In this document: positions 1-64,000 of the stretch, in pieces
Position numbering within the stretch: the first letter of the stretch is position 1
Layout of the letters: every line of letters starts with the position of its first letter
Assembly (NCBI RefSeq): GCF_020731355.1
Contig: NZ_JAJFZK010000005.1
Span: 124,001-188,000, forward strand
Origin: Bacillus sp. REN16
Lineage (GTDB): Bacteria > Bacillota > Bacilli > Bacillales > Bacillaceae_L
Length of the DNA stretch: 64,000 nt
Direction: 5' to 3'
Notes under the pieces: generated by a model
The model's input: the letters and a program-made list of their open reading frames with translations, nothing else
Database searches by the model: none
Told to the model about the DNA's origin: nothing
Translations under genes and position numbers: made by a program

Positions 1-1422
1 ATTAAGACACCAGATGCTGATTTAGATAATTTCGTGAATCACTGGCTGCCACGTCAAATGTATTATCATGGTATAACAAATCGCCTATCAACAGATCCGC
101 AAACGCGTAATTATCTTCAAGATAATATGGGGATGAGCTATATTATGCCACAAATGACGAGAGGCGCTTTCCTGACAGCGTTAAGTCAGCAAAAGGAAAG
201 TGGTGCGATGCCAGATGGAATCATTTTGCATCCGGATGCTGAGTTAAAATATATTAACCAAGTCCCACATACGGACCATTGTGTGTGGTTGCCGATTTGC
301 CTAAGCGCTTATTTAGATGAGACAAATGATTATAGTATCCTTGATGAAGTGGTTCCTTTTGAAGGCGGAAACAAAACTGCTACCGTTTTTGAGCATATGA
401 ATCTTGCAATGCAATGGTTAATCCGTGACCGTGATGAGCGTGGTCTGAACTATATTAACCAAGGCGACTGGTGTGACCCTATGAATATGGTGGGGTATAA
501 AGGAAAAGGTGTTTCCGGTTGGCTAACAACTGCTTCCGCATATGCGTTTAACACGTGGTCTGAAATTTGTGAAGCAAGTGGACAAAGTGAGCTTAGTAAG
601 GAATACCGTTTGGAAGCAGAAAATACAAACGAGGTCATTAATAAGTATCTTTGGGACGGAGAATGGTACGCACGCGGTATCACCGACGATAATGTCATCT
701 TTGGAGTTAGCAAGGATACGGAAGGCCGGATTTTCTTAAATTCACAAGGCTGGGCAATGTTAAGTGGTGCAGCTGATGAACAGAAAAAACAAAAATTATT
801 ACAGGCTGTTATTGACCAGCTAGAAACGCCATATGGAGTTGAAATGCTCGGCCCTGCGTATACAGCGATGCGCGAGGACGTTGGTCGAGTGACTCAAAAA
901 CATCCTGGATCAGCGGAAAATGGATCAGTCTATAATCATGCGGCCATCTTCTACATCTATGCGCTATATCAAGCAGGCGAGACAGAAAATGCCTTCCGCT
1001 TGCTTCGAAAAATGATTCCAGGTCCAGATGTAGATGATGTCATTCAACGTGGGCAATTACCAGTATTTATTCCAAACTATTACCGTGGTGCCTATCGACA
1101 ATTCCCACGTACCGCTGGTCGCTCAAGCCACTTATTCAATACAGGAACCGTATCTTGGGTATACCGTTCCCTCATTGATGGCCTGTTTGGATTACAAGGA
1201 ACAAAGGATGGACTTCGCATTCACCCTCAGCTCCCAGCAAGCTGGAACGAAGCATCCGTAACACGAACCTTTAGAGGGGCAGAACTGCAAATCGACATGA
1301 AGCGTGAAGCAAACATTCAAAACGTAGAAGTCTATGTAAATGGGCTGCTTATCGAAGACAGTGTCCTGAAGGATATCGAGGCTGGTGGAGAGTATCGAGT
1401 GGTTGTGAAATTGCCGGAGTAA
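1..1422 (+). CDS. GH94-family glycoside phosphorylase, 3' part
   Basis: The frame is open from base 1, so the gene begins upstream; about 473 C-terminal residues are present. Seen: the GH94 catalytic-region motif GDWCDPMN (the family's general-acid Asp lies here), a late NGSVYNHAAIF segment like the phosphate-side motif of GH94, and a short beta-rich C-terminal domain. Known: GH94 enzymes phosphorolyse cellobiose, chitobiose, cellobionic acid and similar beta-linked disaccharides in the cytoplasm. The exact substrate cannot be told from this part. No membrane segment is visible. It ends in a tandem GC-rich repeat whose second unit forms a terminator. The first in-frame start codon in the window (GTG at 34) is unlikely to be the real start, because conserved sequence precedes it. 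Confidence 0.85.
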   Translation: MKTPDADLDNFVNHWLPRQMYYHGITNRLSTDPQTRNYLQDNMGMSYIMPQMTRGAFLTALSQQKESGAMPDGIILHPDAELKYINQVPHTDHCVWLPICLSAYLDETNDYSILDEVVPFEGGNKTATVFEHMNLAMQWLIRDRDERGLNYINQGDWCDPMNMVGYKGKGVSGWLTTASAYAFNTWSEICEASGQSELSKEYRLEAENTNEVINKYLWDGEWYARGITDDNVIFGVSKDTEGRIFLNSQGWAMLSGAADEQKKQKLLQAVIDQLETPYGVEMLGPAYTAMREDVGRVTQKHPGSAENGSVYNHAAIFYIYALYQAGETENAFRLLRKMIPGPDVDDVIQRGQLPVFIPNYYRGAYRQFPRTAGRSSHLFNTGTVSWVYRSLIDGLFGLQGTKDGLRIHPQLPASWNEASVTRTFRGAELQIDMKREANIQNVEVYVNGLLIEDSVLKDIEAGGEYRVVVKLPE

Positions 1423-1540
1423 ACGAGGGGAGTAAACGAGGGGACGGTTCCGCTGTTCGCCTAATTTCTTCCAGAAGAGTGAACAAGGGGAGTGAACAAG
1501 GGGACGGTTCCGCCGTTCCCCTATTTTTTTCCAGTAGATA
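1421..1540 (+). repeat. Tandem 60-bp duplication carrying the GGGGACGGTTC repeat
   Basis: Two units with a 60-bp period follow the GH94 stop codon. Both contain AAGGGGACGGTTCCGC or GAGGGGACGGTTCCGC followed by a TTCGCC/TTCCCC arm. This is the local duplicate of a repeat family dispersed through the first 35 kb of the window. Confidence 0.8.
1499..1528 (+). terminator. Rho-independent terminator of the GH94 gene
   Basis: AGGGGACGG and CCGTTCCCCT pair around a TTCCG loop, with a single-base bulge. ATTTTTTT follows. The second unit of the 60-bp duplication forms this structure. Confidence 0.7.
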
Positions 1541-1620
1541 ATTTCTTAGGATAGCCTCAGTTTTGATGGAAATGGAATCAGTTTTTCCCAAAATAAATTT
1601 ATTATAACAGTATACTAAAG

Positions 1621-1700
1621 GACCGATTAGCAGAAATCTGTACTAATCGGTCTTTTTTTACAAACCTTGATTTCAAACAAGCGTTTCTTACGTTTAGTCA
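1621..1700 (+). repeat. Hairpin-led intergenic repeat, copy A
   Basis: A 12-bp stem (GACCGATTAG... with ...CTAATCGGTC) and loop near CAGAAATCTG are followed by TTTTTTTA, so it also looks like a terminator. GATTTCAAACAAGCGTTT comes next. The same block recurs at 3838 and 6091. Confidence 0.75.
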
Positions 1701-2083
1701 AGTTGTTTTTTTATAAAATTTTATAATATTTATTGTAGTCGCTGGGGGATTAAAAGGAAACATGACAAATAGACCTATTCATTTACATTTTTTTGAATAG
1801 GGCTAGACTTGTGATACTATGTATGTATGACTAAGATTGGGTGGCTAGTCGGTAATCATAGTTTAGGTTGTGGGTAACTAAAAAGAATATATTCTTTAAT
1901 AGTTTATTCACACAAGCGATAGACGCGACTTTATGACATTTGTTGTAGGATTGCGTTTTTAATTTGTCATAGTAATCAACAATGTGATTGTTGCCGATTC
2001 TAATTTAATCATATTTTGTATAATGATGAAAAGCAATTTTCGTAAGTGTTTGTTCCTGTTGGGTTATCGTATAAAATAAGATC

Positions 2084-2122
2084 AAGGCAGATTGAACGGT
2101 TAATAACTGTTCAATCTGCCTT
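2084..2122 (+). terminator. Strong hairpin, probable terminator
   Basis: AAGGCAGATTGAAC (2084-2097) pairs perfectly with GTTCAATCTGCCTT (2109-2122) around an 11-nt loop. CTTTC follows on the plus strand. The adjacent amidase is on the minus strand, so it may serve that gene or a lost plus-strand gene. Confidence 0.55.
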
Positions 2123-2159
2123 CTTTCGCGGTTCGCGCAAAACTTCCGATTGTTCCTTT

Positions 2160-2178
2160 AAGAACCGTCCCCCTGTTT
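2160..2178 (-). repeat. GC-rich dispersed repeat, inverted copy
   Basis: AGAACCGTCCCCCTGTTTC is the reverse complement of the GGGGGACGGTTCT core found elsewhere in the window. It lies just past the 3' end of the minus-strand amidase. Confidence 0.7.
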
Positions 2179-2209
2179 CTTTAGAGGGGTTTGCCTTTTT
2201 ATTTAATTA

Positions 2210-3118
2210 TCACTTGGCTACACCGTAAACATTTGCATTTTTATATTGAGACTTTAACAAGTTGACGATTTCTTGCGCCTGCTTATGTGTAATATTCTCG
2301 ACGTGAACATTATACGGCCAATCTGAAGGCTTTGGACTTATATCCACAAAATTAGGATCTGCTGTGCGATATTTTCCATCGTGATTTTTCACCATTCTTC
2401 TGCCGTCTACAATCAATTCCTCTGTTATTAGAAATGAATGTCCCTTGTCGGATGTGCCGCTCATAATATCCCAACGAGGGGTATCATAGTACCAAAGCCC
2501 ATCATTTTTTACGGTAAGTTGTTTACCAACATATTCGCTATTTTCAACGATTTTAACATCTACGTTTGAAGGTTTTTCCACTTTGCCAACTTCCTCCTTT
2601 TTACCGGTAAATTCCTTTTCAACGTCATTAATAAACTGAGACCATGTGATTCCATATCTATTTAATGCATTTTCAGGGTCACTTCTTCTCTCGGGATCCA
2701 GTGTTTTATGTGAGACAATATGTTTTCTAGGCTGTAAATTAAATGTCTTACAAAGATATGCATGGTACCAAACATAACGGTTATAGGATTCTTGAAAATT
2801 AATACTACCGCCCCAACACAATTCAACACCTATTGCTGCATCATTTGCATCAGCACCAAAAAGTCGATTATCCGTCGGTTTATTGTATTGTACATGCCAT
2901 GCTTTTTCATTCAACGGCACAATTTCTAAAATATATTTATCATCAATGAATGTATGAGCACCCGCACTAGGTTGTTGGTTATTGAAATACTTCCAATTCT
3001 GATAAGCAGTTGACCCAGGATTGCCAGTGTCATGGGAAACAATAAATCTTACTTGCGCTATGCGCTGGCCACTGCGCGAATTACCTTTTTTAATGTAATC
3101 CCTTGTAATCTCGTACAT
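2210..3118 (-). CDS. N-acetylmuramoyl-L-alanine amidase, Amidase_2/PGRP fold (XlyA-like)
   Basis: Cuts the bond between N-acetylmuramic acid and L-alanine in peptidoglycan. Seen: an N-terminal zinc amidase domain of roughly 170 residues with SHDTGNP (first zinc His), GVELCWGG and HKTLDPERRSDP (later ligand region). A Lys/Glu-rich linker follows, then a C-terminal part ending in a small SPOR-like segment. No signal peptide, which fits phage-type endolysins such as XlyA of prophage PBSX (about 300 residues; this one is 302). An upstream in-frame TTG at 3127 abuts the AAAGGAG site, so the ATG at 3118, 9 bases past it, is chosen. Leftward neighbours are small membrane proteins, as in lysis cassettes. 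The whole may be a prophage remnant, but no other clear phage structural gene is seen. Confidence 0.88.
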   Translation of the reverse strand: MYEITRDYIKKGNSRSGQRIAQVRFIVSHDTGNPGSTAYQNWKYFNNQQPSAGAHTFIDDKYILEIVPLNEKAWHVQYNKPTDNRLFGADANDAAIGVELCWGGSINFQESYNRYVWYHAYLCKTFNLQPRKHIVSHKTLDPERRSDPENALNRYGITWSQFINDVEKEFTGKKEEVGKVEKPSNVDVKIVENSEYVGKQLTVKNDGLWYYDTPRWDIMSGTSDKGHSFLITEELIVDGRRMVKNHDGKYRTADPNFVDISPKPSDWPYNVHVENITHKQAQEIVNLLKSQYKNANVYGVAK

Positions 3119-3305
3119 AATTTTCAACTCCTTTATAATAAAGTATGTTGATCTAACAAATCCGTACAGGCAGATACAGTTTTTTAATACAAATGTAAAA
3201 AAACTACCTCAAATTGAGATAGCTAACCATAGGGGTGGATCCAATGTTACGTATATGCTCTTCGACTAATCACAATTTTTTTTATTAATACCAATTGATT
3301 CCACC

Positions 3306-3503
3306 TTATTTAACATAGGTGTTTAATTCTGCTTTAATCCTTGATGCATAAACATTATACGTAATACCAATTAATGATAAAGTTAAAATGAGCATTGTTA
3401 AGACTGTTCTGTTTCTATTAGAAGGATTAATAAACCCTTTATAATACAATCCCCCTACAAAAATATTAGTAATAAAGGCAATATACAAAAAGGCCATAAT
3501 CAT
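3306..3503 (-). CDS. Small membrane protein, unknown
   Basis: 65 residues with two hydrophobic segments (about 4-22 and 32-50) and short basic tails. No family recognised. No good ribosome binding site precedes the ATG at 3503; M3 is an alternative start. It lies 26 bases downstream of a 33-residue membrane ORF on the same strand, which may allow coupled translation. The position upstream of an endolysin-like amidase would fit a holin-type role, but that is only inference. Confidence 0.4.
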   Translation of the reverse strand: MIMAFLYIAFITNIFVGGLYYKGFINPSNRNRTVLTMLILTLSLIGITYNVYASRIKAELNTYVK

Positions 3504-3529
3504 CTAAATGCCAACTATAAGATAAAATC

Positions 3530-3631
3530 CTAATGAGATATTTTTTTAAAATGTCTATACTCAGCTTCTTTTACTGGAATAAAATACAATCCTACGATAT
3601 AAGCAATTGTTCCTGTAACCAACAAAAACAT
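3530..3631 (-). CDS. 33-residue membrane peptide
   Basis: A short ORF with a strong ribosome binding site (AAAGGGGTG, then 8 bases, then ATG at 3631). The product has one N-terminal hydrophobic stretch of about 18 residues (MFLLVTGTIAYIVGLYFIP) and a charged tail ending in KKISH. It directly precedes the 65-residue membrane protein on the same strand. Unknown function. The strong initiation site makes it more credible than its length suggests. Confidence 0.5.
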   Translation of the reverse strand: MFLLVTGTIAYIVGLYFIPVKEAEYRHFKKISH

Positions 3632-4147
3632 TAATTTACACCCCTTTCTATACATAGTAATACACTATTTGCTCACCTTTTATCAGGGGCGTTAGATATT
3701 GTTTCTAAGTCAATCAGCTTATTTATCTAGTTAAGACTTCCATTGTGTGTTGAGATATTCAAAAAAGCATTGATAGAAGAAATAAGGAAAATACAAACTT
3801 TGAGTAGAATTGAACTTATTTTAATAAAAAACCAATAGCCTGATTAGTAGCAATCTGTACTAATCGGGTTATTTAAGAAAACCCCGATTTCAAACAATGT
3901 TTGTTTAGCGATCAAAACCAATATTGTCATGTGATCTTAGATTCAATTAATCGGTTGTTACAATTAATATTATTAGGAAAAGTGATTTGAAAGCTGGATT
4001 GTTATACAATTAATTTAGTAGTCTACTATATATAGTGAATGAAAAATACGAGAAAAATGTTGTGGGGAATTTTTAAAGTTTAAATGGAACTGTTTTTAAA
4101 TTAAAATAATGGATTCATAATTTAGTTGATTGAGGGGATTGGTCACT
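3632..4147. other. Noncoding stretch with repeat copy B
   Basis: No gene seen between the small membrane ORF and the VOC protein. It contains the second hairpin repeat (3838-4030). Probable promoters for both divergent neighbours lie here, but no clear pair of -35/-10 boxes was picked out. Confidence 0.5.
3838..4030 (+). repeat. Hairpin-led intergenic repeat, copy B
   Basis: GCCTGATTAGTA (3838-3849) pairs, with two G-T wobbles, with TACTAATCGGGT (3858-3869) around GCAATCTG. The downstream part shares GATTTCAAACAA, TGTTTGTTTA and TTATACAATTAATTTAGT with copy C, so B and C match over roughly 190 bp. Confidence 0.75.
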
Positions 4148-4534
4148 ATGAAAATTAATCGTATTCATCATATAGCAATAATCTGTTCGGATTATGTAAA
4201 GTCCAAAGACTTTTATGTGAATAAGCTAGGTTTTACGGTAGTTAACGAAACTTTTCGAGCAGACCGTGGTTCATACAAGCTTGATTTAGCAGTTGGAGAT
4301 ACATATCAAATTGAGTTGTTCTCTTTTATGGACCCGCCAAAAAGACCTAGTTATCCTGAGGCAGCGGGACTGCGGCATCTTGCATTTGAGGTAGATGATA
4401 TAGAAGAAGCGGTGGGGGAGTTGAAATCTAAGGAAATCGAAGTGGAAGATATACGTATTGATGAGGTAACAGGTAAGAAATTTACCTTTTTTAGTGATCC
4501 TGATGATTTGCCTTTAGAAATTTACGAGAGATAG
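4148..4534 (+). CDS. VOC (glyoxalase/bleomycin-resistance) family protein
   Basis: 128-residue metal-dependent enzyme of the vicinal oxygen chelate fold, close to the YaeR/GloA2-like group. Seen: N-terminal INRIHHIAI with the usual first His, KDFYVNKLGF, the mid-protein LRHLAFEVDDI with another His, and the closing PDDLPLEIYE with the terminal Glu ligand. The frame is open from a TTG at 4130, but the GAGGGG site overlaps that codon, so the ATG at 4148 is preferred. Stands alone between leftward genes. The substrate is unknown. Confidence 0.8.
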   Translation: MKINRIHHIAIICSDYVKSKDFYVNKLGFTVVNETFRADRGSYKLDLAVGDTYQIELFSFMDPPKRPSYPEAAGLRHLAFEVDDIEEAVGELKSKEIEVEDIRIDEVTGKKFTFFSDPDDLPLEIYER

Positions 4535-4603
4535 TCTTATAAAGGGGAACAGGAGAAGATAAGATAGACTCTTGTTCCTGTTCCACTTTGGTCAAAAGAT
4601 GGT

Positions 4604-5482
4604 CTACCCTAATTCCCCTTTGTTCAACCGTCTTTGCAATTCTCTAATCACCAGAGAAGGTTTGCTAATCACTCCATCAACAGGTGTTCCAAGTCGTTTT
4701 TGTAAGGCAGTAATTGTAATCGGTCCTAGGTACCCGTCTTGCGAAACGCCCAGCCACTTTTGTAAAGCCTTAATTACGAGTGATGGTTTGCTAAGGAAGC
4801 CATCTACCGGAGTTCCAAAATATCGTTGGAGGGCCCTAATAGTTTTGGGGCCGAGATAGCCGTCAACCACAAGGTTTTCTTTTGGTGGTTTGACTGGTTG
4901 TGGTTTTGGTGCAGGTGTTTGTCCAGAACCAGTACCTGGTCCACCATAACTAACCCCTTCTTCCCGGCAAATCGCGCGTACCACACATTCGTACATCCCT
5001 TCACGATAGCTTTTATCCTTGATTTTATCTGATTGTGGACCATCCACAAATTCGTACTCGAGAATCGTCGTTCGACAGGCTCCTGTTAGCCGATGCATAT
5101 AGTAATAATCGCCGCCTGCTGAATTTTTGCGGGTGTAGACAGGTCGTGGTCTAACGGGATATCCGGCTTTTTTAAATTCCTCAATCAGCATTTGCTCAAA
5201 CTTGCCGTCAGAATAAATGGAATGGATCGTTTCAACTCCACTACCTCCTCCAGCGTTAAAATGATGTGAAATACATTTCTTGTAATTCTTAACCTTTGTG
5301 GTTCTTGGCCCGGGATCTAATGTAACATCACTTGACCTCGTCAAATCACTAGCAATCCCTAATTCGGCTAAACGTTTGTCCACATAAAGTGCTGCCTCTA
5401 AAGTATATACTTTCTCTGTATTTCCATTTGCTACTGCGCCAGGGTCACTCCCACCGTGTCCAGCATCTTGAATCCAACTCAT
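4604..5482 (-). CDS. N-acetylmuramoyl-L-alanine amidase, Amidase_3 with C-terminal wall-binding repeats
   Basis: 292 residues. The N-terminal half is an Amidase_3 zinc enzyme: DAGHGGSDPG (His ligand), the SHHFNAGGGSG motif (second His) and EYEFVDGP (catalytic Glu). After a Pro-rich linker near residue 195 come two peptidoglycan-binding repeats: DGYLGPKTIRALQRYFGTPV and a second copy built on DGYLGPITITALQKRLGTPV. Each is followed by DG-(F/V)-(L/I)-SKPSLVI. This architecture is seen in Bacillus phage endolysins such as that of SPP1. There is no signal peptide. The ATG at 5482 sits 9 bases after AAAAGGAG. Second amidase of a different fold within 3 kb. Confidence 0.88.
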   Translation of the reverse strand: MSWIQDAGHGGSDPGAVANGNTEKVYTLEAALYVDKRLAELGIASDLTRSSDVTLDPGPRTTKVKNYKKCISHHFNAGGGSGVETIHSIYSDGKFEQMLIEEFKKAGYPVRPRPVYTRKNSAGGDYYYMHRLTGACRTTILEYEFVDGPQSDKIKDKSYREGMYECVVRAICREEGVSYGGPGTGSGQTPAPKPQPVKPPKENLVVDGYLGPKTIRALQRYFGTPVDGFLSKPSLVIKALQKWLGVSQDGYLGPITITALQKRLGTPVDGVISKPSLVIRELQRRLNKGELG

Positions 5483-5581
5483 CGAAAATCACTCCTTTTC
5501 TATTAAATTATGCATACAGAATTTATTGGTACAGGCTCTTACCCTGAAGAGTGTAATAATAGACGAAGGCTAGACGCCCGT

Positions 5582-5956
5582 TTAAAAAGTCGGATATGGA
5601 TTAAATACGTAGAGATTGCCACATTGAGCCCCAGTTTTATTTTCTGTTTCATAAGCAGTTAACATATTAAGCTCAAGACATTTCCAAACCATTCGCTTAA
5701 ACGTCGAGCGGGAAATGGTATGTTCGCTCATGTCCAAGTCCGCGCTACAAATAATCTTTCCCATCGCCCTATGGCAAACCCCTGGGACGTTTGAGGATAA
5801 TTGAATTAATTGATTCAATCCGCATATTTCTCCTCGTGTGAACCTTTTTTGAAAATCAATCAGCCAAATCTCCATATTAACCTTAAATTCCTGGTAATCC
5901 TGAAACTGTGAATACACTTGAATATCCCTTTCAGAACTTATTTTTATTCTCGTCAA
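5582..5956 (-). CDS. Small soluble protein, possibly DNA-binding, unknown
   Basis: 124 residues, no membrane segment. The middle of the protein (about residues 42-98) has the helix pattern of a winged helix-turn-helix (TRGEICGLNQLIQLS, then SEHTISRSTFKRMVWKCLEL), as in replication or regulatory proteins of Bacillus phages and plasmids. That assignment is inference from pattern only. The start is TTG at 5956, eight bases after a strong AAAGGGGG site. About 100 bp upstream of the Amidase_3 gene on the same strand, so it may be cotranscribed. Confidence 0.5.
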   Translation of the reverse strand: MTRIKISSERDIQVYSQFQDYQEFKVNMEIWLIDFQKRFTRGEICGLNQLIQLSSNVPGVCHRAMGKIICSADLDMSEHTISRSTFKRMVWKCLELNMLTAYETENKTGAQCGNLYVFNPYPTF

Positions 5957-6348
5957 TACGTGAACCCCCTTTTACCATTTTTATAGTGAATGAACAGTGA
6001 AAAAGGGGCATCAATTGTGGATTTTTTAATAGGGGAATATACCTGTACATTATTTTATTTAAGCGAATTTGTTATTATAAAATAAAAAATGCCCGATTAG
6101 TAGAAATCTGTACTAATCAGGCATTTTTTGAAAATCGCGATTTCAAACAAACGTTTGTTTAACGGTTTGAGTCGGTGATATTGGGAAACCCTTCATTCAA
6201 TCAATCGTTTGTTTGGATATTTAATTGTAAGGAAATGGGGATGTGAGACAAACTGTTATACAATTAATTTAGTTGTCTACAATAGAAAAAATGCATTTTC
6301 GCCGCCAATATTGGAAAATAGGGACAGGCGACTAATACCACGTCACAT
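5957..6348. other. Noncoding stretch with repeat copy C
   Basis: No gene. Holds the third hairpin repeat (6091-6290) and, at 6321-6330, a short GGGACAGGCG fragment resembling the GC-rich dispersed repeat next to the Fic stop codon. Confidence 0.55.
6091..6290 (+). repeat. Hairpin-led intergenic repeat, copy C, with perfect palindrome
   Basis: GCCCGATTAGTA (6091-6102) pairs with TACTAATCAGGC (6111-6122), followed by ATTTTTTG. Just downstream, near 6147, AAACAAACGTTTGTTT is a perfect 16-bp palindrome of the kind bound by TetR-type repressors. Copies A and B carry decayed versions. The tail shares TTATACAATTAATTTAGT with copy B. Confidence 0.75.
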
Positions 6349-7479
6349 TTAGTCTCGCAATATCCTCATCAAATCATAATTTCGGTATTTTTTATTTCGT
6401 TTTACATCTGAATCGACAAATAATACGTCTTTTTCTACTAAGGCATTTAGTGCTTTTCGCGCGGTGTTTTGAGAAATTCGAGCATACTTTGATACCTTTG
6501 CAGTGTTGGTGAATGGGTCTGAGAAGGTATGAAGCCATACTTTCTTTTCAGATTCTGTTTCGCACAACTTTAACCCTTTGTGTGCAAGTTCTTCTGCCTT
6601 ATCGAGTTTTTGATTAATTCGATTTGCCATTCGGTCACACGCATGCAGGAAGAATAGAATCCAGCTTCCCCAATCTGGTTGATTTCCCCTTACTCCATTA
6701 AGGAGTTTATAATATCTTGCTTTTTCCTTTTCGAGCTCTTCACTTACGAAGAATATTGGTTTTGTAACTAATTTTGATTGCATTAAATACAAAACGATAA
6801 GGATTCTTCCTAATCTACCATTCCCATCGAGAAATGGATGAATTGATTCAAATTGAGCATGGATGATCGCAACTTTTATAAGCGGGTCACTAACCTCATT
6901 GAAGATGTACTCGCCTTTAGGGATATGGTCAGTAGGTAATTTGATATTGTATGGATGCCCGTTGATAAAGTATTCAAGGTTTTCCATATACTCATTTATC
7001 TTTTCTGCTGAAATAGGGATATAGGAAGCATCGGCAATATTTTTAGTTGGCCCTATAAAGTTTTGGATCTTTCTAAAATCACCAGCTGATTGTGTAGAGC
7101 CCCTTGCATTATCCATAAGAGTCGCATGTAATTCTTTTATCAATCTTGAGGATATCGGGTAACCAATTTGTATTTGTTCGTAACCTTGTTCAAGTGCCCT
7201 TTGATAATTGCTAACCTCTAAAATTTCCCACCGAGGGTTCTTATCGTTTTTTTCCTCAACAACATCAGAAAAAGTAACCTGTGTACCTTCAATTCTAGTC
7301 GATTCAACAGATTCACTTAGAGTGAGAATTTGAACCAATGCATCACTCACGATAGAATGATTAAATTTTTCCTCTAAACGGCCTAATTTGTTACTTACAG
7401 TAGATAATATACTTAAAATTTTCAGAGCATCATTTGTGTTAACGGAAATAGGCAATTTTTTAACACCTTTTATCGCCAC
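6349..7479 (-). CDS. Fic-domain protein with N-terminal inhibitory helix (class II)
   Basis: Fic enzymes usually transfer AMP to a hydroxyl group of a target protein. Seen: the full catalytic motif HPFLDGNGRLGR near residue 220, an N-terminal ESTRIEG segment fitting the inhibitory (S/T)xxxE(G/N) motif, and a C-terminal winged-helix region (ARISQNTARKALNALVEK). This is the usual order in class II, self-inhibited Fic proteins of about 370 residues. The longest frame begins at 7599, but the extra 40 residues look non-conserved. GTG at 7479 has AGAGGTGG five bases upstream and gives 376 residues. Target unknown. Divergent from the VWA lipoprotein gene. Confidence 0.88.
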   Translation of the reverse strand: MAIKGVKKLPISVNTNDALKILSILSTVSNKLGRLEEKFNHSIVSDALVQILTLSESVESTRIEGTQVTFSDVVEEKNDKNPRWEILEVSNYQRALEQGYEQIQIGYPISSRLIKELHATLMDNARGSTQSAGDFRKIQNFIGPTKNIADASYIPISAEKINEYMENLEYFINGHPYNIKLPTDHIPKGEYIFNEVSDPLIKVAIIHAQFESIHPFLDGNGRLGRILIVLYLMQSKLVTKPIFFVSEELEKEKARYYKLLNGVRGNQPDWGSWILFFLHACDRMANRINQKLDKAEELAHKGLKLCETESEKKVWLHTFSDPFTNTAKVSKYARISQNTARKALNALVEKDVLFVDSDVKRNKKYRNYDLMRILRD

Positions 7480-7824
7480 TATTACCACCTCTTTTTCTAA
7501 AAAGAATTCTTTATTACAATATTTTCTGGTTTTAACGCAACATTTTAGGAATTTTGAGTTATATACAACCATTATATACCAAAGTATCAAATCTAACACT
7601 AAATTAAACTGTTTTTATTTAAGGACAGATATTTATTTGACAAATTTGCAGAAAGGTAAGGAAAATATTCAATGTTGTATTTTAAAGAATAGGGCGTTGT
7701 ACCCTACCTTATGACCTAAAGGGTAATTCTAATTTCCTATTTTTACTTATTTAGGAAATTCCAGGTGTGGTATGTAGTACTATGTAAATGGTTTGATTTT
7801 TGATTGTTATGGAGGAGAGAATAC
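7480..7824. other. Divergent intergenic region
   Basis: Lies between the leftward Fic gene and the rightward VWA lipoprotein gene, so it must carry both promoters. AATTTCCTA (7731-7739) and TAGGAAATT (7752-7760) form a perfect inverted repeat that could be an operator or a weak hairpin. Nothing else recognised. Confidence 0.45.
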
Positions 7825-9216
7825 ATGAAAAGGCTTTTACTCAGTTTTGTCATGTTGGCGTTGGTGCTGACGGCTTGTTCGAAAGATGAGAGTAAACCGG
7901 CGAATGGTGAGGTAGAGGATCCGAAAGCTAAGGAGACAGTGCAAGATACCAAAGAAGTGGAGGAAACAAAAGAATCCTATACCCCAAGGGAAGCTGCCTA
8001 TTATGAAATTGATGGCATCGAACGTGAGTTAACAGAGATTGAGCAGGAGATGCTGCGTCATCCTGGAATTTTTAGTGGGGAAAATTATGATGAGGCGAAG
8101 GTGAAGGTAGCGCTTGACCAGTTGCCAGATGACTTGACTGAGGAACAGTATGTAGAAGAACTGAAATATTTGTTCACAGAGGATTATCATGAGGAACTGG
8201 AGACATTACTTACTTTTGATTCAACAATTGAGATTGATATTGATCGGCCGGATGAAACGGTTAATGCGCCAACTTTAAAAAAGGCTCATTATGCAATTCT
8301 AGTTGATGCAAGCGGTAGTATGGCGGCAAGAACAGGCGGCAAGACGAGAATGGAGTCTGCGAAGGAAGCTGTCATGGAATTTGCAGAACAAATCCCGGAG
8401 AATGCTACGATTTCGCTGCGAGTGTACGGGCACAAAGGCTCAAATAGCAGTGCTGATAAAGGCTTGTCCTGTGATAGCACCGAGGTCTTATATAATAGTA
8501 ACTTTGAAAAAGCGGGATTTCAAAGTGCGCTGTCTCAAGTAAAGCCGGTTGGGTGGACGCCAATTGCACTCGGTTTACAGATGGTCCAGGGCGATATCCC
8601 TGAAGGCACAGACGATGTTGTCGTATATGTGGTTAGTGATGGGATTGAAACATGTGATGGGGACCCAGTACAAGAGGCGAAAAATCTTGTATCAGCTGAC
8701 ATTCAAACAGTGGTAAATATTATTGGTTTTGACGTTGATAATGAGGGCCAGCAGCTTCTTAAAGAAGTAGCCAGTGCTGGAAATGGGGAGTTCACATATG
8801 TAAGCTCTGAACAAGATTTGAAAAAGTACATGAGAGCCCAATATGAAGAAATCCAAAAGAGATGGTTGGAATGGAAAGAGGCCGGTAAGGAACAGGCTTA
8901 TGAAATTAAAGAAGAGAAAAAGGCATTAGCGTATGACACAAAAGAAAGTATGAAAGAAAAAAGCACTCGTGAGAAGGAGCGTATGAAAGAGGCACAGGAG
9001 TATCTTAAAGAACGCTTTGAGGACTACGATCATCCGGCACGGAAAATTTTCTCTGACATCGTTGATTACGGAAATGCCAAGTGGCGCTATGCGGTCGATA
9101 ATGGGAATCGATTGTGGAGAGAAGCAGTTGACAACGGCAACCGCGAATGGCGTGAGTATGTGGACGAGGGGAACGAGAAGATAAGAGAGACGATTGATAA
9201 GAAGAATGGGAATTAG
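7825..9216 (+). CDS. VWA-domain lipoprotein
   Basis: 463 residues, anchored outside the membrane by a lipobox (LALVLTACS). After an acidic linker, a von Willebrand A domain begins near residue 155 with the metal-binding MIDAS motif DASGSM and a later VVSDGIETCDGD. The C-terminal 120 residues are highly charged and helical. They contain three similar short units (YGNAKWRYAVDNGN, RLWREAVDNGN, REWREYVDEGN). Two Cys pairs may form disulfides. It resembles the YwmC/YwmD type of Bacillus lipoproteins of unknown role. Start: ATG at 7825 after TGGAGGAG; an earlier in-frame codon at 7804 overlaps this site. Followed by a terminator. Confidence 0.82.
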   Translation: MKRLLLSFVMLALVLTACSKDESKPANGEVEDPKAKETVQDTKEVEETKESYTPREAAYYEIDGIERELTEIEQEMLRHPGIFSGENYDEAKVKVALDQLPDDLTEEQYVEELKYLFTEDYHEELETLLTFDSTIEIDIDRPDETVNAPTLKKAHYAILVDASGSMAARTGGKTRMESAKEAVMEFAEQIPENATISLRVYGHKGSNSSADKGLSCDSTEVLYNSNFEKAGFQSALSQVKPVGWTPIALGLQMVQGDIPEGTDDVVVYVVSDGIETCDGDPVQEAKNLVSADIQTVVNIIGFDVDNEGQQLLKEVASAGNGEFTYVSSEQDLKKYMRAQYEEIQKRWLEWKEAGKEQAYEIKEEKKALAYDTKESMKEKSTREKERMKEAQEYLKERFEDYDHPARKIFSDIVDYGNAKWRYAVDNGNRLWREAVDNGNREWREYVDEGNEKIRETIDKKNGN

Positions 9217-9247
9217 GGCTAGGGGAGTTTTCTCCTAGTCTTTTTTT
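9217..9247 (+). terminator. Terminator of VWA lipoprotein gene
   Basis: GGCTAGGGGA and TCTCCTAGTC form a 10-bp stem with a GTTT loop, followed by seven T residues. Confidence 0.85.
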
Positions 9248-9286
9248 AGCCTTAAGTGGAAATCGATGGGGGAGGTATCGTATCTT

Positions 9287-9312
9287 AGCGGGGGACGGAC
9301 GTTTTGTCACAA
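9287..9312 (+). repeat. GC-rich dispersed repeat copy
   Basis: GCGGGGGACGGACGTTTTGTCAC matches the GGGGACGG core of the family, with a diverged second arm. Confidence 0.55.
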
Positions 9313-9381
9313 ACGAAATAAAATTTTGCCTTTGCACGAATACTAAAGTTAAATTCACTTAACGCAAAAGCGAGGGATACC

Positions 9382-10122
9382 ATGCAATTCACTACTTATC
9401 AAAGTGATATGACAAAATCGACAACCTTTCAGAGGGATTTATCTTCAAATGCCCTGAAGTATATCGCACTCATTGCCATGTTTGTTGATCATCTTGTTGC
9501 GGGTTTTATTCCTCAGGAGACGTATGCTGGGTTTGTTTTACGTATTCCTGGTAGGGTTGTCGCACCGATTTTTTGTTATTTTATTGCGATGGGATATTTT
9601 TACACATCCAATGTTTACAAGTACATCGAGAGATTGGTTATTTTTGCAGCTATCTCCCATTTTCCGTATGTATTATACTTTAAATTACCGTGGTGGAAAA
9701 CCACGAGCGTTATGTGGGGATTAGCGTTGGGGTTAATCGCATTGACCGCTGTAAAAAGTGAAAAACTCTCGATTTATGTAAAGTTAGCACTTGTGTTTGT
9801 GTGTTGTATGCTCGCGTATCCGGCAGACTGGAATTATGTCGCTGTTTTATGGATCGTGTTTTTTGGCATTTTTCGAGGACAATTCAATAAACAAATCATC
9901 AGCTTTGTTTTCATAGGACTTTTTGTGCACATCATCCCTGAAATCACCAGGTTGGGCTGGCATCATGCCTATCAAATTGGAATATTCTTGGCCATTCCAT
10001 TATTGGTCATGTATAAAGGCCGACGTGGCAGAAAATCAAACCTATTAAAATGGGGCTTTTATGTCTTTTATCCACTTCATTTAATCATTTTATACTTTTT
10101 AAAATACTATATATTTGCCTAG
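9382..10122 (+). CDS. TraX-family membrane protein
   Basis: 246 residues with about seven hydrophobic segments. Seen: the conserved N-terminal ALKYIALIAMFVDH, the RIPGRVVAPIFCYFIA segment and the terminal FYVFYPLHLIIL, all typical of TraX proteins. In F plasmid, TraX acetylates pilin. In Firmicutes it is a chromosomal integral membrane protein, probably an acetyltransferase of unknown target. The ATG at 9382 has a weak GAGGG site; M10 is a possible later start. It ends 10 bases before the next lipoprotein gene, so the two are probably cotranscribed. Confidence 0.82.
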   Translation: MQFTTYQSDMTKSTTFQRDLSSNALKYIALIAMFVDHLVAGFIPQETYAGFVLRIPGRVVAPIFCYFIAMGYFYTSNVYKYIERLVIFAAISHFPYVLYFKLPWWKTTSVMWGLALGLIALTAVKSEKLSIYVKLALVFVCCMLAYPADWNYVAVLWIVFFGIFRGQFNKQIISFVFIGLFVHIIPEITRLGWHHAYQIGIFLAIPLLVMYKGRRGRKSNLLKWGFYVFYPLHLIILYFLKYYIFA

Positions 10123-10132
10123 TGGAGGTAGT

Positions 10133-11263
10133 ATGAAAAAAATAATTATTGCACTTATTTCGTTAGTATTCGTACTGGCTGCTTGTTCATCTACCGTTGT
10201 AGAGGAACCGATTGTTGAAGAAACAGTAGCACCAATTCAGGAAGTTGATCCACTAGAAGAGTTAGAGCCAATCCCAACTCCTGTAAAATACGAAGGTGAT
10301 TTGGAATTGCCAGTGAACGGGGCAACAGGTTATGCGTCTATCGATTTAAACGTTAAGGCATCTTCCAATACAGAATCTGATACGGTTGTAACGCTAACAG
10401 CGGGTACAGCCTTTACTATTGTACAAGAAGAAGGAAATTGGTGGTTTATAAAAACCGCGACCACAGAAGGATGGGTAGACAATACGTATTGTTTCATTAA
10501 CCTTCCTGATGTAATTCCTTCTATTGTTTATGATAACAGCAATACCTACTCATCTAAATTTGTCTCTTCCGGAAAAACGATTCCGGGAATAACTGGGCAA
10601 GCTTTGTACGAGGGAAAAACATTTAATGAGCGACTTGGAAAAGAAGAATTTATTGTTCCTGTATTGTACGCCATGTCAAAAAAAATCTTTCTTGCCCAGC
10701 AAGAAGCATTAACGAATGGTAATACATTGGTCATCTATGAAGGATATCGACCATATTCCGCTCAAAAAGCAGTCGTAGAGGCATTGACTGGATTAGCCAA
10801 TGTGGATAAAAATGTCATGGCGGGGATCAACACGGCTCCATGGAGCACAAATTGGTTTATTGCTACAAGTGTTTCGAACCATCAAATGGGGTATGCAATT
10901 GACGTAACTTTGGCTAAAGTTGATTCAAAGGAAGATGTGGCAATAGGTGAATATTTAATTGTCGATATCACCGATTACACGGAATATACAATGCCAACTC
11001 CAATACATGAGCTAAGTATGGCATCTAAAACATTCACCAAACCGGTCTCATCATCATCGCCAACTGCATGGAAAAATGCCAAATTAGCGGATAGCATGAA
11101 TGAATACGCCATTACCCTTCAAAAATATGTAACGAATGCTGGTCTTACACCACTCGCTTCAGAATGGTGGCACTTCAATGATTTAGAGGCAATGAATGCA
11201 ACAAAACAGCATCCAGGTAAGGGTGGGTATGTTTTAAATGACTGCTTGAGTGTAAGACCCTAG
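10133..11263 (+). CDS. Lipoprotein with SH3 domain and M15 (VanX/VanY-like) DD-peptidase domain
   Basis: 376 residues. Lipobox VLAACSS. A bacterial SH3 domain lies at about residues 55-105 (DLNVKASSNTESDTVVTL, then GNWWFIKTATTEGWVD). A metallopeptidase M15 domain follows: YRPYSAQKA, SNHQMGYAIDV (His and Asp zinc ligands) and SEWWHFND (catalytic Glu and third ligand His). Known: such enzymes trim D-Ala-D-Ala from stem peptides or hydrolyse the dipeptide. Acts at the outer face of the membrane. ATG at 10133 is four bases after GTGGAGG. The residues between 275 and 325 form an insertion not expected in minimal VanX. Followed by a repeat and a terminator. Confidence 0.85.
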   Translation: MKKIIIALISLVFVLAACSSTVVEEPIVEETVAPIQEVDPLEELEPIPTPVKYEGDLELPVNGATGYASIDLNVKASSNTESDTVVTLTAGTAFTIVQEEGNWWFIKTATTEGWVDNTYCFINLPDVIPSIVYDNSNTYSSKFVSSGKTIPGITGQALYEGKTFNERLGKEEFIVPVLYAMSKKIFLAQQEALTNGNTLVIYEGYRPYSAQKAVVEALTGLANVDKNVMAGINTAPWSTNWFIATSVSNHQMGYAIDVTLAKVDSKEDVAIGEYLIVDITDYTEYTMPTPIHELSMASKTFTKPVSSSSPTAWKNAKLADSMNEYAITLQKYVTNAGLTPLASEWWHFNDLEAMNATKQHPGKGGYVLNDCLSVRP

Positions 11264-11265
11264 GA

Positions 11266-11300
11266 GTAAGGGGGACAGCTCATTCGCCCAGCTTCGGACG
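11266..11300 (+). repeat. GC-rich dispersed repeat copy
   Basis: AAGGGGGACAGCTCATTCGCC, directly after the lipoprotein stop codon, matches the family core GGGGACrG plus the TTCGCC arm. Confidence 0.6.
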
Positions 11301-11379
11301 AATAAGATTTCTTTACTACTGATACAGAAATAAAAAGAATTCCTGAAATTGAATAGGGTGGATCAACTAGGCTCACGAT

Positions 11380-11413
11380 AAAAATGGACGGAATGAGAAT
11401 CCCGTCCATTTTT
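11380..11413 (+). terminator. Terminator hairpin used as group II intron target
   Basis: AAAAATGGACGG (11380-11391) pairs perfectly with CCGTCCATTTTT (11402-11413). The group II intron's GTGCGC 5' end begins at the very next base. This is the insertion habit of class C introns. Confidence 0.85.
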
Positions 11414-12700
11414 GTGCGCTTGGCAGCGCTTCGGACTTACGGGTGAGAGTCCCGAACACACCGTTTGGTGGCGGAAGTGTATAGTTGACAGGTAGTGCGT
11501 GTCCGTGAGGAATCGTGCGGAGGTCCTGAAGATAAAACTCGGAATAGGCGGCATAAACCGTGTTGGCTGGCAGAGCGGATAACCTTGCAAAAGATGGGGA
11601 TGTCCAATACCACCGTGGTTCTGTTAGTTAGGAGGACTAGATTCGAGTGAAAGCCCGATGACGTGACCCAAGGAGGTCTCATCGTCTCCATACCTAGTAT
11701 GGTAAACCTTATACAAGTCCGTGATGGGCAAGTTAAGATTATGGATGGTGAGAAGTCAGAGCAGGGGATAGTAGTGTATAAGCTTACTGGAAAGGTCGCA
11801 AAAGTAAGTGACTCAATTCAGAGTAATTGAGAGGAGCCATAACCCAAAAGGTATGAACTCTATGCGAAGCCCGTCTGTCCATGGAAGAGAAACTGAGTTA
11901 TCTTAGAATACGTCATGTCCATACAGAAACTGAGAGGATAAATCCTTAGAATCGGGGTCGAACAGAAGGGTAGACCGTATGGGGCGTAGTACTTTATGAA
12001 TCTGTTGATATTGCCGAGGTTGGGCTAGTCAATCATCAGACCGAAAGGAAAGAAACGGAACATGAACGGAAAGAAAGACAAACAGGGTTTTCGTGAGGGA
12101 GTAAAGACTCCACAAAAGAAGAAATGGTATAGTCTCATAGATAAAATATGGTCAATGCCTAACATGGAGGAAGCCTTTAAAGAGGTTAAAAGGAATCGTG
12201 GAGCCGCAGGGGTAGATGGAGTAACAATTAAGGCATTTGAATTTGGTGTGGAGGATAATGTACAAATCCTTCAACGCGAATTACGAGAAAAGTCATACAG
12301 GCCGAGACCTGTGAAACGTGTATATATTCCAAAGGCCGATGGTTCAAAAAGACCTCTAGGTATCCCAACCGTGAGAGACCGAGTAGTACAGGCTTCTGTG
12401 CGTAGAATAATAGAACCAATATTTGAAGCAAAATTTCTTGATTGTAGTTTTGGCTTTCGACCGAACCGAAGTGCACATATGGCATTGGAGAAAATCCGAA
12501 AGGATTTAATGGATGGCTATGTGTATGTAATTGATGCAGACTTAAAATCGTACTTTGATACAATTCCGCATGACAAGCTTATGTCTTTGGTTAGAGAAGA
12601 AATAGTGGATGGAAGTGTCATTGGACTACTTGAAAGTTTCCTCCAAGCAGGAGTTATGGAGGGCGGTAGTTTCCACCTAAACGAAAAAGGCACTCCACAA

Positions 12701-12813
12701 GGTGGGTTATGCAAAGCTTAGCATAACCCACCTTATGCAAAGAAAGTAATTATGCAAAGTAATCGATAAAATCCTTATAAAAATCAATAATGTAATGTAA
12801 TTTTCTTTGCATA
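12701..12813. repeat. RIT left end: recombinase-type repeats
   Basis: TTATGCAAAG occurs at 12733-12742 and 12750-12759 (7-bp gap), with the inverted copy CTTTGCATAA at 12804-12813 after exactly 44 bp. Outside them, GGTGGGTTATGC (12701-12712) and GCATAACCCACC (12721-12732) form a perfect 12-bp inverted repeat. GCATAA-CCCACC-TTATGC (12721-12738) has the form of a tyrosine recombinase core with a 6-bp spacer. Confidence 0.8.
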
Positions 12814-12870
12814 ATATCCAAAGATGATAAAGAGTTTGATACTCAAAATATCATTTTTGGAGGAATGTTT

Positions 12871-14106
12871 ATGAAAAAAAGAACATTAGAAGAACTGATC
12901 CCAAACCTTGAGCAGGAAATGCTACGCCTTGGTTATACGGAAGGAACCATGAATTTCTACCGGAGGCGTTGGCAAATGTTGCTTCAATTCGCTCAGGAAA
13001 AAGGTGAAACCCACTATTCTGAAAGATTAGGAATGGAATTTGTTGAAAAGTACTTTCATATTCTAGGGAAAGATTTTAATCGTACGCTCTCACAGTCAGA
13101 GACTCAAGAACTTCGTATAATACGAATGTTAGGTGATTTTCAACTACATCATACTATTTTACGTCGGTACTATAAGCATAAGGAAATCCTTACGGATTCG
13201 TATTTTATTGAAATTAGTAACCGCTTTAAGCAGTACTGTATAGATAAAGATTATTCAAAAGTTACGATTGACCATTATGTAAAGCAATCTGCACGATTCA
13301 TGGATTACCTCTTCTCGCAGAAGGTTAAGGATTGTAAAGAAATTAATCTCACAGTTATTAACGACTATATTAAAACTTTGGCCGGCTATACTTACAAAAC
13401 AGTTGAACAAAATATTTGTTCCATGCGTGCTTTTTTCCGTTTCCTTCTTGAAACTGGAGAAACACAGATCGATTTTGCTTCAAAAACACCTATGGTCCAG
13501 GCAAGAAAACAAACTCGTATTCCATCTGTATGGACAGAAGATGAGTTGAAAAAACTATTCGCTGCAATTGACAGAGGAAGTCCAAAAGGGAAAAGGGATT
13601 ATGCGATTATTCTAATGGCATGTTGCCTCGGTTTGCGGTGTACAGATATAAAAAATTTAAAAATGGAGAACTTCTATTGGGAAGAAAAGAAACTTGTATT
13701 TACTCAATCAAAAACAAGACATGCTTTATCTCTTCCATTAACACCGGAGGTGGGCTGGGCAGTCATTGATTATCTGAAATACGGCCGTCCTAAAATAAAC
13801 AGTTCGTATGTATTTGTAAGACACATGGCGCCATTTGGTCCCTTTTCAGAAGATGATCATCTAAATCAGCTAATTAAAAGGTATATGGAATTAGCACACC
13901 TTCCTACTTTGAAAAAAAGAAGAGGTATGCATTCTCTTAGGCATACTATGGCCAGTATGCTTCTTGAACAAGATACACCTCTTTCCACTATTTCAGATAT
14001 TCTCGGTCATGTGGATACCGACTCAACAGCAGTCTATCTAAAGGTTGATATTAAAAAGCTGAAAGAATGTTCGCTTGATTTTGAGGAGGTACTAAATCAT
14101 GAGTGA
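12871..14106 (+). CDS. Tyrosine recombinase, first of the RIT trio
   Basis: 411-residue phage-integrase-family enzyme: a SAM-like N-terminal core-binding region, then the catalytic domain with CCLGLRCTDIKNL (first Arg), MHSLRHTMAS (HxxR) and LGHVDTDSTAVYLKVD (second His and nucleophile Tyr). Acts with the next two recombinases on the element ends. The frame also has an ATG at 12865, but GGAGG sits seven bases before the ATG at 12871. Its last 8 bases overlap the second recombinase, whose GAGGAGG site lies inside this gene. Confidence 0.88.
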   Translation: MKKRTLEELIPNLEQEMLRLGYTEGTMNFYRRRWQMLLQFAQEKGETHYSERLGMEFVEKYFHILGKDFNRTLSQSETQELRIIRMLGDFQLHHTILRRYYKHKEILTDSYFIEISNRFKQYCIDKDYSKVTIDHYVKQSARFMDYLFSQKVKDCKEINLTVINDYIKTLAGYTYKTVEQNICSMRAFFRFLLETGETQIDFASKTPMVQARKQTRIPSVWTEDELKKLFAAIDRGSPKGKRDYAIILMACCLGLRCTDIKNLKMENFYWEEKKLVFTQSKTRHALSLPLTPEVGWAVIDYLKYGRPKINSSYVFVRHMAPFGPFSEDDHLNQLIKRYMELAHLPTLKKRRGMHSLRHTMASMLLEQDTPLSTISDILGHVDTDSTAVYLKVDIKKLKECSLDFEEVLNHE

Positions 14107-15085
14107 TATCATTTATGAAGGACCTTTTAGAAATCATCTCCAAAGTCATGTGGAATTGAAAAAGGCAATCGGCTATATATACGATACAGAAGCGCGCCAT
14201 CTAAAACGATTTGACATATTTACATTAGAAAAATACCCCCATGCCACCGAACTTACTAAGGAAATCGTATTAGACTGGTGCAGCAAAAAACCTTACGAAT
14301 CACAGGCGAATTTATGTTCACGTGCATCGTTTATACGCCAATTTGGTAAGTATCTCGATTCCATCGAAGTTAAAACATATATTATCCCTAAGGGATATTT
14401 TCCTAAAGAAGAACAATATGTACCATATATATATACTATTGGTGAACTAAAAGGATTTTTTACTGAAACGGAAAATTGCAAATTCTGTTCCGAATGTCCA
14501 CACAGACATTTAATTATGCCAGTGTTCTTTCGTATGATTTATATGTGTGGCTTGAGGGTATCTGAGGCAAGGTTTCTAAAAATAGCTGATGTTGATCTTG
14601 AAAATGGTGTCCTGACCATAAATCAATCTAAAAATGATAACAGTAGGTTGGTACCGATGTCCGCGTCCCTTACGGAACGTTGTCGGCATTATTCAAAAAT
14701 GGCACATCCTTATCCAAATGCAAAAGATTATTTTTTTCCAGCGCTTGATGGTAAACCGATGACTGCGGGAAATGTGTATAAAAACTTCCGTAAGTTTCTA
14801 TGGCGAGCTGGAATTTCACACGGCGGAAGAGGACGGGGTCCACGTATTCATGATTTTCGCCACACTTATGCAGTTCATTGTCTGAAAAAATGGTCCGAAC
14901 AAGAAAAGGATTTAACGGTATATCTTCCGGTACTTAAAACTTATTTAGGCCACGATTCTTTCGAGGAAACAGCTTATTATTTGCGTCTCACTGCGGATGT
15001 GTTTCCAGACATTACATTAAAGCTAGAATCACGGTTTCCAGAAATGATTCCTCAGTTGGTAGGTGATACCGATGAAACCTACTGA
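14099..15085 (+). CDS. Tyrosine recombinase, second of the RIT trio
   Basis: 328 residues. Catalytic motifs MCGLRVSEARFL (Arg), IHDFRHTYAVH (HxxR) and LGHDSFEETAYYLRL (His, Tyr). A CxxC/H cluster (KFCSECPHRH, about residue 122) suggests a bound metal or a structural insertion. Overlaps both neighbours, so the trio is translated as a coupled unit. ATG at 14099 follows GAGGAGG by nine bases. Confidence 0.88.
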   Translation: MSDIIYEGPFRNHLQSHVELKKAIGYIYDTEARHLKRFDIFTLEKYPHATELTKEIVLDWCSKKPYESQANLCSRASFIRQFGKYLDSIEVKTYIIPKGYFPKEEQYVPYIYTIGELKGFFTETENCKFCSECPHRHLIMPVFFRMIYMCGLRVSEARFLKIADVDLENGVLTINQSKNDNSRLVPMSASLTERCRHYSKMAHPYPNAKDYFFPALDGKPMTAGNVYKNFRKFLWRAGISHGGRGRGPRIHDFRHTYAVHCLKKWSEQEKDLTVYLPVLKTYLGHDSFEETAYYLRLTADVFPDITLKLESRFPEMIPQLVGDTDETY

Positions 15086-16085
15086 TTTTGCGAAGTACCT
15101 TACAGAGTTTCTTTCCGTGTACCTTCCATCCCAGAGAAATGTAAGTAAGAATACAATTCAATCATACCGTGATACATTTAAACTTTTGATTAAGTACTGT
15201 CAGGAAATAAAAAGCATTCCAGCAGAAAGAATTACACTAGATATTCTAACAAGCGGGCTGCTTACTGGTTTTCTAGAATGGTTGGAAACGGTTAGAAAGT
15301 GCAGCATTTCAACTAGAAATCAGAGGCTTTCAGCGATTCATTCCTTTTTCCGGTATGTTCAGGCCGAAGAACCTTCCGGTCTATTCCATTTTCAAAAGGT
15401 AATCGCAATCCCTACCAAAAAGGCAAGAAAAACAGTGGTAGAGCATCTGACACCGGAGGCTATGGAACTACTTCTGAAACAGCCCGACAGGGGCTGCTTT
15501 AAAGGACGACGTAATCTTACATTGATGAGTGTTCTATATGATACAGGTGCCAGGGTGCAGGAACTTATTGATATTAAAGTAAGTGATGTAATATTACAAA
15601 ATCCAGCGGTTATTATATTAACTGGAAAAGGTAACAAGGTAAGACGTGTTCCTCTCCTAAAAAACACAGTATCTTTATTAGAACGCTACATTGTCGAGAA
15701 CAAACTGGATAAACCATGGAAAAATGAATATCCTCTTTTTACAAACCATCAGAAAAACAAGTTAACTAAAGAAGGGGTTGCCTACATTATTTCCAAATAT
15801 GTTGAATTATCAAGGAAGACTTCAACTATTGTACCTTCGAAGGTGAAACCTCATATGTTTCGTCACTCGAAGGCAATGCATTTATTACAAGCAGGGGTAA
15901 ATCTTATATACATTCGGGATTTTCTTGGCCATGTCGATTTAAAAACTACCGAAATCTATGCGAGAGCAGATACAGAAGCGAAAAGGAAGGCTGTCGAAAA
16001 TGTGTATCCAGATTTAATTGATGGCAATCTTCCCGACTGGAGTAAGGATCAGGCACTTATTACTTGGCTTTCTGAATTAAAGTAG
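15072..16085 (+). CDS. Tyrosine recombinase, third of the RIT trio
   Basis: 337 residues, XerC/D-like in layout. Catalytic motifs YDTGARVQELIDI (Arg), HMFRHSKAMHLL (HxxR), FLGHVDLKTTEIYARAD (His and Tyr). It overlaps the previous gene by 14 bases. The frame also has GTG at 15063, but the ATG at 15072 is better placed after GGTAGGTG. All three recombinases keep the R-H-R-H-Y residues, so the element may still be active. Confidence 0.87.
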   Translation: MKPTDFAKYLTEFLSVYLPSQRNVSKNTIQSYRDTFKLLIKYCQEIKSIPAERITLDILTSGLLTGFLEWLETVRKCSISTRNQRLSAIHSFFRYVQAEEPSGLFHFQKVIAIPTKKARKTVVEHLTPEAMELLLKQPDRGCFKGRRNLTLMSVLYDTGARVQELIDIKVSDVILQNPAVIILTGKGNKVRRVPLLKNTVSLLERYIVENKLDKPWKNEYPLFTNHQKNKLTKEGVAYIISKYVELSRKTSTIVPSKVKPHMFRHSKAMHLLQAGVNLIYIRDFLGHVDLKTTEIYARADTEAKRKAVENVYPDLIDGNLPDWSKDQALITWLSELK

Positions 16086-16093
16086 CTATGAAG

Positions 16094-16180
16094 TTATGCA
16101 AAGTAAATGGAGTAAAAGCCTTTATATTTCGGGCTTTAGAACGTTTTCTTTGCATAATATTTTACTTTGCATAAGGTGGG
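16094..16180. repeat. RIT right end: mirror of the left end
   Basis: TTATGCAAAG at 16094-16103, then 44 bp, CTTTGCATAA at 16148-16157, 7 bp, and CTTTGCATAA at 16165-16174. The spacing is identical to the left end. The junction GCATAA-GGTGGG follows, with the spacer in the opposite sense to the inner left core. Confidence 0.8.
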
Positions 16181-16868
16181 GTTATCAGTCCCCTTCTTGC
16201 GAACGTATATTTGTACCCGTTAGATGAACTTATGACAGAGAGAGGGCATCGCATTACAAGATATGCGGATGACTTCGTCATATGTTGTAAGTCGCAAAAA
16301 GGCGCAGAACGTGTACTTAAGTCGATTACCCGTTTTCTAGAACAAAATCTTGGATTAATCGTCCATCCTGAAAAGACGAGAATTGTAAACAATCTAGAGA
16401 AACGGTTTGTTTTTCTTGGGTACGAATTTAAACAAGCCTTTTGGGTTAAGCCATCAGAAAAGTCAATTATGAAGTTTAAGGATAAAGTTAAGGAAATAAC
16501 AAAACGTAATCAAACCGTAAACATAGCACGATTGATTAAAGATAAACTAAATCCATATCTTCGGGGATGGGGAAACTATTTCGGACATGGGCATACAAAG
16601 TCATTGTTTAGTGAGTTTGATGGATGGATTCGAAGAAGGTTAAGGGCAGTTCAATTAAGAAGCTGGCGGAAAATCAGGAAATTGCATAGGGAATTACGCA
16701 GAAGAAAGTGGAAAGGGGAACTTCCTCGGTTGCGCATGTATGCATGGAGAAGTTCAAAATGCACGCCAGTAAACACTGCACTTCCAAACAAATGGTTTAA
16801 GGAGCTAGGTCTTGTTTCTTTAGTGGATATTTACAATGAACATCATCCCCAACGGGGATAACATGGAG

Positions 16869-16935
16869 GAGCCGTATGCGATGACCCGCACGTACGGATC
16901 TGTGAGAGGCGCATGAATAATTCATGCGCCTACTC
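16869..16935 (+). ncRNA. Group II intron domains V and VI
   Basis: Domain V: GAGCCGTATGCG ... CGCACGTACGGATC with the usual bulge. Domain VI: GGCGCATGAA and TTCATGCGCC with a short TAA loop, then CTACTCTAT. The base of the branch site was not resolved by eye. Confidence 0.75.
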
Positions 16936-16962
16936 TATTTTCTGAATGAATCTAGGTTCCAT

Positions 16963-18033
16963 TTATTTTTCGGGAACAAAGTAGATAACCGAAGGACCAG
17001 ATGCGCCCCCTGGAAGGCTTGTTACAAAATCATATTGATTCCCGTTGGCTCCAATTTTTTCGGATGCAAACTTCCATGCATTTACATAGCTTAGAAACCC
17101 AGTAGTGTTAAGTTTGCCGTTCCATTGCATAGCAAAGTGACCGAATCCGCCAGCAGGGTTATCGTAGACGGAGAGTTGCAGCGGATGATGTAAACTATTT
17201 TCCACTTTAACATCTAAATCGTATAAAACACCATAGTTTCCATTATTGATTACCGGTTTATTTCCATCGACGACACTAATGCCTTCTTCATATTCTCCTG
17301 GTAATTTATCACTCCATTGACCGGAAGCAGCTGAAGACAGTCGAATATAGGCATTTCCTAATGCTGTATCATACGTAAGCGTCCCCTCACGATCAAAATG
17401 TGGAAAACTTCCTCGAACATGTGAGTCAGGCGGTAAAATCTCAACAGATAGCGGGTCAGCTGGACGTTCTACATAGTTAAGTGTAGTCGCAGTGACAGTG
17501 GCAGGCTGATGGCCATGTTTCGTGTAGACATCATATTGGGCAATCCCACTTACCGTATCTCCATCGTTTGCATTTGTTTCTAGGAAATAGCTTTCACCAG
17601 GCTTAAGAGTTTTAATATATTTTTTCTCAGCCTTTTCTTCTAAAAATTGTACTAACGCTTCTTTTCCAGCAACGTCAGGATAAATACTGACTGAAGCACC
17701 AATCCCTTTAGAAAACACCATTACTGTTTCATCTGAAGTGTTTGTTAAGGCTAAGCTAACATACCGATTCTCTCCACTAATATTTTGATGATGCCAAAAC
17801 ACTCGGAATTCTCCAGTAGCTTTATCGCGATAAAACGCACCATTGTCGGAGTATGTTTCTGGTGAATCACTAAGAATCAGTTTTCCTCCTGTTTGGTTTA
17901 ATTCTGGCTTTTCAAGATGAGCAGCAGGCTTGAGTGTTTCGATAGGTACATAATCTTCATTGGCAAATGCCTGACTAGGAAGTAGAAATGCCAATAGAAT
18001 AGTACCAACAGCTAATGCAGACTTCATTTTCAT
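16963..18033 (-). CDS. Secreted protein of unknown function
   Basis: 356 residues with a classical signal peptide (basic MKMK, hydrophobic core, likely cleavage after SQAFA). The mature part is beta-rich without recognised catalytic motifs. It contains VSLALTNTSDETVMVF and DLDVKVENSLHHPLQLSVYDN, which look like two immunoglobulin-like folds, and a terminal PGGASGPSVIYFVPE. No family named with confidence; similar domains are sometimes annotated with copper amine oxidase-like secreted proteins. GAGGAGG is seven bases before the ATG. Convergent with the intron, divergent from the RpiR gene. Confidence 0.6.
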   Translation of the reverse strand: MKMKSALAVGTILLAFLLPSQAFANEDYVPIETLKPAAHLEKPELNQTGGKLILSDSPETYSDNGAFYRDKATGEFRVFWHHQNISGENRYVSLALTNTSDETVMVFSKGIGASVSIYPDVAGKEALVQFLEEKAEKKYIKTLKPGESYFLETNANDGDTVSGIAQYDVYTKHGHQPATVTATTLNYVERPADPLSVEILPPDSHVRGSFPHFDREGTLTYDTALGNAYIRLSSAASGQWSDKLPGEYEEGISVVDGNKPVINNGNYGVLYDLDVKVENSLHHPLQLSVYDNPAGGFGHFAMQWNGKLNTTGFLSYVNAWKFASEKIGANGNQYDFVTSLPGGASGPSVIYFVPEK

Positions 18034-18377
18034 TCTTTTTCCTCCTCTTCTATTTTTATTGAAACCCCAAATAATGACTATTCAACATCCTAAGAAGCTA
18101 AGAGGGAAATTCAATGTTTATGTAGATTCGATAATTGTTGGATTTTTCCTTCCTTTTTTATAAAAATGAGGAAAAAGTCCCCCTTTTTTTAAAAAGAGAT
18201 AGGTATCAAATTATATTTTAAAAAGAAAAATGGTGAATTTAAAGCCTGTTTTATTGCCCGCCTTGACGGATGCGATGGGATTTTGTATCCTTGAGTTGGA
18301 GGATATATTCTCTTTTTTATTAAGTGGAGGAATATTTCTTCATATGAATTTCAGAAACAAGACAAAGGAGAATGTTT
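18034..18377. other. Divergent regulatory region
   Basis: Separates the leftward secreted protein from the rightward RpiR regulator and must contain both promoters. AT-rich, with A/T runs near 18180-18200. No operator was identified with confidence. Confidence 0.4.
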
Positions 18378-19235
18378 ATGCCGAAGACTGAGAAAGTGAA
18401 CCCTCTTTTAATTATTAAATCTGTATACAACTCGCTTACGAAAACAGAACAAAAGGTAGCGGATTATATTATGGTCAATCATGCGGAAGCTGTGTATTCC
18501 TCGGTAACTGATTTAGCAGAAGTGGTTGGGGTTGGTGAAACTACAGTTTTACGTTTTTGCAGAAAATTAGGATATAGAGGATTTCAAGAATTTAAATTAT
18601 CTGTTGCACAAAATCTCATGGAAGCCGATGAACAGGTTTACGGTAAAATTGATGAACAGGATTCCGTTGATGTGGTTGCGAAAAAGATTTCGAATCAAAA
18701 TGTAAGTGCTTTAAATGATACAGTCTCATTACTTCAAGAGAGCACTTTACAGGCAGCAGTTGGGAAAATAAATAGTGCAAAGAAAATCTATTTCTTTGGC
18801 GTGGGGTCATCTGGATTTACAGCATTGGATGGTCAACATCGATTTATGAGGCTAGGCTACAACACAGAACATGTCTCTGATTCTCATATTATGTCAATGA
18901 CGGCGTCTTTATTAGGTAAGGATGATTTAATTATTGCCATATCTTCTTCAGGAAGTACAAAGGACGTTGTTGATGCTATTGAAATTGCAAAGGAAAACAA
19001 AGCATTTATCATGTGTATTACAAACCAGGCACGATCGCCTATTACAAAGTATGCGGACTTAATTCTCCTTGCAGCAAATAAAGAATCGCCATTTGAAGGT
19101 GGGATTTTTTCTTCAAAGATTGCTCAGCTTTTACTATTAGATGTCCTAGCAACAAACGCAGCTCTTGGCAACAAAGAACAAGTGTCCAGGGCCATAAAGA
19201 GTACAGCGGAATCCGTTCTCGACAAATTGTACTAA
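18378..19235 (+). CDS. RpiR/MurR-family transcriptional regulator
   Basis: 285 residues. The N-terminal helix-turn-helix domain (about 1-75) has LTKTEQKVADYIMVNHAEAV and GVGETTVLRFCRKLGYRGFQ. The SIS sugar-phosphate-binding domain (about 120-260) has IYFFGVGSSGFTALDGQHR and ISSSGSTKDVVDAIEIAK. Known: members sense phosphosugars, often amino-sugar phosphates, and control neighbouring catabolic genes. First gene of the amino-sugar cluster, so probably its regulator, with GlcNAc-6-P or ManNAc-6-P as a plausible effector. The ATG at 18372 is one base from AAAGGAG; the ATG at 18378 has proper spacing and is chosen. Confidence 0.88.
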   Translation: MPKTEKVNPLLIIKSVYNSLTKTEQKVADYIMVNHAEAVYSSVTDLAEVVGVGETTVLRFCRKLGYRGFQEFKLSVAQNLMEADEQVYGKIDEQDSVDVVAKKISNQNVSALNDTVSLLQESTLQAAVGKINSAKKIYFFGVGSSGFTALDGQHRFMRLGYNTEHVSDSHIMSMTASLLGKDDLIIAISSSGSTKDVVDAIEIAKENKAFIMCITNQARSPITKYADLILLAANKESPFEGGIFSSKIAQLLLLDVLATNAALGNKEQVSRAIKSTAESVLDKLY

Positions 19236-19261
19236 TACTCTAATAGAAAAAGGTGAAAATC

Positions 19262-19858
19262 ATGGTTTCTTCAAATAATAAACTATTTGAAGTTCTCGAA
19301 TATATAGTAGATTTGGTGCTGTTAAACTTCTTATTTATTATTTGCTCCCTACCTTTAGTCACAGCTTATCCTTCTTTTGTGGCATTGGTAGGAGCGATTA
19401 AAGATATGTCTGACGAAAAACCAACACCAGCTTGGAGACAATACCTTAAACTCTTTTATGATTATTTGAAAAAAGGTTTAAAGATATGGCTCCTTCTTTT
19501 TGTAATTTCAGTTGTCATAATCGGTGATATTATCGCGTCTTTTTATTTGCCAACGGCTTTACAGAATTTTCTTTTGCCCTTTAATGTAATCGTGACTCTT
19601 TTATTCTTAGGAGTATTTAGTTATCTTATGAAACTATTTATTTTGGGAGAGGATCGTTTAAAAACATTAATAATTGTCAGCTTTTTTCAATACTTTAAAC
19701 AACCCGTAAAGCCTTTATTGATTACGGTGATAAATGGGTTGATTGTTGTTCTATCAATCTATCTTCGTTTTGTTCCATTCATCATTTCATTTAGTCTTCT
19801 TGCATTTACCTATTATTTTCTGTTGTTTGCAAGGGATCATGATGCAGAGAATAATTAG
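19262..19858 (+). CDS. YesL-family (DUF624) membrane protein
   Basis: 198 residues with about five hydrophobic segments. Family features: the N-terminal VDLVLLNFLFIICSLPLVT and a terminal LAFTYYFLLFA. DUF624 proteins accompany CUT1 sugar ABC importers in Bacillus and Paenibacillus. Their role is unproven; a transporter accessory or sensor has been suggested. The ATG at 19262 follows AAGGTG; an upstream in-frame GTG is part of that site. Twenty-six bases after the RpiR gene, so cotranscribed. Confidence 0.82.
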   Translation: MVSSNNKLFEVLEYIVDLVLLNFLFIICSLPLVTAYPSFVALVGAIKDMSDEKPTPAWRQYLKLFYDYLKKGLKIWLLLFVISVVIIGDIIASFYLPTALQNFLLPFNVIVTLLFLGVFSYLMKLFILGEDRLKTLIIVSFFQYFKQPVKPLLITVINGLIVVLSIYLRFVPFIISFSLLAFTYYFLLFARDHDAENN

Positions 19859-19956
19859 ATTAAAATAAAAAATGGAGATTTTTTTATTTTTTAATAAAAA
19901 TGGTGGATTTAATCTCCAAAAGGTGATACATTCTAAATAGAGAGTTAATTCTCTAC

Positions 19957-19970
19957 TGAAAGCGCTTAAT
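19957..19970 (+). promoter_or_regulatory. cre-like catabolite control site
   Basis: TGAAAGCGCTTAAT matches the CcpA consensus TGAAAGCGCTTTCA except in the last three positions, and lies about 90 bp upstream of the binding-protein start. Next to it, TAGAGA...TCTCTA (19938-19955) is a perfect inverted repeat that may be an operator for the RpiR regulator. Glucose repression of the import operon is the likely effect. Confidence 0.65.
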
Positions 19971-20061
19971 GAAAGTCGGTTTTGAAATCTAGTAGGGGGT
20001 GCACGAATACAATTACTATTAGAAATCGAAACTCAAAAAAATCCAATGAGGTGAGAAAGAA

Positions 20062-21348
20062 ATGATTAGATTCAAAAAATTACTATCAGTAGCTATGGTG
20101 TTTTTACTTGTTTTAAGTGTCTTAGCAGCATGTAGTGGCTCCAAGGATTCAGGGTCAAGTAACTCAGATTCAACAGATGGAAAAAAGGACGAACAAACAA
20201 CAGTTGAATTTTGGACAATTTCGCTTCAACCAACTTTTAATGATTATTTCAATGACCTTATTGCAAAATACGAAGAAGAAAATCCAAATGTAAAAATAGA
20301 TTGGAAAGACTTCCCGTATGATGCGGTTCAAAACAAATTATTGACAAGCATTGCTAGTAAACAAGCTCCAGACGTTGTTAACTTAAATACTGAGCTTGCC
20401 AACCAAATGGCTTCAAAAGGTGCTTTAGTAGATTTTAACGAGCAATTATCAGATGAGCAAAAAGGGATATATTATGAAGGAATCTATAATTCTACTGTAA
20501 CTGACGGTCGTGCAAATGCACTTCCATGGTATACAGGAATTCCTGTTCTATATATTAATACTGAATTAGCTGAAAAAGCAGGTATTGATGTAAGTAAGGC
20601 ACCACAAACAAAAGAGGATTTAGCAAACTGGGGTAAACAAATTAAGGAGAAAACAGATGCTTTTGGATATGTATTCTCAATGGATACTCGTTCGATTCTA
20701 GAAGAAGGCTACAAGCTTGTCGAAGGTGACAAAGCGGTATTTAATACCGATGAAGTTAAAGAATACATCCAAGGTAATATTGATCTAATTGAAGCCGGCG
20801 TTATACCAAAGGATATTCCAGCGTTTGATAAACAAGTTCAGCTATTCGGTAGTGAACAAGTGGCGATGATTATCTCAAGTTCTTCTTTTATTAATCAATT
20901 GAAAACAGCTTCACCTGATGTATATGAAAAAACAATCGCAGTTCCAGCTCCAACAGGAAAAGCGGGCATTCGTTTTACAAACACTATGAATCTAGTTGTT
21001 CCTAAGGATTCTAAAAATGTGGATGCAGCTACTGCATTTGCACATTATGTATCAAATGATGCAAACCAATTAGCATTCTCTAAAGCAGCTAGCACACTTC
21101 CGTCAACAAAGGAAGCTGCGAAGGATGAATTCTTCTATAAAAATGATGGAACTTTAGAAGGTCAAGCGTTAACAGCATCTGTTGAAAGCTTAGACAAAGC
21201 AACAGATTTCTATATCGGAATTGAAAATGCGAACGACGTGAATAAAACAATGGCTAAGCATTTACAGAACATCTACATCAATGACCAAGATCTACAAGCT
21301 GAGCTAGATGCAGCAGAGAAGGAAATTAATGATATTTTAAGTCGTTAA
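20062..21348 (+). CDS. ABC transporter sugar-binding lipoprotein (CUT1 family)
   Basis: 428 residues with lipobox SVLAACSG and a Ser/Asp-rich linker, then a family 1 solute-binding fold (VEFWTISLQPTFNDYF at the start, KQAPDVVNLNTELANQMASK in the first lobe, MIISSSSFINQL in the second). Captures an oligosaccharide outside the membrane for the two permeases downstream. The substrate is inferred from context to be an amino-sugar glycan fragment. GAGGTGAG precedes the ATG. A hairpin terminator after the gene probably lowers permease expression relative to the binding protein, as is usual. Confidence 0.9.
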   Translation: MIRFKKLLSVAMVFLLVLSVLAACSGSKDSGSSNSDSTDGKKDEQTTVEFWTISLQPTFNDYFNDLIAKYEEENPNVKIDWKDFPYDAVQNKLLTSIASKQAPDVVNLNTELANQMASKGALVDFNEQLSDEQKGIYYEGIYNSTVTDGRANALPWYTGIPVLYINTELAEKAGIDVSKAPQTKEDLANWGKQIKEKTDAFGYVFSMDTRSILEEGYKLVEGDKAVFNTDEVKEYIQGNIDLIEAGVIPKDIPAFDKQVQLFGSEQVAMIISSSSFINQLKTASPDVYEKTIAVPAPTGKAGIRFTNTMNLVVPKDSKNVDAATAFAHYVSNDANQLAFSKAASTLPSTKEAAKDEFFYKNDGTLEGQALTASVESLDKATDFYIGIENANDVNKTMAKHLQNIYINDQDLQAELDAAEKEINDILSR

Positions 21349-21360
21349 TAGTAAAACTGA

Positions 21361-21391
21361 ATGGGCAGATATCCTTCTGCCCATTTTTTTA
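21361..21391 (+). terminator. Intra-operon attenuating terminator
   Basis: ATGGGCAG (21361-21368) pairs with CTGCCCAT (21377-21384), then seven T residues. It lies between the binding-protein and permease genes. Confidence 0.85.
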
Positions 21392-21472
21392 AAAAGGATA
21401 GGAAAGATTCATTTTTCTTCCGTGATGTTTAGCATCAAGAGCGCTTAGCGCATTAAAAGGAGGTTATGCCCT

Positions 21473-22372
21473 ATGGGAAAGAAAAGAGCTTCCGGTTATA
21501 GCAGATTTACCGAGGTTCAAACAGCCTGGCTATTCATGGCACCAGGGTTAATATTGCTTGCTCTTTTTACCTTTTGGCCAATTATTTTCAGTTTTCCTCT
21601 GGCGTTCACCAACTATTCGGTAATCGGTGAAACGTCCTTCGTAGGACTTGATAATTTTAAAAGAGCTTTTTCCGACGTAGATTTTATCGCTTCTATTAAA
21701 AACTCTCTGCTTTATATGATTATCGTGCCTTTTATCCAAATTATTTCCATCTTGATGGCTGTATTAGTGAATCGAAAAATCGCTGGGATTAAGTTTTTTA
21801 GGACGGCCTATTATGTTCCAGTTGTTACCTCTATGGTTGCTGTTGCGATCATCTGGGGTTGGTTGATGAGCGCAAACGGAGTTCTCAATTATCTCTTAAT
21901 GTCAATTGGCATTCTAGATGATAAGGTGAACTGGCTATCTGATAAGGATACAGCCCTTTGGGCATTAATGTTTATTACGTTATGGAAGGGCTTAGGCTAC
22001 TATATGATGATCTATCTTGCTGGTCTACAAGCTGTTCCAACTGATTGTATTGAAGCAGCAAAAATTGACGGAGCAAGTAACTTCCAAATCATTACAAAGA
22101 TCACCATTCCTTTATTAAAGCCATATGTGTTCTTCTGTACTTTAATTTCTTTAATGGCTGCAATTCGTGTATTTGATGAAGTCTTCGTCTTAACTTCTGG
22201 TGGACCTGGTAATGCAACATTGACAAGTAGTGTGTATATTTACCAGCAAGGATTTGAGCAATTTGAGTTTGGCTACTCATCCGCACTAGGCTTGATTGTA
22301 AGTTTCATTATTATGTTCTTTAGTATTTTCATCTTCGTGTTTAACAAGAAGGGAGGTGTAAATCCATATTAA
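21473..22372 (+). CDS. ABC sugar permease (UgpA/MsmF-like)
   Basis: 299 residues, six predicted membrane helices. The EAA loop that docks the ATPase is AAKIDGASNFQIITKITIPL. Typical N-terminal WLFMAPGLILLALFTFWPII. Forms the membrane channel with the next permease. AGGAGG lies nine bases before the ATG. Confidence 0.92.
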   Translation: MGKKRASGYSRFTEVQTAWLFMAPGLILLALFTFWPIIFSFPLAFTNYSVIGETSFVGLDNFKRAFSDVDFIASIKNSLLYMIIVPFIQIISILMAVLVNRKIAGIKFFRTAYYVPVVTSMVAVAIIWGWLMSANGVLNYLLMSIGILDDKVNWLSDKDTALWALMFITLWKGLGYYMMIYLAGLQAVPTDCIEAAKIDGASNFQIITKITIPLLKPYVFFCTLISLMAAIRVFDEVFVLTSGGPGNATLTSSVYIYQQGFEQFEFGYSSALGLIVSFIIMFFSIFIFVFNKKGGVNPY

Positions 22373-22373
22373 T

Positions 22374-23219
22374 ATGGATGAGCCTATGAAAAATACGAAA
22401 CTAGTAAAAACAATCGTCAATAAGTTCTTTGTGTATGCGTTATTAATCTTATTTGCCATTTTTATGATGGGGCCATTTCTTTGGCTAATTAGTGTATCGC
22501 TTATGCCAGGGAAAAATATTTTTGCATTTCCGCCTGCAATACTTCCAACTTTCATTGATTTTAAAAACTATTTGGAAGTATGGGAGTATATGGATTTTCT
22601 TAAATATATTTGGAACACGGTTATTATCACCTTCCTGGGTGTGACCTTTAGTATTTTATTCAGTGCTTTAACGGCCTATCCGTTAGCGGTTTTCAGATTT
22701 AAAGGAAGAAACTTTATTTTCCTATTACTCGTTTCAACGATGATTATTCCTGCAGCCGCAGGACTAGTTGTAAACTATTTAACGATAAACAGCATGGGAT
22801 TAATTAATACTTTTACAGGAGTTGTACTACCGACACTAGTTTCAGTGTTTAATATATTCCTGTTCAGACAAGCATTCATGGGAATTCCAACAGATATTAG
22901 GGATTCAGGGAAAATGGATGGCGCATCGGAATTTCGAATTTGGGGTCAATTAATGATGCCGATGATCAAACCGGCTGTTGCGGTTGTTGGTTTATTTGAA
23001 TTTATGGCGAACTGGAATAGCTTCCTATGGCCAATTATTGTGTTAAATACAGAAAAATACCCATTAGCTTCAGCGTTAAGCTTCTTAAATGGTCAGTTCT
23101 CATATAACTTTGGGTGGATCGCAGCTGGAACGGTAATCTCAGTATTACCAATCATCTTCGTCTTCTTATTCACACAAAAATACTATATGGAAGGAATTTC
23201 AGGTGCGGTTAAAGGATAG
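22374..23219 (+). CDS. ABC sugar permease (UgpE/MsmG-like)
   Basis: 281 residues, six helices, EAA loop SGKMDGASEFRIWGQLMMP. It begins one base after the previous stop codon, so translation is coupled. The first ATG (22374) is far from GGGAGGTG; ATG at 22386 after GGATGAG is an alternative. No ATP-binding subunit is encoded in this cluster. In Bacillus, the shared ATPase MsmX serves several CUT1 importers and would be expected here. Confidence 0.9.
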   Translation: MDEPMKNTKLVKTIVNKFFVYALLILFAIFMMGPFLWLISVSLMPGKNIFAFPPAILPTFIDFKNYLEVWEYMDFLKYIWNTVIITFLGVTFSILFSALTAYPLAVFRFKGRNFIFLLLVSTMIIPAAAGLVVNYLTINSMGLINTFTGVVLPTLVSVFNIFLFRQAFMGIPTDIRDSGKMDGASEFRIWGQLMMPMIKPAVAVVGLFEFMANWNSFLWPIIVLNTEKYPLASALSFLNGQFSYNFGWIAAGTVISVLPIIFVFLFTQKYYMEGISGAVKG

Positions 23220-23255
23220 GGGAAACAAGGGGACGGTTCTTCTGTTCGCCTAATA
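23219..23255 (+). repeat. GC-rich dispersed repeat copy inside the operon
   Basis: AAGGGGACGGTTCTTCTG, followed by TTCGCCTAAT, is nearly identical to the copies at 1434 and 1494. It lies between the second permease and the DUF4127 gene. Confidence 0.75.
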
Positions 23256-23282
23256 ATTTCCAAATGGAAAGGGAGATTTCAA

Positions 23283-24830
23283 ATGTACAAAATTGCTTAT
23301 ATCCCGTTAGACGAACGTCCATGCAACTATGATTTTCCAAGCCTTTTAACAGGGGTTAAGGGGACAGGTCCCTCCGCCCACGAAGAAGTGAAGCTTGTAA
23401 GACCAAGCTTAAATCTGATGGGGGATAAAAAGGTACCCGGAAACACAGAAAAGATTTGGGAATGGCTCTATGAGGAAGTTGTGGATGCAGATGGTCTAAT
23501 TCTTTCATTAGATACTTTGTTATATGGGGGAATTATTCCTTCTAGATTGCACCATCTAACGTTGGATGAATGTAGGAATGCGCTAGCGAGGCTTTCAAGG
23601 ATAAAAGAAATAAACCCAAGTGTAAAAATATATGCTTTCAACTTAATTATGAGATGTCCAAAGTATTCAAGCAGTGATGAGGAACCGGACTATTACGAAG
23701 ATTGGGGTAGTGAAATTTTTCATTATGGGAAATTGCATCACCTCATCTCTGCTAAGCTTGCATCTGAAGAAGAGAAAAATCAGTATGAAAACCTAGATCA
23801 ACAGCTTCCTAAAGAGATAGTGAAGGATTATTTATCTCGCAGAAACATTAACGTTGAAGTAAATAAGCTCGCGCTTGAATATGTGAGTAATGGAATGATT
23901 GATTTTATGATTATTCCACAGGATGATTCTGCGCCATACGGGTGGACTGCTATTGATCAGCAGGAGGTTAGAGGGGCGATTGCCGCCCAACATCTCGAAC
24001 TGGATGTGTATATGTATCCGGGTGCAGATGAAGTAGGGTGTACGTTGCTGGCCAGAATGCTTAATAGCTTTAAAGGAATGAGACCATTGGTATACCCTGT
24101 TTTCTCGAGCACACACGGCCCTTCTGTCACACCGTTATACGAAGATCGTCCTTTAATGGAAACTCTTAAATATCAAATATTGGCAGCGGGCGGACTCATG
24201 ACTTCAAATCTTGCTGAAGCTGATATTGCATTATTCGTAAATTCGCCTGTTGAGCCGATGATGGAAGCTGCCTATCAGGATCAGCTTAGTACAAAATACC
24301 AGGTAAATCGAAATTTAATCGATTTTGCAGAGCAGCTAGAATACACAGTTAAGGTAAGAAACATCCCATGTGTGGTGGGCGATGTCGCGTTTGCTAATGG
24401 GGCCGATTTAGGACTGCTAAAGCTATTAAAAAGAAAGAATCTTCTTTTTTCACTTGCTGGCTATGCAGGCTGGAATACGAGCTCAAATACATTAGGAACA
24501 TGCATTGCACAGGGCATGCTCCACAATATATATGGAAGCACCCAAGCCCATACAGATTTTTTAGCATTACGCTATGTCGAGGATGCTGGATATTGCAGTG
24601 TCGTCAGAAAGAATATCACAAATAATGTTTTACCGGAATTAGGCTATGACTATTTCCTTGTTGATGGAAAGAATGGAAAGATTTCAGAGATTGTAAAGGA
24701 ACAATTGACGGAGTTTATAAAGGAACACCTTAATTACGAAGAAAACGTTCTGCTAATAAATGAATGCTACATGCCCTGGAACCGTATGTTTGAAATCGGA
24801 CTGGATGTTGAACATATAAAACAAGATTAG
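23283..24830 (+). CDS. DUF4127 family protein
   Basis: 515 residues, no signal peptide or membrane segment, presumed cytoplasmic. Family signature at the N-terminus: IAYIPLDERPCNYDFP. Later LILSLDTLLYGGIIPSRLHH, the IIPQDDSAPYGWTAIDQQE segment and YPGADEVGCTLLARM are conserved-looking and acidic, suggestive of an enzyme active site. The function of the family is not established. Its place between a sugar importer, an oxidoreductase and glycosidases suggests carbohydrate processing. Residues about 25-36 (GVKGTGPSAHEE) are encoded by an inserted copy of the GC-rich repeat, in frame. AAAGGGAG precedes the ATG. The stop is followed directly by the next gene. Confidence 0.82.
   Translation: MYKIAYIPLDERPCNYDFPSLLTGVKGTGPSAHEEVKLVRPSLNLMGDKKVPGNTEKIWEWLYEEVVDADGLILSLDTLLYGGIIPSRLHHLTLDECRNALARLSRIKEINPSVKIYAFNLIMRCPKYSSSDEEPDYYEDWGSEIFHYGKLHHLISAKLASEEEKNQYENLDQQLPKEIVKDYLSRRNINVEVNKLALEYVSNGMIDFMIIPQDDSAPYGWTAIDQQEVRGAIAAQHLELDVYMYPGADEVGCTLLARMLNSFKGMRPLVYPVFSSTHGPSVTPLYEDRPLMETLKYQILAAGGLMTSNLAEADIALFVNSPVEPMMEAAYQDQLSTKYQVNRNLIDFAEQLEYTVKVRNIPCVVGDVAFANGADLGLLKLLKRKNLLFSLAGYAGWNTSSNTLGTCIAQGMLHNIYGSTQAHTDFLALRYVEDAGYCSVVRKNITNNVLPELGYDYFLVDGKNGKISEIVKEQLTEFIKEHLNYEENVLLINECYMPWNRMFEIGLDVEHIKQD
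23354..23385 (+). repeat. GC-rich dispersed repeat within the DUF4127 coding sequence
   Basis: AAGGGGACAGGTCCCTCCGC is a clear family copy (compare AAGGGGGCAGGTCCCTTGTC at 28361-28380). It keeps the reading frame and adds a short Gly/Pro-rich segment between LLTGV and EVKLVRPSL. Confidence 0.8.
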
Positions 24831-24854
24831 GTGTTAAAAAAAGGAGTTGCTGCA

Positions 24855-26432
24855 ATGATGAAGCAAGAAACTACTGATGTCGTGGTAATAGGTGGAGGTT
24901 TAGGCGGTTTTATGGCCTCCCTATCTGTTGCCAAAATGGGTTTAAAGGTCATTATGACGGAAGAAACAGATTGGCTGGGTGGACAGCTTACAAGTCAGGC
25001 AGTACCTCCTGATGAACATAAATGGATTGAAAGATATGGGTGTACCGATACATATCGTGAATTTAGAGATCGTGTGCGCCAATACTATCGTGACAATTAT
25101 CCGCTCACAAAGGAAGCGAAGGAAAATGATATATTAAACCCCGGAAATGGTTGGGTAAGCCGATTGGCGCATGAACCTAAGGTTGCATTGAAGGTCATTG
25201 AAGATATGCTTGCCCCATACATCAACAGTGGAAAAATAAAGGTTCTATACAACTACAAGCCTCTAAAAGCGAAGACAGAAGAGGATGTCGTAAAATCTGT
25301 AACGGTGACACACATCTCCGGATCTCAACAAATCGAATTGGTCGGTGATTACTTTTTAGATGCTACTGAATGTGGAGACGTTTTACCGATTGCGGGTGTT
25401 GAATATGTTTCCGGAGCTGAATCAAGAGAAGAAACCGGGGAACCTCACGCTTTAGATGAAGCAAACCCGATTGATATGCAATCCTTTACCTATGTGTTTG
25501 CAGTGGATTACGTGGAGGGCGGAAATTTTGTAATCGACAAACCGGAACAGTATGATTTTTGGCGTGACTATATGCCGAGCTTCTCGCATCTACCACTTTT
25601 CAGCTGGTATGCAACAGATGCAGATGATACATCAAAGCTAAAACAATTTACGCTGTTCCCAAATGAAGAAGGTATTCCTTCCTTATTCACCTATCGAAGA
25701 ATACTAGATACAGAGAATTTGGAAGGTAATTTGTATGAAGGTGATATTTCCCTCATCAATTGGGCGCAAAATGACTATTTTCTAGGTCCCATCTATGGAG
25801 TACCTGAAGAGGAAATCGAAAAAAACTTGTTTAACGCAAAACAACAAAGCTTATCACTCTTATATTGGCTGCAAACAGAAGCACCAAGACTTGATGGCGG
25901 GAAGGGATTCCCTGGCTTACGACTGCGGAAGGATGTATTGGATACAGAGGATGGTCTTGCAAAATATCCATATATTCGCGAATCGAGAAGAATTAAAGCT
26001 GTCTATACCATAACAGAACAAGATGTGAGTAAAGAAGTAAGAGGAGAAAAAGGAATATGTGAGTATTTCGACAGCGTCGGTGTAGGTAGCTATCATTTGG
26101 ATTTACATCATACAACAGTTTCAAATCGAAGTTTCTATATTCCAAATTACCCCTATGAAATACCGCTTGGAGCTCTATTGCCAGTACGGGTAAAGAATCT
26201 AATCCCTGCTTGTAAAAATATTGGAACCACACAAATAACAAATGGGTGCTACAGACTTCATCCAACGGAATGGAATATCGGAGAATCAGCGGGATATTTA
26301 GTGGCCTATTCCAAATTGAATAATGTGACCCCGCATCAGGTAAGGGAAGAACAGCAACATTTAGAGGAATATCAAAATCTACTATTAAATAATGGTGTTC
26401 AGCTTCGTTGGCCAGAAGATATTGACCTATAA
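24855..26432 (+). CDS. FAD-dependent oxidoreductase (FAD_oxidored family)
   Basis: 525 residues. The N-terminal FAD-binding Rossmann motif VVVIGGGLGGFMASLSVA is followed by ETDWLGGQLTSQAVPPDE. Then come DYFLDATECGDVLPIAGVEY and a C-terminal LIPACKNIGTTQITNGCYRL HPTEWNIGESAGYL region (split here only for length), which closes the FAD site. Such proteins often sit in polysaccharide-use loci of Gram-positive and gut bacteria, but their reactions are mostly unknown; oxidation of a sugar hydroxyl is a reasonable guess. No signal peptide. GTG at 24831 lies before the AAAAAAGGAG site, so ATG at 24855 is chosen. Confidence 0.85.
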   Translation: MMKQETTDVVVIGGGLGGFMASLSVAKMGLKVIMTEETDWLGGQLTSQAVPPDEHKWIERYGCTDTYREFRDRVRQYYRDNYPLTKEAKENDILNPGNGWVSRLAHEPKVALKVIEDMLAPYINSGKIKVLYNYKPLKAKTEEDVVKSVTVTHISGSQQIELVGDYFLDATECGDVLPIAGVEYVSGAESREETGEPHALDEANPIDMQSFTYVFAVDYVEGGNFVIDKPEQYDFWRDYMPSFSHLPLFSWYATDADDTSKLKQFTLFPNEEGIPSLFTYRRILDTENLEGNLYEGDISLINWAQNDYFLGPIYGVPEEEIEKNLFNAKQQSLSLLYWLQTEAPRLDGGKGFPGLRLRKDVLDTEDGLAKYPYIRESRRIKAVYTITEQDVSKEVRGEKGICEYFDSVGVGSYHLDLHHTTVSNRSFYIPNYPYEIPLGALLPVRVKNLIPACKNIGTTQITNGCYRLHPTEWNIGESAGYLVAYSKLNNVTPHQVREEQQHLEEYQNLLLNNGVQLRWPEDIDL

Positions 26433-26444
26433 GGAGGAGACCAA

Positions 26445-27620
26445 ATGGAACAATCAAACATATTGTGGGTTGATTTTTTAGCAAATGGTACTCGATTATT
26501 GGAAACTGAAAAGATGAAAGATCTAATAGATCGCGCGCTAAAATGTAACATAACACATCTTGTCGTCGATGCAAAAATTCCTTATGGATTTACAACCTAT
26601 CCAAGTGAATATGCATATCATGTGAGTGAAATGAAGGACGAACAGTATCATGATTGGAAAGGTCGCGATTTTCTTCAGGAAATGATTCATTACGCCAAAG
26701 GGGCAGGATTGAAGATTATTGCAAATGTGGATGTATTTGCAGAAGGAAATGGAATTGCAAAAGAAGGAATGGTGTATGACAAGCCAGAATGGCAGGTTGT
26801 TCATTATAACGAGGCGCTCTCTAATATGCCGACAGCTGCGGAAAACCACCATGATCCAACGGTTTTTGTGAATCCGATTCATCCAGAGGTTGAAGCCTAT
26901 GAGCTAAATATTATTCAAGAAATTGTTCGGAACTATGAAATCGATGGTGTTGTATTAGATAGATGTCGCTATCCCAATATTTATGGTGATTTTAGTAGCC
27001 TGAGTCGAGCGAAATTTGAAGCGTATATCGGTCAAGCGGTTAACAATTGGCCAAAGGATGTTATGACGATTGAGGAAAACAAACCTGCATTTGGTCCGTT
27101 TTTTCCAAAATGGGCAGAGTTCCGTGCGAAAAACATTAAAAACTTTGTTCAAAAAGCAAAAAATGTGGTTAAAACAAGAAATTCAGATTTGATTTTTTCA
27201 ATATATGTAGGCTCCTGGTACCCATTGTATTATAACGAAGGCGTCAACTGGGGAAGTGAAACCTATCACCCTTCATTGGATTGGACTTCTGATACGTACC
27301 ATACATCCGCTTATGCAGAGGAATTTGATTTTATCATGACTGGCTGCTATTACCCGGAAGTTACGATTGATGAAGCGAAAAACAATGGAAGACCTGCTAG
27401 CTGGTATAGTGTTGAAGGTGCGATTGAAATGAGTAAGGAAGCGATTAATGACCAAATTCCTGTGATTGCTAGCTTATTTTTGAAGGATTATACCGACAAT
27501 GTAGACCAGTTTAAGAAGGCTGTTCAGCTTTGTAAGGAGCGGACAAATGGAGTCATGCTGTTTGACACAGTGTATATAGAGGACTACCAGTGGTGGAACG
27601 AGCTAGAAGAGACCATTTAA
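26445..27620 (+). CDS. GHL10-like putative glycoside hydrolase (TIM barrel)
   Basis: 391 residues, cytoplasmic. Barrel signatures: LKCNITHLVVDAKIPYG, AKGAGLKIIANVDVFAEG, EIDGVVLDRCRYPNIYGDFS (the Asp-containing strand typical of the GHL10/YngK group) and EEFDFIMTGCYYPEV. Known members cleave or bind glycans, but most are uncharacterised. The Asp of VLDRCRYP and the acidic residues of EEFDF are candidate active-site positions. AAGGAGGAG lies before the ATG; 12 bases after the oxidoreductase. Confidence 0.72.
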   Translation: MEQSNILWVDFLANGTRLLETEKMKDLIDRALKCNITHLVVDAKIPYGFTTYPSEYAYHVSEMKDEQYHDWKGRDFLQEMIHYAKGAGLKIIANVDVFAEGNGIAKEGMVYDKPEWQVVHYNEALSNMPTAAENHHDPTVFVNPIHPEVEAYELNIIQEIVRNYEIDGVVLDRCRYPNIYGDFSSLSRAKFEAYIGQAVNNWPKDVMTIEENKPAFGPFFPKWAEFRAKNIKNFVQKAKNVVKTRNSDLIFSIYVGSWYPLYYNEGVNWGSETYHPSLDWTSDTYHTSAYAEEFDFIMTGCYYPEVTIDEAKNNGRPASWYSVEGAIEMSKEAINDQIPVIASLFLKDYTDNVDQFKKAVQLCKERTNGVMLFDTVYIEDYQWWNELEETI

Positions 27621-27654
27621 CTAATTATCTTAGATTGCAACTGGAGTGTATGAA

Positions 27655-28347
27655 ATGGAAACGAAACAAGTGTTTTTTGACAAAATATATAGAAGGTTAG
27701 TTGTGTCGTGTCAAGCCTTGCCTGACGAGCCTCTTCATAGCTCCTATATCATGAGTAAAATGGCGGTGGCTGCAACCCAGGCAGGTGCAAGTGGTATACG
27801 GGCTAACAGTGTGGAAGACATCCGGGAAATTAAAAAAGTAACAGACTTGCCAATCATCGGGATTATTAAACAGGATTATGACAATTCCAAAGTTTTTATC
27901 ACGCCTACATTGAAGGAAATTGAGCTTCTAGTAAATGAAGGTGTAGATATGATTGCATTGGATGCAACTAGCAGAGTACGACCAGATGGTTATACGATAG
28001 CAGAGATTTTTCCAGAAATCAGAAGAAAATATCCCAATCAATTATTCATGGCGGATTGCTCTACTTTGGAAGAGGGTATTCAAGCAGAAAAATTGGGATT
28101 TGATGCTGCCGGAACAACATTATCAGGGTATACAGACTATACGAAGGATGTAACATTACCCAACATTGATTTAATCAAACAATTTGTAGATCAAATCAGT
28201 GTACCAGTCATTGCAGAGGGCGGAATCTCGTCACCTGAGGAATTAAAGCAAGTCATCGCAACAGGAGTCCATTCAGCGGTAGTTGGATCCGCGATTACAC
28301 GTCCGCAAGAAATTACAAAACGGTTTTTAAAAGTGTTACAGGATTGA
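27655..28347 (+). CDS. nanE: N-acetylmannosamine-6-phosphate 2-epimerase
   Basis: 230-residue TIM-barrel enzyme converting ManNAc-6-P to GlcNAc-6-P. Seen: RLVVSCQALPDEPLHSS, GIRANSVEDI, the lysine-bearing IIGIIKQDY, ALDATSRVRPDG, MADCSTLEEG and IAEGGISSPEEL, all standard NanE motifs. Its presence argues that the cluster yields ManNAc or ManNAc-6-P. No NanA lyase is visible, so sialic acid itself is not clearly the substrate. ATG at 27655 after CTGGAG; the in-frame GTG at 27646 overlaps this site. Confidence 0.92.
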   Translation: METKQVFFDKIYRRLVVSCQALPDEPLHSSYIMSKMAVAATQAGASGIRANSVEDIREIKKVTDLPIIGIIKQDYDNSKVFITPTLKEIELLVNEGVDMIALDATSRVRPDGYTIAEIFPEIRRKYPNQLFMADCSTLEEGIQAEKLGFDAAGTTLSGYTDYTKDVTLPNIDLIKQFVDQISVPVIAEGGISSPEELKQVIATGVHSAVVGSAITRPQEITKRFLKVLQD

Positions 28348-28353
28348 ATCTAA

Positions 28354-28383
28354 GGGGACAAGGGGGCAGGTCCCTTGTCCCTA
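28354..28383 (+). repeat. GC-rich dispersed repeat, perfect hairpin copy
   Basis: GGGACAAGGG (28355-28364) pairs perfectly with CCCTTGTCCC (28372-28381) around GGCAGGT. There is no T tract, so it is more a hairpin or processing site between nanE and the kinase gene than a terminator. Confidence 0.8.
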
Positions 28384-28438
28384 TTAAAATATGATGGGAT
28401 TACGGACCTGTTGATAACCCTACATTGAGGTGAGAGAG

Positions 28439-29320
28439 ATGAAAATATTTGCTGCGGATATTGGCGGGACATCGATAAAAATCGGCGTGACCGACGAGAA
28501 TGGTGTGATTCAACTATTTGATGAGGTTGTAACGGAAAGGAAAAAGGGAGGGCCTTATATTGTTCAAAAATTGGAGGATATAATCGCCAAGTACTCAGAT
28601 ATAGATGCAATCAGTATTAGCACAGCCGGCCAGGTGAATAGTAAGGAAGGCTATATTATCTATGCAAATGAAAATCTGCCAAACTACACTGGTACCAGAA
28701 TTAAGGATCTACTAGAATCAAAGTTTAATGTACCTGTAAATGTAGAGAACGATGTGAATGCAGCAGCTTTAGGTGAAAAGTTTTATGGAGTGGGTAAGAA
28801 ATATCGCGATTTTCTTTTTTTGACCTTTGGGACAGGTATTGGCGGCGCGATTGTAATTGATTCGAAGTTGCATCGTGGTGTTACAGGTAGTGCAGGAGAA
28901 TTTGGTCATATGAATCTGTATCCGAATGGTATTCCATGTGGTTGTGGAAATCATGGATGCTATGAGCAATATGGCTCGACAACAGCTCTCATTAGGGAAG
29001 TGAAGAAGATAGATCCAGAGTGCACAAACGGCAGACAGCTGTTTGAAATGATTCAAAGCGGCAATGAACGGCTGTTTAAAGTATTTGATCATTGGACAAA
29101 TGAGGTTGCGCGTGGTATTGCCAGTTTGATTCATATCTTCAACCCGCCTTGTGTCATTTTAGGTGGTGGAATCATGGAACAGGATTTATCTATCAAACTT
29201 GTTTCTGAAAAGGTTCAACAACACATTATGGATAGTTATTCAGATGTAAAAATCTTGAAATCTGAGTTTGGCAACAAAGCTGGCCTTTATGGTGCGATTT
29301 CGTTGCATAAATTTAGCTGA
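28439..29320 (+). CDS. ROK-family sugar kinase
   Basis: 293 residues. ATP/phosphate motif ADIGGTSIKIGV at the start, FGTGIGGAIVIDSKLHRG, GEFGHMNLYPNG with the catalytic-region residues, and the zinc motif CGCGNHGCYEQYGS. ROK enzymes phosphorylate glucose, GlcNAc, ManNAc or allose. Next to nanE, a ManNAc (or GlcNAc) kinase is likely, supplying the epimerase. ATG at 28439 after GAGGTG; the in-frame GTG at 28430 is part of that site. Confidence 0.9.
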   Translation: MKIFAADIGGTSIKIGVTDENGVIQLFDEVVTERKKGGPYIVQKLEDIIAKYSDIDAISISTAGQVNSKEGYIIYANENLPNYTGTRIKDLLESKFNVPVNVENDVNAAALGEKFYGVGKKYRDFLFLTFGTGIGGAIVIDSKLHRGVTGSAGEFGHMNLYPNGIPCGCGNHGCYEQYGSTTALIREVKKIDPECTNGRQLFEMIQSGNERLFKVFDHWTNEVARGIASLIHIFNPPCVILGGGIMEQDLSIKLVSEKVQQHIMDSYSDVKILKSEFGNKAGLYGAISLHKFS

Positions 29321-29336
29321 AAAGGAGCTAAATTCA

Positions 29337-30047
29337 ATGAAAAAGGATAATCGTAAATTCCATAGTTCCCACTTAAATAAAACACTAGATTACATGGTAT
29401 TAACGTTGAGCGAGAATATTGAGGATGCCTATCTATTATATGTCCAAGATGGCAGGGACTATTTAGAGCTAGGAGGATTGGAAAACGTGATTCAGAGGTT
29501 AGTATGTGAGACTCCTGAGCTTGCCAATCGACTTGTTTTTGTCCTGATCCATCCTGGGGATTCGGTTGAAAGATGGAATTCATTTAGTCGGAACGGGACT
29601 TCCTTTAGCCTGTTTCTTCGTTTTATGAATGATGAATTTATTCCAGAGATTGAAAGAATCTTAGGAGCTAACGTATCAAGAAGAGGCCTTCTAGGAGATT
29701 CTTTGGCAGGTAATATAAGCTTGAATATCGCACTGGAACGGCCGGAAATGTGGACGCATTTATTGGTTCAGTCTCCGGCTGTTTCTGCTGGCGATATTGG
29801 ACAGCTGGAGAAGGTTGAACTTCCTGACTGGAACGTATACCAAACTGTTGGAACATATGAAGACGAGTTCGTATCCTCAATATCGAATGAAAAATTATAT
29901 ATTTTGACAAGGAATCGACAATTATATAGAAGCTTTTTATCGAAAAAGATAACCGTACAGTATATAGAATCAGAAGATGAACACCTTTGGAAGGTTTGGG
30001 AAAGGGATTTACCTTCCGTGCTAGAGTTTTTTGTGAAGGAGGTTTGA
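29337..30047 (+). CDS. Alpha/beta-hydrolase esterase (esterase D/Fes-like)
   Basis: 236 residues. Nucleophile elbow GLLGDSLAGNISLN (Ser in GDSLAG), substrate-site segment RNGTSFSLFLRFMNDEFIPE, acidic GTYEDEFV and a terminal His in SEDEHLWKVWERDLP completing the triad. This is the putative-esterase family that includes enterochelin esterase and carbohydrate O-acyl esterases. In this context, removal of O-acetyl groups from the imported glycan is plausible. The frame is open from 29268 inside the kinase gene, but AAAGGAG nine bases before ATG 29337 marks the true start. Confidence 0.8.
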   Translation: MKKDNRKFHSSHLNKTLDYMVLTLSENIEDAYLLYVQDGRDYLELGGLENVIQRLVCETPELANRLVFVLIHPGDSVERWNSFSRNGTSFSLFLRFMNDEFIPEIERILGANVSRRGLLGDSLAGNISLNIALERPEMWTHLLVQSPAVSAGDIGQLEKVELPDWNVYQTVGTYEDEFVSSISNEKLYILTRNRQLYRSFLSKKITVQYIESEDEHLWKVWERDLPSVLEFFVKEV

Positions 30048-30048
30048 C

Positions 30049-31917
30049 ATGGAGTTATATTTTACTGGTGATGTATCAGATGTTTTAAAAGGTGTAACAA
30101 TTCTCAGTGCTGAGTTGGGAATAAAAATTGCGGAGGATGGATACCCGATTGAGGTTATAAATCGCAAAGGACCCTTAGAAGTGACGAACAAACAGATTGT
30201 CTTTGAAAAGAAGATTCATTTTTTCAGAGGATTGGGGCTGTGGCTTCAGCACATAGAAAAAAATAATGAATTCCATCTTACTGAAGTGCCTCAATTTGAA
30301 ACCAGTGGGGCGATGATTGATGTTTCGAGAAATGCAGTCCTTACGGTTGATGGTATTAAAATGCTGCTTCGAAAAATGTCTGTGATGGGCTTAAACATGG
30401 TCATGGTATATACAGAGGATACATACGAGGTTCCAGAAGTCCCTTATTTTGGATATATGCGTGGCAGGTATTCTGAAGAGGAAATTCGGGAATGTGATGA
30501 TTATGCTTTTCAACTTGGGATTGAAATGATACCGTGTATTCAAACACTTGCCCATCTAAAAGAAGCGTTGAAGTGGGGCTATGCGAATGGAATCAAGGAT
30601 ACGGATGATATTTTGCTTGTCGGGGAACCGAAAACGTATGAACTTCTTAAAAAACTGATAGGGGCAGCCGTTAGGCCTTATCGTACAAAAAGAATTCATA
30701 TCGGCATGGATGAAGCGTTGCAGCTTGGGCGTGGAGTGTATATTGAGAAAAACGGGTATCAAAATCGATTTGACATTATGAATCGCCATCTTCAAGAGGT
30801 AGTATCAATCACCGATGAATTTGGTCTGCAACCAATGATTTGGAGTGATATGTACTTTCGACTAGCCTCCCAAAGCGGAAATTATTATGATTTTGATAAA
30901 ACTTTATTGGAACAGGTTAAGCAATCCATTCCTAACGTACAAATGGTGTATTGGGATTACTATCATTCGGATCAAAGTTTCTATGAGGGAATGCTGAACA
31001 CACATAAACAGATCGTTTCGGATCCACTTTTTGCTGGAGGGTTATGGACTTGGAATGGAATCTCCCCTAACTATTCAAGGGCTTTCCGGAATACGGAGGC
31101 GGCATTAAATGCCTGCAGAAAAACCGGTATTAAAGAGGTATTTGCAACCATGTGGGGTGATAACGGTACTGAAACCCCGATCCAAACAGCACTTCCTGGC
31201 CTGCAATTATTTGCTGAGCATACGTATCATCAAATAGTGAGTAGAGAGCATTTGAAAGAAAGGTTTAACTACTGTACTGGATCTGATATAAATGATTTCC
31301 TTTTATTGAATCAATTCGACGAGATTCCAGGAGTCATGGAGGATAATTTATATTCTTCAAACCCTTCCAAGTTTTTGCTTTGGCAGGATGTATTACTAGG
31401 TTTATTTGATGAAAATATAAAGGGATTTCCGATTGCTTACCATTACAGAGGTTTAGTGGAAAAACTACGGGTAGTTAAGGAACGTAATCAAGGCTCGAAA
31501 GAATTATTTCATTTTTATGAGCAGCTAGCAATGGTATTAAGCGTGAAGGCGGAGCTTGGTATTGATGTAAAGTCAGCCTATGACAATGGAGATAAAGTGG
31601 GAATTAAGGTCTGTCTTGAAAACCTGGAAATTCTGAAAGTAGGGATAGATAGGTTAAGAATGGCACATCGAGATGTATGGTTCTCCGTTAATAAAGCTTT
31701 CGGCTGGGAAGTTCTTGACATTCGATATGGGGGTATACTGACTCGAATTGAAACAGCGGAGTATCGATTGGATCAATGGTTGAAGGGTAACCTTACAAAA
31801 ATAGAAGAACTCGAAGAAAATCGTCTTCGATATGATGGTCCTGAACAATTCCCGGAAAACGTAACATTGGGAAGAGGCGAAACCTACAACCGGATTGTAA
31901 CAGCTGGGACATTATAA
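30049..31917 (+). CDS. GH20 beta-N-acetylhexosaminidase
   Basis: 622 residues, no signal peptide, so it acts on imported oligosaccharides. Seen: a small N-terminal beta domain, the barrel with the catalytic Asp-Glu pair in KRIHIGMDEALQLG, QLGIEMIPCIQTLAHL, WSDMYFRL and GGLWTWNGISP, plus a long helical C-terminal region. Removes terminal GlcNAc or GalNAc by substrate-assisted catalysis. Similar to the intracellular-type GH20 of Paenibacillus. AAGGAGG lies before the ATG; the start is one base past the esterase stop codon. Last gene of the cluster. Confidence 0.9.
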   Translation: MELYFTGDVSDVLKGVTILSAELGIKIAEDGYPIEVINRKGPLEVTNKQIVFEKKIHFFRGLGLWLQHIEKNNEFHLTEVPQFETSGAMIDVSRNAVLTVDGIKMLLRKMSVMGLNMVMVYTEDTYEVPEVPYFGYMRGRYSEEEIRECDDYAFQLGIEMIPCIQTLAHLKEALKWGYANGIKDTDDILLVGEPKTYELLKKLIGAAVRPYRTKRIHIGMDEALQLGRGVYIEKNGYQNRFDIMNRHLQEVVSITDEFGLQPMIWSDMYFRLASQSGNYYDFDKTLLEQVKQSIPNVQMVYWDYYHSDQSFYEGMLNTHKQIVSDPLFAGGLWTWNGISPNYSRAFRNTEAALNACRKTGIKEVFATMWGDNGTETPIQTALPGLQLFAEHTYHQIVSREHLKERFNYCTGSDINDFLLLNQFDEIPGVMEDNLYSSNPSKFLLWQDVLLGLFDENIKGFPIAYHYRGLVEKLRVVKERNQGSKELFHFYEQLAMVLSVKAELGIDVKSAYDNGDKVGIKVCLENLEILKVGIDRLRMAHRDVWFSVNKAFGWEVLDIRYGGILTRIETAEYRLDQWLKGNLTKIEELEENRLRYDGPEQFPENVTLGRGETYNRIVTAGTL

Positions 31918-31925
31918 AATTATTA

Positions 31926-31960
31926 CCCAACGAGTATAGAAATACTATCTGCTCGTTGGG
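31926..31960 (+). terminator. Hairpin ending the amino-sugar cluster
   Basis: CCCAACGAG (31926-31934) pairs with CTCGTTGGG (31952-31960), with further pairing inside the loop. The T tract is poor (CCTGTTTAG), so termination may be inefficient. Confidence 0.6.
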
Positions 31961-31972
31961 CCTGTTTAGTCT

Positions 31973-34630
31973 TTAGGGGCGAGAGTGGGACAAGGAACCT
32001 GTCCCTATGTCCCGACCTTTCTTCCAAATCCGTTCGTATTGAACAAGTCTAGTTTCAAATAGTTTCAATGGATCATAATACACTTCCGGATTCGATTTCA
32101 TTTTAGCTAATGTTTCTTTGTCTTGTTCTACACGGGATTGTGTTCCGTCAATAGCCTCAGAAAGATCATCTAACGATTCCTTATAAAATATCCCGACATC
32201 TTGTTGCAGTGATTTTTTGAAAAAGTCGAATTGCTGCCAAAACTTCCTTTGAATGGAGTCGACCACTTCCGTATAGGACGCATTATCTACATAGCGCTTA
32301 TACTGGTTAAGCATGTATGCCTGTTGCTTTTGTGGCAGTAAACCCAACACTTTGCCAGCACCCTTCAGAAGCACTTGCCCTGGATTATGGCGAAGCATGA
32401 TGTTTTCTTTATCAATTTGAATTTGATAGGTCATGCGACTGATGTCTCGACGCCAATCCTCGACCACCTTAAAATCACAATGCAGCTGGAGTTCCTTTTC
32501 AGGATATCCTTCAGCTAGCGACTGAGTCATATCATCTAAGTAAGCTTGAGTAGCCACTAATTTTTGATTTGAACTTTCAATCCATTCCTGAAGTTTTTCT
32601 GAAAGACTTGGTACAATCTCCTGATCAAATAAACTTCGAATCTCTTCATTCATTTTTTCGTTCAATTCAATGTGGAGCTGGTTGAGATTACTTTCTTCTG
32701 TTATATATTCTGAGCAGCCCGCAAGGATTTTCGGTATTTTTTCAGAAATGTCATGTTTAACCTCCGAAATGAGGCCCTCGAATGAATCAGCAATTTCCTT
32801 GCTTTGGTCCATTTCTTTATCATGCAGACTGTTGTTAAATCCAGTTAATCGAGTGATAAATTCTTCATTATGCGCAATTAATTCGATTAATTTATTTTCA
32901 GCGTCTGCTCGTTTTTTAAGAAGGTTAGAAATCGTTTTTCTAAGCAAAAATAGGATTTTGCCAACACGATTAACCCTAAGGAAACTTGACTTAATGTCAC
33001 GAAGGACATCGCCATTTCGAACAGAATGTATAACCGAATCAGGGAAGTACTCTTTTACTTTTTCACGCTCAAACGTATTTGGCAGAACAAAATGAACCGG
33101 AATATCCTTAACGGAATGTTTGATTTGAGCGAGATAATCCAGGTCTAATTCGGTCAGGGTTTCGGCATGGTGAACAAATAGAACGCCATCGACCACAGGC
33201 AAGTAGCCAAATGTTTTCCGTTTTTCCATAAAGTATTCGTTATAGCCAGTCAAATTCAGTCTTAGGCCTGACTGCTGTAATTGAGCAGATGGATGGCTAA
33301 CCTCTATAATTGATTCTGGATCCGTTACCTCCTCGAATGTAGCCAGCGTACAACGCCCAGTATCGGACACCTCGATTATTTCCTTCTTTTCTCCATATTG
33401 AATGCTTGCAAAAGTAGAGAGCGAAGGAGTTAGTACTTCCTCTTCTAAAATCGAGTTCACAAAAGAACCTTTTCCTTTCCCAAGGACAAGCAGGTTCGTT
33501 GTGTTCTCATCAAAAAGTTGATCAAAGCCCCATACTAATCGATGGCTCGTTTCAATATTATTTTTTGCTGCCCAATCAATGATTGTTTTTACAAAGTGGT
33601 GACATTCATCAATGGATAAAGCTTGACTGTGGGCGTTTTCCAACAAAATCTCAGCCTCTTTAACAATCACCGTTTTAATGGCAGATGGAAAAATATCATC
33701 CCACGCTAAGATCGCTGCTGCAGCAGTCAATCCGTTAGTAGCAGTGGTAGTATTCAACCAATTAATTAGCAATTTCGGCATCAGCTGTCCGATATCACGT
33801 AATAAATAACTTCCAGTTGTGAGTTCAAGATACGCTTCCCCAAATAAATCAATAATCGTAGACCAAGACTCGTACGGATTGATTTCTAAATCCTTCATAA
33901 TTTGAATAACTGAATGTAACCAACCTAGATAATCGTCTGTTTGTTGGTAGCTTTTCCAAATGGCAGCCAATAGCAGTTTAAATCTAGGTTGATCAAGTTC
34001 ATATAAATTTAGTAACACAGAAACGAATGTATCAGGTGAAAATGTACTGCCATGACCTGCTTCGAAATATGAAAGTAAAGCGTCAAACCAAATTAGGTCT
34101 TGCGTTCGCTTTGCTTCATTAATCGCCAACTCAATCGCATTTTTCCAATCATCCTGTTCCTCATAAAAGCGCTTGGCAATCGATGTTAGCTCAGGATAAT
34201 CTGGATTTCCTTCAATTGCTTCCTGAAGGACCCGATAGGCTGCATCGAGCTTTTGGTCTTCAAGATATAATGAGAACAGGCATAATGAAACTTCGCTGGT
34301 AAGGATTTTGTTTTTCGAAATGATCGAGCCGTACACTTCCTCAGCATTTGAAAGCAACCCAAGTTCATAATACGCATCGGCAATATTCTTTTTAGCCCAA
34401 GGTTCTAAGTCGTTCGAGATGCTTTCCCATTTATAAATTGCAGATTCATAATCTTTATTATTAAAGTAAAGTTCCCCTTGAGCAAAGCGTATATAGGACA
34501 AGTCATAGGGTTCCTTTTCAGCCTCACTTATGAATGCCTCACCAAGAATCTCAATCGGATGCCTTTTGTCGTTATCTGGAATAATTGTTTGATAATACGT
34601 TTTAGTAATAAATTCATGTTCTGATGTCAT
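31973..34630 (-). CDS. TPR protein with degenerate dynamin-like G domain
   Basis: 885 residues. Residues about 1-210 contain TPR-like helical repeats (FAQGELYFNNKDYESAIYKW, then DAYYELGLLSNAEEVYGSI). Near residue 380, LLVLGKGKGSFVNSILEEEV matches the P-loop region of dynamin-family GTPases (normally GxxxxGKS/T), but the Lys-Ser/Thr is lost. The matching of YLPVVDGVLFVHHAE to the G3/G4 region is also weak. The following 400 residues are long helices, as in a dynamin stalk. It probably does not hydrolyse GTP. The start is ATG 34630 with GGAGG seven bases upstream; the longer frame to 34666 runs into a GC-rich repeat. The last dozen residues (DIGTGSLSHSRP) are encoded by another repeat copy. Confidence 0.7.
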   Translation of the reverse strand: MTSEHEFITKTYYQTIIPDNDKRHPIEILGEAFISEAEKEPYDLSYIRFAQGELYFNNKDYESAIYKWESISNDLEPWAKKNIADAYYELGLLSNAEEVYGSIISKNKILTSEVSLCLFSLYLEDQKLDAAYRVLQEAIEGNPDYPELTSIAKRFYEEQDDWKNAIELAINEAKRTQDLIWFDALLSYFEAGHGSTFSPDTFVSVLLNLYELDQPRFKLLLAAIWKSYQQTDDYLGWLHSVIQIMKDLEINPYESWSTIIDLFGEAYLELTTGSYLLRDIGQLMPKLLINWLNTTTATNGLTAAAAILAWDDIFPSAIKTVIVKEAEILLENAHSQALSIDECHHFVKTIIDWAAKNNIETSHRLVWGFDQLFDENTTNLLVLGKGKGSFVNSILEEEVLTPSLSTFASIQYGEKKEIIEVSDTGRCTLATFEEVTDPESIIEVSHPSAQLQQSGLRLNLTGYNEYFMEKRKTFGYLPVVDGVLFVHHAETLTELDLDYLAQIKHSVKDIPVHFVLPNTFEREKVKEYFPDSVIHSVRNGDVLRDIKSSFLRVNRVGKILFLLRKTISNLLKKRADAENKLIELIAHNEEFITRLTGFNNSLHDKEMDQSKEIADSFEGLISEVKHDISEKIPKILAGCSEYITEESNLNQLHIELNEKMNEEIRSLFDQEIVPSLSEKLQEWIESSNQKLVATQAYLDDMTQSLAEGYPEKELQLHCDFKVVEDWRRDISRMTYQIQIDKENIMLRHNPGQVLLKGAGKVLGLLPQKQQAYMLNQYKRYVDNASYTEVVDSIQRKFWQQFDFFKKSLQQDVGIFYKESLDDLSEAIDGTQSRVEQDKETLAKMKSNPEVYYDPLKLFETRLVQYERIWKKGRDIGTGSLSHSRP
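31975..32018 (-). repeat. GC-rich dispersed repeat encoding the C-terminus of the TPR protein
   Basis: On the minus strand, GGGACATAGGGACAGGTTCC then TTGTCCCACTC matches the family. It spans the last 12 or so codons and the stop codon, so the original C-terminus has been replaced or extended. Confidence 0.75.
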
Positions 34631-34644
34631 ATGTAAACCTCCAA

Positions 34645-34675
34645 TGCTGGGACAAAATAGGGTCATGTCCCGTTT
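34645..34675 (-). repeat. GC-rich dispersed repeat upstream of the TPR gene
   Basis: GCTGGGACAAAATAGGGTCATGTCCCG on the plus strand contains GGGACA/TGTCCC inverted arms. It lies just upstream of the ribosome binding site of the leftward gene. Confidence 0.55.
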
Positions 34676-34790
34676 CGTTCTTAATCAGTTAGGTGTAGGA
34701 AGTTTTTTCCTTGTAGGATAGACTCATACCTATTATAAATATATACGATTGAGTTGCTTAGTTTGTGTCGTTTTTTGCATATAATTAAGA

Positions 34791-34827
34791 AAGGGTCCAA
34801 AAAGATTATAATCTTTTTTGGACCCTT
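34791..34827. terminator. Long hairpin ending the riboswitch-controlled gene
   Basis: GGGTCCAAAAAGATTAT and ATAATCTTTTTTGGACCC pair almost perfectly (one extra A-T). It lies just after the stop codon of the 43-residue ORF on the minus strand and can terminate in that direction. Confidence 0.7.
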
Positions 34828-34835
34828 CAATCATA

Positions 34836-34967
34836 TTACATACCATTTGCAAGTAAAGTCGTAGCTGCGCTAATTAATACGGCGAGAATAGGGAGAGAAA
34901 CATATAATAGGATTTTATTTCTCTTTCTTTTTCTTTCCATTTCCTCAGGTGTTACCCATGTACTCAA
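34836..34967 (-). CDS. 43-residue membrane protein under riboswitch control
   Basis: A short ORF starting with TTG at 34967, nine bases after GAGGAGG. The product has an acidic/basic N-terminus (STWVTPEEMERKRKRNK) and one membrane helix (ILLYVSLPILAVLISAATTL), ending LANGM. A topology with the basic N-terminus inside is expected. No family recognised. It sits alone between a c-di-GMP-type riboswitch and a strong terminator, which argues that it is a real gene and not noise. Confidence 0.65.
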   Translation of the reverse strand: MSTWVTPEEMERKRKRNKILLYVSLPILAVLISAATTLLANGM

Positions 34968-34984
34968 TTTTCTTTTCCTCCTCG

Positions 34985-35066
34985 TCTTCGGTAGCTGGCT
35001 GGCTTAGTCGGTAGGACGGTAGCCCCTTTAGCTTTGCGTCTTCCACTTTTCAGTGGTTTTGCTAGT
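34985..35066 (-). ncRNA. Cyclic di-GMP-I (GEMM-I) riboswitch
   Basis: On the minus strand: CCACT-GAAA-AGTGG (a hairpin with the GNRA tetraloop), AAGACGCAAAGCTAAAGGGG (the signature GACGCAAAGC core), a second stem, then AGCCAGCTACCGAAG. The last element matches the conserved 3' GCCGG-GUUGCCGAA strand, and TAGC/GCTA close the base stem. These are the landmarks of the c-di-GMP-I aptamer. Its end lies only three bases from the GGAGG of the 43-residue ORF, with no separate terminator between them, so control of translation initiation is likely. Confidence 0.85.
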
Positions 35067-35309
35067 ATCGAACGAATTTAACAAATCAATATTATTATCG
35101 TCACATTTTGTCGAAATGTTAATAGGTAAATAGCACTATTGTATTTCCAGTTAATAGAATTATTGATTTTCACATAATAGTCAATCGGAATATCGAGGAA
35201 AGACTTTTTATAAAAATGGACAGTAAATAATCGAAAAGTCACTAAATATACTATAAAATGTATAATATAGTAGAAAAAAATTAAATTGGAAAAAAGAAGG
35301 TGAAAATAT
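35067..35309. promoter_or_regulatory. Divergent promoter region for riboswitch transcript and PBP gene
   Basis: For the PBP gene, TGTATAAT at 35259-35266 is a good extended -10 box followed by ATAG. The same TGTATAATATAGTA block precedes the next gene at 37435. A leftward promoter must lie between about 35080 and 35130; TAATAT is present but the -35 box is uncertain. Confidence 0.5.
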
Positions 35310-37327
35310 TTGAAACGATACATATGGTTGATATTAATTATTGCACTAAGTATTGTTTTGCTAACAGGATGCAAGAAAGACCCTCTACCTGAAGAACGTT
35401 TTGAAACATTTATTCAAGATTGGGAAAAGCAGGATTTTCAAAAAGTATATGACCAATTTTCCTTAGACGTAAAAGAAAATATTCAAAAAGATGAATTCGA
35501 AAATCGTTTTATGAAAATTTATAAAGATATTGGTGTTGACAAACTGAAAATCAGTTTTAAAGCTCCAGATGAGGAAATCGAACCTAATGACAAAGGAGAG
35601 GTTGTTTTCCCATATCAACTTTCAATGGAAACGATTGCAGGCAAAATTGAATTTAAAGAACAAGTGACGCTTGTTTTAGAAGAAATAGATGACGAAAAAA
35701 ATGGGCAATCAAATGGCAGCCATCAATGTTCTTTCCTAACATGGAGGAAGGGGATGGCATTGGAGTTTCCATATCCTCTCCTACTCGAGGTGAAATTACT
35801 GACAGAAACGGCGTTCTGCTGGCAGAAAATGGCCTTGTATATGAAATTGGTTTGGTTCCGCAGGACCTAGGTGAAAATAAGGGAACCATTATTACCGCTG
35901 TTGCTGAAATGTTAAAGCTAACACCTGAGTCTATCGAAAAGAACCTAAATGCTTCTTGGGTTAAACCTGATTATTTCGTACCAATAAAAAGGCTCTCTTT
36001 ACAAGAACAGGACCTAGCAACACAAGTAACGCAACTAAATGGTGTTTTATCGAAAAAGGTAGAATCCCGTGTTTACCCATTTAAGGAGGCAACCGCCCAT
36101 TTGATTGGGTATATTGGAACAGTAACTGCAGAGGATCTAAAAAAGCTTGAAGGAAAAGGCTATTCTGCAAATGATGTTGTAGGAAAAAAAGGTCTTGAAA
36201 TGGTACTTGAAGACCGTTTAAGAGGGGAAAAAGGTGCTAAGGTTTTTATTAAGAAAGCTAATGACGCTGGAGAAGTTACGCTTGCTGAAAAACGTGCTAT
36301 TGACGGTGAAACAGTAAAATTGGCCATCGATATCGATGTTCAGCTTACTGCGTTTGATCAACTTAGAGGTAATGCCGGGGCCGCAGCTGCCATCCACCCG
36401 TTAACAGGTGAGACACTTGCACTTGTCAGTAGCCCGTCCTTTGATCCGAACACTTTCGTACTTGGAATTTCAACTGGGGAATGGAATCGATTAAATGAAG
36501 ACCCACTCAAGCCATTACTGAACCGTTTCGGAGCAACCTATGCACCTGGCTCAACCTTTAAACCAATTACAGCTGGAATTGCACTAGAAAATGGAGTCAT
36601 TACATCTGAGACAACGGTAGATGTAGCTGGTAAGCAGTGGCAAAAGGATAGCTCGTGGGGAGGCTATTCGATAACTAGGGTCACCGATCCTGGGAAACCT
36701 GTGAATTTAAAGGATGCCTTCGTGTACTCTGACAATATTTATTTTGCTCAAGCGGCACTAGGAATTGGCGGAGATCGATTCGAATCCGAATTATCGAAAT
36801 ATGGATTCGGTGAATCATTTCCATTTGAATATCCATTGTATGAATCGAAAATTTCAAACGAGGGTTTGAACAAAGAGATTTTAGTAGCTGACACAGGCTA
36901 TGGACAAGGACAACTTGAAATGAGCCCTGTGCACCTAGCCTTTTCTTATACGCCATTATTAAACTCAGGTAAACTAATAAAACCAAAACTTATCCTTGAT
37001 GGTTCGGAAACAGAGGTTTGGAAGGAAAATGTCATTTCTCCAGAGAATGCTCAAATCATTCTAAATGACCTCATTCAAGTTTTCGAAGATCCAAATGGCA
37101 CAGCACATGATGCAAAAATAGAAGGTTTACAACTAGCTGGAAAAACAGGAACAGCTGAACTTAAAACAAGTAAGGATGAAGATGGAAAAGAAAATGGATT
37201 ATTTGTTGCTATGAATACAGAGAATCCTCGACTATTAATATCGATGTTAATTGAAGATGTAAAAAACGGTAGCCATGAAGTTACACCGAAAGTGAAATCG
37301 ATAATGGAATCAATACTAAAAAAATAA
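35310..37327 (+). pseudogene. pbpC: PbpC/MecA-type class B penicillin-binding protein, frameshifted in an A7 run
   Basis: Transpeptidase of wall synthesis. The first part (35310-35870 frame) has lipobox LLTGCKKD and the MecA N-terminal NTF2-like domain. The second frame, usable from about 35693, continues with WAIKWQPSMFFPNMEEGD, the dimerisation domain and a complete transpeptidase domain: PGSTFKP (active Ser), YSDN and AGKTGTAE. One base is missing in the A run at 35695-35701 (seven A; eight would join the frames). Joined length is about 670 residues, like B. subtilis PbpC. The run A-AAA-AAT also fits a -1 slippery heptamer in frame, so slippage could still yield full-length protein. Otherwise this is a pseudogene or a sequencing error. 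Start TTG at 35310 after GAAGGTG. Confidence 0.82.
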
Positions 37328-37332
37328 TGAAG

Positions 37333-37367
37333 AAAAAGCTGACATTATTCGTCAGCTTTTTGTTTTT
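37333..37367 (+). terminator. Terminator of the PBP gene
   Basis: AAAAAGCTGAC pairs with GTCAGCTTTTT around ATTATTC, followed by a T-rich tract. Confidence 0.85.
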
Positions 37368-37414
37368 TTAATTACAATTTCCGTGGAAATATTACACAAA
37401 TTACCCAAAAGTAC

Positions 37415-37442
37415 TTAAAATCACCTTTTTATATTGTATAAT
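37415..37442 (+). promoter_or_regulatory. Promoter of the SGNH-like gene
   Basis: TTAAAA (37415-37420), a 16-bp spacer ending in TTG, and TATAAT (37437-37442). A SigA-type promoter with TG just before the -10 box. Confidence 0.65.
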
Positions 37443-37480
37443 ATAGTAAATTAGTTGTGTTCTGTTTGGGGGTTTATTAT

Positions 37481-38290
37481 TTGAAAAAGGTACTTGTTAT
37501 TATTGTCATACTTCTTTCCGTAGCAATTGTAGTGGCCGGAAAGCTGCATTGGAATAATAAAATACAAGCAACAGTAAATACTGTACATGTTGAAAAAACG
37601 GAGAAAGCAGATGTGAAAACCGTAGCTGAAGAAAATCAAGAGAATAAAGTACAAAAGGTTGAAGCTTATTCCAAAAACTTATCAGAAGAAATTCAAACAA
37701 AACTTATCAAAGCCGTGCAAGATGGAGTACCGGTTAATCTTGTAATTGCTGGTTCAAGCGCTACACCTGAGGACCCATTGGGGTGGCCGTCCTTACTTAA
37801 GAAAGATCTAGAAGACACTTATGGTGAAGACGTTTTAAATGTCACAATAAAGGAAATTGCTGATAAACTTTCAACTGAAGTGGTACAAGAAGAGCTGTAT
37901 CAAGAAATAATAAGCCTTTCGCCTGATATCTTATTATTAGAACCATTCATCTTGACAGATAACGGGAAAGTAACTATTAATAATAGGCTTGTTAATTTAA
38001 CAACTATAATTGACGCTATTAAAGTGGAGCTTCCGGAAGTGACTGTACTATTACAACCAGCAAATCCTTTACATAATGCAAAGCATTATCCAAAAGAAGT
38101 TGGAGAATTGGAAAAATACGCAAATAATAATGATTATATTTATCTCAATCATTGGGAAGCATGGCCGGATTATCAAACCGATGAGATAAAGGAATATTTA
38201 TTAACTAATGGCAGCCCTAATGAAAAAGGACAAAGACTGTGGGCAGATTACTTGTCCAATTATTTTATTTCGGAAGATGCAAAAGAATAA
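37481..38290 (+). CDS. Membrane-anchored SGNH/GDSL-like hydrolase
   Basis: 269 residues: an N-terminal membrane anchor (VLVIIVILLSVAIVVAGKL), a charged linker, then an SGNH-type fold. VNLVIAGSSATPEDPLGWP carries the probable nucleophile Ser. SPDILLLEPFILTDNG resembles block III, and GSPNEKGQRLWADYLSNYF block V, although the usual terminal His-box DxxH is not evident. Similar proteins occur next to exopolysaccharide genes and act as carbohydrate esterases. The frame opens at GTG 37457, but GGGGGT precedes the TTG at 37481, which is preferred. Confidence 0.7.
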   Translation: MKKVLVIIVILLSVAIVVAGKLHWNNKIQATVNTVHVEKTEKADVKTVAEENQENKVQKVEAYSKNLSEEIQTKLIKAVQDGVPVNLVIAGSSATPEDPLGWPSLLKKDLEDTYGEDVLNVTIKEIADKLSTEVVQEELYQEIISLSPDILLLEPFILTDNGKVTINNRLVNLTTIIDAIKVELPEVTVLLQPANPLHNAKHYPKEVGELEKYANNNDYIYLNHWEAWPDYQTDEIKEYLLTNGSPNEKGQRLWADYLSNYFISEDAKE

Positions 38291-38426
38291 ATTAAGAATT
38301 ATCCAATCTTAAATGGACAACAATGCTGCCAATGGAAATAAGAAATACTCTTGACCGAGAGAGAAAAATAAAAAAGGAGGATGGATTCTTATCGAATTGG
38401 ACTAACCTAAAATAGTGAGACAATAT

Positions 38427-38487
38427 AAAACACCTCCAAAATGGCAATACTTGAGATAAGTATTGTGACATTATTCGGAGGTGTTTT
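38427..38487 (+). promoter_or_regulatory. Hairpin hiding the IS3 orfA ribosome binding site
   Basis: AAAACACCTCC (38427-38437) pairs with GGAGGTGTTTT (38477-38487), and CAATACTT with AAGTATTG inside. GGAGGTG is the orfA ribosome binding site, so transcripts coming from outside the element would fold it away. This is a known means of limiting transposase from read-through. Confidence 0.65.
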
Positions 38488-38490
38488 TGC

Positions 38491-38811
38491 GTGGGCAAAA
38501 AAACTGTATATACAAAAGAGATTAAATGGGCGGTAGTAAGAGATAAGCTTGAAGGAAAATTAACAACACGGGAAATTATGAACAAATACAAAATCAAAAA
38601 TAAAACTCAAATTGAAACTTGGATGAGATGGTACAAGAATGGAGAAATGTATCGATTTGATCAGCCAATTGGTAAACAATATACATTTGGGCATGGGCCC
38701 GATTCTTTAAGTAAGGACGAGCGAATAAGTAATCAACTAACTCACCTAAAAATGGAGAATGAAATTCTAAAAAAGTATATGGCGATGAGAAAGGAGTCGA
38801 TAAAGGGCTAG
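38491..38811 (+). CDS. IS3-family transposase OrfA
   Basis: 106 residues with a helix-turn-helix (LEGKLTTREIMNKYKIKNKT) and a C-terminal leucine-zipper-like helix (LTHLKMENEILKKYMAM). Start GTG at 38491 after GGAGGTG. At 38769-38775 the in-frame heptamer A-AAA-AAG is the classical -1 frameshift site that makes the OrfAB transposase in this family. Confidence 0.88.
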   Translation: MGKKTVYTKEIKWAVVRDKLEGKLTTREIMNKYKIKNKTQIETWMRWYKNGEMYRFDQPIGKQYTFGHGPDSLSKDERISNQLTHLKMENEILKKYMAMRKESIKG

Positions 38812-38855
38812 TAGTACAATTGGTTGAACAATTTCGTGAAAAATATACCGTTACT

Positions 38856-40089
38856 CACTAGTGTTGCGTAAATAGTGTCATAATTTTTAATTACCTTTCT
38901 AAAGGCGGCTCCTGTCCATTTGGAAATTTATTTACAATTAGACCTGTGCAACGACAACAATTTGTTGATTAAGGGATGGCTTTTCCTTCAATTTTGCGAA
39001 GCCAGACATGTGCTGGTTTCCACAATGCTGCCCTTAAATAACGGCTAATTTGCAAGGTTTTCCGCTTACTTTTTGTTTCGAGTTGTACCAGAACATGAAG
39101 ACAAAAAACAATAAGTGCGATAAACACTTGATTTTGAATCGCCCATTCACTTTGACCGTATAATTTCTTGATATTGAGATGTTGTTTAATCCATTTAAAA
39201 AACAGCTCAATTGCCCATCGTGATTTATACATTTCCGATATTTCTTCGGCGCTTAAGTCAAAACGATTTGTGATTAAATGAAGTTCATTACCTTTTGAAT
39301 CTATTACTTTTAGAAGTCGAAAATAGTTTTCAGCTCGGTTTTGAGTTGTACCAATCAACACCATTTGAGCCGACAAAACAGATGAATCCTTGGGTAGTTT
39401 AAAATCATAAACCTCCCGTACGACTGCGTTTTTTCGTAGCCTAGAAAGAAAAAAGTAGCCTTCATCGGTCATGCGATCAAAACGCTCGTAGTCTAGATAA
39501 CCTCGGTCAAACACATACATGCATTCTTTATCGTCAACCATAATCTCAAGTTGACCACGATCGTGTTCGCTTGCCGTTGTCATCACGGCTTTTTCGGGAT
39601 AGGATTCTCCCTTTTCCATAAATACAAGGCGTAAGTGCAACTTTACGCCTGCCTTAGTTTTGCGGAACTTCGCCCATTTATGATTGGTCAAATTTAGTGG
39701 CAAAGTACTTGAATCAATAATTTTTAACGGCATGACAAGTTTTGTGTAGTGTGTTTTGGCGTGAATTTGTCCGACTAAATCAAGGAAAAGTCTTTGAAAC
39801 AAATCTGGATTTAGACCATTTAAACGGCGCGAGAGCTGAGAAATGCTTATAGAATCAAGGTCGATTTCCTTTTGAAGATGATCATCAAAAAGGCAATCAC
39901 TTACGAAAACCATTGTCCAAATGAAGTTTTTCGTGTAATCTTGTCCATGAGATTGGTCCTTTTTTAGTGGATTTGGACGGGTTACCACCTGACTTATCCA
40001 TTATAAAGGACTTTTTCTATGCATAAAATAATAAAAGTGAACATTTCGAGTATTTTTAATAGTGGAATTAAATTAATGCAACACTAGTG
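38856..40089 (-). mobile_element. IS4-family insertion sequence, complete
   Basis: 1234 bp. Perfect 12-bp terminal inverted repeats CACTAGTGTTGC / GCAACACTAGTG, and a 9-bp target duplication ACCGTTACT (38847-38855 and 40090-40098) inside the IS3 orfB. One transposase gene on the minus strand. Confidence 0.93.
38969..39988 (-). CDS. IS4-family transposase
   Basis: 339 residues with a DDE domain split by a beta insertion: MPLKIIDSSTLPLNL (first Asp), YVFDRGYLDYERFD (second Asp) and YKSRWAIELFFKWIKQHLNI (Y-(2)-R-(3)-E-(6)-K signature, catalytic Glu). It starts a little shorter than many IS4 proteins (about 370), so the start may be further upstream or the group is short. No strong ribosome binding site noted. 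Intact ends suggest it can still move. Confidence 0.88.
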   Translation of the reverse strand: MVTRPNPLKKDQSHGQDYTKNFIWTMVFVSDCLFDDHLQKEIDLDSISISQLSRRLNGLNPDLFQRLFLDLVGQIHAKTHYTKLVMPLKIIDSSTLPLNLTNHKWAKFRKTKAGVKLHLRLVFMEKGESYPEKAVMTTASEHDRGQLEIMVDDKECMYVFDRGYLDYERFDRMTDEGYFFLSRLRKNAVVREVYDFKLPKDSSVLSAQMVLIGTTQNRAENYFRLLKVIDSKGNELHLITNRFDLSAEEISEMYKSRWAIELFFKWIKQHLNIKKLYGQSEWAIQNQVFIALIVFCLHVLVQLETKSKRKTLQISRYLRAALWKPAHVWLRKIEGKAIP

Positions 40090-40917
40090 ACCGTTACTTC
40101 CATTTTAAAAGTTTTAGGGATTCCACGTGCTAGCTATTATCGTTGGACTAAAGGGTTTGGTGAATATCGCAATGAACATGAAGATTTAATTATTGAAATC
40201 TGTAAGGCTACTAAATATAGAAATGGTCATAGGAAAATTAGAGCTATTCTAAAGCGAGAACATCATATTCATCTTAATAGGAACACAGTTCAAAACATTA
40301 TGCAGAAGCATCATTTGCAGTGTAAGGTGAAACCAAAACGCAAGTGGAAATCGCAGGGAGAAAGTGAAGTCATTGTGCCTAATATTCTTAATCGTGATTT
40401 TAGTGCTAGTAAACCAAATGAGAAGTGGGTAACGGACATTACGTATATCCAGTATGGCAGCGAAACATTATATCTGTCTACGATTATGGATTTGTATAAT
40501 AATGAAATTGTAGCTTATAAGATTTATAATCATCAACAAACGACATTAGTGATTGATACACTGCAGGATGCTTTGGATAAACGCAATCAGCCAGAAGGAG
40601 TTATTATACACTCCGATCAGGGGAGTGTGTATACTTCGTATACCTTTCAAAATTATTTGAAGGAACATCATTTAGTAGGTAGTATGTCCAGACGAGGGAA
40701 CTGTTGGGACAATGCGGTGATTGAATCATTTCATTCAAATTTAAAGACAGAGGAATTCCAATATTGTAAGTTTAATACCCTATCTAATTTAGAAGTTATT
40801 TCTAGAATAGATGGGTACATTCATCATTACAACGAGGATAGGATTCAAGCAAAATTAGGCTACTTAACTCCAATAGAATTTGGATTAAAGGCAGCTTAAA
40901 GGATTCGGGGTTATCCA

Positions 40918-41278
40918 CTTTGCATGTAGAAAAGACGTGCACTTTATTTGGAGATGCGGGCATGATAGCCTATTATGGCTAAGCCAGATTCTCTTTGAGA
41001 TATCTGGCTTCCTGGCTAAAGAATCTATGCCCGCAGAGGCTCCAAGTAAAGTGACAAAGTGCCTGAACTATTTCCAGTAAAGAACCAATATCAAATTAAT
41101 GAAAAAGTGTTAAATTTAATATGGATAGGTGTTTTATATATGTCTCATTTGGCTAGGTCAGTTCAAATTCATTCTCCTTTTTATTTGATAATCTGTACAT
41201 CAGCTTAGCTCATTAAAATTTTTCTTGTGGATAAAAATGTAATCTAAGGTTTACTGTTATGGTTGCGGAAATTATCTT
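40918..41278. other. Noncoding stretch with a large palindrome
   Basis: No gene. The 114-bp imperfect palindrome at 40940-41053 fills its first part. The rest is AT-rich and leads to the 3' end of the leftward acyltransferase. Confidence 0.55.
40940..41053. repeat. 114-bp imperfect palindrome
   Basis: Outer arms CACTTTATTTGGAG (40940-40953) and CTCCAAGTAAAGTG (41040-41053) differ at one pair. GCGGGCAT (40956-40963) pairs with ATGCCCGC (41027-41034), and AGCCAGAT (40982-40989) with ATCTGGCT (41002-41009). Three nested stems with internal loops. No T tract. Could be a miniature transposable element or a structured RNA; unknown. Confidence 0.7.
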
Positions 41279-42291
41279 TTATGATGAATTACATTTAAGC
41301 AGCCAGGTGCTATATTTTCTAATAAGGCTCATTGCAATAGAAATCATTAATATTGTGCCTATAATTGGTACAAAGTAATAAATAATTTGGAACTGTGACT
41401 CAAAGACATTATTCCTTATATATTCATAGACAAGTAAATCAGAAATAAATGAGGCTAGGAAAATATCGAGTGTTAAGCCTCCTAGTGTCCCAAATATGGA
41501 TGATAGTACCTTATTTTTTATATCGATATCGTAAAAAATAATAAAAAATAGTACTGAAGATGCAATGATCATTAAAGGTCCATAGTACCCAACAGCATCA
41601 ACAAACGGACCATTATCAGAGTAGTAATAACATAAAAAAGTTTCTACAAGAATGATAAAAACAAATGAGAGTAATGCAAATGGTTTATTTACCTTTGGCC
41701 TGTATTCCCTTATATAACAACCAATGAAAAAATAAGTTAGAGGATAAATACCTGCCCACCAATCAGGAAAGTATAATATCCTACTTTCATTAATAAGAAC
41801 CGGTAGTACATTCACAAAATTTGGTACACCAGATAGCAATAAAAAGGTTAGTATCAGAATATGTCTTTCTTTTCTTGTATTTAAACCATTAAAAATGAGG
41901 TTTAAAAATAGAATTAATAGAAATATACCAATATACATATTAACATACCAAGAATATCCATTGGCTTGGAAACTAAGGATCGAGTAAATCCAATCGGTGA
42001 TACTTTTTGTATCATGAAAGTGATAAACTCTTACCAATATGGATATTAAGGAATAAAAAATGTAAACACATAATACGTTTAATAGACCTTTATAGACATT
42101 AGATATCCTGTCGTTATTAAAAATAAAGGAACGCAAATCAAAAAAAGCCATCTTAGATACGTTTGAAAGAATAAATTTTTACTTAAGATTAAGTCCTGGG
42201 AATAATATTCAGTATTTAAGAAAAAATGTACAGAAGGTACAAATAACACTGCTAAGACTTTTACCAAATCAATTCCCGCAAGTCTTTTCAT
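41279..42291 (-). pseudogene. Acyltransferase 3 (OafA/WecH-type), frameshifted
   Basis: The N-terminal frame (42291-42079) has GIDLVKVLAVLFVPSVHFFL and CVPLFLITTGYLMS, the classic start of acyltransferase-3 proteins, with GGAGG six bases before the ATG. It stops after about 70 residues. The next frame continues from about 42090 with NVYKGLLNVLCVYIFYSLIS, eight or more membrane helices and a typical terminal helix. Joined, it would be about 330 residues. A small deletion near 42085-42095 would explain the break. Such enzymes acetylate exported sugars, so it may have decorated the polysaccharide made downstream. Confidence 0.75.
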
Positions 42292-42607
42292 AATAAACCT
42301 CCAATTCGAAATTCCAAAAAAGATTGTACCAAATAAACGAACGAATAGAAATACAATTATAATTGTAGAATAATATTTAAATATAATATACCTCGATTTA
42401 CCAGAGAAAATTCTGAATGAGTAATACCCCCTTGGTTAAGTTTGCGAATATCTGAGCATACTTTTCATAACTAAAATGTCATATCGTGTCTAAATTAGAA
42501 GAACGAAAAGAAACTTAATGAAAAGGGATTTTTAACATAAAAGTGGAAGGGTTACAAATAATAATTATATGTCAAATACCTGTATTTTCGGCTAGGTGGT
42601 GTGTAGT
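42292..42607. other. Divergent intergenic region
   Basis: Between the leftward acyltransferase and the rightward BsuPI-domain protein. AT-rich; no gene and no clearly supported regulatory motif. Confidence 0.4.
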
Positions 42608-43153
42608 GTGGAGAAATTTATGGTGTTCTGTGTATCCTCTTTGTTACTAAGCGGGATTGTATTTAGTGTTTCGTTAGGGACTAATAGTAATAACCACAAT
42701 AATGATAATGTGAATGTTGCTATTGCAAAAGAAGAAGAGGTTCAAGTGTTTAATGAAAACCATGTACAAATATTAAATGGACAACGCTTTGAAACATTTA
42801 AACAGGATAATTTGAATACTACTTTGTCCATTAATTCTCAAACAGGAAAAGAAATTATTTTTCATTATAAAGTCACAAATATTGACAAAAGTAGCCTGAA
42901 CTTAAGATATACATCAAACCAAAAATATGAATATAAACTCTATAATTTGGGGAAGGAAAAAATAGATCAGTATTCATTTGGGAAAAAAATTACTGATAAT
43001 AAAAGCGAAATAGTGCTCGAACCTAATGAATCTTTATCCTATAACGTGGAATTTAGAGATTTAGAAAAAGGAGATTATCTATTAACAATATGGATCCCTG
43101 TTGTAAGGGGCGGAGAGTCAACAATTAAGAAAATATCTTTTTCCGTTAATTAA
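42608..43153 (+). CDS. Secreted BsuPI-domain protein
   Basis: 181 residues with an N-terminal signal or anchor (MVFCVSSLLLSGIVFSVSLG), a short Asn-rich linker and a BsuPI fold. The fold is shown by LNLRYTSNQKYEYKLYN, KIDQYSFGKKITDNK and LEPNESLSYNVEF, then GDYLLTIWIPV. The domain is named for the intracellular proteinase inhibitor of B. subtilis; exported versions are common and of unknown role. Several GTG codons are in frame; GTG at 42608, eight bases after AGGTGG, is chosen. Followed by a hairpin with a T run near 43210-43246. Confidence 0.7.
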   Translation: MEKFMVFCVSSLLLSGIVFSVSLGTNSNNHNNDNVNVAIAKEEEVQVFNENHVQILNGQRFETFKQDNLNTTLSINSQTGKEIIFHYKVTNIDKSSLNLRYTSNQKYEYKLYNLGKEKIDQYSFGKKITDNKSEIVLEPNESLSYNVEFRDLEKGDYLLTIWIPVVRGGESTIKKISFSVN

Positions 43154-43209
43154 TTTTAGGCGATGTCCATGTAAGGAAATGGTACTAGTCATAATTATTG
43201 GAGTTAAAA

Positions 43210-43247
43210 GGGGGGAGTTCCAGTAATGGAAACTTTCCTTTTTTTGA
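43210..43247 (+). terminator. Probable terminator of BsuPI gene
   Basis: GGGAGTTCCA and TGGAAACTTTCC pair around GTAA with one bulged A; seven T residues follow. Confidence 0.6.
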
Positions 43248-43500
43248 TTTGATTTTCAATTTGTATGTAACAAAATTTCAATTATTTATGTCTAATAAAG
43301 TGTATTAAAACAGATTTAAAAGAAACAACAATTTCATTACAAATATGTGTATTACGCATGACTTATTACTCGCAATCAATATTTATAGTGATGCCCAATA
43401 ATTTTATGTTATAATTAGTGTCGAATTTCAAATGCTAAAATAAATATAATTTTACCTCCGTGACAAAAGAAAATAATTAAAGATCTGGGAGGGTCTTATC
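43248..43500 (+). promoter_or_regulatory. Leader region of the polysaccharide operon
   Basis: TATAAT occurs near 43409 with a poor -35 box (GTGATG) about 17 bp upstream. The 90 bases to the first gene are AT-rich with no hairpin recognised. Likely the main operon promoter. Confidence 0.45.
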
Positions 43501-45375
43501 ATGTCATACCGTACTAGGATTTTGAATTTGGTCGTTATAGACTCAATAATTGTTCTTTTTTCAATATATATGTCACATTTTTTCTTAAACCCGTTTGCCG
43601 CATATTATGAAGATAATCGGGTGTTGATCAGTTCGGTTATTTTGCTGGTTAGCCATCATGTTTTTTCATATGTGTTTGGTCTTTACCGAAAAGTATGGAG
43701 GTATGCAAGTGCCGAGGAATTAGTGGGAATCGTTTTGGTTGTAAGCTCATCTATTCTTATAACAGCCATTTCTCAAAAAATTATGTTTAATAACATATAT
43801 GCAAGAGGTTTATTCCTTACCTACCTTCTCCATCTGTTTTTACTGGGTGGCGTACGTTTTTGGTGGCGTTTTACTTCAACTGTACTATTTGCTTTTAAGA
43901 CGAAAGAAATCCGATCGATTAAGCATAAACGTACATTAATATTAGGTGCAGGATCTACTGGGAGAATGCTTGTACGTCAGATAAAAGAACATCCAGGAAC
44001 AGAATTAAAACCAATCGCCTTTTTAGATGATGATTCATCTTTGCAGAATCTTAATATGGCAGGGATTCCTGTTGTTGGGAAAGTTGATGATATTGTAAAA
44101 GTTATTGCAAAGTTTCGTATCGAACATGTTGTTATTGCAATTCCATCATTACCCAAGTCCCGTTTAAATGAAATTGTTGCAAAGGCAAAAAAGGTTGTCG
44201 ACAATGTACAGATATTACCGATGATTGGTGATCTGGCCGTAGGCAGGGTTTCAGTTAGTCAAATTAGGGATATTTCTATCGAAGATTTACTTGGTAGGGA
44301 TACTATTAAATTAGATACTGAAGGAATTGCTGAAAAAATAAGAAATCAAACAGTATTAATAACAGGTGCTGGCGGTTCGATTGGATCTGAACTGTGTAGG
44401 CAGATTTGTTTGTTTCAACCAAGTAAATTAGTTTTATTAGGTCATGGGGAAAATAGTATTTATAATATTGAAATGGAATTACTAAATAGATATAAGGGGC
44501 AAATTGAATTAGTTACAGAAATTGCGGAAATACAAGATGCGCGGAAAATGATTGATGTGATGGTTACGAATAAACCAAAATTTGTTTTCCATGCCGCTGC
44601 CCACAAACATGTTCCGTTAATGGAGAGAAATCCAGAAGAAGCAGTAAAAAATAATATATATGGAACGAGAAATGTTGCTGAAGCAGCATCAATTGCCGGA
44701 GTTGACACTTTTGTTTTAGTTTCTACGGATAAAGCAGTTAACCCTACAAGTGTAATGGGAGCCTCAAAGCGTATTGCAGAACTTACAATTCAAAATCTTG
44801 ATCGTAAAAGTGATACACGTTTTGTAGCAGTACGATTTGGAAATGTATTGGGAAGCAGAGGGAGCGTTGTTCCTTTATTTAAAAAGCAAATTGCTAAAGG
44901 CGGTCCACTGACGGTAACTCATCCTGATATGACTAGGTATTTTATGACAATTCCAGAAGCAGCTAGACTTGTTATTCAGGCAGGAGCCTTAGCGAGAGGT
45001 GGAGAAATTTTTGTCTTAGATATGGGTGAACCAGTTAAAATTGTTGATTTGGCTAAAAATCTAATTAAATTATCTGGATTTACAGAAGACGAAATCAAAA
45101 TTGAATATACTGGCCTTCGTCCAGGAGAAAAAATGTATGAAGAAATATTAAATAAAGATGAGATCCATCCTATTCAAGTTTTTCCAAAAATTTATATCGG
45201 AAAAGCTACAGAGGAAAACGCAGAGGATCTTATTCACCAAGTTGAAAGTGTATTGCACGATAAGGATAAGCTTCGCGAAACTTTACTTAAACTAACAAAC
45301 AAAAAGAAGGATACTAATGATAAAAAAAAAGAGCAAGAGCAAGGTAAAGTTGCTGATGAAATGATTACAGTTTGA
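43501..45375 (+). CDS. UDP-sugar 4,6-dehydratase, EpsC/CapD/FlaA1-like (membrane-bound)
   Basis: 624 residues. Four membrane helices (about 10-115), a first Rossmann-like domain (TLILGAGSTGRMLVRQIKEH), then the SDR catalytic domain: VLITGAGGSIGSELCRQI for NAD(P), FHAAAHKHVPLME, and VSTDKAVNPTSVMGASKR, where Met replaces the usual Tyr of YxxxK as in this family. Known: converts UDP-GlcNAc to the 4-keto-6-deoxy sugar, the first step to bacillosamine-type or FucNAc-type sugars. First gene of the operon; GGGAGGG precedes the ATG. The Lys/Glu-rich tail is unstructured. Confidence 0.88.
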   Translation: MSYRTRILNLVVIDSIIVLFSIYMSHFFLNPFAAYYEDNRVLISSVILLVSHHVFSYVFGLYRKVWRYASAEELVGIVLVVSSSILITAISQKIMFNNIYARGLFLTYLLHLFLLGGVRFWWRFTSTVLFAFKTKEIRSIKHKRTLILGAGSTGRMLVRQIKEHPGTELKPIAFLDDDSSLQNLNMAGIPVVGKVDDIVKVIAKFRIEHVVIAIPSLPKSRLNEIVAKAKKVVDNVQILPMIGDLAVGRVSVSQIRDISIEDLLGRDTIKLDTEGIAEKIRNQTVLITGAGGSIGSELCRQICLFQPSKLVLLGHGENSIYNIEMELLNRYKGQIELVTEIAEIQDARKMIDVMVTNKPKFVFHAAAHKHVPLMERNPEEAVKNNIYGTRNVAEAASIAGVDTFVLVSTDKAVNPTSVMGASKRIAELTIQNLDRKSDTRFVAVRFGNVLGSRGSVVPLFKKQIAKGGPLTVTHPDMTRYFMTIPEAARLVIQAGALARGGEIFVLDMGEPVKIVDLAKNLIKLSGFTEDEIKIEYTGLRPGEKMYEEILNKDEIHPIQVFPKIYIGKATEENAEDLIHQVESVLHDKDKLRETLLKLTNKKKDTNDKKKEQEQGKVADEMITV

Positions 45376-45440
45376 ACCCCTTCTTTTTTGATTGTTAAGA
45401 ATAAATTATGCAACCAATTTTCGAAAGTTGAGGACGTAAA

Positions 45441-46145
45441 ATGATTACAAAGGGCAATAATGTAGTTATTGGAAAGAATGTATGTTTGGGTGAAAATGTA
45501 ACAATTGGCCACAATGTTGTTATTTATGATGGGGTTGAAATCGGTAGCTATTGTATTATCCAAGACAATGCGGTGATTGGAAAACAACCTACCAGGGCTA
45601 AAAATTCAATTCTCCCTGAAGTAACGGCATTACCTCCCACTAAAATAGGTAATGGAGTGACAATCGGAACCTCAGCAATAATTTATGCAAATGCTGAAAT
45701 TTCAGATGATGCTTTTATAGCCGATTTAGCAACTGTTAGAGAAAGAGTTACAATAGGTGAAAAAACAATCGTTGGACGTGGAGTTGCAGTTGAAAATGAT
45801 TGTAAAGTGGGTGCTTATTGTAAGCTTGAAACAAATTCTTATATAACTGCCTATTCAGATATTGAGGATTATGTTTTTGTTGCTCCTGGTGTTGTTACAA
45901 CAAACGACAATTACATGGCAAGATCTAAGGAACGTTATAAACATTTTAAGGGTATCACGATTAAGAAAGGTGGAAGAATCGGTGCAAATGCGACAATTCT
46001 ACCTGGTAAGGTTATTAACCAAGACGGAGCAGTAGCTGCTGGTTCAGTTGTCACTAAAGATGTTAACAACGGAGAAATTGTAGCAGGGGTTCCAGCCAAG
46101 AAATTAAAACTGGTTTCTGATGACCAATTATTAAAAAATCAGTAA
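45441..46145 (+). CDS. Left-handed beta-helix sugar N-acetyltransferase
   Basis: 234 residues made largely of hexapeptide repeats (VVIGKNVCLGENVTIGHNVV, IGNGVTIGTSAIIYANAEIS), then VFVAPGVVTTNDNYMARSKE and a closing IVAGVPAKKLK. It lacks the N-terminal Rossmann-type domain of PglD/EpsM and is closer in layout to WbpD-type enzymes, which acetylate the 3-amino group of UDP-2-acetamido-3-amino sugars with acetyl-CoA. Either role (4-amino or 3-amino) fits the operon. TTGAGGACG precedes the ATG. Confidence 0.78.
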   Translation: MITKGNNVVIGKNVCLGENVTIGHNVVIYDGVEIGSYCIIQDNAVIGKQPTRAKNSILPEVTALPPTKIGNGVTIGTSAIIYANAEISDDAFIADLATVRERVTIGEKTIVGRGVAVENDCKVGAYCKLETNSYITAYSDIEDYVFVAPGVVTTNDNYMARSKERYKHFKGITIKKGGRIGANATILPGKVINQDGAVAAGSVVTKDVNNGEIVAGVPAKKLKLVSDDQLLKNQ

Positions 46146-46164
46146 ATGATGGAGTCGTTTCTTT

Positions 46165-47394
46165 ATGAATATCTTACTTATTAATCATTATGCAGGATCC
46201 AATCAGCATGGTATGGAATACAGACCATTTTATCTTAGTAGAGAATGGGTTAAAATGGGTCATAATGTTACAATTATAGCCGGTTCCTACTCCCATGTTC
46301 GAACAATACAGCCAGAAATAAAGGGAAAGTGGACAACAGAAATAATTGATGGGATTCGTTATATTTGGGTAGAGACACCTCAATATGAGGGTAATGGCGT
46401 AAAAAGGGTTGTAAATATCTTTTCTTTTGTAAAAGACATATATGCCAATTCAGATAGGCTAGCAAAAGAAATCTCTCCGGATATTGTAATTGCATCTTCA
46501 ACATACCCGTTAGATATTTATCCTGCATCAAAAATTGCTAAAAAGGCAAATGCAAAACTTGTTTTCGAAGTTCATGATTTGTGGCCTTTGACACCAAAGG
46601 AATTAGGAAATATGTCTAAGTACCATCCTTTTATTATTACCATGCAAAAAGGGGAAAATGATGCGTATAAAAAAGCAGATAGGGTTGTTTCATTGTTACC
46701 AAAAGCAAAAGAACATATGATTAGTCACGGCATGGACCCTAAAAAATTCGAATTCTTGCCGAATGGTATAGTAACTGAGGATTGGGAAAATGCAAATGAA
46801 CAAATTCCGAATGAACATATTGAACTTATCGCTAAACTTAAAAATGAAGGTAATTTCTTAATAGGCTATGCAGGAGGACAAGGGATTTCAAATGCACTCG
46901 AATATTTACTCGATGTTGCAAAAATCATGCAAGATAAACCCATTTCGTTTGTCCTTGTTGGAAAAGGCGCTGAACGTGATGCACTTATTCAAAAATCAAA
47001 AGACATGGGATTAACAAATATTCATTTCCTTCCGGTTATTAATAAAAATGCGATTCCCGATTTCCTTTCTCGGATGGATGCATTATACATAGGATGGAGA
47101 AGAAGCTCCCTGTATCGGTTTGGTGTTAGTCCTAATAAACTTTTGGATTATATGATGGCTGCAAAACCCATTATCCACAGTATTGAAGCAGGTAATGATC
47201 TAGTTAAGGAAGCCAACTGTGGTATTTCTGTTGCGCCAGAGGATCCTGTTTTGATTGCTGAGGCTATTAATCAGATTTTTGAATTAACTGAAGAGGAAAG
47301 AAAAAAATTAGGTGGAAATGGAAGAGAATTTGTCATGGAAAACCATGATTATAAAGTTTTAGCAGATCGATTTATAAAAATCATGAATCAATAA
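46165..47394 (+). CDS. Glycosyltransferase, GT4 (WbuB-like)
   Basis: 409 residues, GT-B fold. N-terminal INHYAGSNQHGMEYRPFYL and the GHNVTIIAGSYSH segment resemble the WbuB group, which transfers FucNAc-type amino sugars. The nucleotide-sugar half has IGYAGGQGISNALEYLLD, FVLVGKGAERDALI and SPNKLLDYMMAAKPII. Cytoplasmic or membrane-associated; acts on a lipid-linked acceptor. Confidence 0.82.
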   Translation: MNILLINHYAGSNQHGMEYRPFYLSREWVKMGHNVTIIAGSYSHVRTIQPEIKGKWTTEIIDGIRYIWVETPQYEGNGVKRVVNIFSFVKDIYANSDRLAKEISPDIVIASSTYPLDIYPASKIAKKANAKLVFEVHDLWPLTPKELGNMSKYHPFIITMQKGENDAYKKADRVVSLLPKAKEHMISHGMDPKKFEFLPNGIVTEDWENANEQIPNEHIELIAKLKNEGNFLIGYAGGQGISNALEYLLDVAKIMQDKPISFVLVGKGAERDALIQKSKDMGLTNIHFLPVINKNAIPDFLSRMDALYIGWRRSSLYRFGVSPNKLLDYMMAAKPIIHSIEAGNDLVKEANCGISVAPEDPVLIAEAINQIFELTEEERKKLGGNGREFVMENHDYKVLADRFIKIMNQ

Positions 47395-47421
47395 TACAAC
47401 ATAGTTAGAAGGGTGAATAAA

Positions 47422-48573
47422 ATGGGAACAATTCCATATGCACTTCCAATGATTGCGGATGAAGAAATTAAGGAAGTCATTGATACAATTAAATCAAATT
47501 GGCTAAGCAAAGGACCGAAAACGGTTGAATTTGAAGGGAAAATCAAAGAATATGTAAACGCGAATTTCGGGATTGGGTTAAATTCTTGTACTGCGGGTCT
47601 ACACCTTGCACAATTAGCAGCAGGAATTGGGCCTGGTGACGAAGTTATAACAACTCCCTATACGTTTGTAGCAAGTGCCAACACAATCATCCATACTGGA
47701 GCTACGCCGGTATTTGTTGATATCGACCCTGTAACGATGAACATCGATCCTGCTTTAATTGAAGAAAAAATTACTCCACGTACAAAGGCCATTATTCCAG
47801 TGCATTTCGCAGGATATCCATGCGATATGGATCCTATAATGGAGATTGCTCGTAAGCATAATCTAATTGTTATCGAAGATGCTGCCCATGCGATTTATAC
47901 TCAATACAAAGGCAAAATGATTGGTAGTATTGGTGATTTTACTTGCTTCAGCTTTTATGCCACTAAAAACCTGGTAACTGGTGAAGGTGGACTTGTAACC
48001 ACTCATAGTGAAGAGTGGGCTGATAAAGTCCGCATTATGAGTCTACATGGTATGAGTAAAAACGCATGGAATCGATATGGTGATAAAGGTACCTGGTATT
48101 ATGAGGTTGACTATCCGGGCTATAAGTACAATATGACTGATATTCAAGCTTCATTTGGATTGGTTCAACTTTCTAAGTTAGAAAAAATGCAGCAAATTCG
48201 CGAAAAGTACGCTCAAATATATAATGAACAGTTAGCAAATATAGAAGGAATCACACTGCCACATCACGATGATATTAACAGACATGCTTGGCATCTGTAT
48301 GTGATACGAGTGGATGAAAGCCAGTTCACAATTGACCGTGGAGAGTTTATTGAAAAGCTAAAAGAAAAGGGAATTGGCACTAGCGTCCACTTCATTCCAG
48401 TTCCAATGCATCCGTATTACAAAGGGCTTGGATATAAGATTGAAGATTATCCTAATGCATTAAGTGCATACAATGGAGCCATTTCCTTACCTCTGTATCC
48501 ACGAATGTCAGAGGAAGAAGTAACACAAGTGATTGAGGCTGTTCGTGATGTTGCAACAAGCTATAGAAAATAG
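47422..48573 (+). CDS. DegT/DnrJ/EryC1 aminotransferase (EpsN/PglE-like)
   Basis: 383-residue PLP enzyme that adds an amino group to a keto-sugar nucleotide, most likely the product of the EpsC-like dehydratase. Seen: GLNSCTAGLHLAQLAAGI, TPYTFVASANTIIHTGA, VIEDAAHAIYTQYKG and the PLP lysine in CFSFYATKNLVTGEGG. GTG at 47413 overlaps the GAAGGG site, so ATG at 47422 is chosen. Directly followed by the phosphoglycosyl transferase. Confidence 0.88.
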   Translation: MGTIPYALPMIADEEIKEVIDTIKSNWLSKGPKTVEFEGKIKEYVNANFGIGLNSCTAGLHLAQLAAGIGPGDEVITTPYTFVASANTIIHTGATPVFVDIDPVTMNIDPALIEEKITPRTKAIIPVHFAGYPCDMDPIMEIARKHNLIVIEDAAHAIYTQYKGKMIGSIGDFTCFSFYATKNLVTGEGGLVTTHSEEWADKVRIMSLHGMSKNAWNRYGDKGTWYYEVDYPGYKYNMTDIQASFGLVQLSKLEKMQQIREKYAQIYNEQLANIEGITLPHHDDINRHAWHLYVIRVDESQFTIDRGEFIEKLKEKGIGTSVHFIPVPMHPYYKGLGYKIEDYPNALSAYNGAISLPLYPRMSEEEVTQVIEAVRDVATSYRK

Positions 48574-48582
48574 GTGACAGAC

Positions 48583-49224
48583 ATGGAAGGGAAAGTCAAA
48601 GGATTATACAATCAAAATCACTCTTTTAATGATGCTTTTAAAAGGTTTTTTGATATTGTTGTATCTCTAATTGGTCTCATCATCCTATCACCTTTACTAC
48701 TAATTATTGCAATTCTTATAAAAGTTGATTCAAAGGGGCCTGTTTTTTTTAAGCAAGTACGGGTTGGTCAGTACGAGAAGGAATTTAAAATTCTAAAGTT
48801 TAGAACAATGGTGGTTGACGCTGAAAAGCTAGGGAAACAAATTACAGTCGGTATGGATCGTAGAATAACAAAAGTCGGGTATTTTTTGCGTAAATATAAG
48901 CTTGATGAATTTCCTCAATTAATTAATGTTTTGATTGGTGACATGAGTTTGGTTGGACCGCGACCTGAAGTTCCGAGGTATACTAAATATTATAATACAG
49001 AACAAAAAGCGATTTTTAACATTAGACCAGGGATAACCGATTATGCATCCATTAAGTACAGTGATGAAAGTGAACTTCTTGGTAAGGCTGAAAATCCAGA
49101 AAAAACCTATATTGAAGAAATCATGGTTGATAAATTACGATATAATTTAGAATACCTTCGTAACCGTTCTGTGATTGAGGATATTTCTATCATTTATAAA
49201 ACTGCACTGAAGATCCTTAAATGA
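48583..49224 (+). CDS. Phosphoglycosyl transferase (EpsL/PglC-like)
   Basis: 213 residues. One N-terminal re-entrant membrane helix (FFDIVVSLIGLIILSPLLL), VFFKQVRVGQYEKEFKILKF, RTMVVDAEK, KLDEFPQLINVLIGDMSLVG and PRPEVPRY. Moves a sugar-1-phosphate onto undecaprenyl phosphate, starting the repeat unit; by analogy with PglC/EpsL, a diNAcBac-type sugar. ATG at 48583 after AGGTGAC; the in-frame GTG at 48574 touches the previous stop codon. A terminator follows. Confidence 0.9.
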   Translation: MEGKVKGLYNQNHSFNDAFKRFFDIVVSLIGLIILSPLLLIIAILIKVDSKGPVFFKQVRVGQYEKEFKILKFRTMVVDAEKLGKQITVGMDRRITKVGYFLRKYKLDEFPQLINVLIGDMSLVGPRPEVPRYTKYYNTEQKAIFNIRPGITDYASIKYSDESELLGKAENPEKTYIEEIMVDKLRYNLEYLRNRSVIEDISIIYKTALKILK

Positions 49225-49227
49225 CGG

Positions 49228-49255
49228 AAAGCGTAGTATGTTGCTACGCTTTTTG
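49228..49255 (+). terminator. Terminator splitting the polysaccharide locus
   Basis: AAAGCGTAG pairs with CTACGCTTT around TATGTTG, followed by a T run. Separates the first transcription unit from the next promoter at 49306. Confidence 0.8.
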
Positions 49256-49305
49256 TTCGTCATATAATGGAGCGTTATTACTTTGTGTGCGAAATTTGTC
49301 TTTTC

Positions 49306-49334
49306 TTGACAAATAACAATCGTGTTGTTATTGT
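49306..49334 (+). promoter_or_regulatory. Second promoter of the polysaccharide locus with an operator-like palindrome
   Basis: TTGACA (49306-49311), a 17-bp spacer and TATTGT (49329-49334). AATAACAA (49312-49319) and TTGTTATT (49325-49332) are a perfect inverted repeat filling the space between the boxes, an ideal repressor site. Confidence 0.65.
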
Positions 49335-49390
49335 AATATGTTGAACAATAGTGCATTTTGTGACTTTATTGTAAAGGGACTGATTCCAAA

Positions 49391-50500
49391 TTGACTAAGA
49401 AAATAATTGTTTATTACCCTTTTCAATTGAAAACCGGTGATAGTGGTTCTGGAGTTAGACCTACCCAAATGCTTAAGGCATTTCATGAACTAGCGAATGA
49501 GCAGGGGTTTGAATGTTTAGAGGTAATTGGTAATGCGGAAGAAAGAAAGGAAAGACTTAGGAAGATCTATAAAGAAGTCAATCCAAATGATATTTTGTAT
49601 TGCTATATGGAAAACCAAACAATACCAATTTGGTTAACTGACCCGGATCATATACCAAGGCATCCAACTGTGGATCATGGCTTTTTTAAATATCTTAAAA
49701 AGAATAAGATTCCACTAGGAATTTTTTATAGGGATATCTATTGGAAATTTAAAGATCTTTATAAGGTAAAACCTATTTTAAAAACTATCATGATTCGATT
49801 ATTTGAAATAGAGTTATTTTTATACAAAAAGTATGCAAAGAAAATTTTTTTACCTAGCTTGGAAATGAATAATTATGTGAAGATTCCTGAAAATCAAGTC
49901 TATCCGTCACCCCCTGGTGGTATTGATCGAACAGAAATTACTGATAAACAGGGTACAGAAAAGGTACGTGCTATTTATGTTGGTGGGATTGATCCAAGGT
50001 ATGGAGTATATGAGGTGCTTGAAGCCTTTAAACAGTTAAATAAAGATACTACATATATTGAACTTTCATTTGTCTGTCGTGAAAAAGAATTTAATACGTT
50101 TAAAGGTTTCCTAGAGCCATATTTAGATGAAGATTGGTTAAATATTCATCATGCTCATGGGGAGGCATTGCTTCCTATTTATAAAGAAGCTGATTTTGGA
50201 ATTGTTACCCTAAAAAGGGGAACATATAATGATTTTGCAGTTCCCGTAAAATTATTCGAATACCTATCCTTTGGTTTACCAGTTTTAGCTACCGATTGTA
50301 CGGCCTTACAAAAAATAGTCGAACAGGATAAAATCGGGTTAATTGTAAAGGATAATAGTAATTCTATACATGGTGGATTACAGGAAATGCTTGATTCTAC
50401 AAAAAGAAATATATTGAAGCAAAATTCGGTTTCTGCACTAAAAGGAAAACATTTATGGCTTCAACGTGCGAAAGATATTCAAAATGAATTACTTTCTTAA
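49391..50500 (+). CDS. Glycosyltransferase, GT4-type
   Basis: 369 residues. N-terminal YYPFQLKTGDSGSGVRPTQM; the sugar-nucleotide half has RAIYVGGIDPRYGVYEVLEA and the FAVPVKLFEYLSFGLPVLAT segment typical of GT4. Start is TTG at 49391, about 11 bases after AAAGGGAC. First gene after the internal promoter. Acceptor and donor unknown. Confidence 0.78.
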   Translation: MTKKIIVYYPFQLKTGDSGSGVRPTQMLKAFHELANEQGFECLEVIGNAEERKERLRKIYKEVNPNDILYCYMENQTIPIWLTDPDHIPRHPTVDHGFFKYLKKNKIPLGIFYRDIYWKFKDLYKVKPILKTIMIRLFEIELFLYKKYAKKIFLPSLEMNNYVKIPENQVYPSPPGGIDRTEITDKQGTEKVRAIYVGGIDPRYGVYEVLEAFKQLNKDTTYIELSFVCREKEFNTFKGFLEPYLDEDWLNIHHAHGEALLPIYKEADFGIVTLKRGTYNDFAVPVKLFEYLSFGLPVLATDCTALQKIVEQDKIGLIVKDNSNSIHGGLQEMLDSTKRNILKQNSVSALKGKHLWLQRAKDIQNELLS

Positions 50501-50589
50501 ATGTCTTTAAATAGTAAAAAAATCAGTTATCATTTTATGCTAATATAAAGATTGTCATTCAAAACAATTTATATGAGGAGAGTCTAAAT

Positions 50590-51699
50590 ATGAAAGTACC
50601 TATGTTAGACCTATCTGAACAATACCAATCACTTAAGGATGAAGTTATTAAAGCTTTAGATGATGTTATGAGTTCTTCAAGTTTCATTCTTGGGGATAAC
50701 GTTAAGAAACTTGAGCACGATGTTGCAGCATTTTCACATGTTACTCATGGCGTAGGTGTTGCAAATGGTAGCGACGCATTACATATTTCACTACAAGCGT
50801 GTGGAGTGGGACCTGGTGATGAAGTCATCACAACGACATTCACATTCTTCGCAACAGCTGGAGCGATTGCTAGGGCAGGAGCAAGGCCTGTTTTTGTTGA
50901 CATCGACCCAATTACCTTTAATATTGATCCAAAGGAAATAGAAAAAGTTATTACAAACAAAACAAAAGCGATTATTCCTGTTCATTTATATGGACAAGCA
51001 GCAGATATGGATCCAGTTCTAGAGATTGCTAAGAAGCATAATTTATACGTTGTAGATGACGCTGCTCAAGCAATTGGTGCAGAATATAAAGGTAGAAAAG
51101 TCGGTGAACTTGGTGACACGACATGCTTTAGTTTTTTCCCTACAAAGAATTTAGGGGCATATGGTGACGGAGGAATGATTGTCACTAATGATGAAGATTT
51201 AGCAGAAAAAATGAGCATTATCCGTGTCCACGGAAGTAAGCCAAAATACTATCATCATGTTTTAGGTTACAACAGTCGATTAGATGAATTACAAGCAGCT
51301 GTTTTAAATATTAAGTTCCCTCATCTTTCTGAATGGAGTGAACTTCGTCGTGAAAAAGCAGCAACCTATACAAACTTATTAAATGAGAAGCTTTCTGATC
51401 ATGTAATTACGCCAAAAGAAGAGAAAGACAGATATCATGTGTTCCATCAATATACAATTCGGGTTGAGAAAAGGGACGAACTCCAACAATTCTTAAAAGA
51501 AAATGGAGTGGCTTCAATGGTATATTATCCTGTACCATTACATTTGCAACCAGTTTTTGCAGAGTTGGGCTATAAGGAAGGGGATTTCCCACTTGCTGAG
51601 AAAGCTGCAAAAGAAGCCTTGTCTCTCCCAATGTTCCCTGAATTAAAAAAGGAACAACAAGAATATATCATTAATGTTATAGAAAAGTTTTTCGCATAA
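50590..51699 (+). CDS. DegT aminotransferase, WbpE-like
   Basis: 369-residue PLP enzyme. MKVPMLDLSEQYQSLKDEV, GVANGSDALHISLQACGVGP, DDAAQAIGAEYKGRKVG and the PLP lysine in CFSFFPTKNLGAYGDGGM. Closest in style to WbpE/WlbC, which aminates the 3-keto group of UDP-2-acetamido-glucuronate. A WbpA-like dehydrogenase lies two genes on and a WbpD-like acetyltransferase upstream, but no WbpB-like 3-dehydrogenase is seen in the window. Confidence 0.85.
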   Translation: MKVPMLDLSEQYQSLKDEVIKALDDVMSSSSFILGDNVKKLEHDVAAFSHVTHGVGVANGSDALHISLQACGVGPGDEVITTTFTFFATAGAIARAGARPVFVDIDPITFNIDPKEIEKVITNKTKAIIPVHLYGQAADMDPVLEIAKKHNLYVVDDAAQAIGAEYKGRKVGELGDTTCFSFFPTKNLGAYGDGGMIVTNDEDLAEKMSIIRVHGSKPKYYHHVLGYNSRLDELQAAVLNIKFPHLSEWSELRREKAATYTNLLNEKLSDHVITPKEEKDRYHVFHQYTIRVEKRDELQQFLKENGVASMVYYPVPLHLQPVFAELGYKEGDFPLAEKAAKEALSLPMFPELKKEQQEYIINVIEKFFA

Positions 51700-51708
51700 G
51701 GAGAAATC

Positions 51709-52476
51709 ATGTCAGAACAAAATCAATATATTCTTTATGGCTATTTACAGTTTTTGTGGAAAAAGAAATGGCTGATCATACTTGCTACAGTTATTGGAAT
51801 GGGGCTAGGTTATGCTTATACTTTAACGCAGCAGACAAAATATACTTCAAAGGCTATTGTATTTACTGGAATGATTGAAAATAGAGATTTATCAAAGCCT
51901 GAAATTATTCAAAACGATTATAAACATTTATTAACTGAAATTGCACCCAGTGATTTTAGTGTAGCGATACCTATGGATAACCAAATAAATTTAACACTTG
52001 TCGGGTCAGACAAGTCAATTGTTGAATCTGATCTGACAAAAATTGCGAATCAAATTGTAAAGGATCTAACGGTAAAGTATGATGTGCAACGTCAGGCGAT
52101 GGAAGACTATGTTAATGCTTTATCTGAACAAGTTGATGCCACCAATTATTTGTTAAATAATATACTTAAAGAATCGTCTAGTGGAGTAAGTAAGGACGTT
52201 ATGGAACAGTTAAACTCAGATAGTCAATTGGTTTATTTAGAAGGAAAATTCTATAATGCAAACACAAAAGAACTACTCTATTATGCTGGTGAAGAATTAG
52301 CAAAAATGGTAAAACACAATCCTAGAATATCAGGTGATGATGTTAATACTAGCGAAAATAAACCAAGTTCTATTAAATTTATTATTCTTGGTGGTGCAGC
52401 GTTTTTTCAACTTATGTTAATTATTGTCATCTTGTGGAAATATATAATTAACGCTCGTCAATTTAAGGAGATGTAA
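51709..52476 (+). CDS. Wzz-like chain-length determinant
   Basis: 255 residues: a membrane helix near residues 20-38 (WLIILATVIGMGLGYAYTL), an extracellular part with helices, and a C-terminal helix (FIILGGAAFFQLMLIIVILW). The Wzz domain regulates how long the polymer grows. No separate tyrosine kinase is seen next to it. AAGGAG precedes the ATG. Confidence 0.82.
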   Translation: MSEQNQYILYGYLQFLWKKKWLIILATVIGMGLGYAYTLTQQTKYTSKAIVFTGMIENRDLSKPEIIQNDYKHLLTEIAPSDFSVAIPMDNQINLTLVGSDKSIVESDLTKIANQIVKDLTVKYDVQRQAMEDYVNALSEQVDATNYLLNNILKESSSGVSKDVMEQLNSDSQLVYLEGKFYNANTKELLYYAGEELAKMVKHNPRISGDDVNTSENKPSSIKFIILGGAAFFQLMLIIVILWKYIINARQFKEM

Positions 52477-52478
52477 GC

Positions 52479-53792
52479 ATGAGTACATTTGAAAATTTAT
52501 TAAACAAAATCGAATCTAAAGAAGCCGTAATTGGTGTTGTTGGTTTAGGCTACGTAGGTCTGCCATTAGCGGTTGAAAAAGCTAAAGCAGGCTATAAGGT
52601 AATTGGATTTGATGTACAGCAATCTAGAGTTGACCAGGTTAATCAAGGAATTAACTATATTGGTGATGTTGTTGATGAAGAACTGTCAGAAATGATCAAA
52701 GAAGGCAGACTTGAAGCAACAACTGATTATGAAAAAATCAAAGAAGTTGACACAGTTGCTATCTGTGTACCTACTCCTTTAGATCAACATATGCAACCGG
52801 ACACTTCATATGTAGAAAGTTCTTCAAAGGAAATTGCTAAATACGTACACGAAGGAATGCTAGTTGTACTTGAATCTACTACCTATCCTGGAACAACAGA
52901 GGAAATCGTTAAACCAGCACTTGAAGCAAGTGGTTTAGTAGTTGGAGAAGATATCTTTGTTGCGTATTCACCTGAACGTGTAGATCCAGGGAATAAGCAT
53001 TATAACACGAAAAATACACCAAAGGTAATTGGTGGGATTACAGAAAATTGTACAAAGGTTGCAGCAGCTCTTTATCGTGCGGTTCTTGAAGGAGATGTAC
53101 ATGAGGTTTCAAGTCCAGCCGTTGCTGAAATGGAAAAAATCTTTGAAAACACATTTAGACATATCAACATTGCGTTAGCAAATGAAATGGCTATCTTATG
53201 TAAAAGAATGGGCATTGACGTTTGGGAAGTTATTGATGCAGCAAAAACAAAGCCATACGGATTTATGGCATTTTATCCGGGACCAGGTCTAGGTGGTCAC
53301 TGTATCCCAATTGACCCATTTTATCTAACATGGAAAGCCAGAGAGTATAACTATCATACTCGTCTTATCGAGCTTGCTGGCGAAATTAACAACAGCATGC
53401 CTGAATATGTTGTACAAAAGAGCTTAGAAATCTTAAATGAATATGGAAAACCCCTAAAAGGATCAAAAATAGCTGTTTTAGGTGTTGCATATAAGAAGGA
53501 TATAGATGATTATCGTGAATCTCCTTCCCTTCCGATTATTACAATGTTGCGTGAAAAAGGGGCAGAAGTACTTGTAGTGGATCCATATATCAGTAGCTAT
53601 AAATGTGGTAAGAATTTTGCAGAAACACTGCCTTTAACAAAAGAACTACTTAACCAGAGTGAAATGACCCTTATTTTAACGAACCACAGTGATTTTGATT
53701 ATGACATGATTGTGAAAGAAAGTAAGGTAATATTTGATACTCGTAATGCATTAAAAGAATTTGATAAAAACGAAAATTATTATAAGCTTTAA
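52479..53792 (+). CDS. UDP-N-acetylhexosamine 6-dehydrogenase (WbpA/WecC-like)
   Basis: 437 residues. NAD-binding GVVGLGYVGLPLAVEKAKAG, VAICVPTPLDQHMQPD, SPERVDPGNKHY, the catalytic cysteine in GPGLGGHCIPIDPFYL, and a terminal GVAYKKDIDDYRESP domain. Oxidises UDP-GlcNAc or UDP-ManNAc twice to the uronic acid. Two bases after the Wzz gene. Confidence 0.9.
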   Translation: MSTFENLLNKIESKEAVIGVVGLGYVGLPLAVEKAKAGYKVIGFDVQQSRVDQVNQGINYIGDVVDEELSEMIKEGRLEATTDYEKIKEVDTVAICVPTPLDQHMQPDTSYVESSSKEIAKYVHEGMLVVLESTTYPGTTEEIVKPALEASGLVVGEDIFVAYSPERVDPGNKHYNTKNTPKVIGGITENCTKVAAALYRAVLEGDVHEVSSPAVAEMEKIFENTFRHINIALANEMAILCKRMGIDVWEVIDAAKTKPYGFMAFYPGPGLGGHCIPIDPFYLTWKAREYNYHTRLIELAGEINNSMPEYVVQKSLEILNEYGKPLKGSKIAVLGVAYKKDIDDYRESPSLPIITMLREKGAEVLVVDPYISSYKCGKNFAETLPLTKELLNQSEMTLILTNHSDFDYDMIVKESKVIFDTRNALKEFDKNENYYKL

Positions 53793-53802
53793 TAATTTAG
53801 GG

Positions 53803-53848
53803 GAACTATAAATATAAATAGAGGTATTTATATTTATAGTTCTATTTT
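53803..53848 (+). terminator. Perfect 18-bp AT-rich hairpin
   Basis: GAACTATAAATATAAATA (53803-53820) and its exact reverse complement (53825-53842) flank GAGG, followed by TATTTTATTT. A terminator or attenuator within the operon. Confidence 0.7.
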
Positions 53849-53880
53849 ATTTCTACTATCTTTTTTATAAGAGGTATATT

Positions 53881-55215
53881 ATGAGTGATTCGAAACAATT
53901 CTTAAAAAACACATTAATGACAATTAGCCGCCAAGTATCGGCGATTTTAATAGGCCTCCTTTATACAGTAATCATAGCAAGGGTTTTAGGACCAACTGGC
54001 AACGGAATTTACCAGCTTATCATCTTGTTACCCACTATGTTATTAACCATTTTTAATTTAGGGGTTGGATCTTCTTCTGTTTATTATATAGGCAAGAAGA
54101 ACTATTCCATCGAGGATATCCTAAAAACTAATACAAGAAGTGGAGTATTATTTAGTTTCCTATCTATTATTTTAGGGGCGCTTTTTCTACTGTTTTTTGC
54201 AGGGCAATTTTTCCAGGATGTTGATCCCCTTTATTTATTTGCAATCTTGCTATTGATGCCATTCTTATTTTTGAATGAATATTATTTAGTCATTTTCCAA
54301 GGGAAACAAGACTTCAAGAGCTATAATATGCTTTCCTTATCTAGGCAAATTATTGCACTGCTGTTTACATTTCTATTTCTAGTTATCATCCATCTTGATA
54401 TACTAGGTGCGATCCTTGCTTTTGTTTTTGGTATTCTTGCGCAATATTTATTGTCTCGTTATTATTTAAAAAAGAAGCTTGGTATTCGAATAACTGAAGG
54501 ATCCTATTCAAAGGATTATTTTAAAAAATCGATATCATATGGTATAAAGGCTCATGTTAGTAATATTCTCTCATTTATTAATTATCGTTCCGATATTTTT
54601 ATCATTTCATTTTATATAAACCCTGCTGCTGTCGGGATCTACACTGCAGCTGTTTCTATTGCAGAAAGATTATGGATTGTATCACAGGCCATTTCATCTG
54701 TACTGTTTCCAACGGTGTCATCCCTTGACAGTCAGGATGAAAAGAACCATCTCACCTCAGTTTTAAGTAGAAATGTCCTTTGGCTATCGATAATCGGTGG
54801 ATTAATTTTCTATCTCCTAAGTGATCTGATTATTTTCATTTTATTTGGCAATGAATACATAGAAAGTTCGTTGGCAATCAAATTTCTATTACCTGGCATT
54901 ATTCTTTTTTCTGTGGATCGAATTCTGTCAAATGATTTAGCAGGACGAGGAAAACCAGAAATTAATATGAATGTTTCAATTTTTACAGTCATATCTAATG
55001 TCGTTCTTAATATTATCTTAGTCCCTATATATGGTATAATGGGTGCGGCAATTGCCACTTCAATTACATATAGTCTAGCAACAATCATAAAACTCTTTAT
55101 TTTTAAAAAGCAAACCGGCGTAAAGATAAGTAAACTTTTACTTATTCAATCCGAGGATTATCAATTTTACAAACGGATTCTAAAAAAAGTTAAACGCAGA
55201 AAGGTGTCAACATGA
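53881..55215 (+). CDS. Wzx-type polysaccharide flippase
   Basis: 444 residues, 12 or so membrane helices. Family features: VIIARVLGPTGNGIYQLIIL at the start, YGIKAHVSNILSFINYRSDI in the middle and ISYGIMGAAIATSITYS-like segment near the end (seen as IYGIMGAAIATSITYSLAT). Moves the lipid-linked repeat unit across the membrane. Overlaps the next gene by four bases. Confidence 0.88.
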   Translation: MSDSKQFLKNTLMTISRQVSAILIGLLYTVIIARVLGPTGNGIYQLIILLPTMLLTIFNLGVGSSSVYYIGKKNYSIEDILKTNTRSGVLFSFLSIILGALFLLFFAGQFFQDVDPLYLFAILLLMPFLFLNEYYLVIFQGKQDFKSYNMLSLSRQIIALLFTFLFLVIIHLDILGAILAFVFGILAQYLLSRYYLKKKLGIRITEGSYSKDYFKKSISYGIKAHVSNILSFINYRSDIFIISFYINPAAVGIYTAAVSIAERLWIVSQAISSVLFPTVSSLDSQDEKNHLTSVLSRNVLWLSIIGGLIFYLLSDLIIFILFGNEYIESSLAIKFLLPGIILFSVDRILSNDLAGRGKPEINMNVSIFTVISNVVLNIILVPIYGIMGAAIATSITYSLATIIKLFIFKKQTGVKISKLLLIQSEDYQFYKRILKKVKRRKVST

Positions 55216-56366
55216 GAATTGTTATTGTTCCATCGTGGTATCCAACTGAAGATAACCCCATAAATGGTGTGTTTTTCAAAGAACAAGCGAAAGCACTTCA
55301 AAAAGCTGGTCATGATGTAACTGTGTTGTATCCAGAAATTTGGACGTCTAGAATGTTGAATGTCCCCAAAGGAGATAAAGGTATTTCTTTTGAATTAGAG
55401 GATGGTATTAAAACATACCGTTTCAGGGGGTATAATTTCATACCTGGTCGTGTTCCTTTTTCCACTGCAACCGTGTTTTATTACAGATTACAAAAGTTAT
55501 ATAAAAAATATGTTGATCAAGAGGGGAAACCGGATGTGTTCCACGCTCATTCTTGTTTATGGGCAGGATGGGCTACTGCAAAGCTAACTGAATCGGAAAA
55601 TATTCCTTTTTTACTTACCGAGCATTCATCAGCGTTTATACGGGGGCTTATACGGGCTTATGAAAAAAAGGAAATTTCATATGCTTGCAAAAGGGCTGAA
55701 TTTATCATTTCGGTAGGACCCGGCTTGGCAAAGAAGTTAGAAAGTTATACACAGCCTGAAAAATTAACAATTATCCCCAACATTGTGGATATTGGAAAAT
55801 TTACGATAGATAAAACAAAGCTTGAACATGGTGCCTTTCGCTTTTTTTCGGTTGCATTTTTAAATCATAATAAGGGCATGGATATACTAATTCAATCATT
55901 TGCGAAATATTTCATTAATAAACCAGTGGAACTTGTGATTGGTGGAGATGGGCAAGAACGGCAAGCATTGGAATTGCTTGCCAAAAACCTTGGGGTTGAT
56001 AAGCAGGTACTATTTTTGGGAGAATTGGATAGAGAACAGGTTAGAGATGAAATTCAAAAAGCACATGTATTTGTACTAGCAAGTCGTTTTGAAACATTTG
56101 GAGTCGTTTTTATAGAAGCACTTGCTTGTGGAAAGCCAATCATTTCCACTGCATGTGGGGGACCAGAAATGATTGTTAATGAAATAAATGGAAAGCTAGT
56201 CCAAGTTGAGGATATTGATGGCTTAGGACAAGCCATGAAGTATATGGAAGAAAATTATGATACGTACAATGCAGAAGATATTCGTAATGATTGTGTCTCG
56301 CGATTTAGTGAAGAATCTGTTGTTACAAAAATCACAAAATTATATGAACAGGTTTTGAGGGTGTAA
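55212..56366 (+). CDS. Glycosyltransferase, GT4-type
   Basis: 384 residues. VPSWYPTEDNPINGVFFKEQ at the start; HAHSCLWAGWATAKL; LLTEHSSAFIRGLIRAYE; VIGGDGQERQALELLAKNLG; and the donor-binding ASRFETFGVVFIEALACGKP. Translation coupled to the flippase by the ATGA overlap. Confidence 0.87.
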   Translation: MRIVIVPSWYPTEDNPINGVFFKEQAKALQKAGHDVTVLYPEIWTSRMLNVPKGDKGISFELEDGIKTYRFRGYNFIPGRVPFSTATVFYYRLQKLYKKYVDQEGKPDVFHAHSCLWAGWATAKLTESENIPFLLTEHSSAFIRGLIRAYEKKEISYACKRAEFIISVGPGLAKKLESYTQPEKLTIIPNIVDIGKFTIDKTKLEHGAFRFFSVAFLNHNKGMDILIQSFAKYFINKPVELVIGGDGQERQALELLAKNLGVDKQVLFLGELDREQVRDEIQKAHVFVLASRFETFGVVFIEALACGKPIISTACGGPEMIVNEINGKLVQVEDIDGLGQAMKYMEENYDTYNAEDIRNDCVSRFSEESVVTKITKLYEQVLRV

Positions 56367-56367
56367 G

Positions 56368-57651
56368 ATGAGGAAAAAGATATTTGTTTGTCTATTTTTG
56401 TTCTTTTTAGTTTTTCTAGATCCCTTTTTAATAAATATTCCAATTGGCCCACTTCATGTAACTTTTCTTAGAATTGTTTTAGTCCTGTTTGGATTATATT
56501 TATTCATAAAATATGTATTATTGTTTAATCCTTTGCAAATACAACCAATCAAGCCTGCTTTAGTCTTTTTAATTGGTTGGTTTTTATATGGTGCTATTTC
56601 GATTCTTTGGGCTACTAATAAGGTTGAGGGAATTAAGGAACTCTACTATTTTGGAGTATTCATCCTACTAGTTTTTTCAATTGTTGAAACACTAGATCGT
56701 AAAGATTTATTAAAGTGGATTAATTATTCTTTTATTTTGATCGGTATTGTTACTATTGTCCTCTCACTATTGGAGTTAGCTTTTGATTTTCATCTGAGCA
56801 CTTCACGCTATGTTATTGAAGCTGATACATATGGTGGATTAGGATTAAGGGTAGCAACTGCCTTTTTTTACAATGAAAATGATTTATCTTTATTTCTTGT
56901 CATGATCACACCATTTTTCCTTATTCAATTTAGAAAATATGGTATTCAATTATTTATTCTTGGATTAATCTTCTTTATTATGTTTATGAATGGCTCAAGA
57001 ATTGCTATCCTTGCCTTTTTATTTCAAATTCTTATTTTCTTATTTATGCTATATCGCACACATTTAGTAAATTTTTTAAAGTTTTTACTGATATTTACTC
57101 CACTTTTTATTGGAGTTGTTTTGTATTTTTCTGGAGATATAGTTGATAAGATTATTGAAATTACAGGTATTGCTGCACACGGATCTACAAGTGCAAGAAT
57201 AAATTTAATTTTGACTGGTATAAATTCCATTCTGGATTCCTTCTTATTTGGAGTAGGTGCCGGAAATTTTCAATTTCATGTAAACGGATTGTATGATACA
57301 AATGGAATTGTAAATCCACATAATTGGTGGCTTGAGGTTAGTACAAATTATGGTGTAGACGTCTTTGTCTTTTACTTGGCCTTTCTCATATTTCTATTTA
57401 GAAAGCTATGGCAAATTTATAAACAAAATAATGAGGCTTCATTGTTAGCTTTTTGTCTACTTTTAAGCTATGTTGGCTTTGTGATTGCTTGCATCGGACC
57501 TAGCCGATTATTTTACTTTTGGCCAATGTGGCTATTATATGGTGCAACATTAGCATTTATAAATGCAACGAATCAAAAAGAAGGACATGTTAAAGACTTT
57601 ACCCAACATTCCAAAATAAAGCCTAGGAAAATTGATTTAATAAAGGAATGA
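56368..57651 (+). CDS. Wzy-type O-antigen polymerase/ligase
   Basis: 427 residues, about ten membrane helices. A Wzy_C/O-antigen ligase segment with MNGSRIAILAFLFQILI, the periplasmic-type loop GAGNFQFHVNGLYDTNG and NPHNWWLEVSTNYGVDVF. Joins repeat units outside the membrane. Begins one base after the previous stop codon. Confidence 0.85.
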   Translation: MRKKIFVCLFLFFLVFLDPFLINIPIGPLHVTFLRIVLVLFGLYLFIKYVLLFNPLQIQPIKPALVFLIGWFLYGAISILWATNKVEGIKELYYFGVFILLVFSIVETLDRKDLLKWINYSFILIGIVTIVLSLLELAFDFHLSTSRYVIEADTYGGLGLRVATAFFYNENDLSLFLVMITPFFLIQFRKYGIQLFILGLIFFIMFMNGSRIAILAFLFQILIFLFMLYRTHLVNFLKFLLIFTPLFIGVVLYFSGDIVDKIIEITGIAAHGSTSARINLILTGINSILDSFLFGVGAGNFQFHVNGLYDTNGIVNPHNWWLEVSTNYGVDVFVFYLAFLIFLFRKLWQIYKQNNEASLLAFCLLLSYVGFVIACIGPSRLFYFWPMWLLYGATLAFINATNQKEGHVKDFTQHSKIKPRKIDLIKE

Positions 57652-57658
57652 TTATTTT

Positions 57659-58753
57659 ATGCATATTTGTTTTCTCGCACCTGCAAATTCAATACATACA
57701 GTTAGATGGGTTAACTCTTTAGTGGAGAGAAATCATAAATTGACTTTATTAACTATGCACCCACCGGCAGAACATAAAATCGACTCACGAATCCAAATTA
57801 TTGTGTTGCCATTTAAAGCACCACTGGGGTATTATTTGAATGTTTTAAAAGCAAAGAAAGTAATTTCAGAACTAAAACCGGATATTCTTAATACTCATTA
57901 TGCAAGTGGTTATGGAACCCTATCTAGGTTTTTGAACTATAAACCAACATTATTATCCGTATGGGGAAGTGATGTATATGACTTCCCGTATGAAAGTCCA
58001 TCCAAACGGAAAATCTTGATAAAAAATTTAAAAGTTGCTGATCGATTAGCTTCAACAAGTCAGGTCATGAAAAAACAAACTGAACAGTTTTGTCCAAAGG
58101 AAATGAAGATTGAAGTCACTCCTTTTGGTGTTGATATGAATCGATTTAAACCTAATAAGGATGGCAAAAATGATACCAAGATCACTATCGGAATGATTAA
58201 AGCATTAGAGTCAAAATATGGTCCTGAATATTTGATTGAGGGTGTACATCTATTACTAAACCGGTTAAAAGAGGAATACAAATATGAGGTTGCAGATCAA
58301 ATAAAGCTTTTAGTTGTTGGGAAAGGATCGCGGCTTCATGAATTACAAAAACTGGTTAAAGACTACCACATGGAGGATATTGTTACATTTACTGGCGCGG
58401 TTCCTCACACAGAAGTTCCTTCATATTTAAATAAAATAGATATATATTGTGCTCCGAGTACACTAGATAGTGAGAGCTTCGGTGTTGCAATAGTTGAGGC
58501 CTCTGCTTCTGGAATACCTGTCATTGTAAGTAATGTTGGAGGGTTACCTGAGGTAGTTAAGGATCAAGAAACTGGTTTTGTAGTTAAGCCGAAGAATGCG
58601 AAAGAAATCTCAGAAAAATTGTATGAGCTTGTTATGGATAAAGAAAAAAGAGAGCGATTTGGAGAACAAGGTAGAATTTATACACAATCTTTATATGATT
58701 GGGAGAAAAATGTTACGGTAATGGAATCCATTTATAAGGATATGACTAGTTGA
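57659..58753 (+). CDS. Glycosyltransferase, GT4-type
   Basis: 364 residues. [19 protein letters not shown] at the start, [36 protein letters not shown], and the donor-binding [20 protein letters not shown]. Overlaps the ribosome binding region of galU by four bases. Confidence 0.87.
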
Positions 58754-58767
58754 AAGGAGTGGTTGGT

Positions 58768-59643
58768 ATGAAGGTAAGAAAGGCGATTATTCCAGCAGCT
58801 GGGTTAGGAACAAGGTTTCTACCTGCAACAAAGGCTCAACCAAAAGAAATGCTTCCAATTGTCGACAAACCAACAATCCAATATATTGTTGAAGAAGCCA
58901 TTGAATCGGGTATTGAAGATATTATTATAGTCACTGGCAGGGGAAAACGATCAATTGAAGATCATTTCGATAAGGCGTATGAATTGGAAGATACCCTAGC
59001 AAAAAAAGAAAAATACGATCTTTTAGAACAGGTGCAGTCGGTTGCGAATTTTGCAAACATCCATTACATTCGCCAAAAAGAACCAAAAGGATTGGGACAT
59101 GCTATTTATTGTGCTAGTCGTTTTATTGGCAATGAACCATTTGCTGTACTATTAGGTGACGATATTGTACAGTCTGAAACTCCAACATTAAAGCAGCTTA
59201 TTGATATATATGATTCATTTCAATCACCGGTAATTGGTGTGCAGCCTGTTGAAGAATCTGACGTTTCCAAGTACGGGATTATTCAAATCAAACATCAGCT
59301 TTCTAATAAGCTTTTTGAGTTAAGCTCATTAGTAGAAAAGCCTGCTGTTAATGAAGCTCCATCTAATTATGCAATTATGGGACGCTATGTGTTAACCCCA
59401 GAAATTTTTAATATCCTTGAAAATCAAAAGCCAGGTAAAGGTGAAGAAATCCAGCTTACAGATGCAATTAACCGTTTAAATGATCTGGAAAAGGTATTAG
59501 CCTTACATTTTGATGGGAAAAGGTATGATATAGGTGATAAGTTAAGCTTTATTCAAGCAACAATTGAAATAGCATTAAGTAGACAAGAATTTTCAGACGA
59601 ACTTAAAGAGTATTTAATTAAATTAACTAAAAGCTTCTCTTAA
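58768..59643 (+). CDS. galU: UTP-glucose-1-phosphate uridylyltransferase
   Basis: 291 residues. Nucleotidyl transferase motif [20 protein letters not shown], then [30 protein letters not shown] and a terminal [12 protein letters not shown]. Makes UDP-glucose for polymer synthesis. An in-frame TTG at 58750 precedes AAAGGAG; the ATG at 58768, eight bases after GGAG, is chosen. Followed by a terminator. Confidence 0.93.
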
Positions 59644-59670
59644 GACTCATTGTGAGTCTTCTTTTTTTTG
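59642..59670 (+). terminator. Terminator of the polysaccharide operon
   Basis: AAGACTCA and TGAGTCTT pair around TTG, followed by CTTTTTTTT. Confidence 0.88.
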
Positions 59671-59777
59671 GATATTTTTTGGTATTTCTTTGAGTCTAAG
59701 AATCATGTATTCTATCAAAGGGTCATTGTATTGAGATGACAAAAACACACAAGTTTTTATAAAAAATATGTCTGATT

Positions 59778-59808
59778 TTGACACATTGTCGTGTAAATTA
59801 GATATAAT
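59778..59808 (+). promoter_or_regulatory. Promoter of the glucosaminidase gene
   Basis: Perfect TTGACA (59778-59783) and perfect TATAAT (59803-59808). The spacer is 19 bp, longer than optimal. Confidence 0.6.
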
Positions 59809-59827
59809 AAGAGGCTAGGAGGGAGTG

Positions 59828-62812
59828 ATGATGATAAAAATAAATAAAAAACTAATTTTGCTAGTTTCCTTGTTGTACGCTTTTTGTTTTTTACTTGGTG
59901 TTCCTGGAATAACAATGGCAGAAGAATCATTTGAAATTCAAGAACCTCAAAGTAATATTGAAACGTTTGAAAACCAAGAAAATTTAAATGAACAGGTTGA
60001 ACAAACGCAGACTTTAGTGAAGGTGACTGATGACATCCAATTACAAAATGAGGAAGGTCAAGTAGTCGGGAGCTTATTAAAAAATGCAATTGTCTACGTT
60101 AATCAAGATCAAGAAGGACATTATTATTTTCAATTTGGAAATCAAAATATAAATGTCGAACACCTATCTCTTGAGCCCATTGATGATGCAGAAACTAGTT
60201 ACTATGAAAATAGTTCTGACCTTTCAGAATTTGTGGTTTCAGAACTCACTGATGTTTATTCGGAGGATCTAACTTCTGTTATTGGGGTAGTAGAATCTAC
60301 TCAAACTTTTAGAATTCATGAGGAAAATGAAACAGAAGTCACAATCATCTTTGGTCATGTTCTTGGTAAAATAGTAAAAGCTGAGGATAAGGAAGAAAGT
60401 GAAAGTGAAGAATCAAGCACCACTATTGATGAAGTAGAAAAAGAGGAAGAAGAAGTTATTTCTGATTCATCTAATATCGAAAAAGAAGAAGTTCCACAAA
60501 ATATAATAACTACACAGTCTATTAAAAAGCAAAGTATAGAAAAGACTGTAACACAACCGGTATTTACTGGTAGTGAAAAATACTTTCAATCAATTGGATC
60601 TGGTGTTCCCATTTATTTGAATGAAAATGGTTCTAATGTAAAGGTTGGAGAACTGATTGAGGGACAAGAATATGTTATTCTTAATCAAATTGATGGTTTT
60701 GTTCGAATTCATTTTGGAAATCAAAATGCATATGTTAGAAAGTCATCTATTCAACCCAGTAATGGAACCTCAATTAAAAATCTGAATAAGGGTTTGTTAA
60801 ATTCAAACAGGTATTTTACAGCAAATCGGAATTTACCAGTATATGACAATACTTCCGGTAGGTTAGTAGAATTTGCAAAAATCCAGTATGGGGAGACATA
60901 TCCTGTAATCAGACAATCATCTACCGAATGGTTTGAAGTGGATCTTGGTGGAAGAATTGGTTATGTGTATATACCACATGTAACTCCTATTCTGAATACT
61001 TCAGATAAGTACTTTAAAGTCGTAAATGATGGAACTTATGTATATGTAAATCAAAATGGCAAAAGTATTCCCGTTGCAAAATTAGCACCAGGTCAAGAAT
61101 ATTCAATACTCGGCCATATTACTGGATTTGTAAGAATAAAATATGGTTCTTCTATTGCATATGTCAGAAATGGTGAAATTGCGCCTTCTAAAGGGACTAG
61201 CATTAAAAATGGTAATAGCTCCGCAACAAACTCAGGTGAATCTATTAGAGCTAGACAAAATCTTGTAGTTTATGATAATACCTCTGGTAGTCTTGTTGAA
61301 ATGGGAACTATAAATCCAGGCGAATACTACCCATTCATTAGGCAAACGTCTACTTATTGGTTAGAAGTAGACTTTGGAGGAAGAATTGGTTATGTATACA
61401 AGCCCCATCTTGAAATGTTCTTTTCATCCGATGATAAATATTTTCAATCACTCTTTAGTGATGTAAATATTTATTTGAACGAAAATGGTAAAAATGTTAA
61501 AGTTGGAAATTTGGTTAAGGAACAACAATATGTAATTCAAAGCTGGATTGATAGTTTTATTAAAATTCAATACGGTCATGGAATCGCTTATGTTAGGACA
61601 AGTGATGTTCATCCAGCCACTGGTGGCGGATTACGTGGTGTTGATCCTGGTAAAGAAGTGTCGACCAAGACATTTACAACTGTTAAAAAGACTTCTGTTG
61701 TAACTGAAGGTGATTTAGTTGAATTTGCAACTCTTGAACCAGGATTGACCTATCCAATTATTCGTCAATCTTCTAGCAAATGGCTTGAGGTTTCAATTGG
61801 TGGAAGAATCGGATATATTTATAAACCGGATGTTCAAATTGGACCATTTATTTCATATGTATATAACCAATATGGTCTTTCTTTAGAGGAGTCATTAGCT
61901 AAACAAATGGCTTCATCTCCACCACCGCAAACTGATAAGTATTATGATACATTTGTCTCTAAAGAATATATCCGATTGGATTCTACTGATCCAACGATTG
62001 GATATGTTACAGCTGGTACATTGAATGCCAGAGGTGGAGCTTCAACAAACTATTGGATTGTTGCAAAGCTTAGCATGGATACAAAAGTTAAGATTATTAA
62101 AGAAGTTAATGGTTGGTATCAAATTGAACACAATGCTACGTGGAAAAATGCGAGTCCGGAAGATACTCTCTACTATTTAAATCCAAATACCTTCAGTCGT
62201 GAGTCAGCAGCATTTTATCAGTTCATGAAATTATCTGGAACTGCTGGTGTTACTGCAAGTGAGGTAAATGAGAAAATTCTTAAGGATAAAGGCATCTTGA
62301 CTGGCAGGGCAGATGCTTTTATTGAGGCAGGACAGCTATATAATATTAATGAAATTTATTTATTATCACATGCATTACACGAGACTGGAAACGGTAAGTC
62401 CCAACTTGCTTCAGGTGTTAAGATTAATAGGAAATATAATGATAAGGGTCAATTGATTATCGATATTTTAGATTCTTCCGCTGCTTCATATGATACTATC
62501 GTATATAATATGTACGGTATTGGAGCTGCTGATTCATGTGCACTAAAATGTGGCGTTGAAAAGGCTTATTATGAAGGATGGACTACTCCGGATAAGGCAA
62601 TAATAGGTGGAGCTAAGTTCATTGCGGAAAAATATGTTCATAATCAAAAGGATACCTTGTATAAGATGAAATGGAATCCAGATACTCCAGGAGCATATTT
62701 GTATGCAACTGATATCGGCTGGGCTATTAAGCAGACAAGCAGAATTTATGATTTGTATCGTTTGATAGATGGCTATTCAATTACATTTGAAATTCCAGAA
62801 TATCGAAAGTAA
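59828..62812 (+). CDS. Secreted glucosaminidase with alternating SH3-like wall-binding repeats
   Basis: 994 residues with an N-terminal signal peptide (LILLVSLLYAFCFLLGVPG). An acidic linker follows, then three tandem A-B pairs of SH3-like modules starting near residues 248, 392 and 535. Period about 144: A modules KYFQSIGSGVPIYLNENG, B modules NLPVYDNTSGRLVEFAKIQ and GGRIGYVY. A last SH3 domain (about 731, TLNARGGASTNYWIVAKL) precedes the catalytic domain near residue 836, with ALHETGNGKSQLASGVKI holding the probable catalytic Glu of the GH73-type fold. Cuts GlcNAc-MurNAc bonds of peptidoglycan; an autolysin. The start is one of the two ATGs after AGGAGGGAG (59828 or 59831). Confidence 0.85.
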   Translation: MMIKINKKLILLVSLLYAFCFLLGVPGITMAEESFEIQEPQSNIETFENQENLNEQVEQTQTLVKVTDDIQLQNEEGQVVGSLLKNAIVYVNQDQEGHYYFQFGNQNINVEHLSLEPIDDAETSYYENSSDLSEFVVSELTDVYSEDLTSVIGVVESTQTFRIHEENETEVTIIFGHVLGKIVKAEDKEESESEESSTTIDEVEKEEEEVISDSSNIEKEEVPQNIITTQSIKKQSIEKTVTQPVFTGSEKYFQSIGSGVPIYLNENGSNVKVGELIEGQEYVILNQIDGFVRIHFGNQNAYVRKSSIQPSNGTSIKNLNKGLLNSNRYFTANRNLPVYDNTSGRLVEFAKIQYGETYPVIRQSSTEWFEVDLGGRIGYVYIPHVTPILNTSDKYFKVVNDGTYVYVNQNGKSIPVAKLAPGQEYSILGHITGFVRIKYGSSIAYVRNGEIAPSKGTSIKNGNSSATNSGESIRARQNLVVYDNTSGSLVEMGTINPGEYYPFIRQTSTYWLEVDFGGRIGYVYKPHLEMFFSSDDKYFQSLFSDVNIYLNENGKNVKVGNLVKEQQYVIQSWIDSFIKIQYGHGIAYVRTSDVHPATGGGLRGVDPGKEVSTKTFTTVKKTSVVTEGDLVEFATLEPGLTYPIIRQSSSKWLEVSIGGRIGYIYKPDVQIGPFISYVYNQYGLSLEESLAKQMASSPPPQTDKYYDTFVSKEYIRLDSTDPTIGYVTAGTLNARGGASTNYWIVAKLSMDTKVKIIKEVNGWYQIEHNATWKNASPEDTLYYLNPNTFSRESAAFYQFMKLSGTAGVTASEVNEKILKDKGILTGRADAFIEAGQLYNINEIYLLSHALHETGNGKSQLASGVKINRKYNDKGQLIIDILDSSAASYDTIVYNMYGIGAADSCALKCGVEKAYYEGWTTPDKAIIGGAKFIAEKYVHNQKDTLYKMKWNPDTPGAYLYATDIGWAIKQTSRIYDLYRLIDGYSITFEIPEYRK

Positions 62813-62815
62813 TGT

Positions 62816-62852
62816 AAAGAGACCAATCCGTAAAAAGATTGGTCTCTTTCAT
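62816..62852 (+). terminator. Terminator of the glucosaminidase gene
   Basis: AAAGAGACCAATC pairs with GATTGGTCTCTTT around CGTAAAAA, followed by a T-rich tract. Confidence 0.85.
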
Positions 62853-62857
62853 TTTTT

Positions 62858-62891
62858 GGAAATAAAAAAGAAACCCACAAAAAGTGGGTTT
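62858..62891 (-). terminator. Terminator of the LCP gene
   Basis: AAACCCAC (62871-62878) and GTGGGTTT (62884-62891) around five A. On the minus strand the stem is followed by CTTTTTTATT. Confidence 0.8.
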
Positions 62892-62896
62892 AAAGA

Positions 62897-63904
62897 TTAT
62901 TTTGAGTTATTTTCTTCCAATCCATATTGATTTGATGACTGCAACTCCAAATGGGTCATCAATTCTTCGTGAATCTCAGCAACCGAATCCTCTTCAGGGA
63001 TAATATAAGAAATTCCATTAATTGTGTCGCTATATCCTTCTAATGTTAGTGTTTCTATATTATTTGAACCGAAATTTGGATATTGCTTGAGAATGGCTAG
63101 TAAATCCCTTACTCTTAGGTTTGTTTGGATATTACTTCCTATTTCTTTTGAGATTTTGTCTATCTTCAAAACTGAAGTTGGTTTTACCAACTCATCAACA
63201 ACTGCCATTACAATTTGTTTTTGTCGCTCGTTTCGTCCTATGTCACCCATAGGGTCCTGATATCTCATTCGCGCATAGGTTAATGCTTCATTACCATTTA
63301 ATTTCATTTTACCCTCAGTAAAATAATATTTGGTGTTCCAATCACCTTGTTTGTAATCCGAAAAGTCAAATGGTACATCTACTGTTACTCCACCAAGAAT
63401 ATCAATTGTTTTTACAAATCCGTCAAAGTTGATTGTTGCATAATAATCAATCGGAATCTCTAAATAATTTTCAACTGTTTTAATTGTTAATTCTTTTCCG
63501 CCAAAAGAATATGAGTGATTAATTTTATCCTTTTTTTGTTTTCCTGGAATGTTAACTAGTGAGTCCCTGGGAATACTAACAAGTTTCGCCGATCCTTCAT
63601 TAGGGTTAAAAGTTGCTACCATTAATGTATCGGATCTGCCGCCTTTGCCTTCGCTTGAATAATCCTCAATACCCATAAGTAATACGGAAAAAGGATCTTT
63701 ACTAATCGTTACTTCTTCTTCACGCAACTCTGATTTACTCCCACGATCGATTTCTTCATATGAGTTATTTGCTGCTTTCATTGCGGAATAAAAAACATAG
63801 CCACCATACGCGAGTATGATTATCAAAACAAATAATAAAAGTCGTAAAAATATTCTTCGTTTTCTTTTCTTTTTCTTCTTTACTGATTCTCTTGACATGT
63901 TCAA
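62897..63904 (-). CDS. LytR-CpsA-Psr (LCP) family cell-wall glycopolymer ligase
   Basis: 335 residues: a strongly basic N-terminus, one membrane helix (IFLRLLLFVLIIILAYGGYV), then the LCP catalytic domain outside. Seen: FSVLLMGIEDYSSEGKGGRS, DTLMVATFNPNEGSAKLVSI, PRDSLVNIPG, KINHSYSFGG, ALTYARMRYQDPMGDIGRNE-RQ. Transfers lipid-linked glycopolymers (teichoic acid or capsule) to peptidoglycan; here it could attach the polymer of the adjacent locus. TTG at 63904 lies eight bases after GAGGAG, while the ATG at 63898 is 14 away, so TTG is preferred. Confidence 0.9.
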   Translation of the reverse strand: MNMSRESVKKKKKRKRRIFLRLLLFVLIIILAYGGYVFYSAMKAANNSYEEIDRGSKSELREEEVTISKDPFSVLLMGIEDYSSEGKGGRSDTLMVATFNPNEGSAKLVSIPRDSLVNIPGKQKKDKINHSYSFGGKELTIKTVENYLEIPIDYYATINFDGFVKTIDILGGVTVDVPFDFSDYKQGDWNTKYYFTEGKMKLNGNEALTYARMRYQDPMGDIGRNERQKQIVMAVVDELVKPTSVLKIDKISKEIGSNIQTNLRVRDLLAILKQYPNFGSNNIETLTLEGYSDTINGISYIIPEEDSVAEIHEELMTHLELQSSNQYGLEENNSK

Positions 63905-63931
63905 TTTAATTTCTCCTCTTTTTGTGGAAGC

Positions 63932-64000
63932 TTATTTATTTTCTACTATCTTTTCTAAATATGTCACAACACCCTCAGAAATCTCAGCTTGTCCATTCGT
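63932..64000 (-). CDS. C-terminal fragment of an unidentified gene
   Basis: An open minus-strand frame enters from beyond the window and ends with ...EGVVTYLEKIVENK at a TAA at 63932-63934, 28 bases upstream of the LCP start. The spacing suggests cotranscription with the LCP gene. Only 22 residues are visible, too few to name a family. Confidence 0.45.
   Translation of the reverse strand, partial: TNGQAEISEGVVTYLEKIVENK

Follow-up and report, generated by a model that had tools for sequence, protein, structure and literature searches.

A c-di-GMP-I riboswitch ahead of a conserved small membrane protein in Bacillus sp. REN16, with a possible role in the change from swimming to biofilm life

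The locus analyzed here raises the question of what a c-di-GMP riboswitch would control when it stands in front of a single frame for a membrane protein of 43 residues; to our knowledge, few c-di-GMP outputs are known in Gram-positive bacteria. The window, that is, the whole stretch of 64,000 nucleotides from Bacillus sp. REN16 that was analyzed, carries on its minus strand a compact unit with the following features, listed from upstream to downstream:

35095..35122, minus strand: candidate SigmaD-type promoter, TTAA, 16 nt and GACGATAA (10 of 12 consensus positions)
35107..35115, minus strand: TTCGACAAA, an exact match to the Spo0A box in the sequence, inside the promoter spacer
35072..35076, minus strand: TTCGT, possible lower P1 strand on the 5' flank, read from the sequence (folding support weak)
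34987..35073, minus strand: c-di-GMP-I (GEMM-I) riboswitch aptamer, RF01051 match
34981..34985, minus strand: ACGAG, which overlaps the first bases of the Shine-Dalgarno sequence and may form the other lower P1 strand, read from the sequence (folding support weak)
34977..34982, minus strand: Shine-Dalgarno sequence AGGAGG, read from the sequence
34836..34967, minus strand: 43-residue single-helix membrane protein with a TTG start (ORF list, homology and conservation)
34790..34828, minus strand: intrinsic terminator, a hairpin (-20.4 kcal/mol) and, after it, a T-rich run (energy computed on the own-genome copy of the locus, L009)

The proposal of an earlier note that this RNA is a c-di-GMP-I aptamer was checked against the RF01051 covariance model and was confirmed at the level of sequence: positions 35073-34987(-) matched the model over its full length (1-87 of 87) with 59.4 bits (gathering cut-off 35, E = 4.4e-9). 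As in other members of RF01051, the first stem is capped by GAAA, the GACGCAAA core is present and the element lies on the same strand as the gene, in a presumed 5' UTR. Based on the sequence and the alignment, the base that sets ligand specificity is a G, the one preceding C in TAGCAAAA; we take it to correspond to G20 in Vc2 numbering, a position presumably occupied by A in the cGAMP-binding variant. The interval first proposed for the unit (34836-35066) did contain a real unit, but it cut off the first seven bases of the aptamer and left the promoter and the terminator outside. The aptamer end had also been described as touching the ribosome binding site, whereas 4 nt separate it from the Shine-Dalgarno sequence, and the start codon of the ORF (34967-34836, minus strand) lies 19 nt past the aptamer end.

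The genome contains eight c-di-GMP-I aptamers in all. On the same strand downstream of the others lie EAL-domain frames (two loci), a GGDEF protein, a SinR-like regulator (aptamer at L004, 1501-1590) and a Cache-domain protein, as would be expected of a c-di-GMP regulon; one further aptamer is followed about 400 nt on by a translation-factor GTPase on the same strand, and the only sizeable frame near that of L005 is an acyltransferase on the opposite strand. The SinR-like case resembles Bacillus methanolicus MGA3, for which four c-di-GMP riboswitches are described (PMC4342826), one preceding sinI and two preceding the genes of unknown function BMMGA3_15625 and BMMGA3_15380. In the Bacillus cereus group, according to the available portions of PMC11218506 and PMC4933901, the c-di-GMP riboswitches include Bc1, with a long platform and two terminators, and Bc2, which belongs to the 5' UTR of a gene for a collagen adhesion protein; no tiny membrane protein is mentioned for either in those portions. 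The riboswitch in the window differs from known RF01051 systems in its target, a small membrane protein that no family entry covers, and, with no terminator between aptamer and ORF, its platform seems to act on the Shine-Dalgarno sequence.

Homologues of the small ORF were found in 23 of 60 genomes (own genome counted), and a profile search of the order gave matches in 107/396 genomes and 42/135 genera, both of which are upper bounds, since 16 weaker listed matches, inside frames of 287-405 aa, look like noise; in a phylum-wide draw the family appeared in 3/398 genomes including its own, all three from the same order. The set examined comprised 106 entries at 104 loci (the own locus, 23 loci of relatives and 80 regions from the profile search) and is uneven, with 26 entries from one genus (f20/g23) and 14 from another. 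Conservation of the short ORF in relatives, which the earlier note proposed to look for, was borne out by these homologues and by pN/pS values within the genus of 0.15-0.46 (mean 0.27; 15 pairs from six sequences, that is, six of the eight genus entries, two more diverged, aptamer-less ones being left out). Judged by this conservation, the ORF is under purifying selection and is a real gene, and a sequence resembling a ribosome binding site precedes it in 102/106 entries.

The protein of the window contains a TPEE motif, a K/R-rich stretch and a hydrophobic helix at residues 19-37, and the same architecture ([FWY]xTPEE-type motif, K/R-rich stretch, one helix, 40-46 residues) extends across the order. 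TPEE itself is present in 90/106 entries and a looser form in 105/106, while T and the first E are invariant across 23 aligned members; at L028 the start is uncertain, and at the motif the frame parts from the one at L019, a close relative. All 106 entries have a hydrophobic 19-mer with more K/R before than after it, so the N-terminus is probably inside. When 23 members were scanned against Pfam, NCBIfam, PHROG and PDB, no family describing the protein was found, the stray matches being NF045849, pilin-like conjugal transfer (E = 0.0016, one member), ETRAMP (E = 0.0047, two members), phrog_15593 (E = 0.0075, one member) and, as the best in PDB, 'HeliScrew4' (E = 0.025). Nor was a description of the family found in the full-text literature, a scope that takes in few subscription papers and includes the available parts of PMC4342826 and PMC3766115. 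The earlier note's remark that automatic annotation may miss so short an ORF could be compared with one annotated record, which lists a distant homologue as a hypothetical protein.

Some members occur in settings of their own. A plasmid search with two family members as queries returned one Sutcliffiella plasmid record for the window protein and none for the other query. This homologue (45% identity; L212, 5995-6129, Sutcliffiella horikoshii) lies among TraM-like, ParA-like and T2SS/T4P/T4SS ATPase genes, a setting unlike that of the chromosomal loci, and what is seemingly the same place at L126 is without an aptamer. Genomes of f20/g23 (G319, G280, G259) mostly contain two to four matches to the small protein; in-frame stops interrupt some of these, and some of the paralogue pairs are about 650-700 bases apart.

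The pairing of aptamer and ORF recurs in relatives: 15 of the 23 relatives' loci have an aptamer directly upstream of the ORF (14 RF01051, one RF03167), and 63/106 entries (own included), representing 21/32 genera, have a c-di-GMP-I aptamer separated by 13-54 nt from the start codon. Among 13 loci from named strains, six, several of them apparently from the same genomes as the numbered loci, contain an aptamer according to a model built from our own alignment (Bacillus timonensis, two strains; Bacillus sinesaloumensis; Fredinandcohnia onubensis; Bacillus sp. HNG; Metabacillus lacus). Since RF01051 matches were found in 350/396 genomes, co-occurrence with the family at the genome level carries no information. 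An aptamer above the cut-off is absent from 43/106 entries (41/104 loci), including all entries of 11/32 genera, and c-di-GMP control is thus not essential to the family. At L109 (1910-1981), a decayed aptamer of 32.9 bits, below the cut-off, precedes a stop-free small ORF. The aptamer-less leaders of L135-L139, from one genus, share a block ATCAAG(C/T)AAAGGGAC...ATCAA upstream of the small ORF, which matched no family in a permissive Rfam search of the L136 and L139 leaders; it may represent a remnant, or else an RNA element that is so far unrecognised.

Transcription of the unit was approached through the region upstream of the aptamer or, in entries that lack it, upstream of the ORF. The SigmaD consensus of Bacillus subtilis is TAAA-N14-16-GCCGATAW. 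With this consensus and a threshold of our own choice, scores of at least 10/12 were obtained in 43/106 entries against 3.5% of 3254 A+T-rich windows from the same loci, in 15.5 of 32 when weighted by genus, and in similar measure with the aptamer (25/63) and without it (18/43); scores of 11/12 were reached in 24/106 entries against 0.68% of the background, and the remaining 63/106 scored below 10. The leader of the window scores 10 (its -35 element being TTAA) and the other seven aptamer leaders of the genome 7-8. A SigmaD (motility)-type promoter is thus over-represented upstream of the family units, a point absent from the earlier note. Matches to FliA were present in 396/396 genomes (383 over the cut-off), so that its co-occurrence with the family carries no information. 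An exact Spo0A box was found in 10/106 entries against 0.8% of background windows, the number of one-mismatch matches being raised by the resemblance of the SigmaD -10 element GTCGATA; the box in the promoter spacer of the window is a lead only.

At its other end, the unit of the window is closed by the terminator, in agreement with the description of the ORF as a lone product. Across the family that description applies in part, as a terminator-like hairpin follows the ORF in 69/106 entries (14/300 control windows) and none was found by the scan in the other 37.

The gene neighbourhood, likewise not considered before, is enriched in polysaccharide functions relative to controls. A polysaccharide-biosynthesis gene lies within about 1.5 kb at 45/104 loci (12/32 genera), against 1/40 random loci and 0/7 of the other aptamer loci of the own genome, and does so at 29/63 loci with the aptamer and 16/41 without; these counts are weighted heavily by one genus (g23, 26 entries) and depend on 14 query proteins picked post hoc, with the neighbours already known, some of these proteins coming from the test loci. 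The other 59/104 loci, among them that of the window, are without a query-set gene within this distance. In several genera, an EPS-type cluster (chain-length determinant, tyrosine kinase, phosphatase, GalU-like protein, sugar transferase, glycosyltransferases) begins just downstream of the unit at L155, L158 and L159, where the aptamer is present, and at L161, where it is absent; gene names in relatives' clusters derive from similarity and our own reading, and Pfam was run on the genes of the window. There, a polysaccharide cluster with Wzz, a flippase and a polymerase (Pfam) spans 43501-59643, about 8.5 kb from the unit.

As the aptamer ends 4 nt before the Shine-Dalgarno sequence and no terminator separates it from the ORF, control should be translational, and its sign was explored through the sequences flanking the aptamer. 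In the genus and some neighbours the flanks can pair with each other (TTCGT/ACGAG; CTCA/TGAG at L021 and L027; CGTTT/AAACG at L150), and by inspection these pairings reach or abut the Shine-Dalgarno sequence, so c-di-GMP would be an OFF signal. The bound state was mimicked by swapping the aptamer for a hairpin, and Shine-Dalgarno accessibility was computed from the partition function; leaders missing the anchor pattern were dropped (9/63 in the shuffled-flank test, 4/63 in the free-versus-bound test). Accessibility went from 0.55 free to 0.53 in the bound mimic in 37 short-gap leaders (lower in 22/37) and from 0.46 to 0.34 in 22 long-gap leaders (lower in 20/22). In the short-gap group, flank pairing exceeded the shuffled mean in 26/37 leaders, with at most 1/30 shuffles reaching it in 7/37, and accessibility in the bound mimic was under the shuffled mean in 25/32 (0.51 vs 0.59). 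For the leader of the window, accessibility fell from 0.60 free to 0.37 in the bound mimic, and its flank pairing is unremarkable (15/30 shuffles reach it). Long-gap leaders had a more open Shine-Dalgarno sequence with the true 5' flank than with shuffled ones (0.38 vs 0.21); inspection of the f20/g23 leaders attributes this to an extended P1 that sequesters an anti-Shine-Dalgarno sequence, which leans to ON. Minimum free energy folds of 20/63 leaders and the bound-mimic calculations settled neither ON nor OFF; for the leader of the window we lean just slightly towards OFF, because the sequences on either side of its aptamer can pair into a P1 helix that extends into the Shine-Dalgarno sequence.

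From the aptamer, the conserved ORF and their coupling, together with the promoter enrichment, the gene neighbourhood and the terminator, the following reading is put forward, with a probability of roughly 0.6: at the transition from motile to biofilm life, c-di-GMP gates translation of a small membrane protein that a motility promoter expresses. The unit would be monocistronic, its transcription probably driven by SigmaD, the sigma factor of motility genes, and the riboswitch, ending by the ribosome binding site, would let c-di-GMP control translation of this one product. The protein, with its N-terminus probably inside and one helix in the membrane, would probably use the conserved TPEE motif to contact a membrane partner in the polysaccharide or motility machinery. 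The motility-type promoter, the c-di-GMP control and the polysaccharide neighbours together point to the motile-to-biofilm switch, and a family so often encoded beside exopolysaccharide or cell-wall-polysaccharide genes probably acts there, where its product might restrain polysaccharide synthesis in swimming cells, aid it at the switch, or affect motility.

In a somewhat unlikely alternative, the protein assists motility or the flagellum as an accessory factor, acting for instance on the stator or on chemoreceptors, and the polysaccharide neighbours reflect incidental clustering of surface genes. The SigmaD-type promoters (at least 10/12) of aptamer-less entries and the 59 loci lacking a query-set neighbour speak for it, yet no flagellar gene was recognised by eye among the recurrent neighbour clusters, and polysaccharide genes are enriched over the controls. 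The position just upstream of the EPS-type cluster at L155, L158 and L159 would also suit a translated leader that couples the riboswitch to downstream transcription, the peptide itself being functionless. This is improbable: the mean pN/pS of 0.27 and the invariant T and first E of TPEE in the 23 aligned members, downstream genes that differ between clades, and the 69 terminator-like hairpins all argue for a functional product. Slightly more improbable still is a small membrane toxin or bacteriocin-like peptide held in check by c-di-GMP; its size, its single helix and the several paralogues of f20/g23 genomes, some with stops, are what such a peptide might show, but the family recurs near polysaccharide genes, conserves a motif before the helix rather than the hydrophobic helix alone, and has no immunity or antitoxin partner recognised in the neighbour clusters (frames of at least 70 aa collected).

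A bolder version can be suggested tentatively, at less than even odds: the order-wide family would be a dedicated c-di-GMP output, with SigmaD and the riboswitch forming a two-input gate on a protein that directly sets exopolysaccharide synthesis, or serves as a flagellar clutch. With its c-di-GMP riboswitch, its motility-type promoter and, at many loci, polysaccharide genes nearby, the conserved small protein, of a family unnamed in Pfam, NCBIfam, PHROG and PDB, offers a candidate, open to direct test, for the link that is missing between swimming and biofilm life.

Further observations concern the surroundings of the unit in the window. The divergent neighbour is a penicillin-binding protein in two overlapping frames, 35310-35870(+) and 35726-37327(+), which looks split, with a MecA_N-type domain in the first piece. 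Transposase-like frames, recognised by eye, and an integrase-core frame occupy 38491-40899, where they separate the polysaccharide cluster from the riboswitch unit, and pieces of a group II intron (RF02001 and RF00029) are found at 11499-16938(+).
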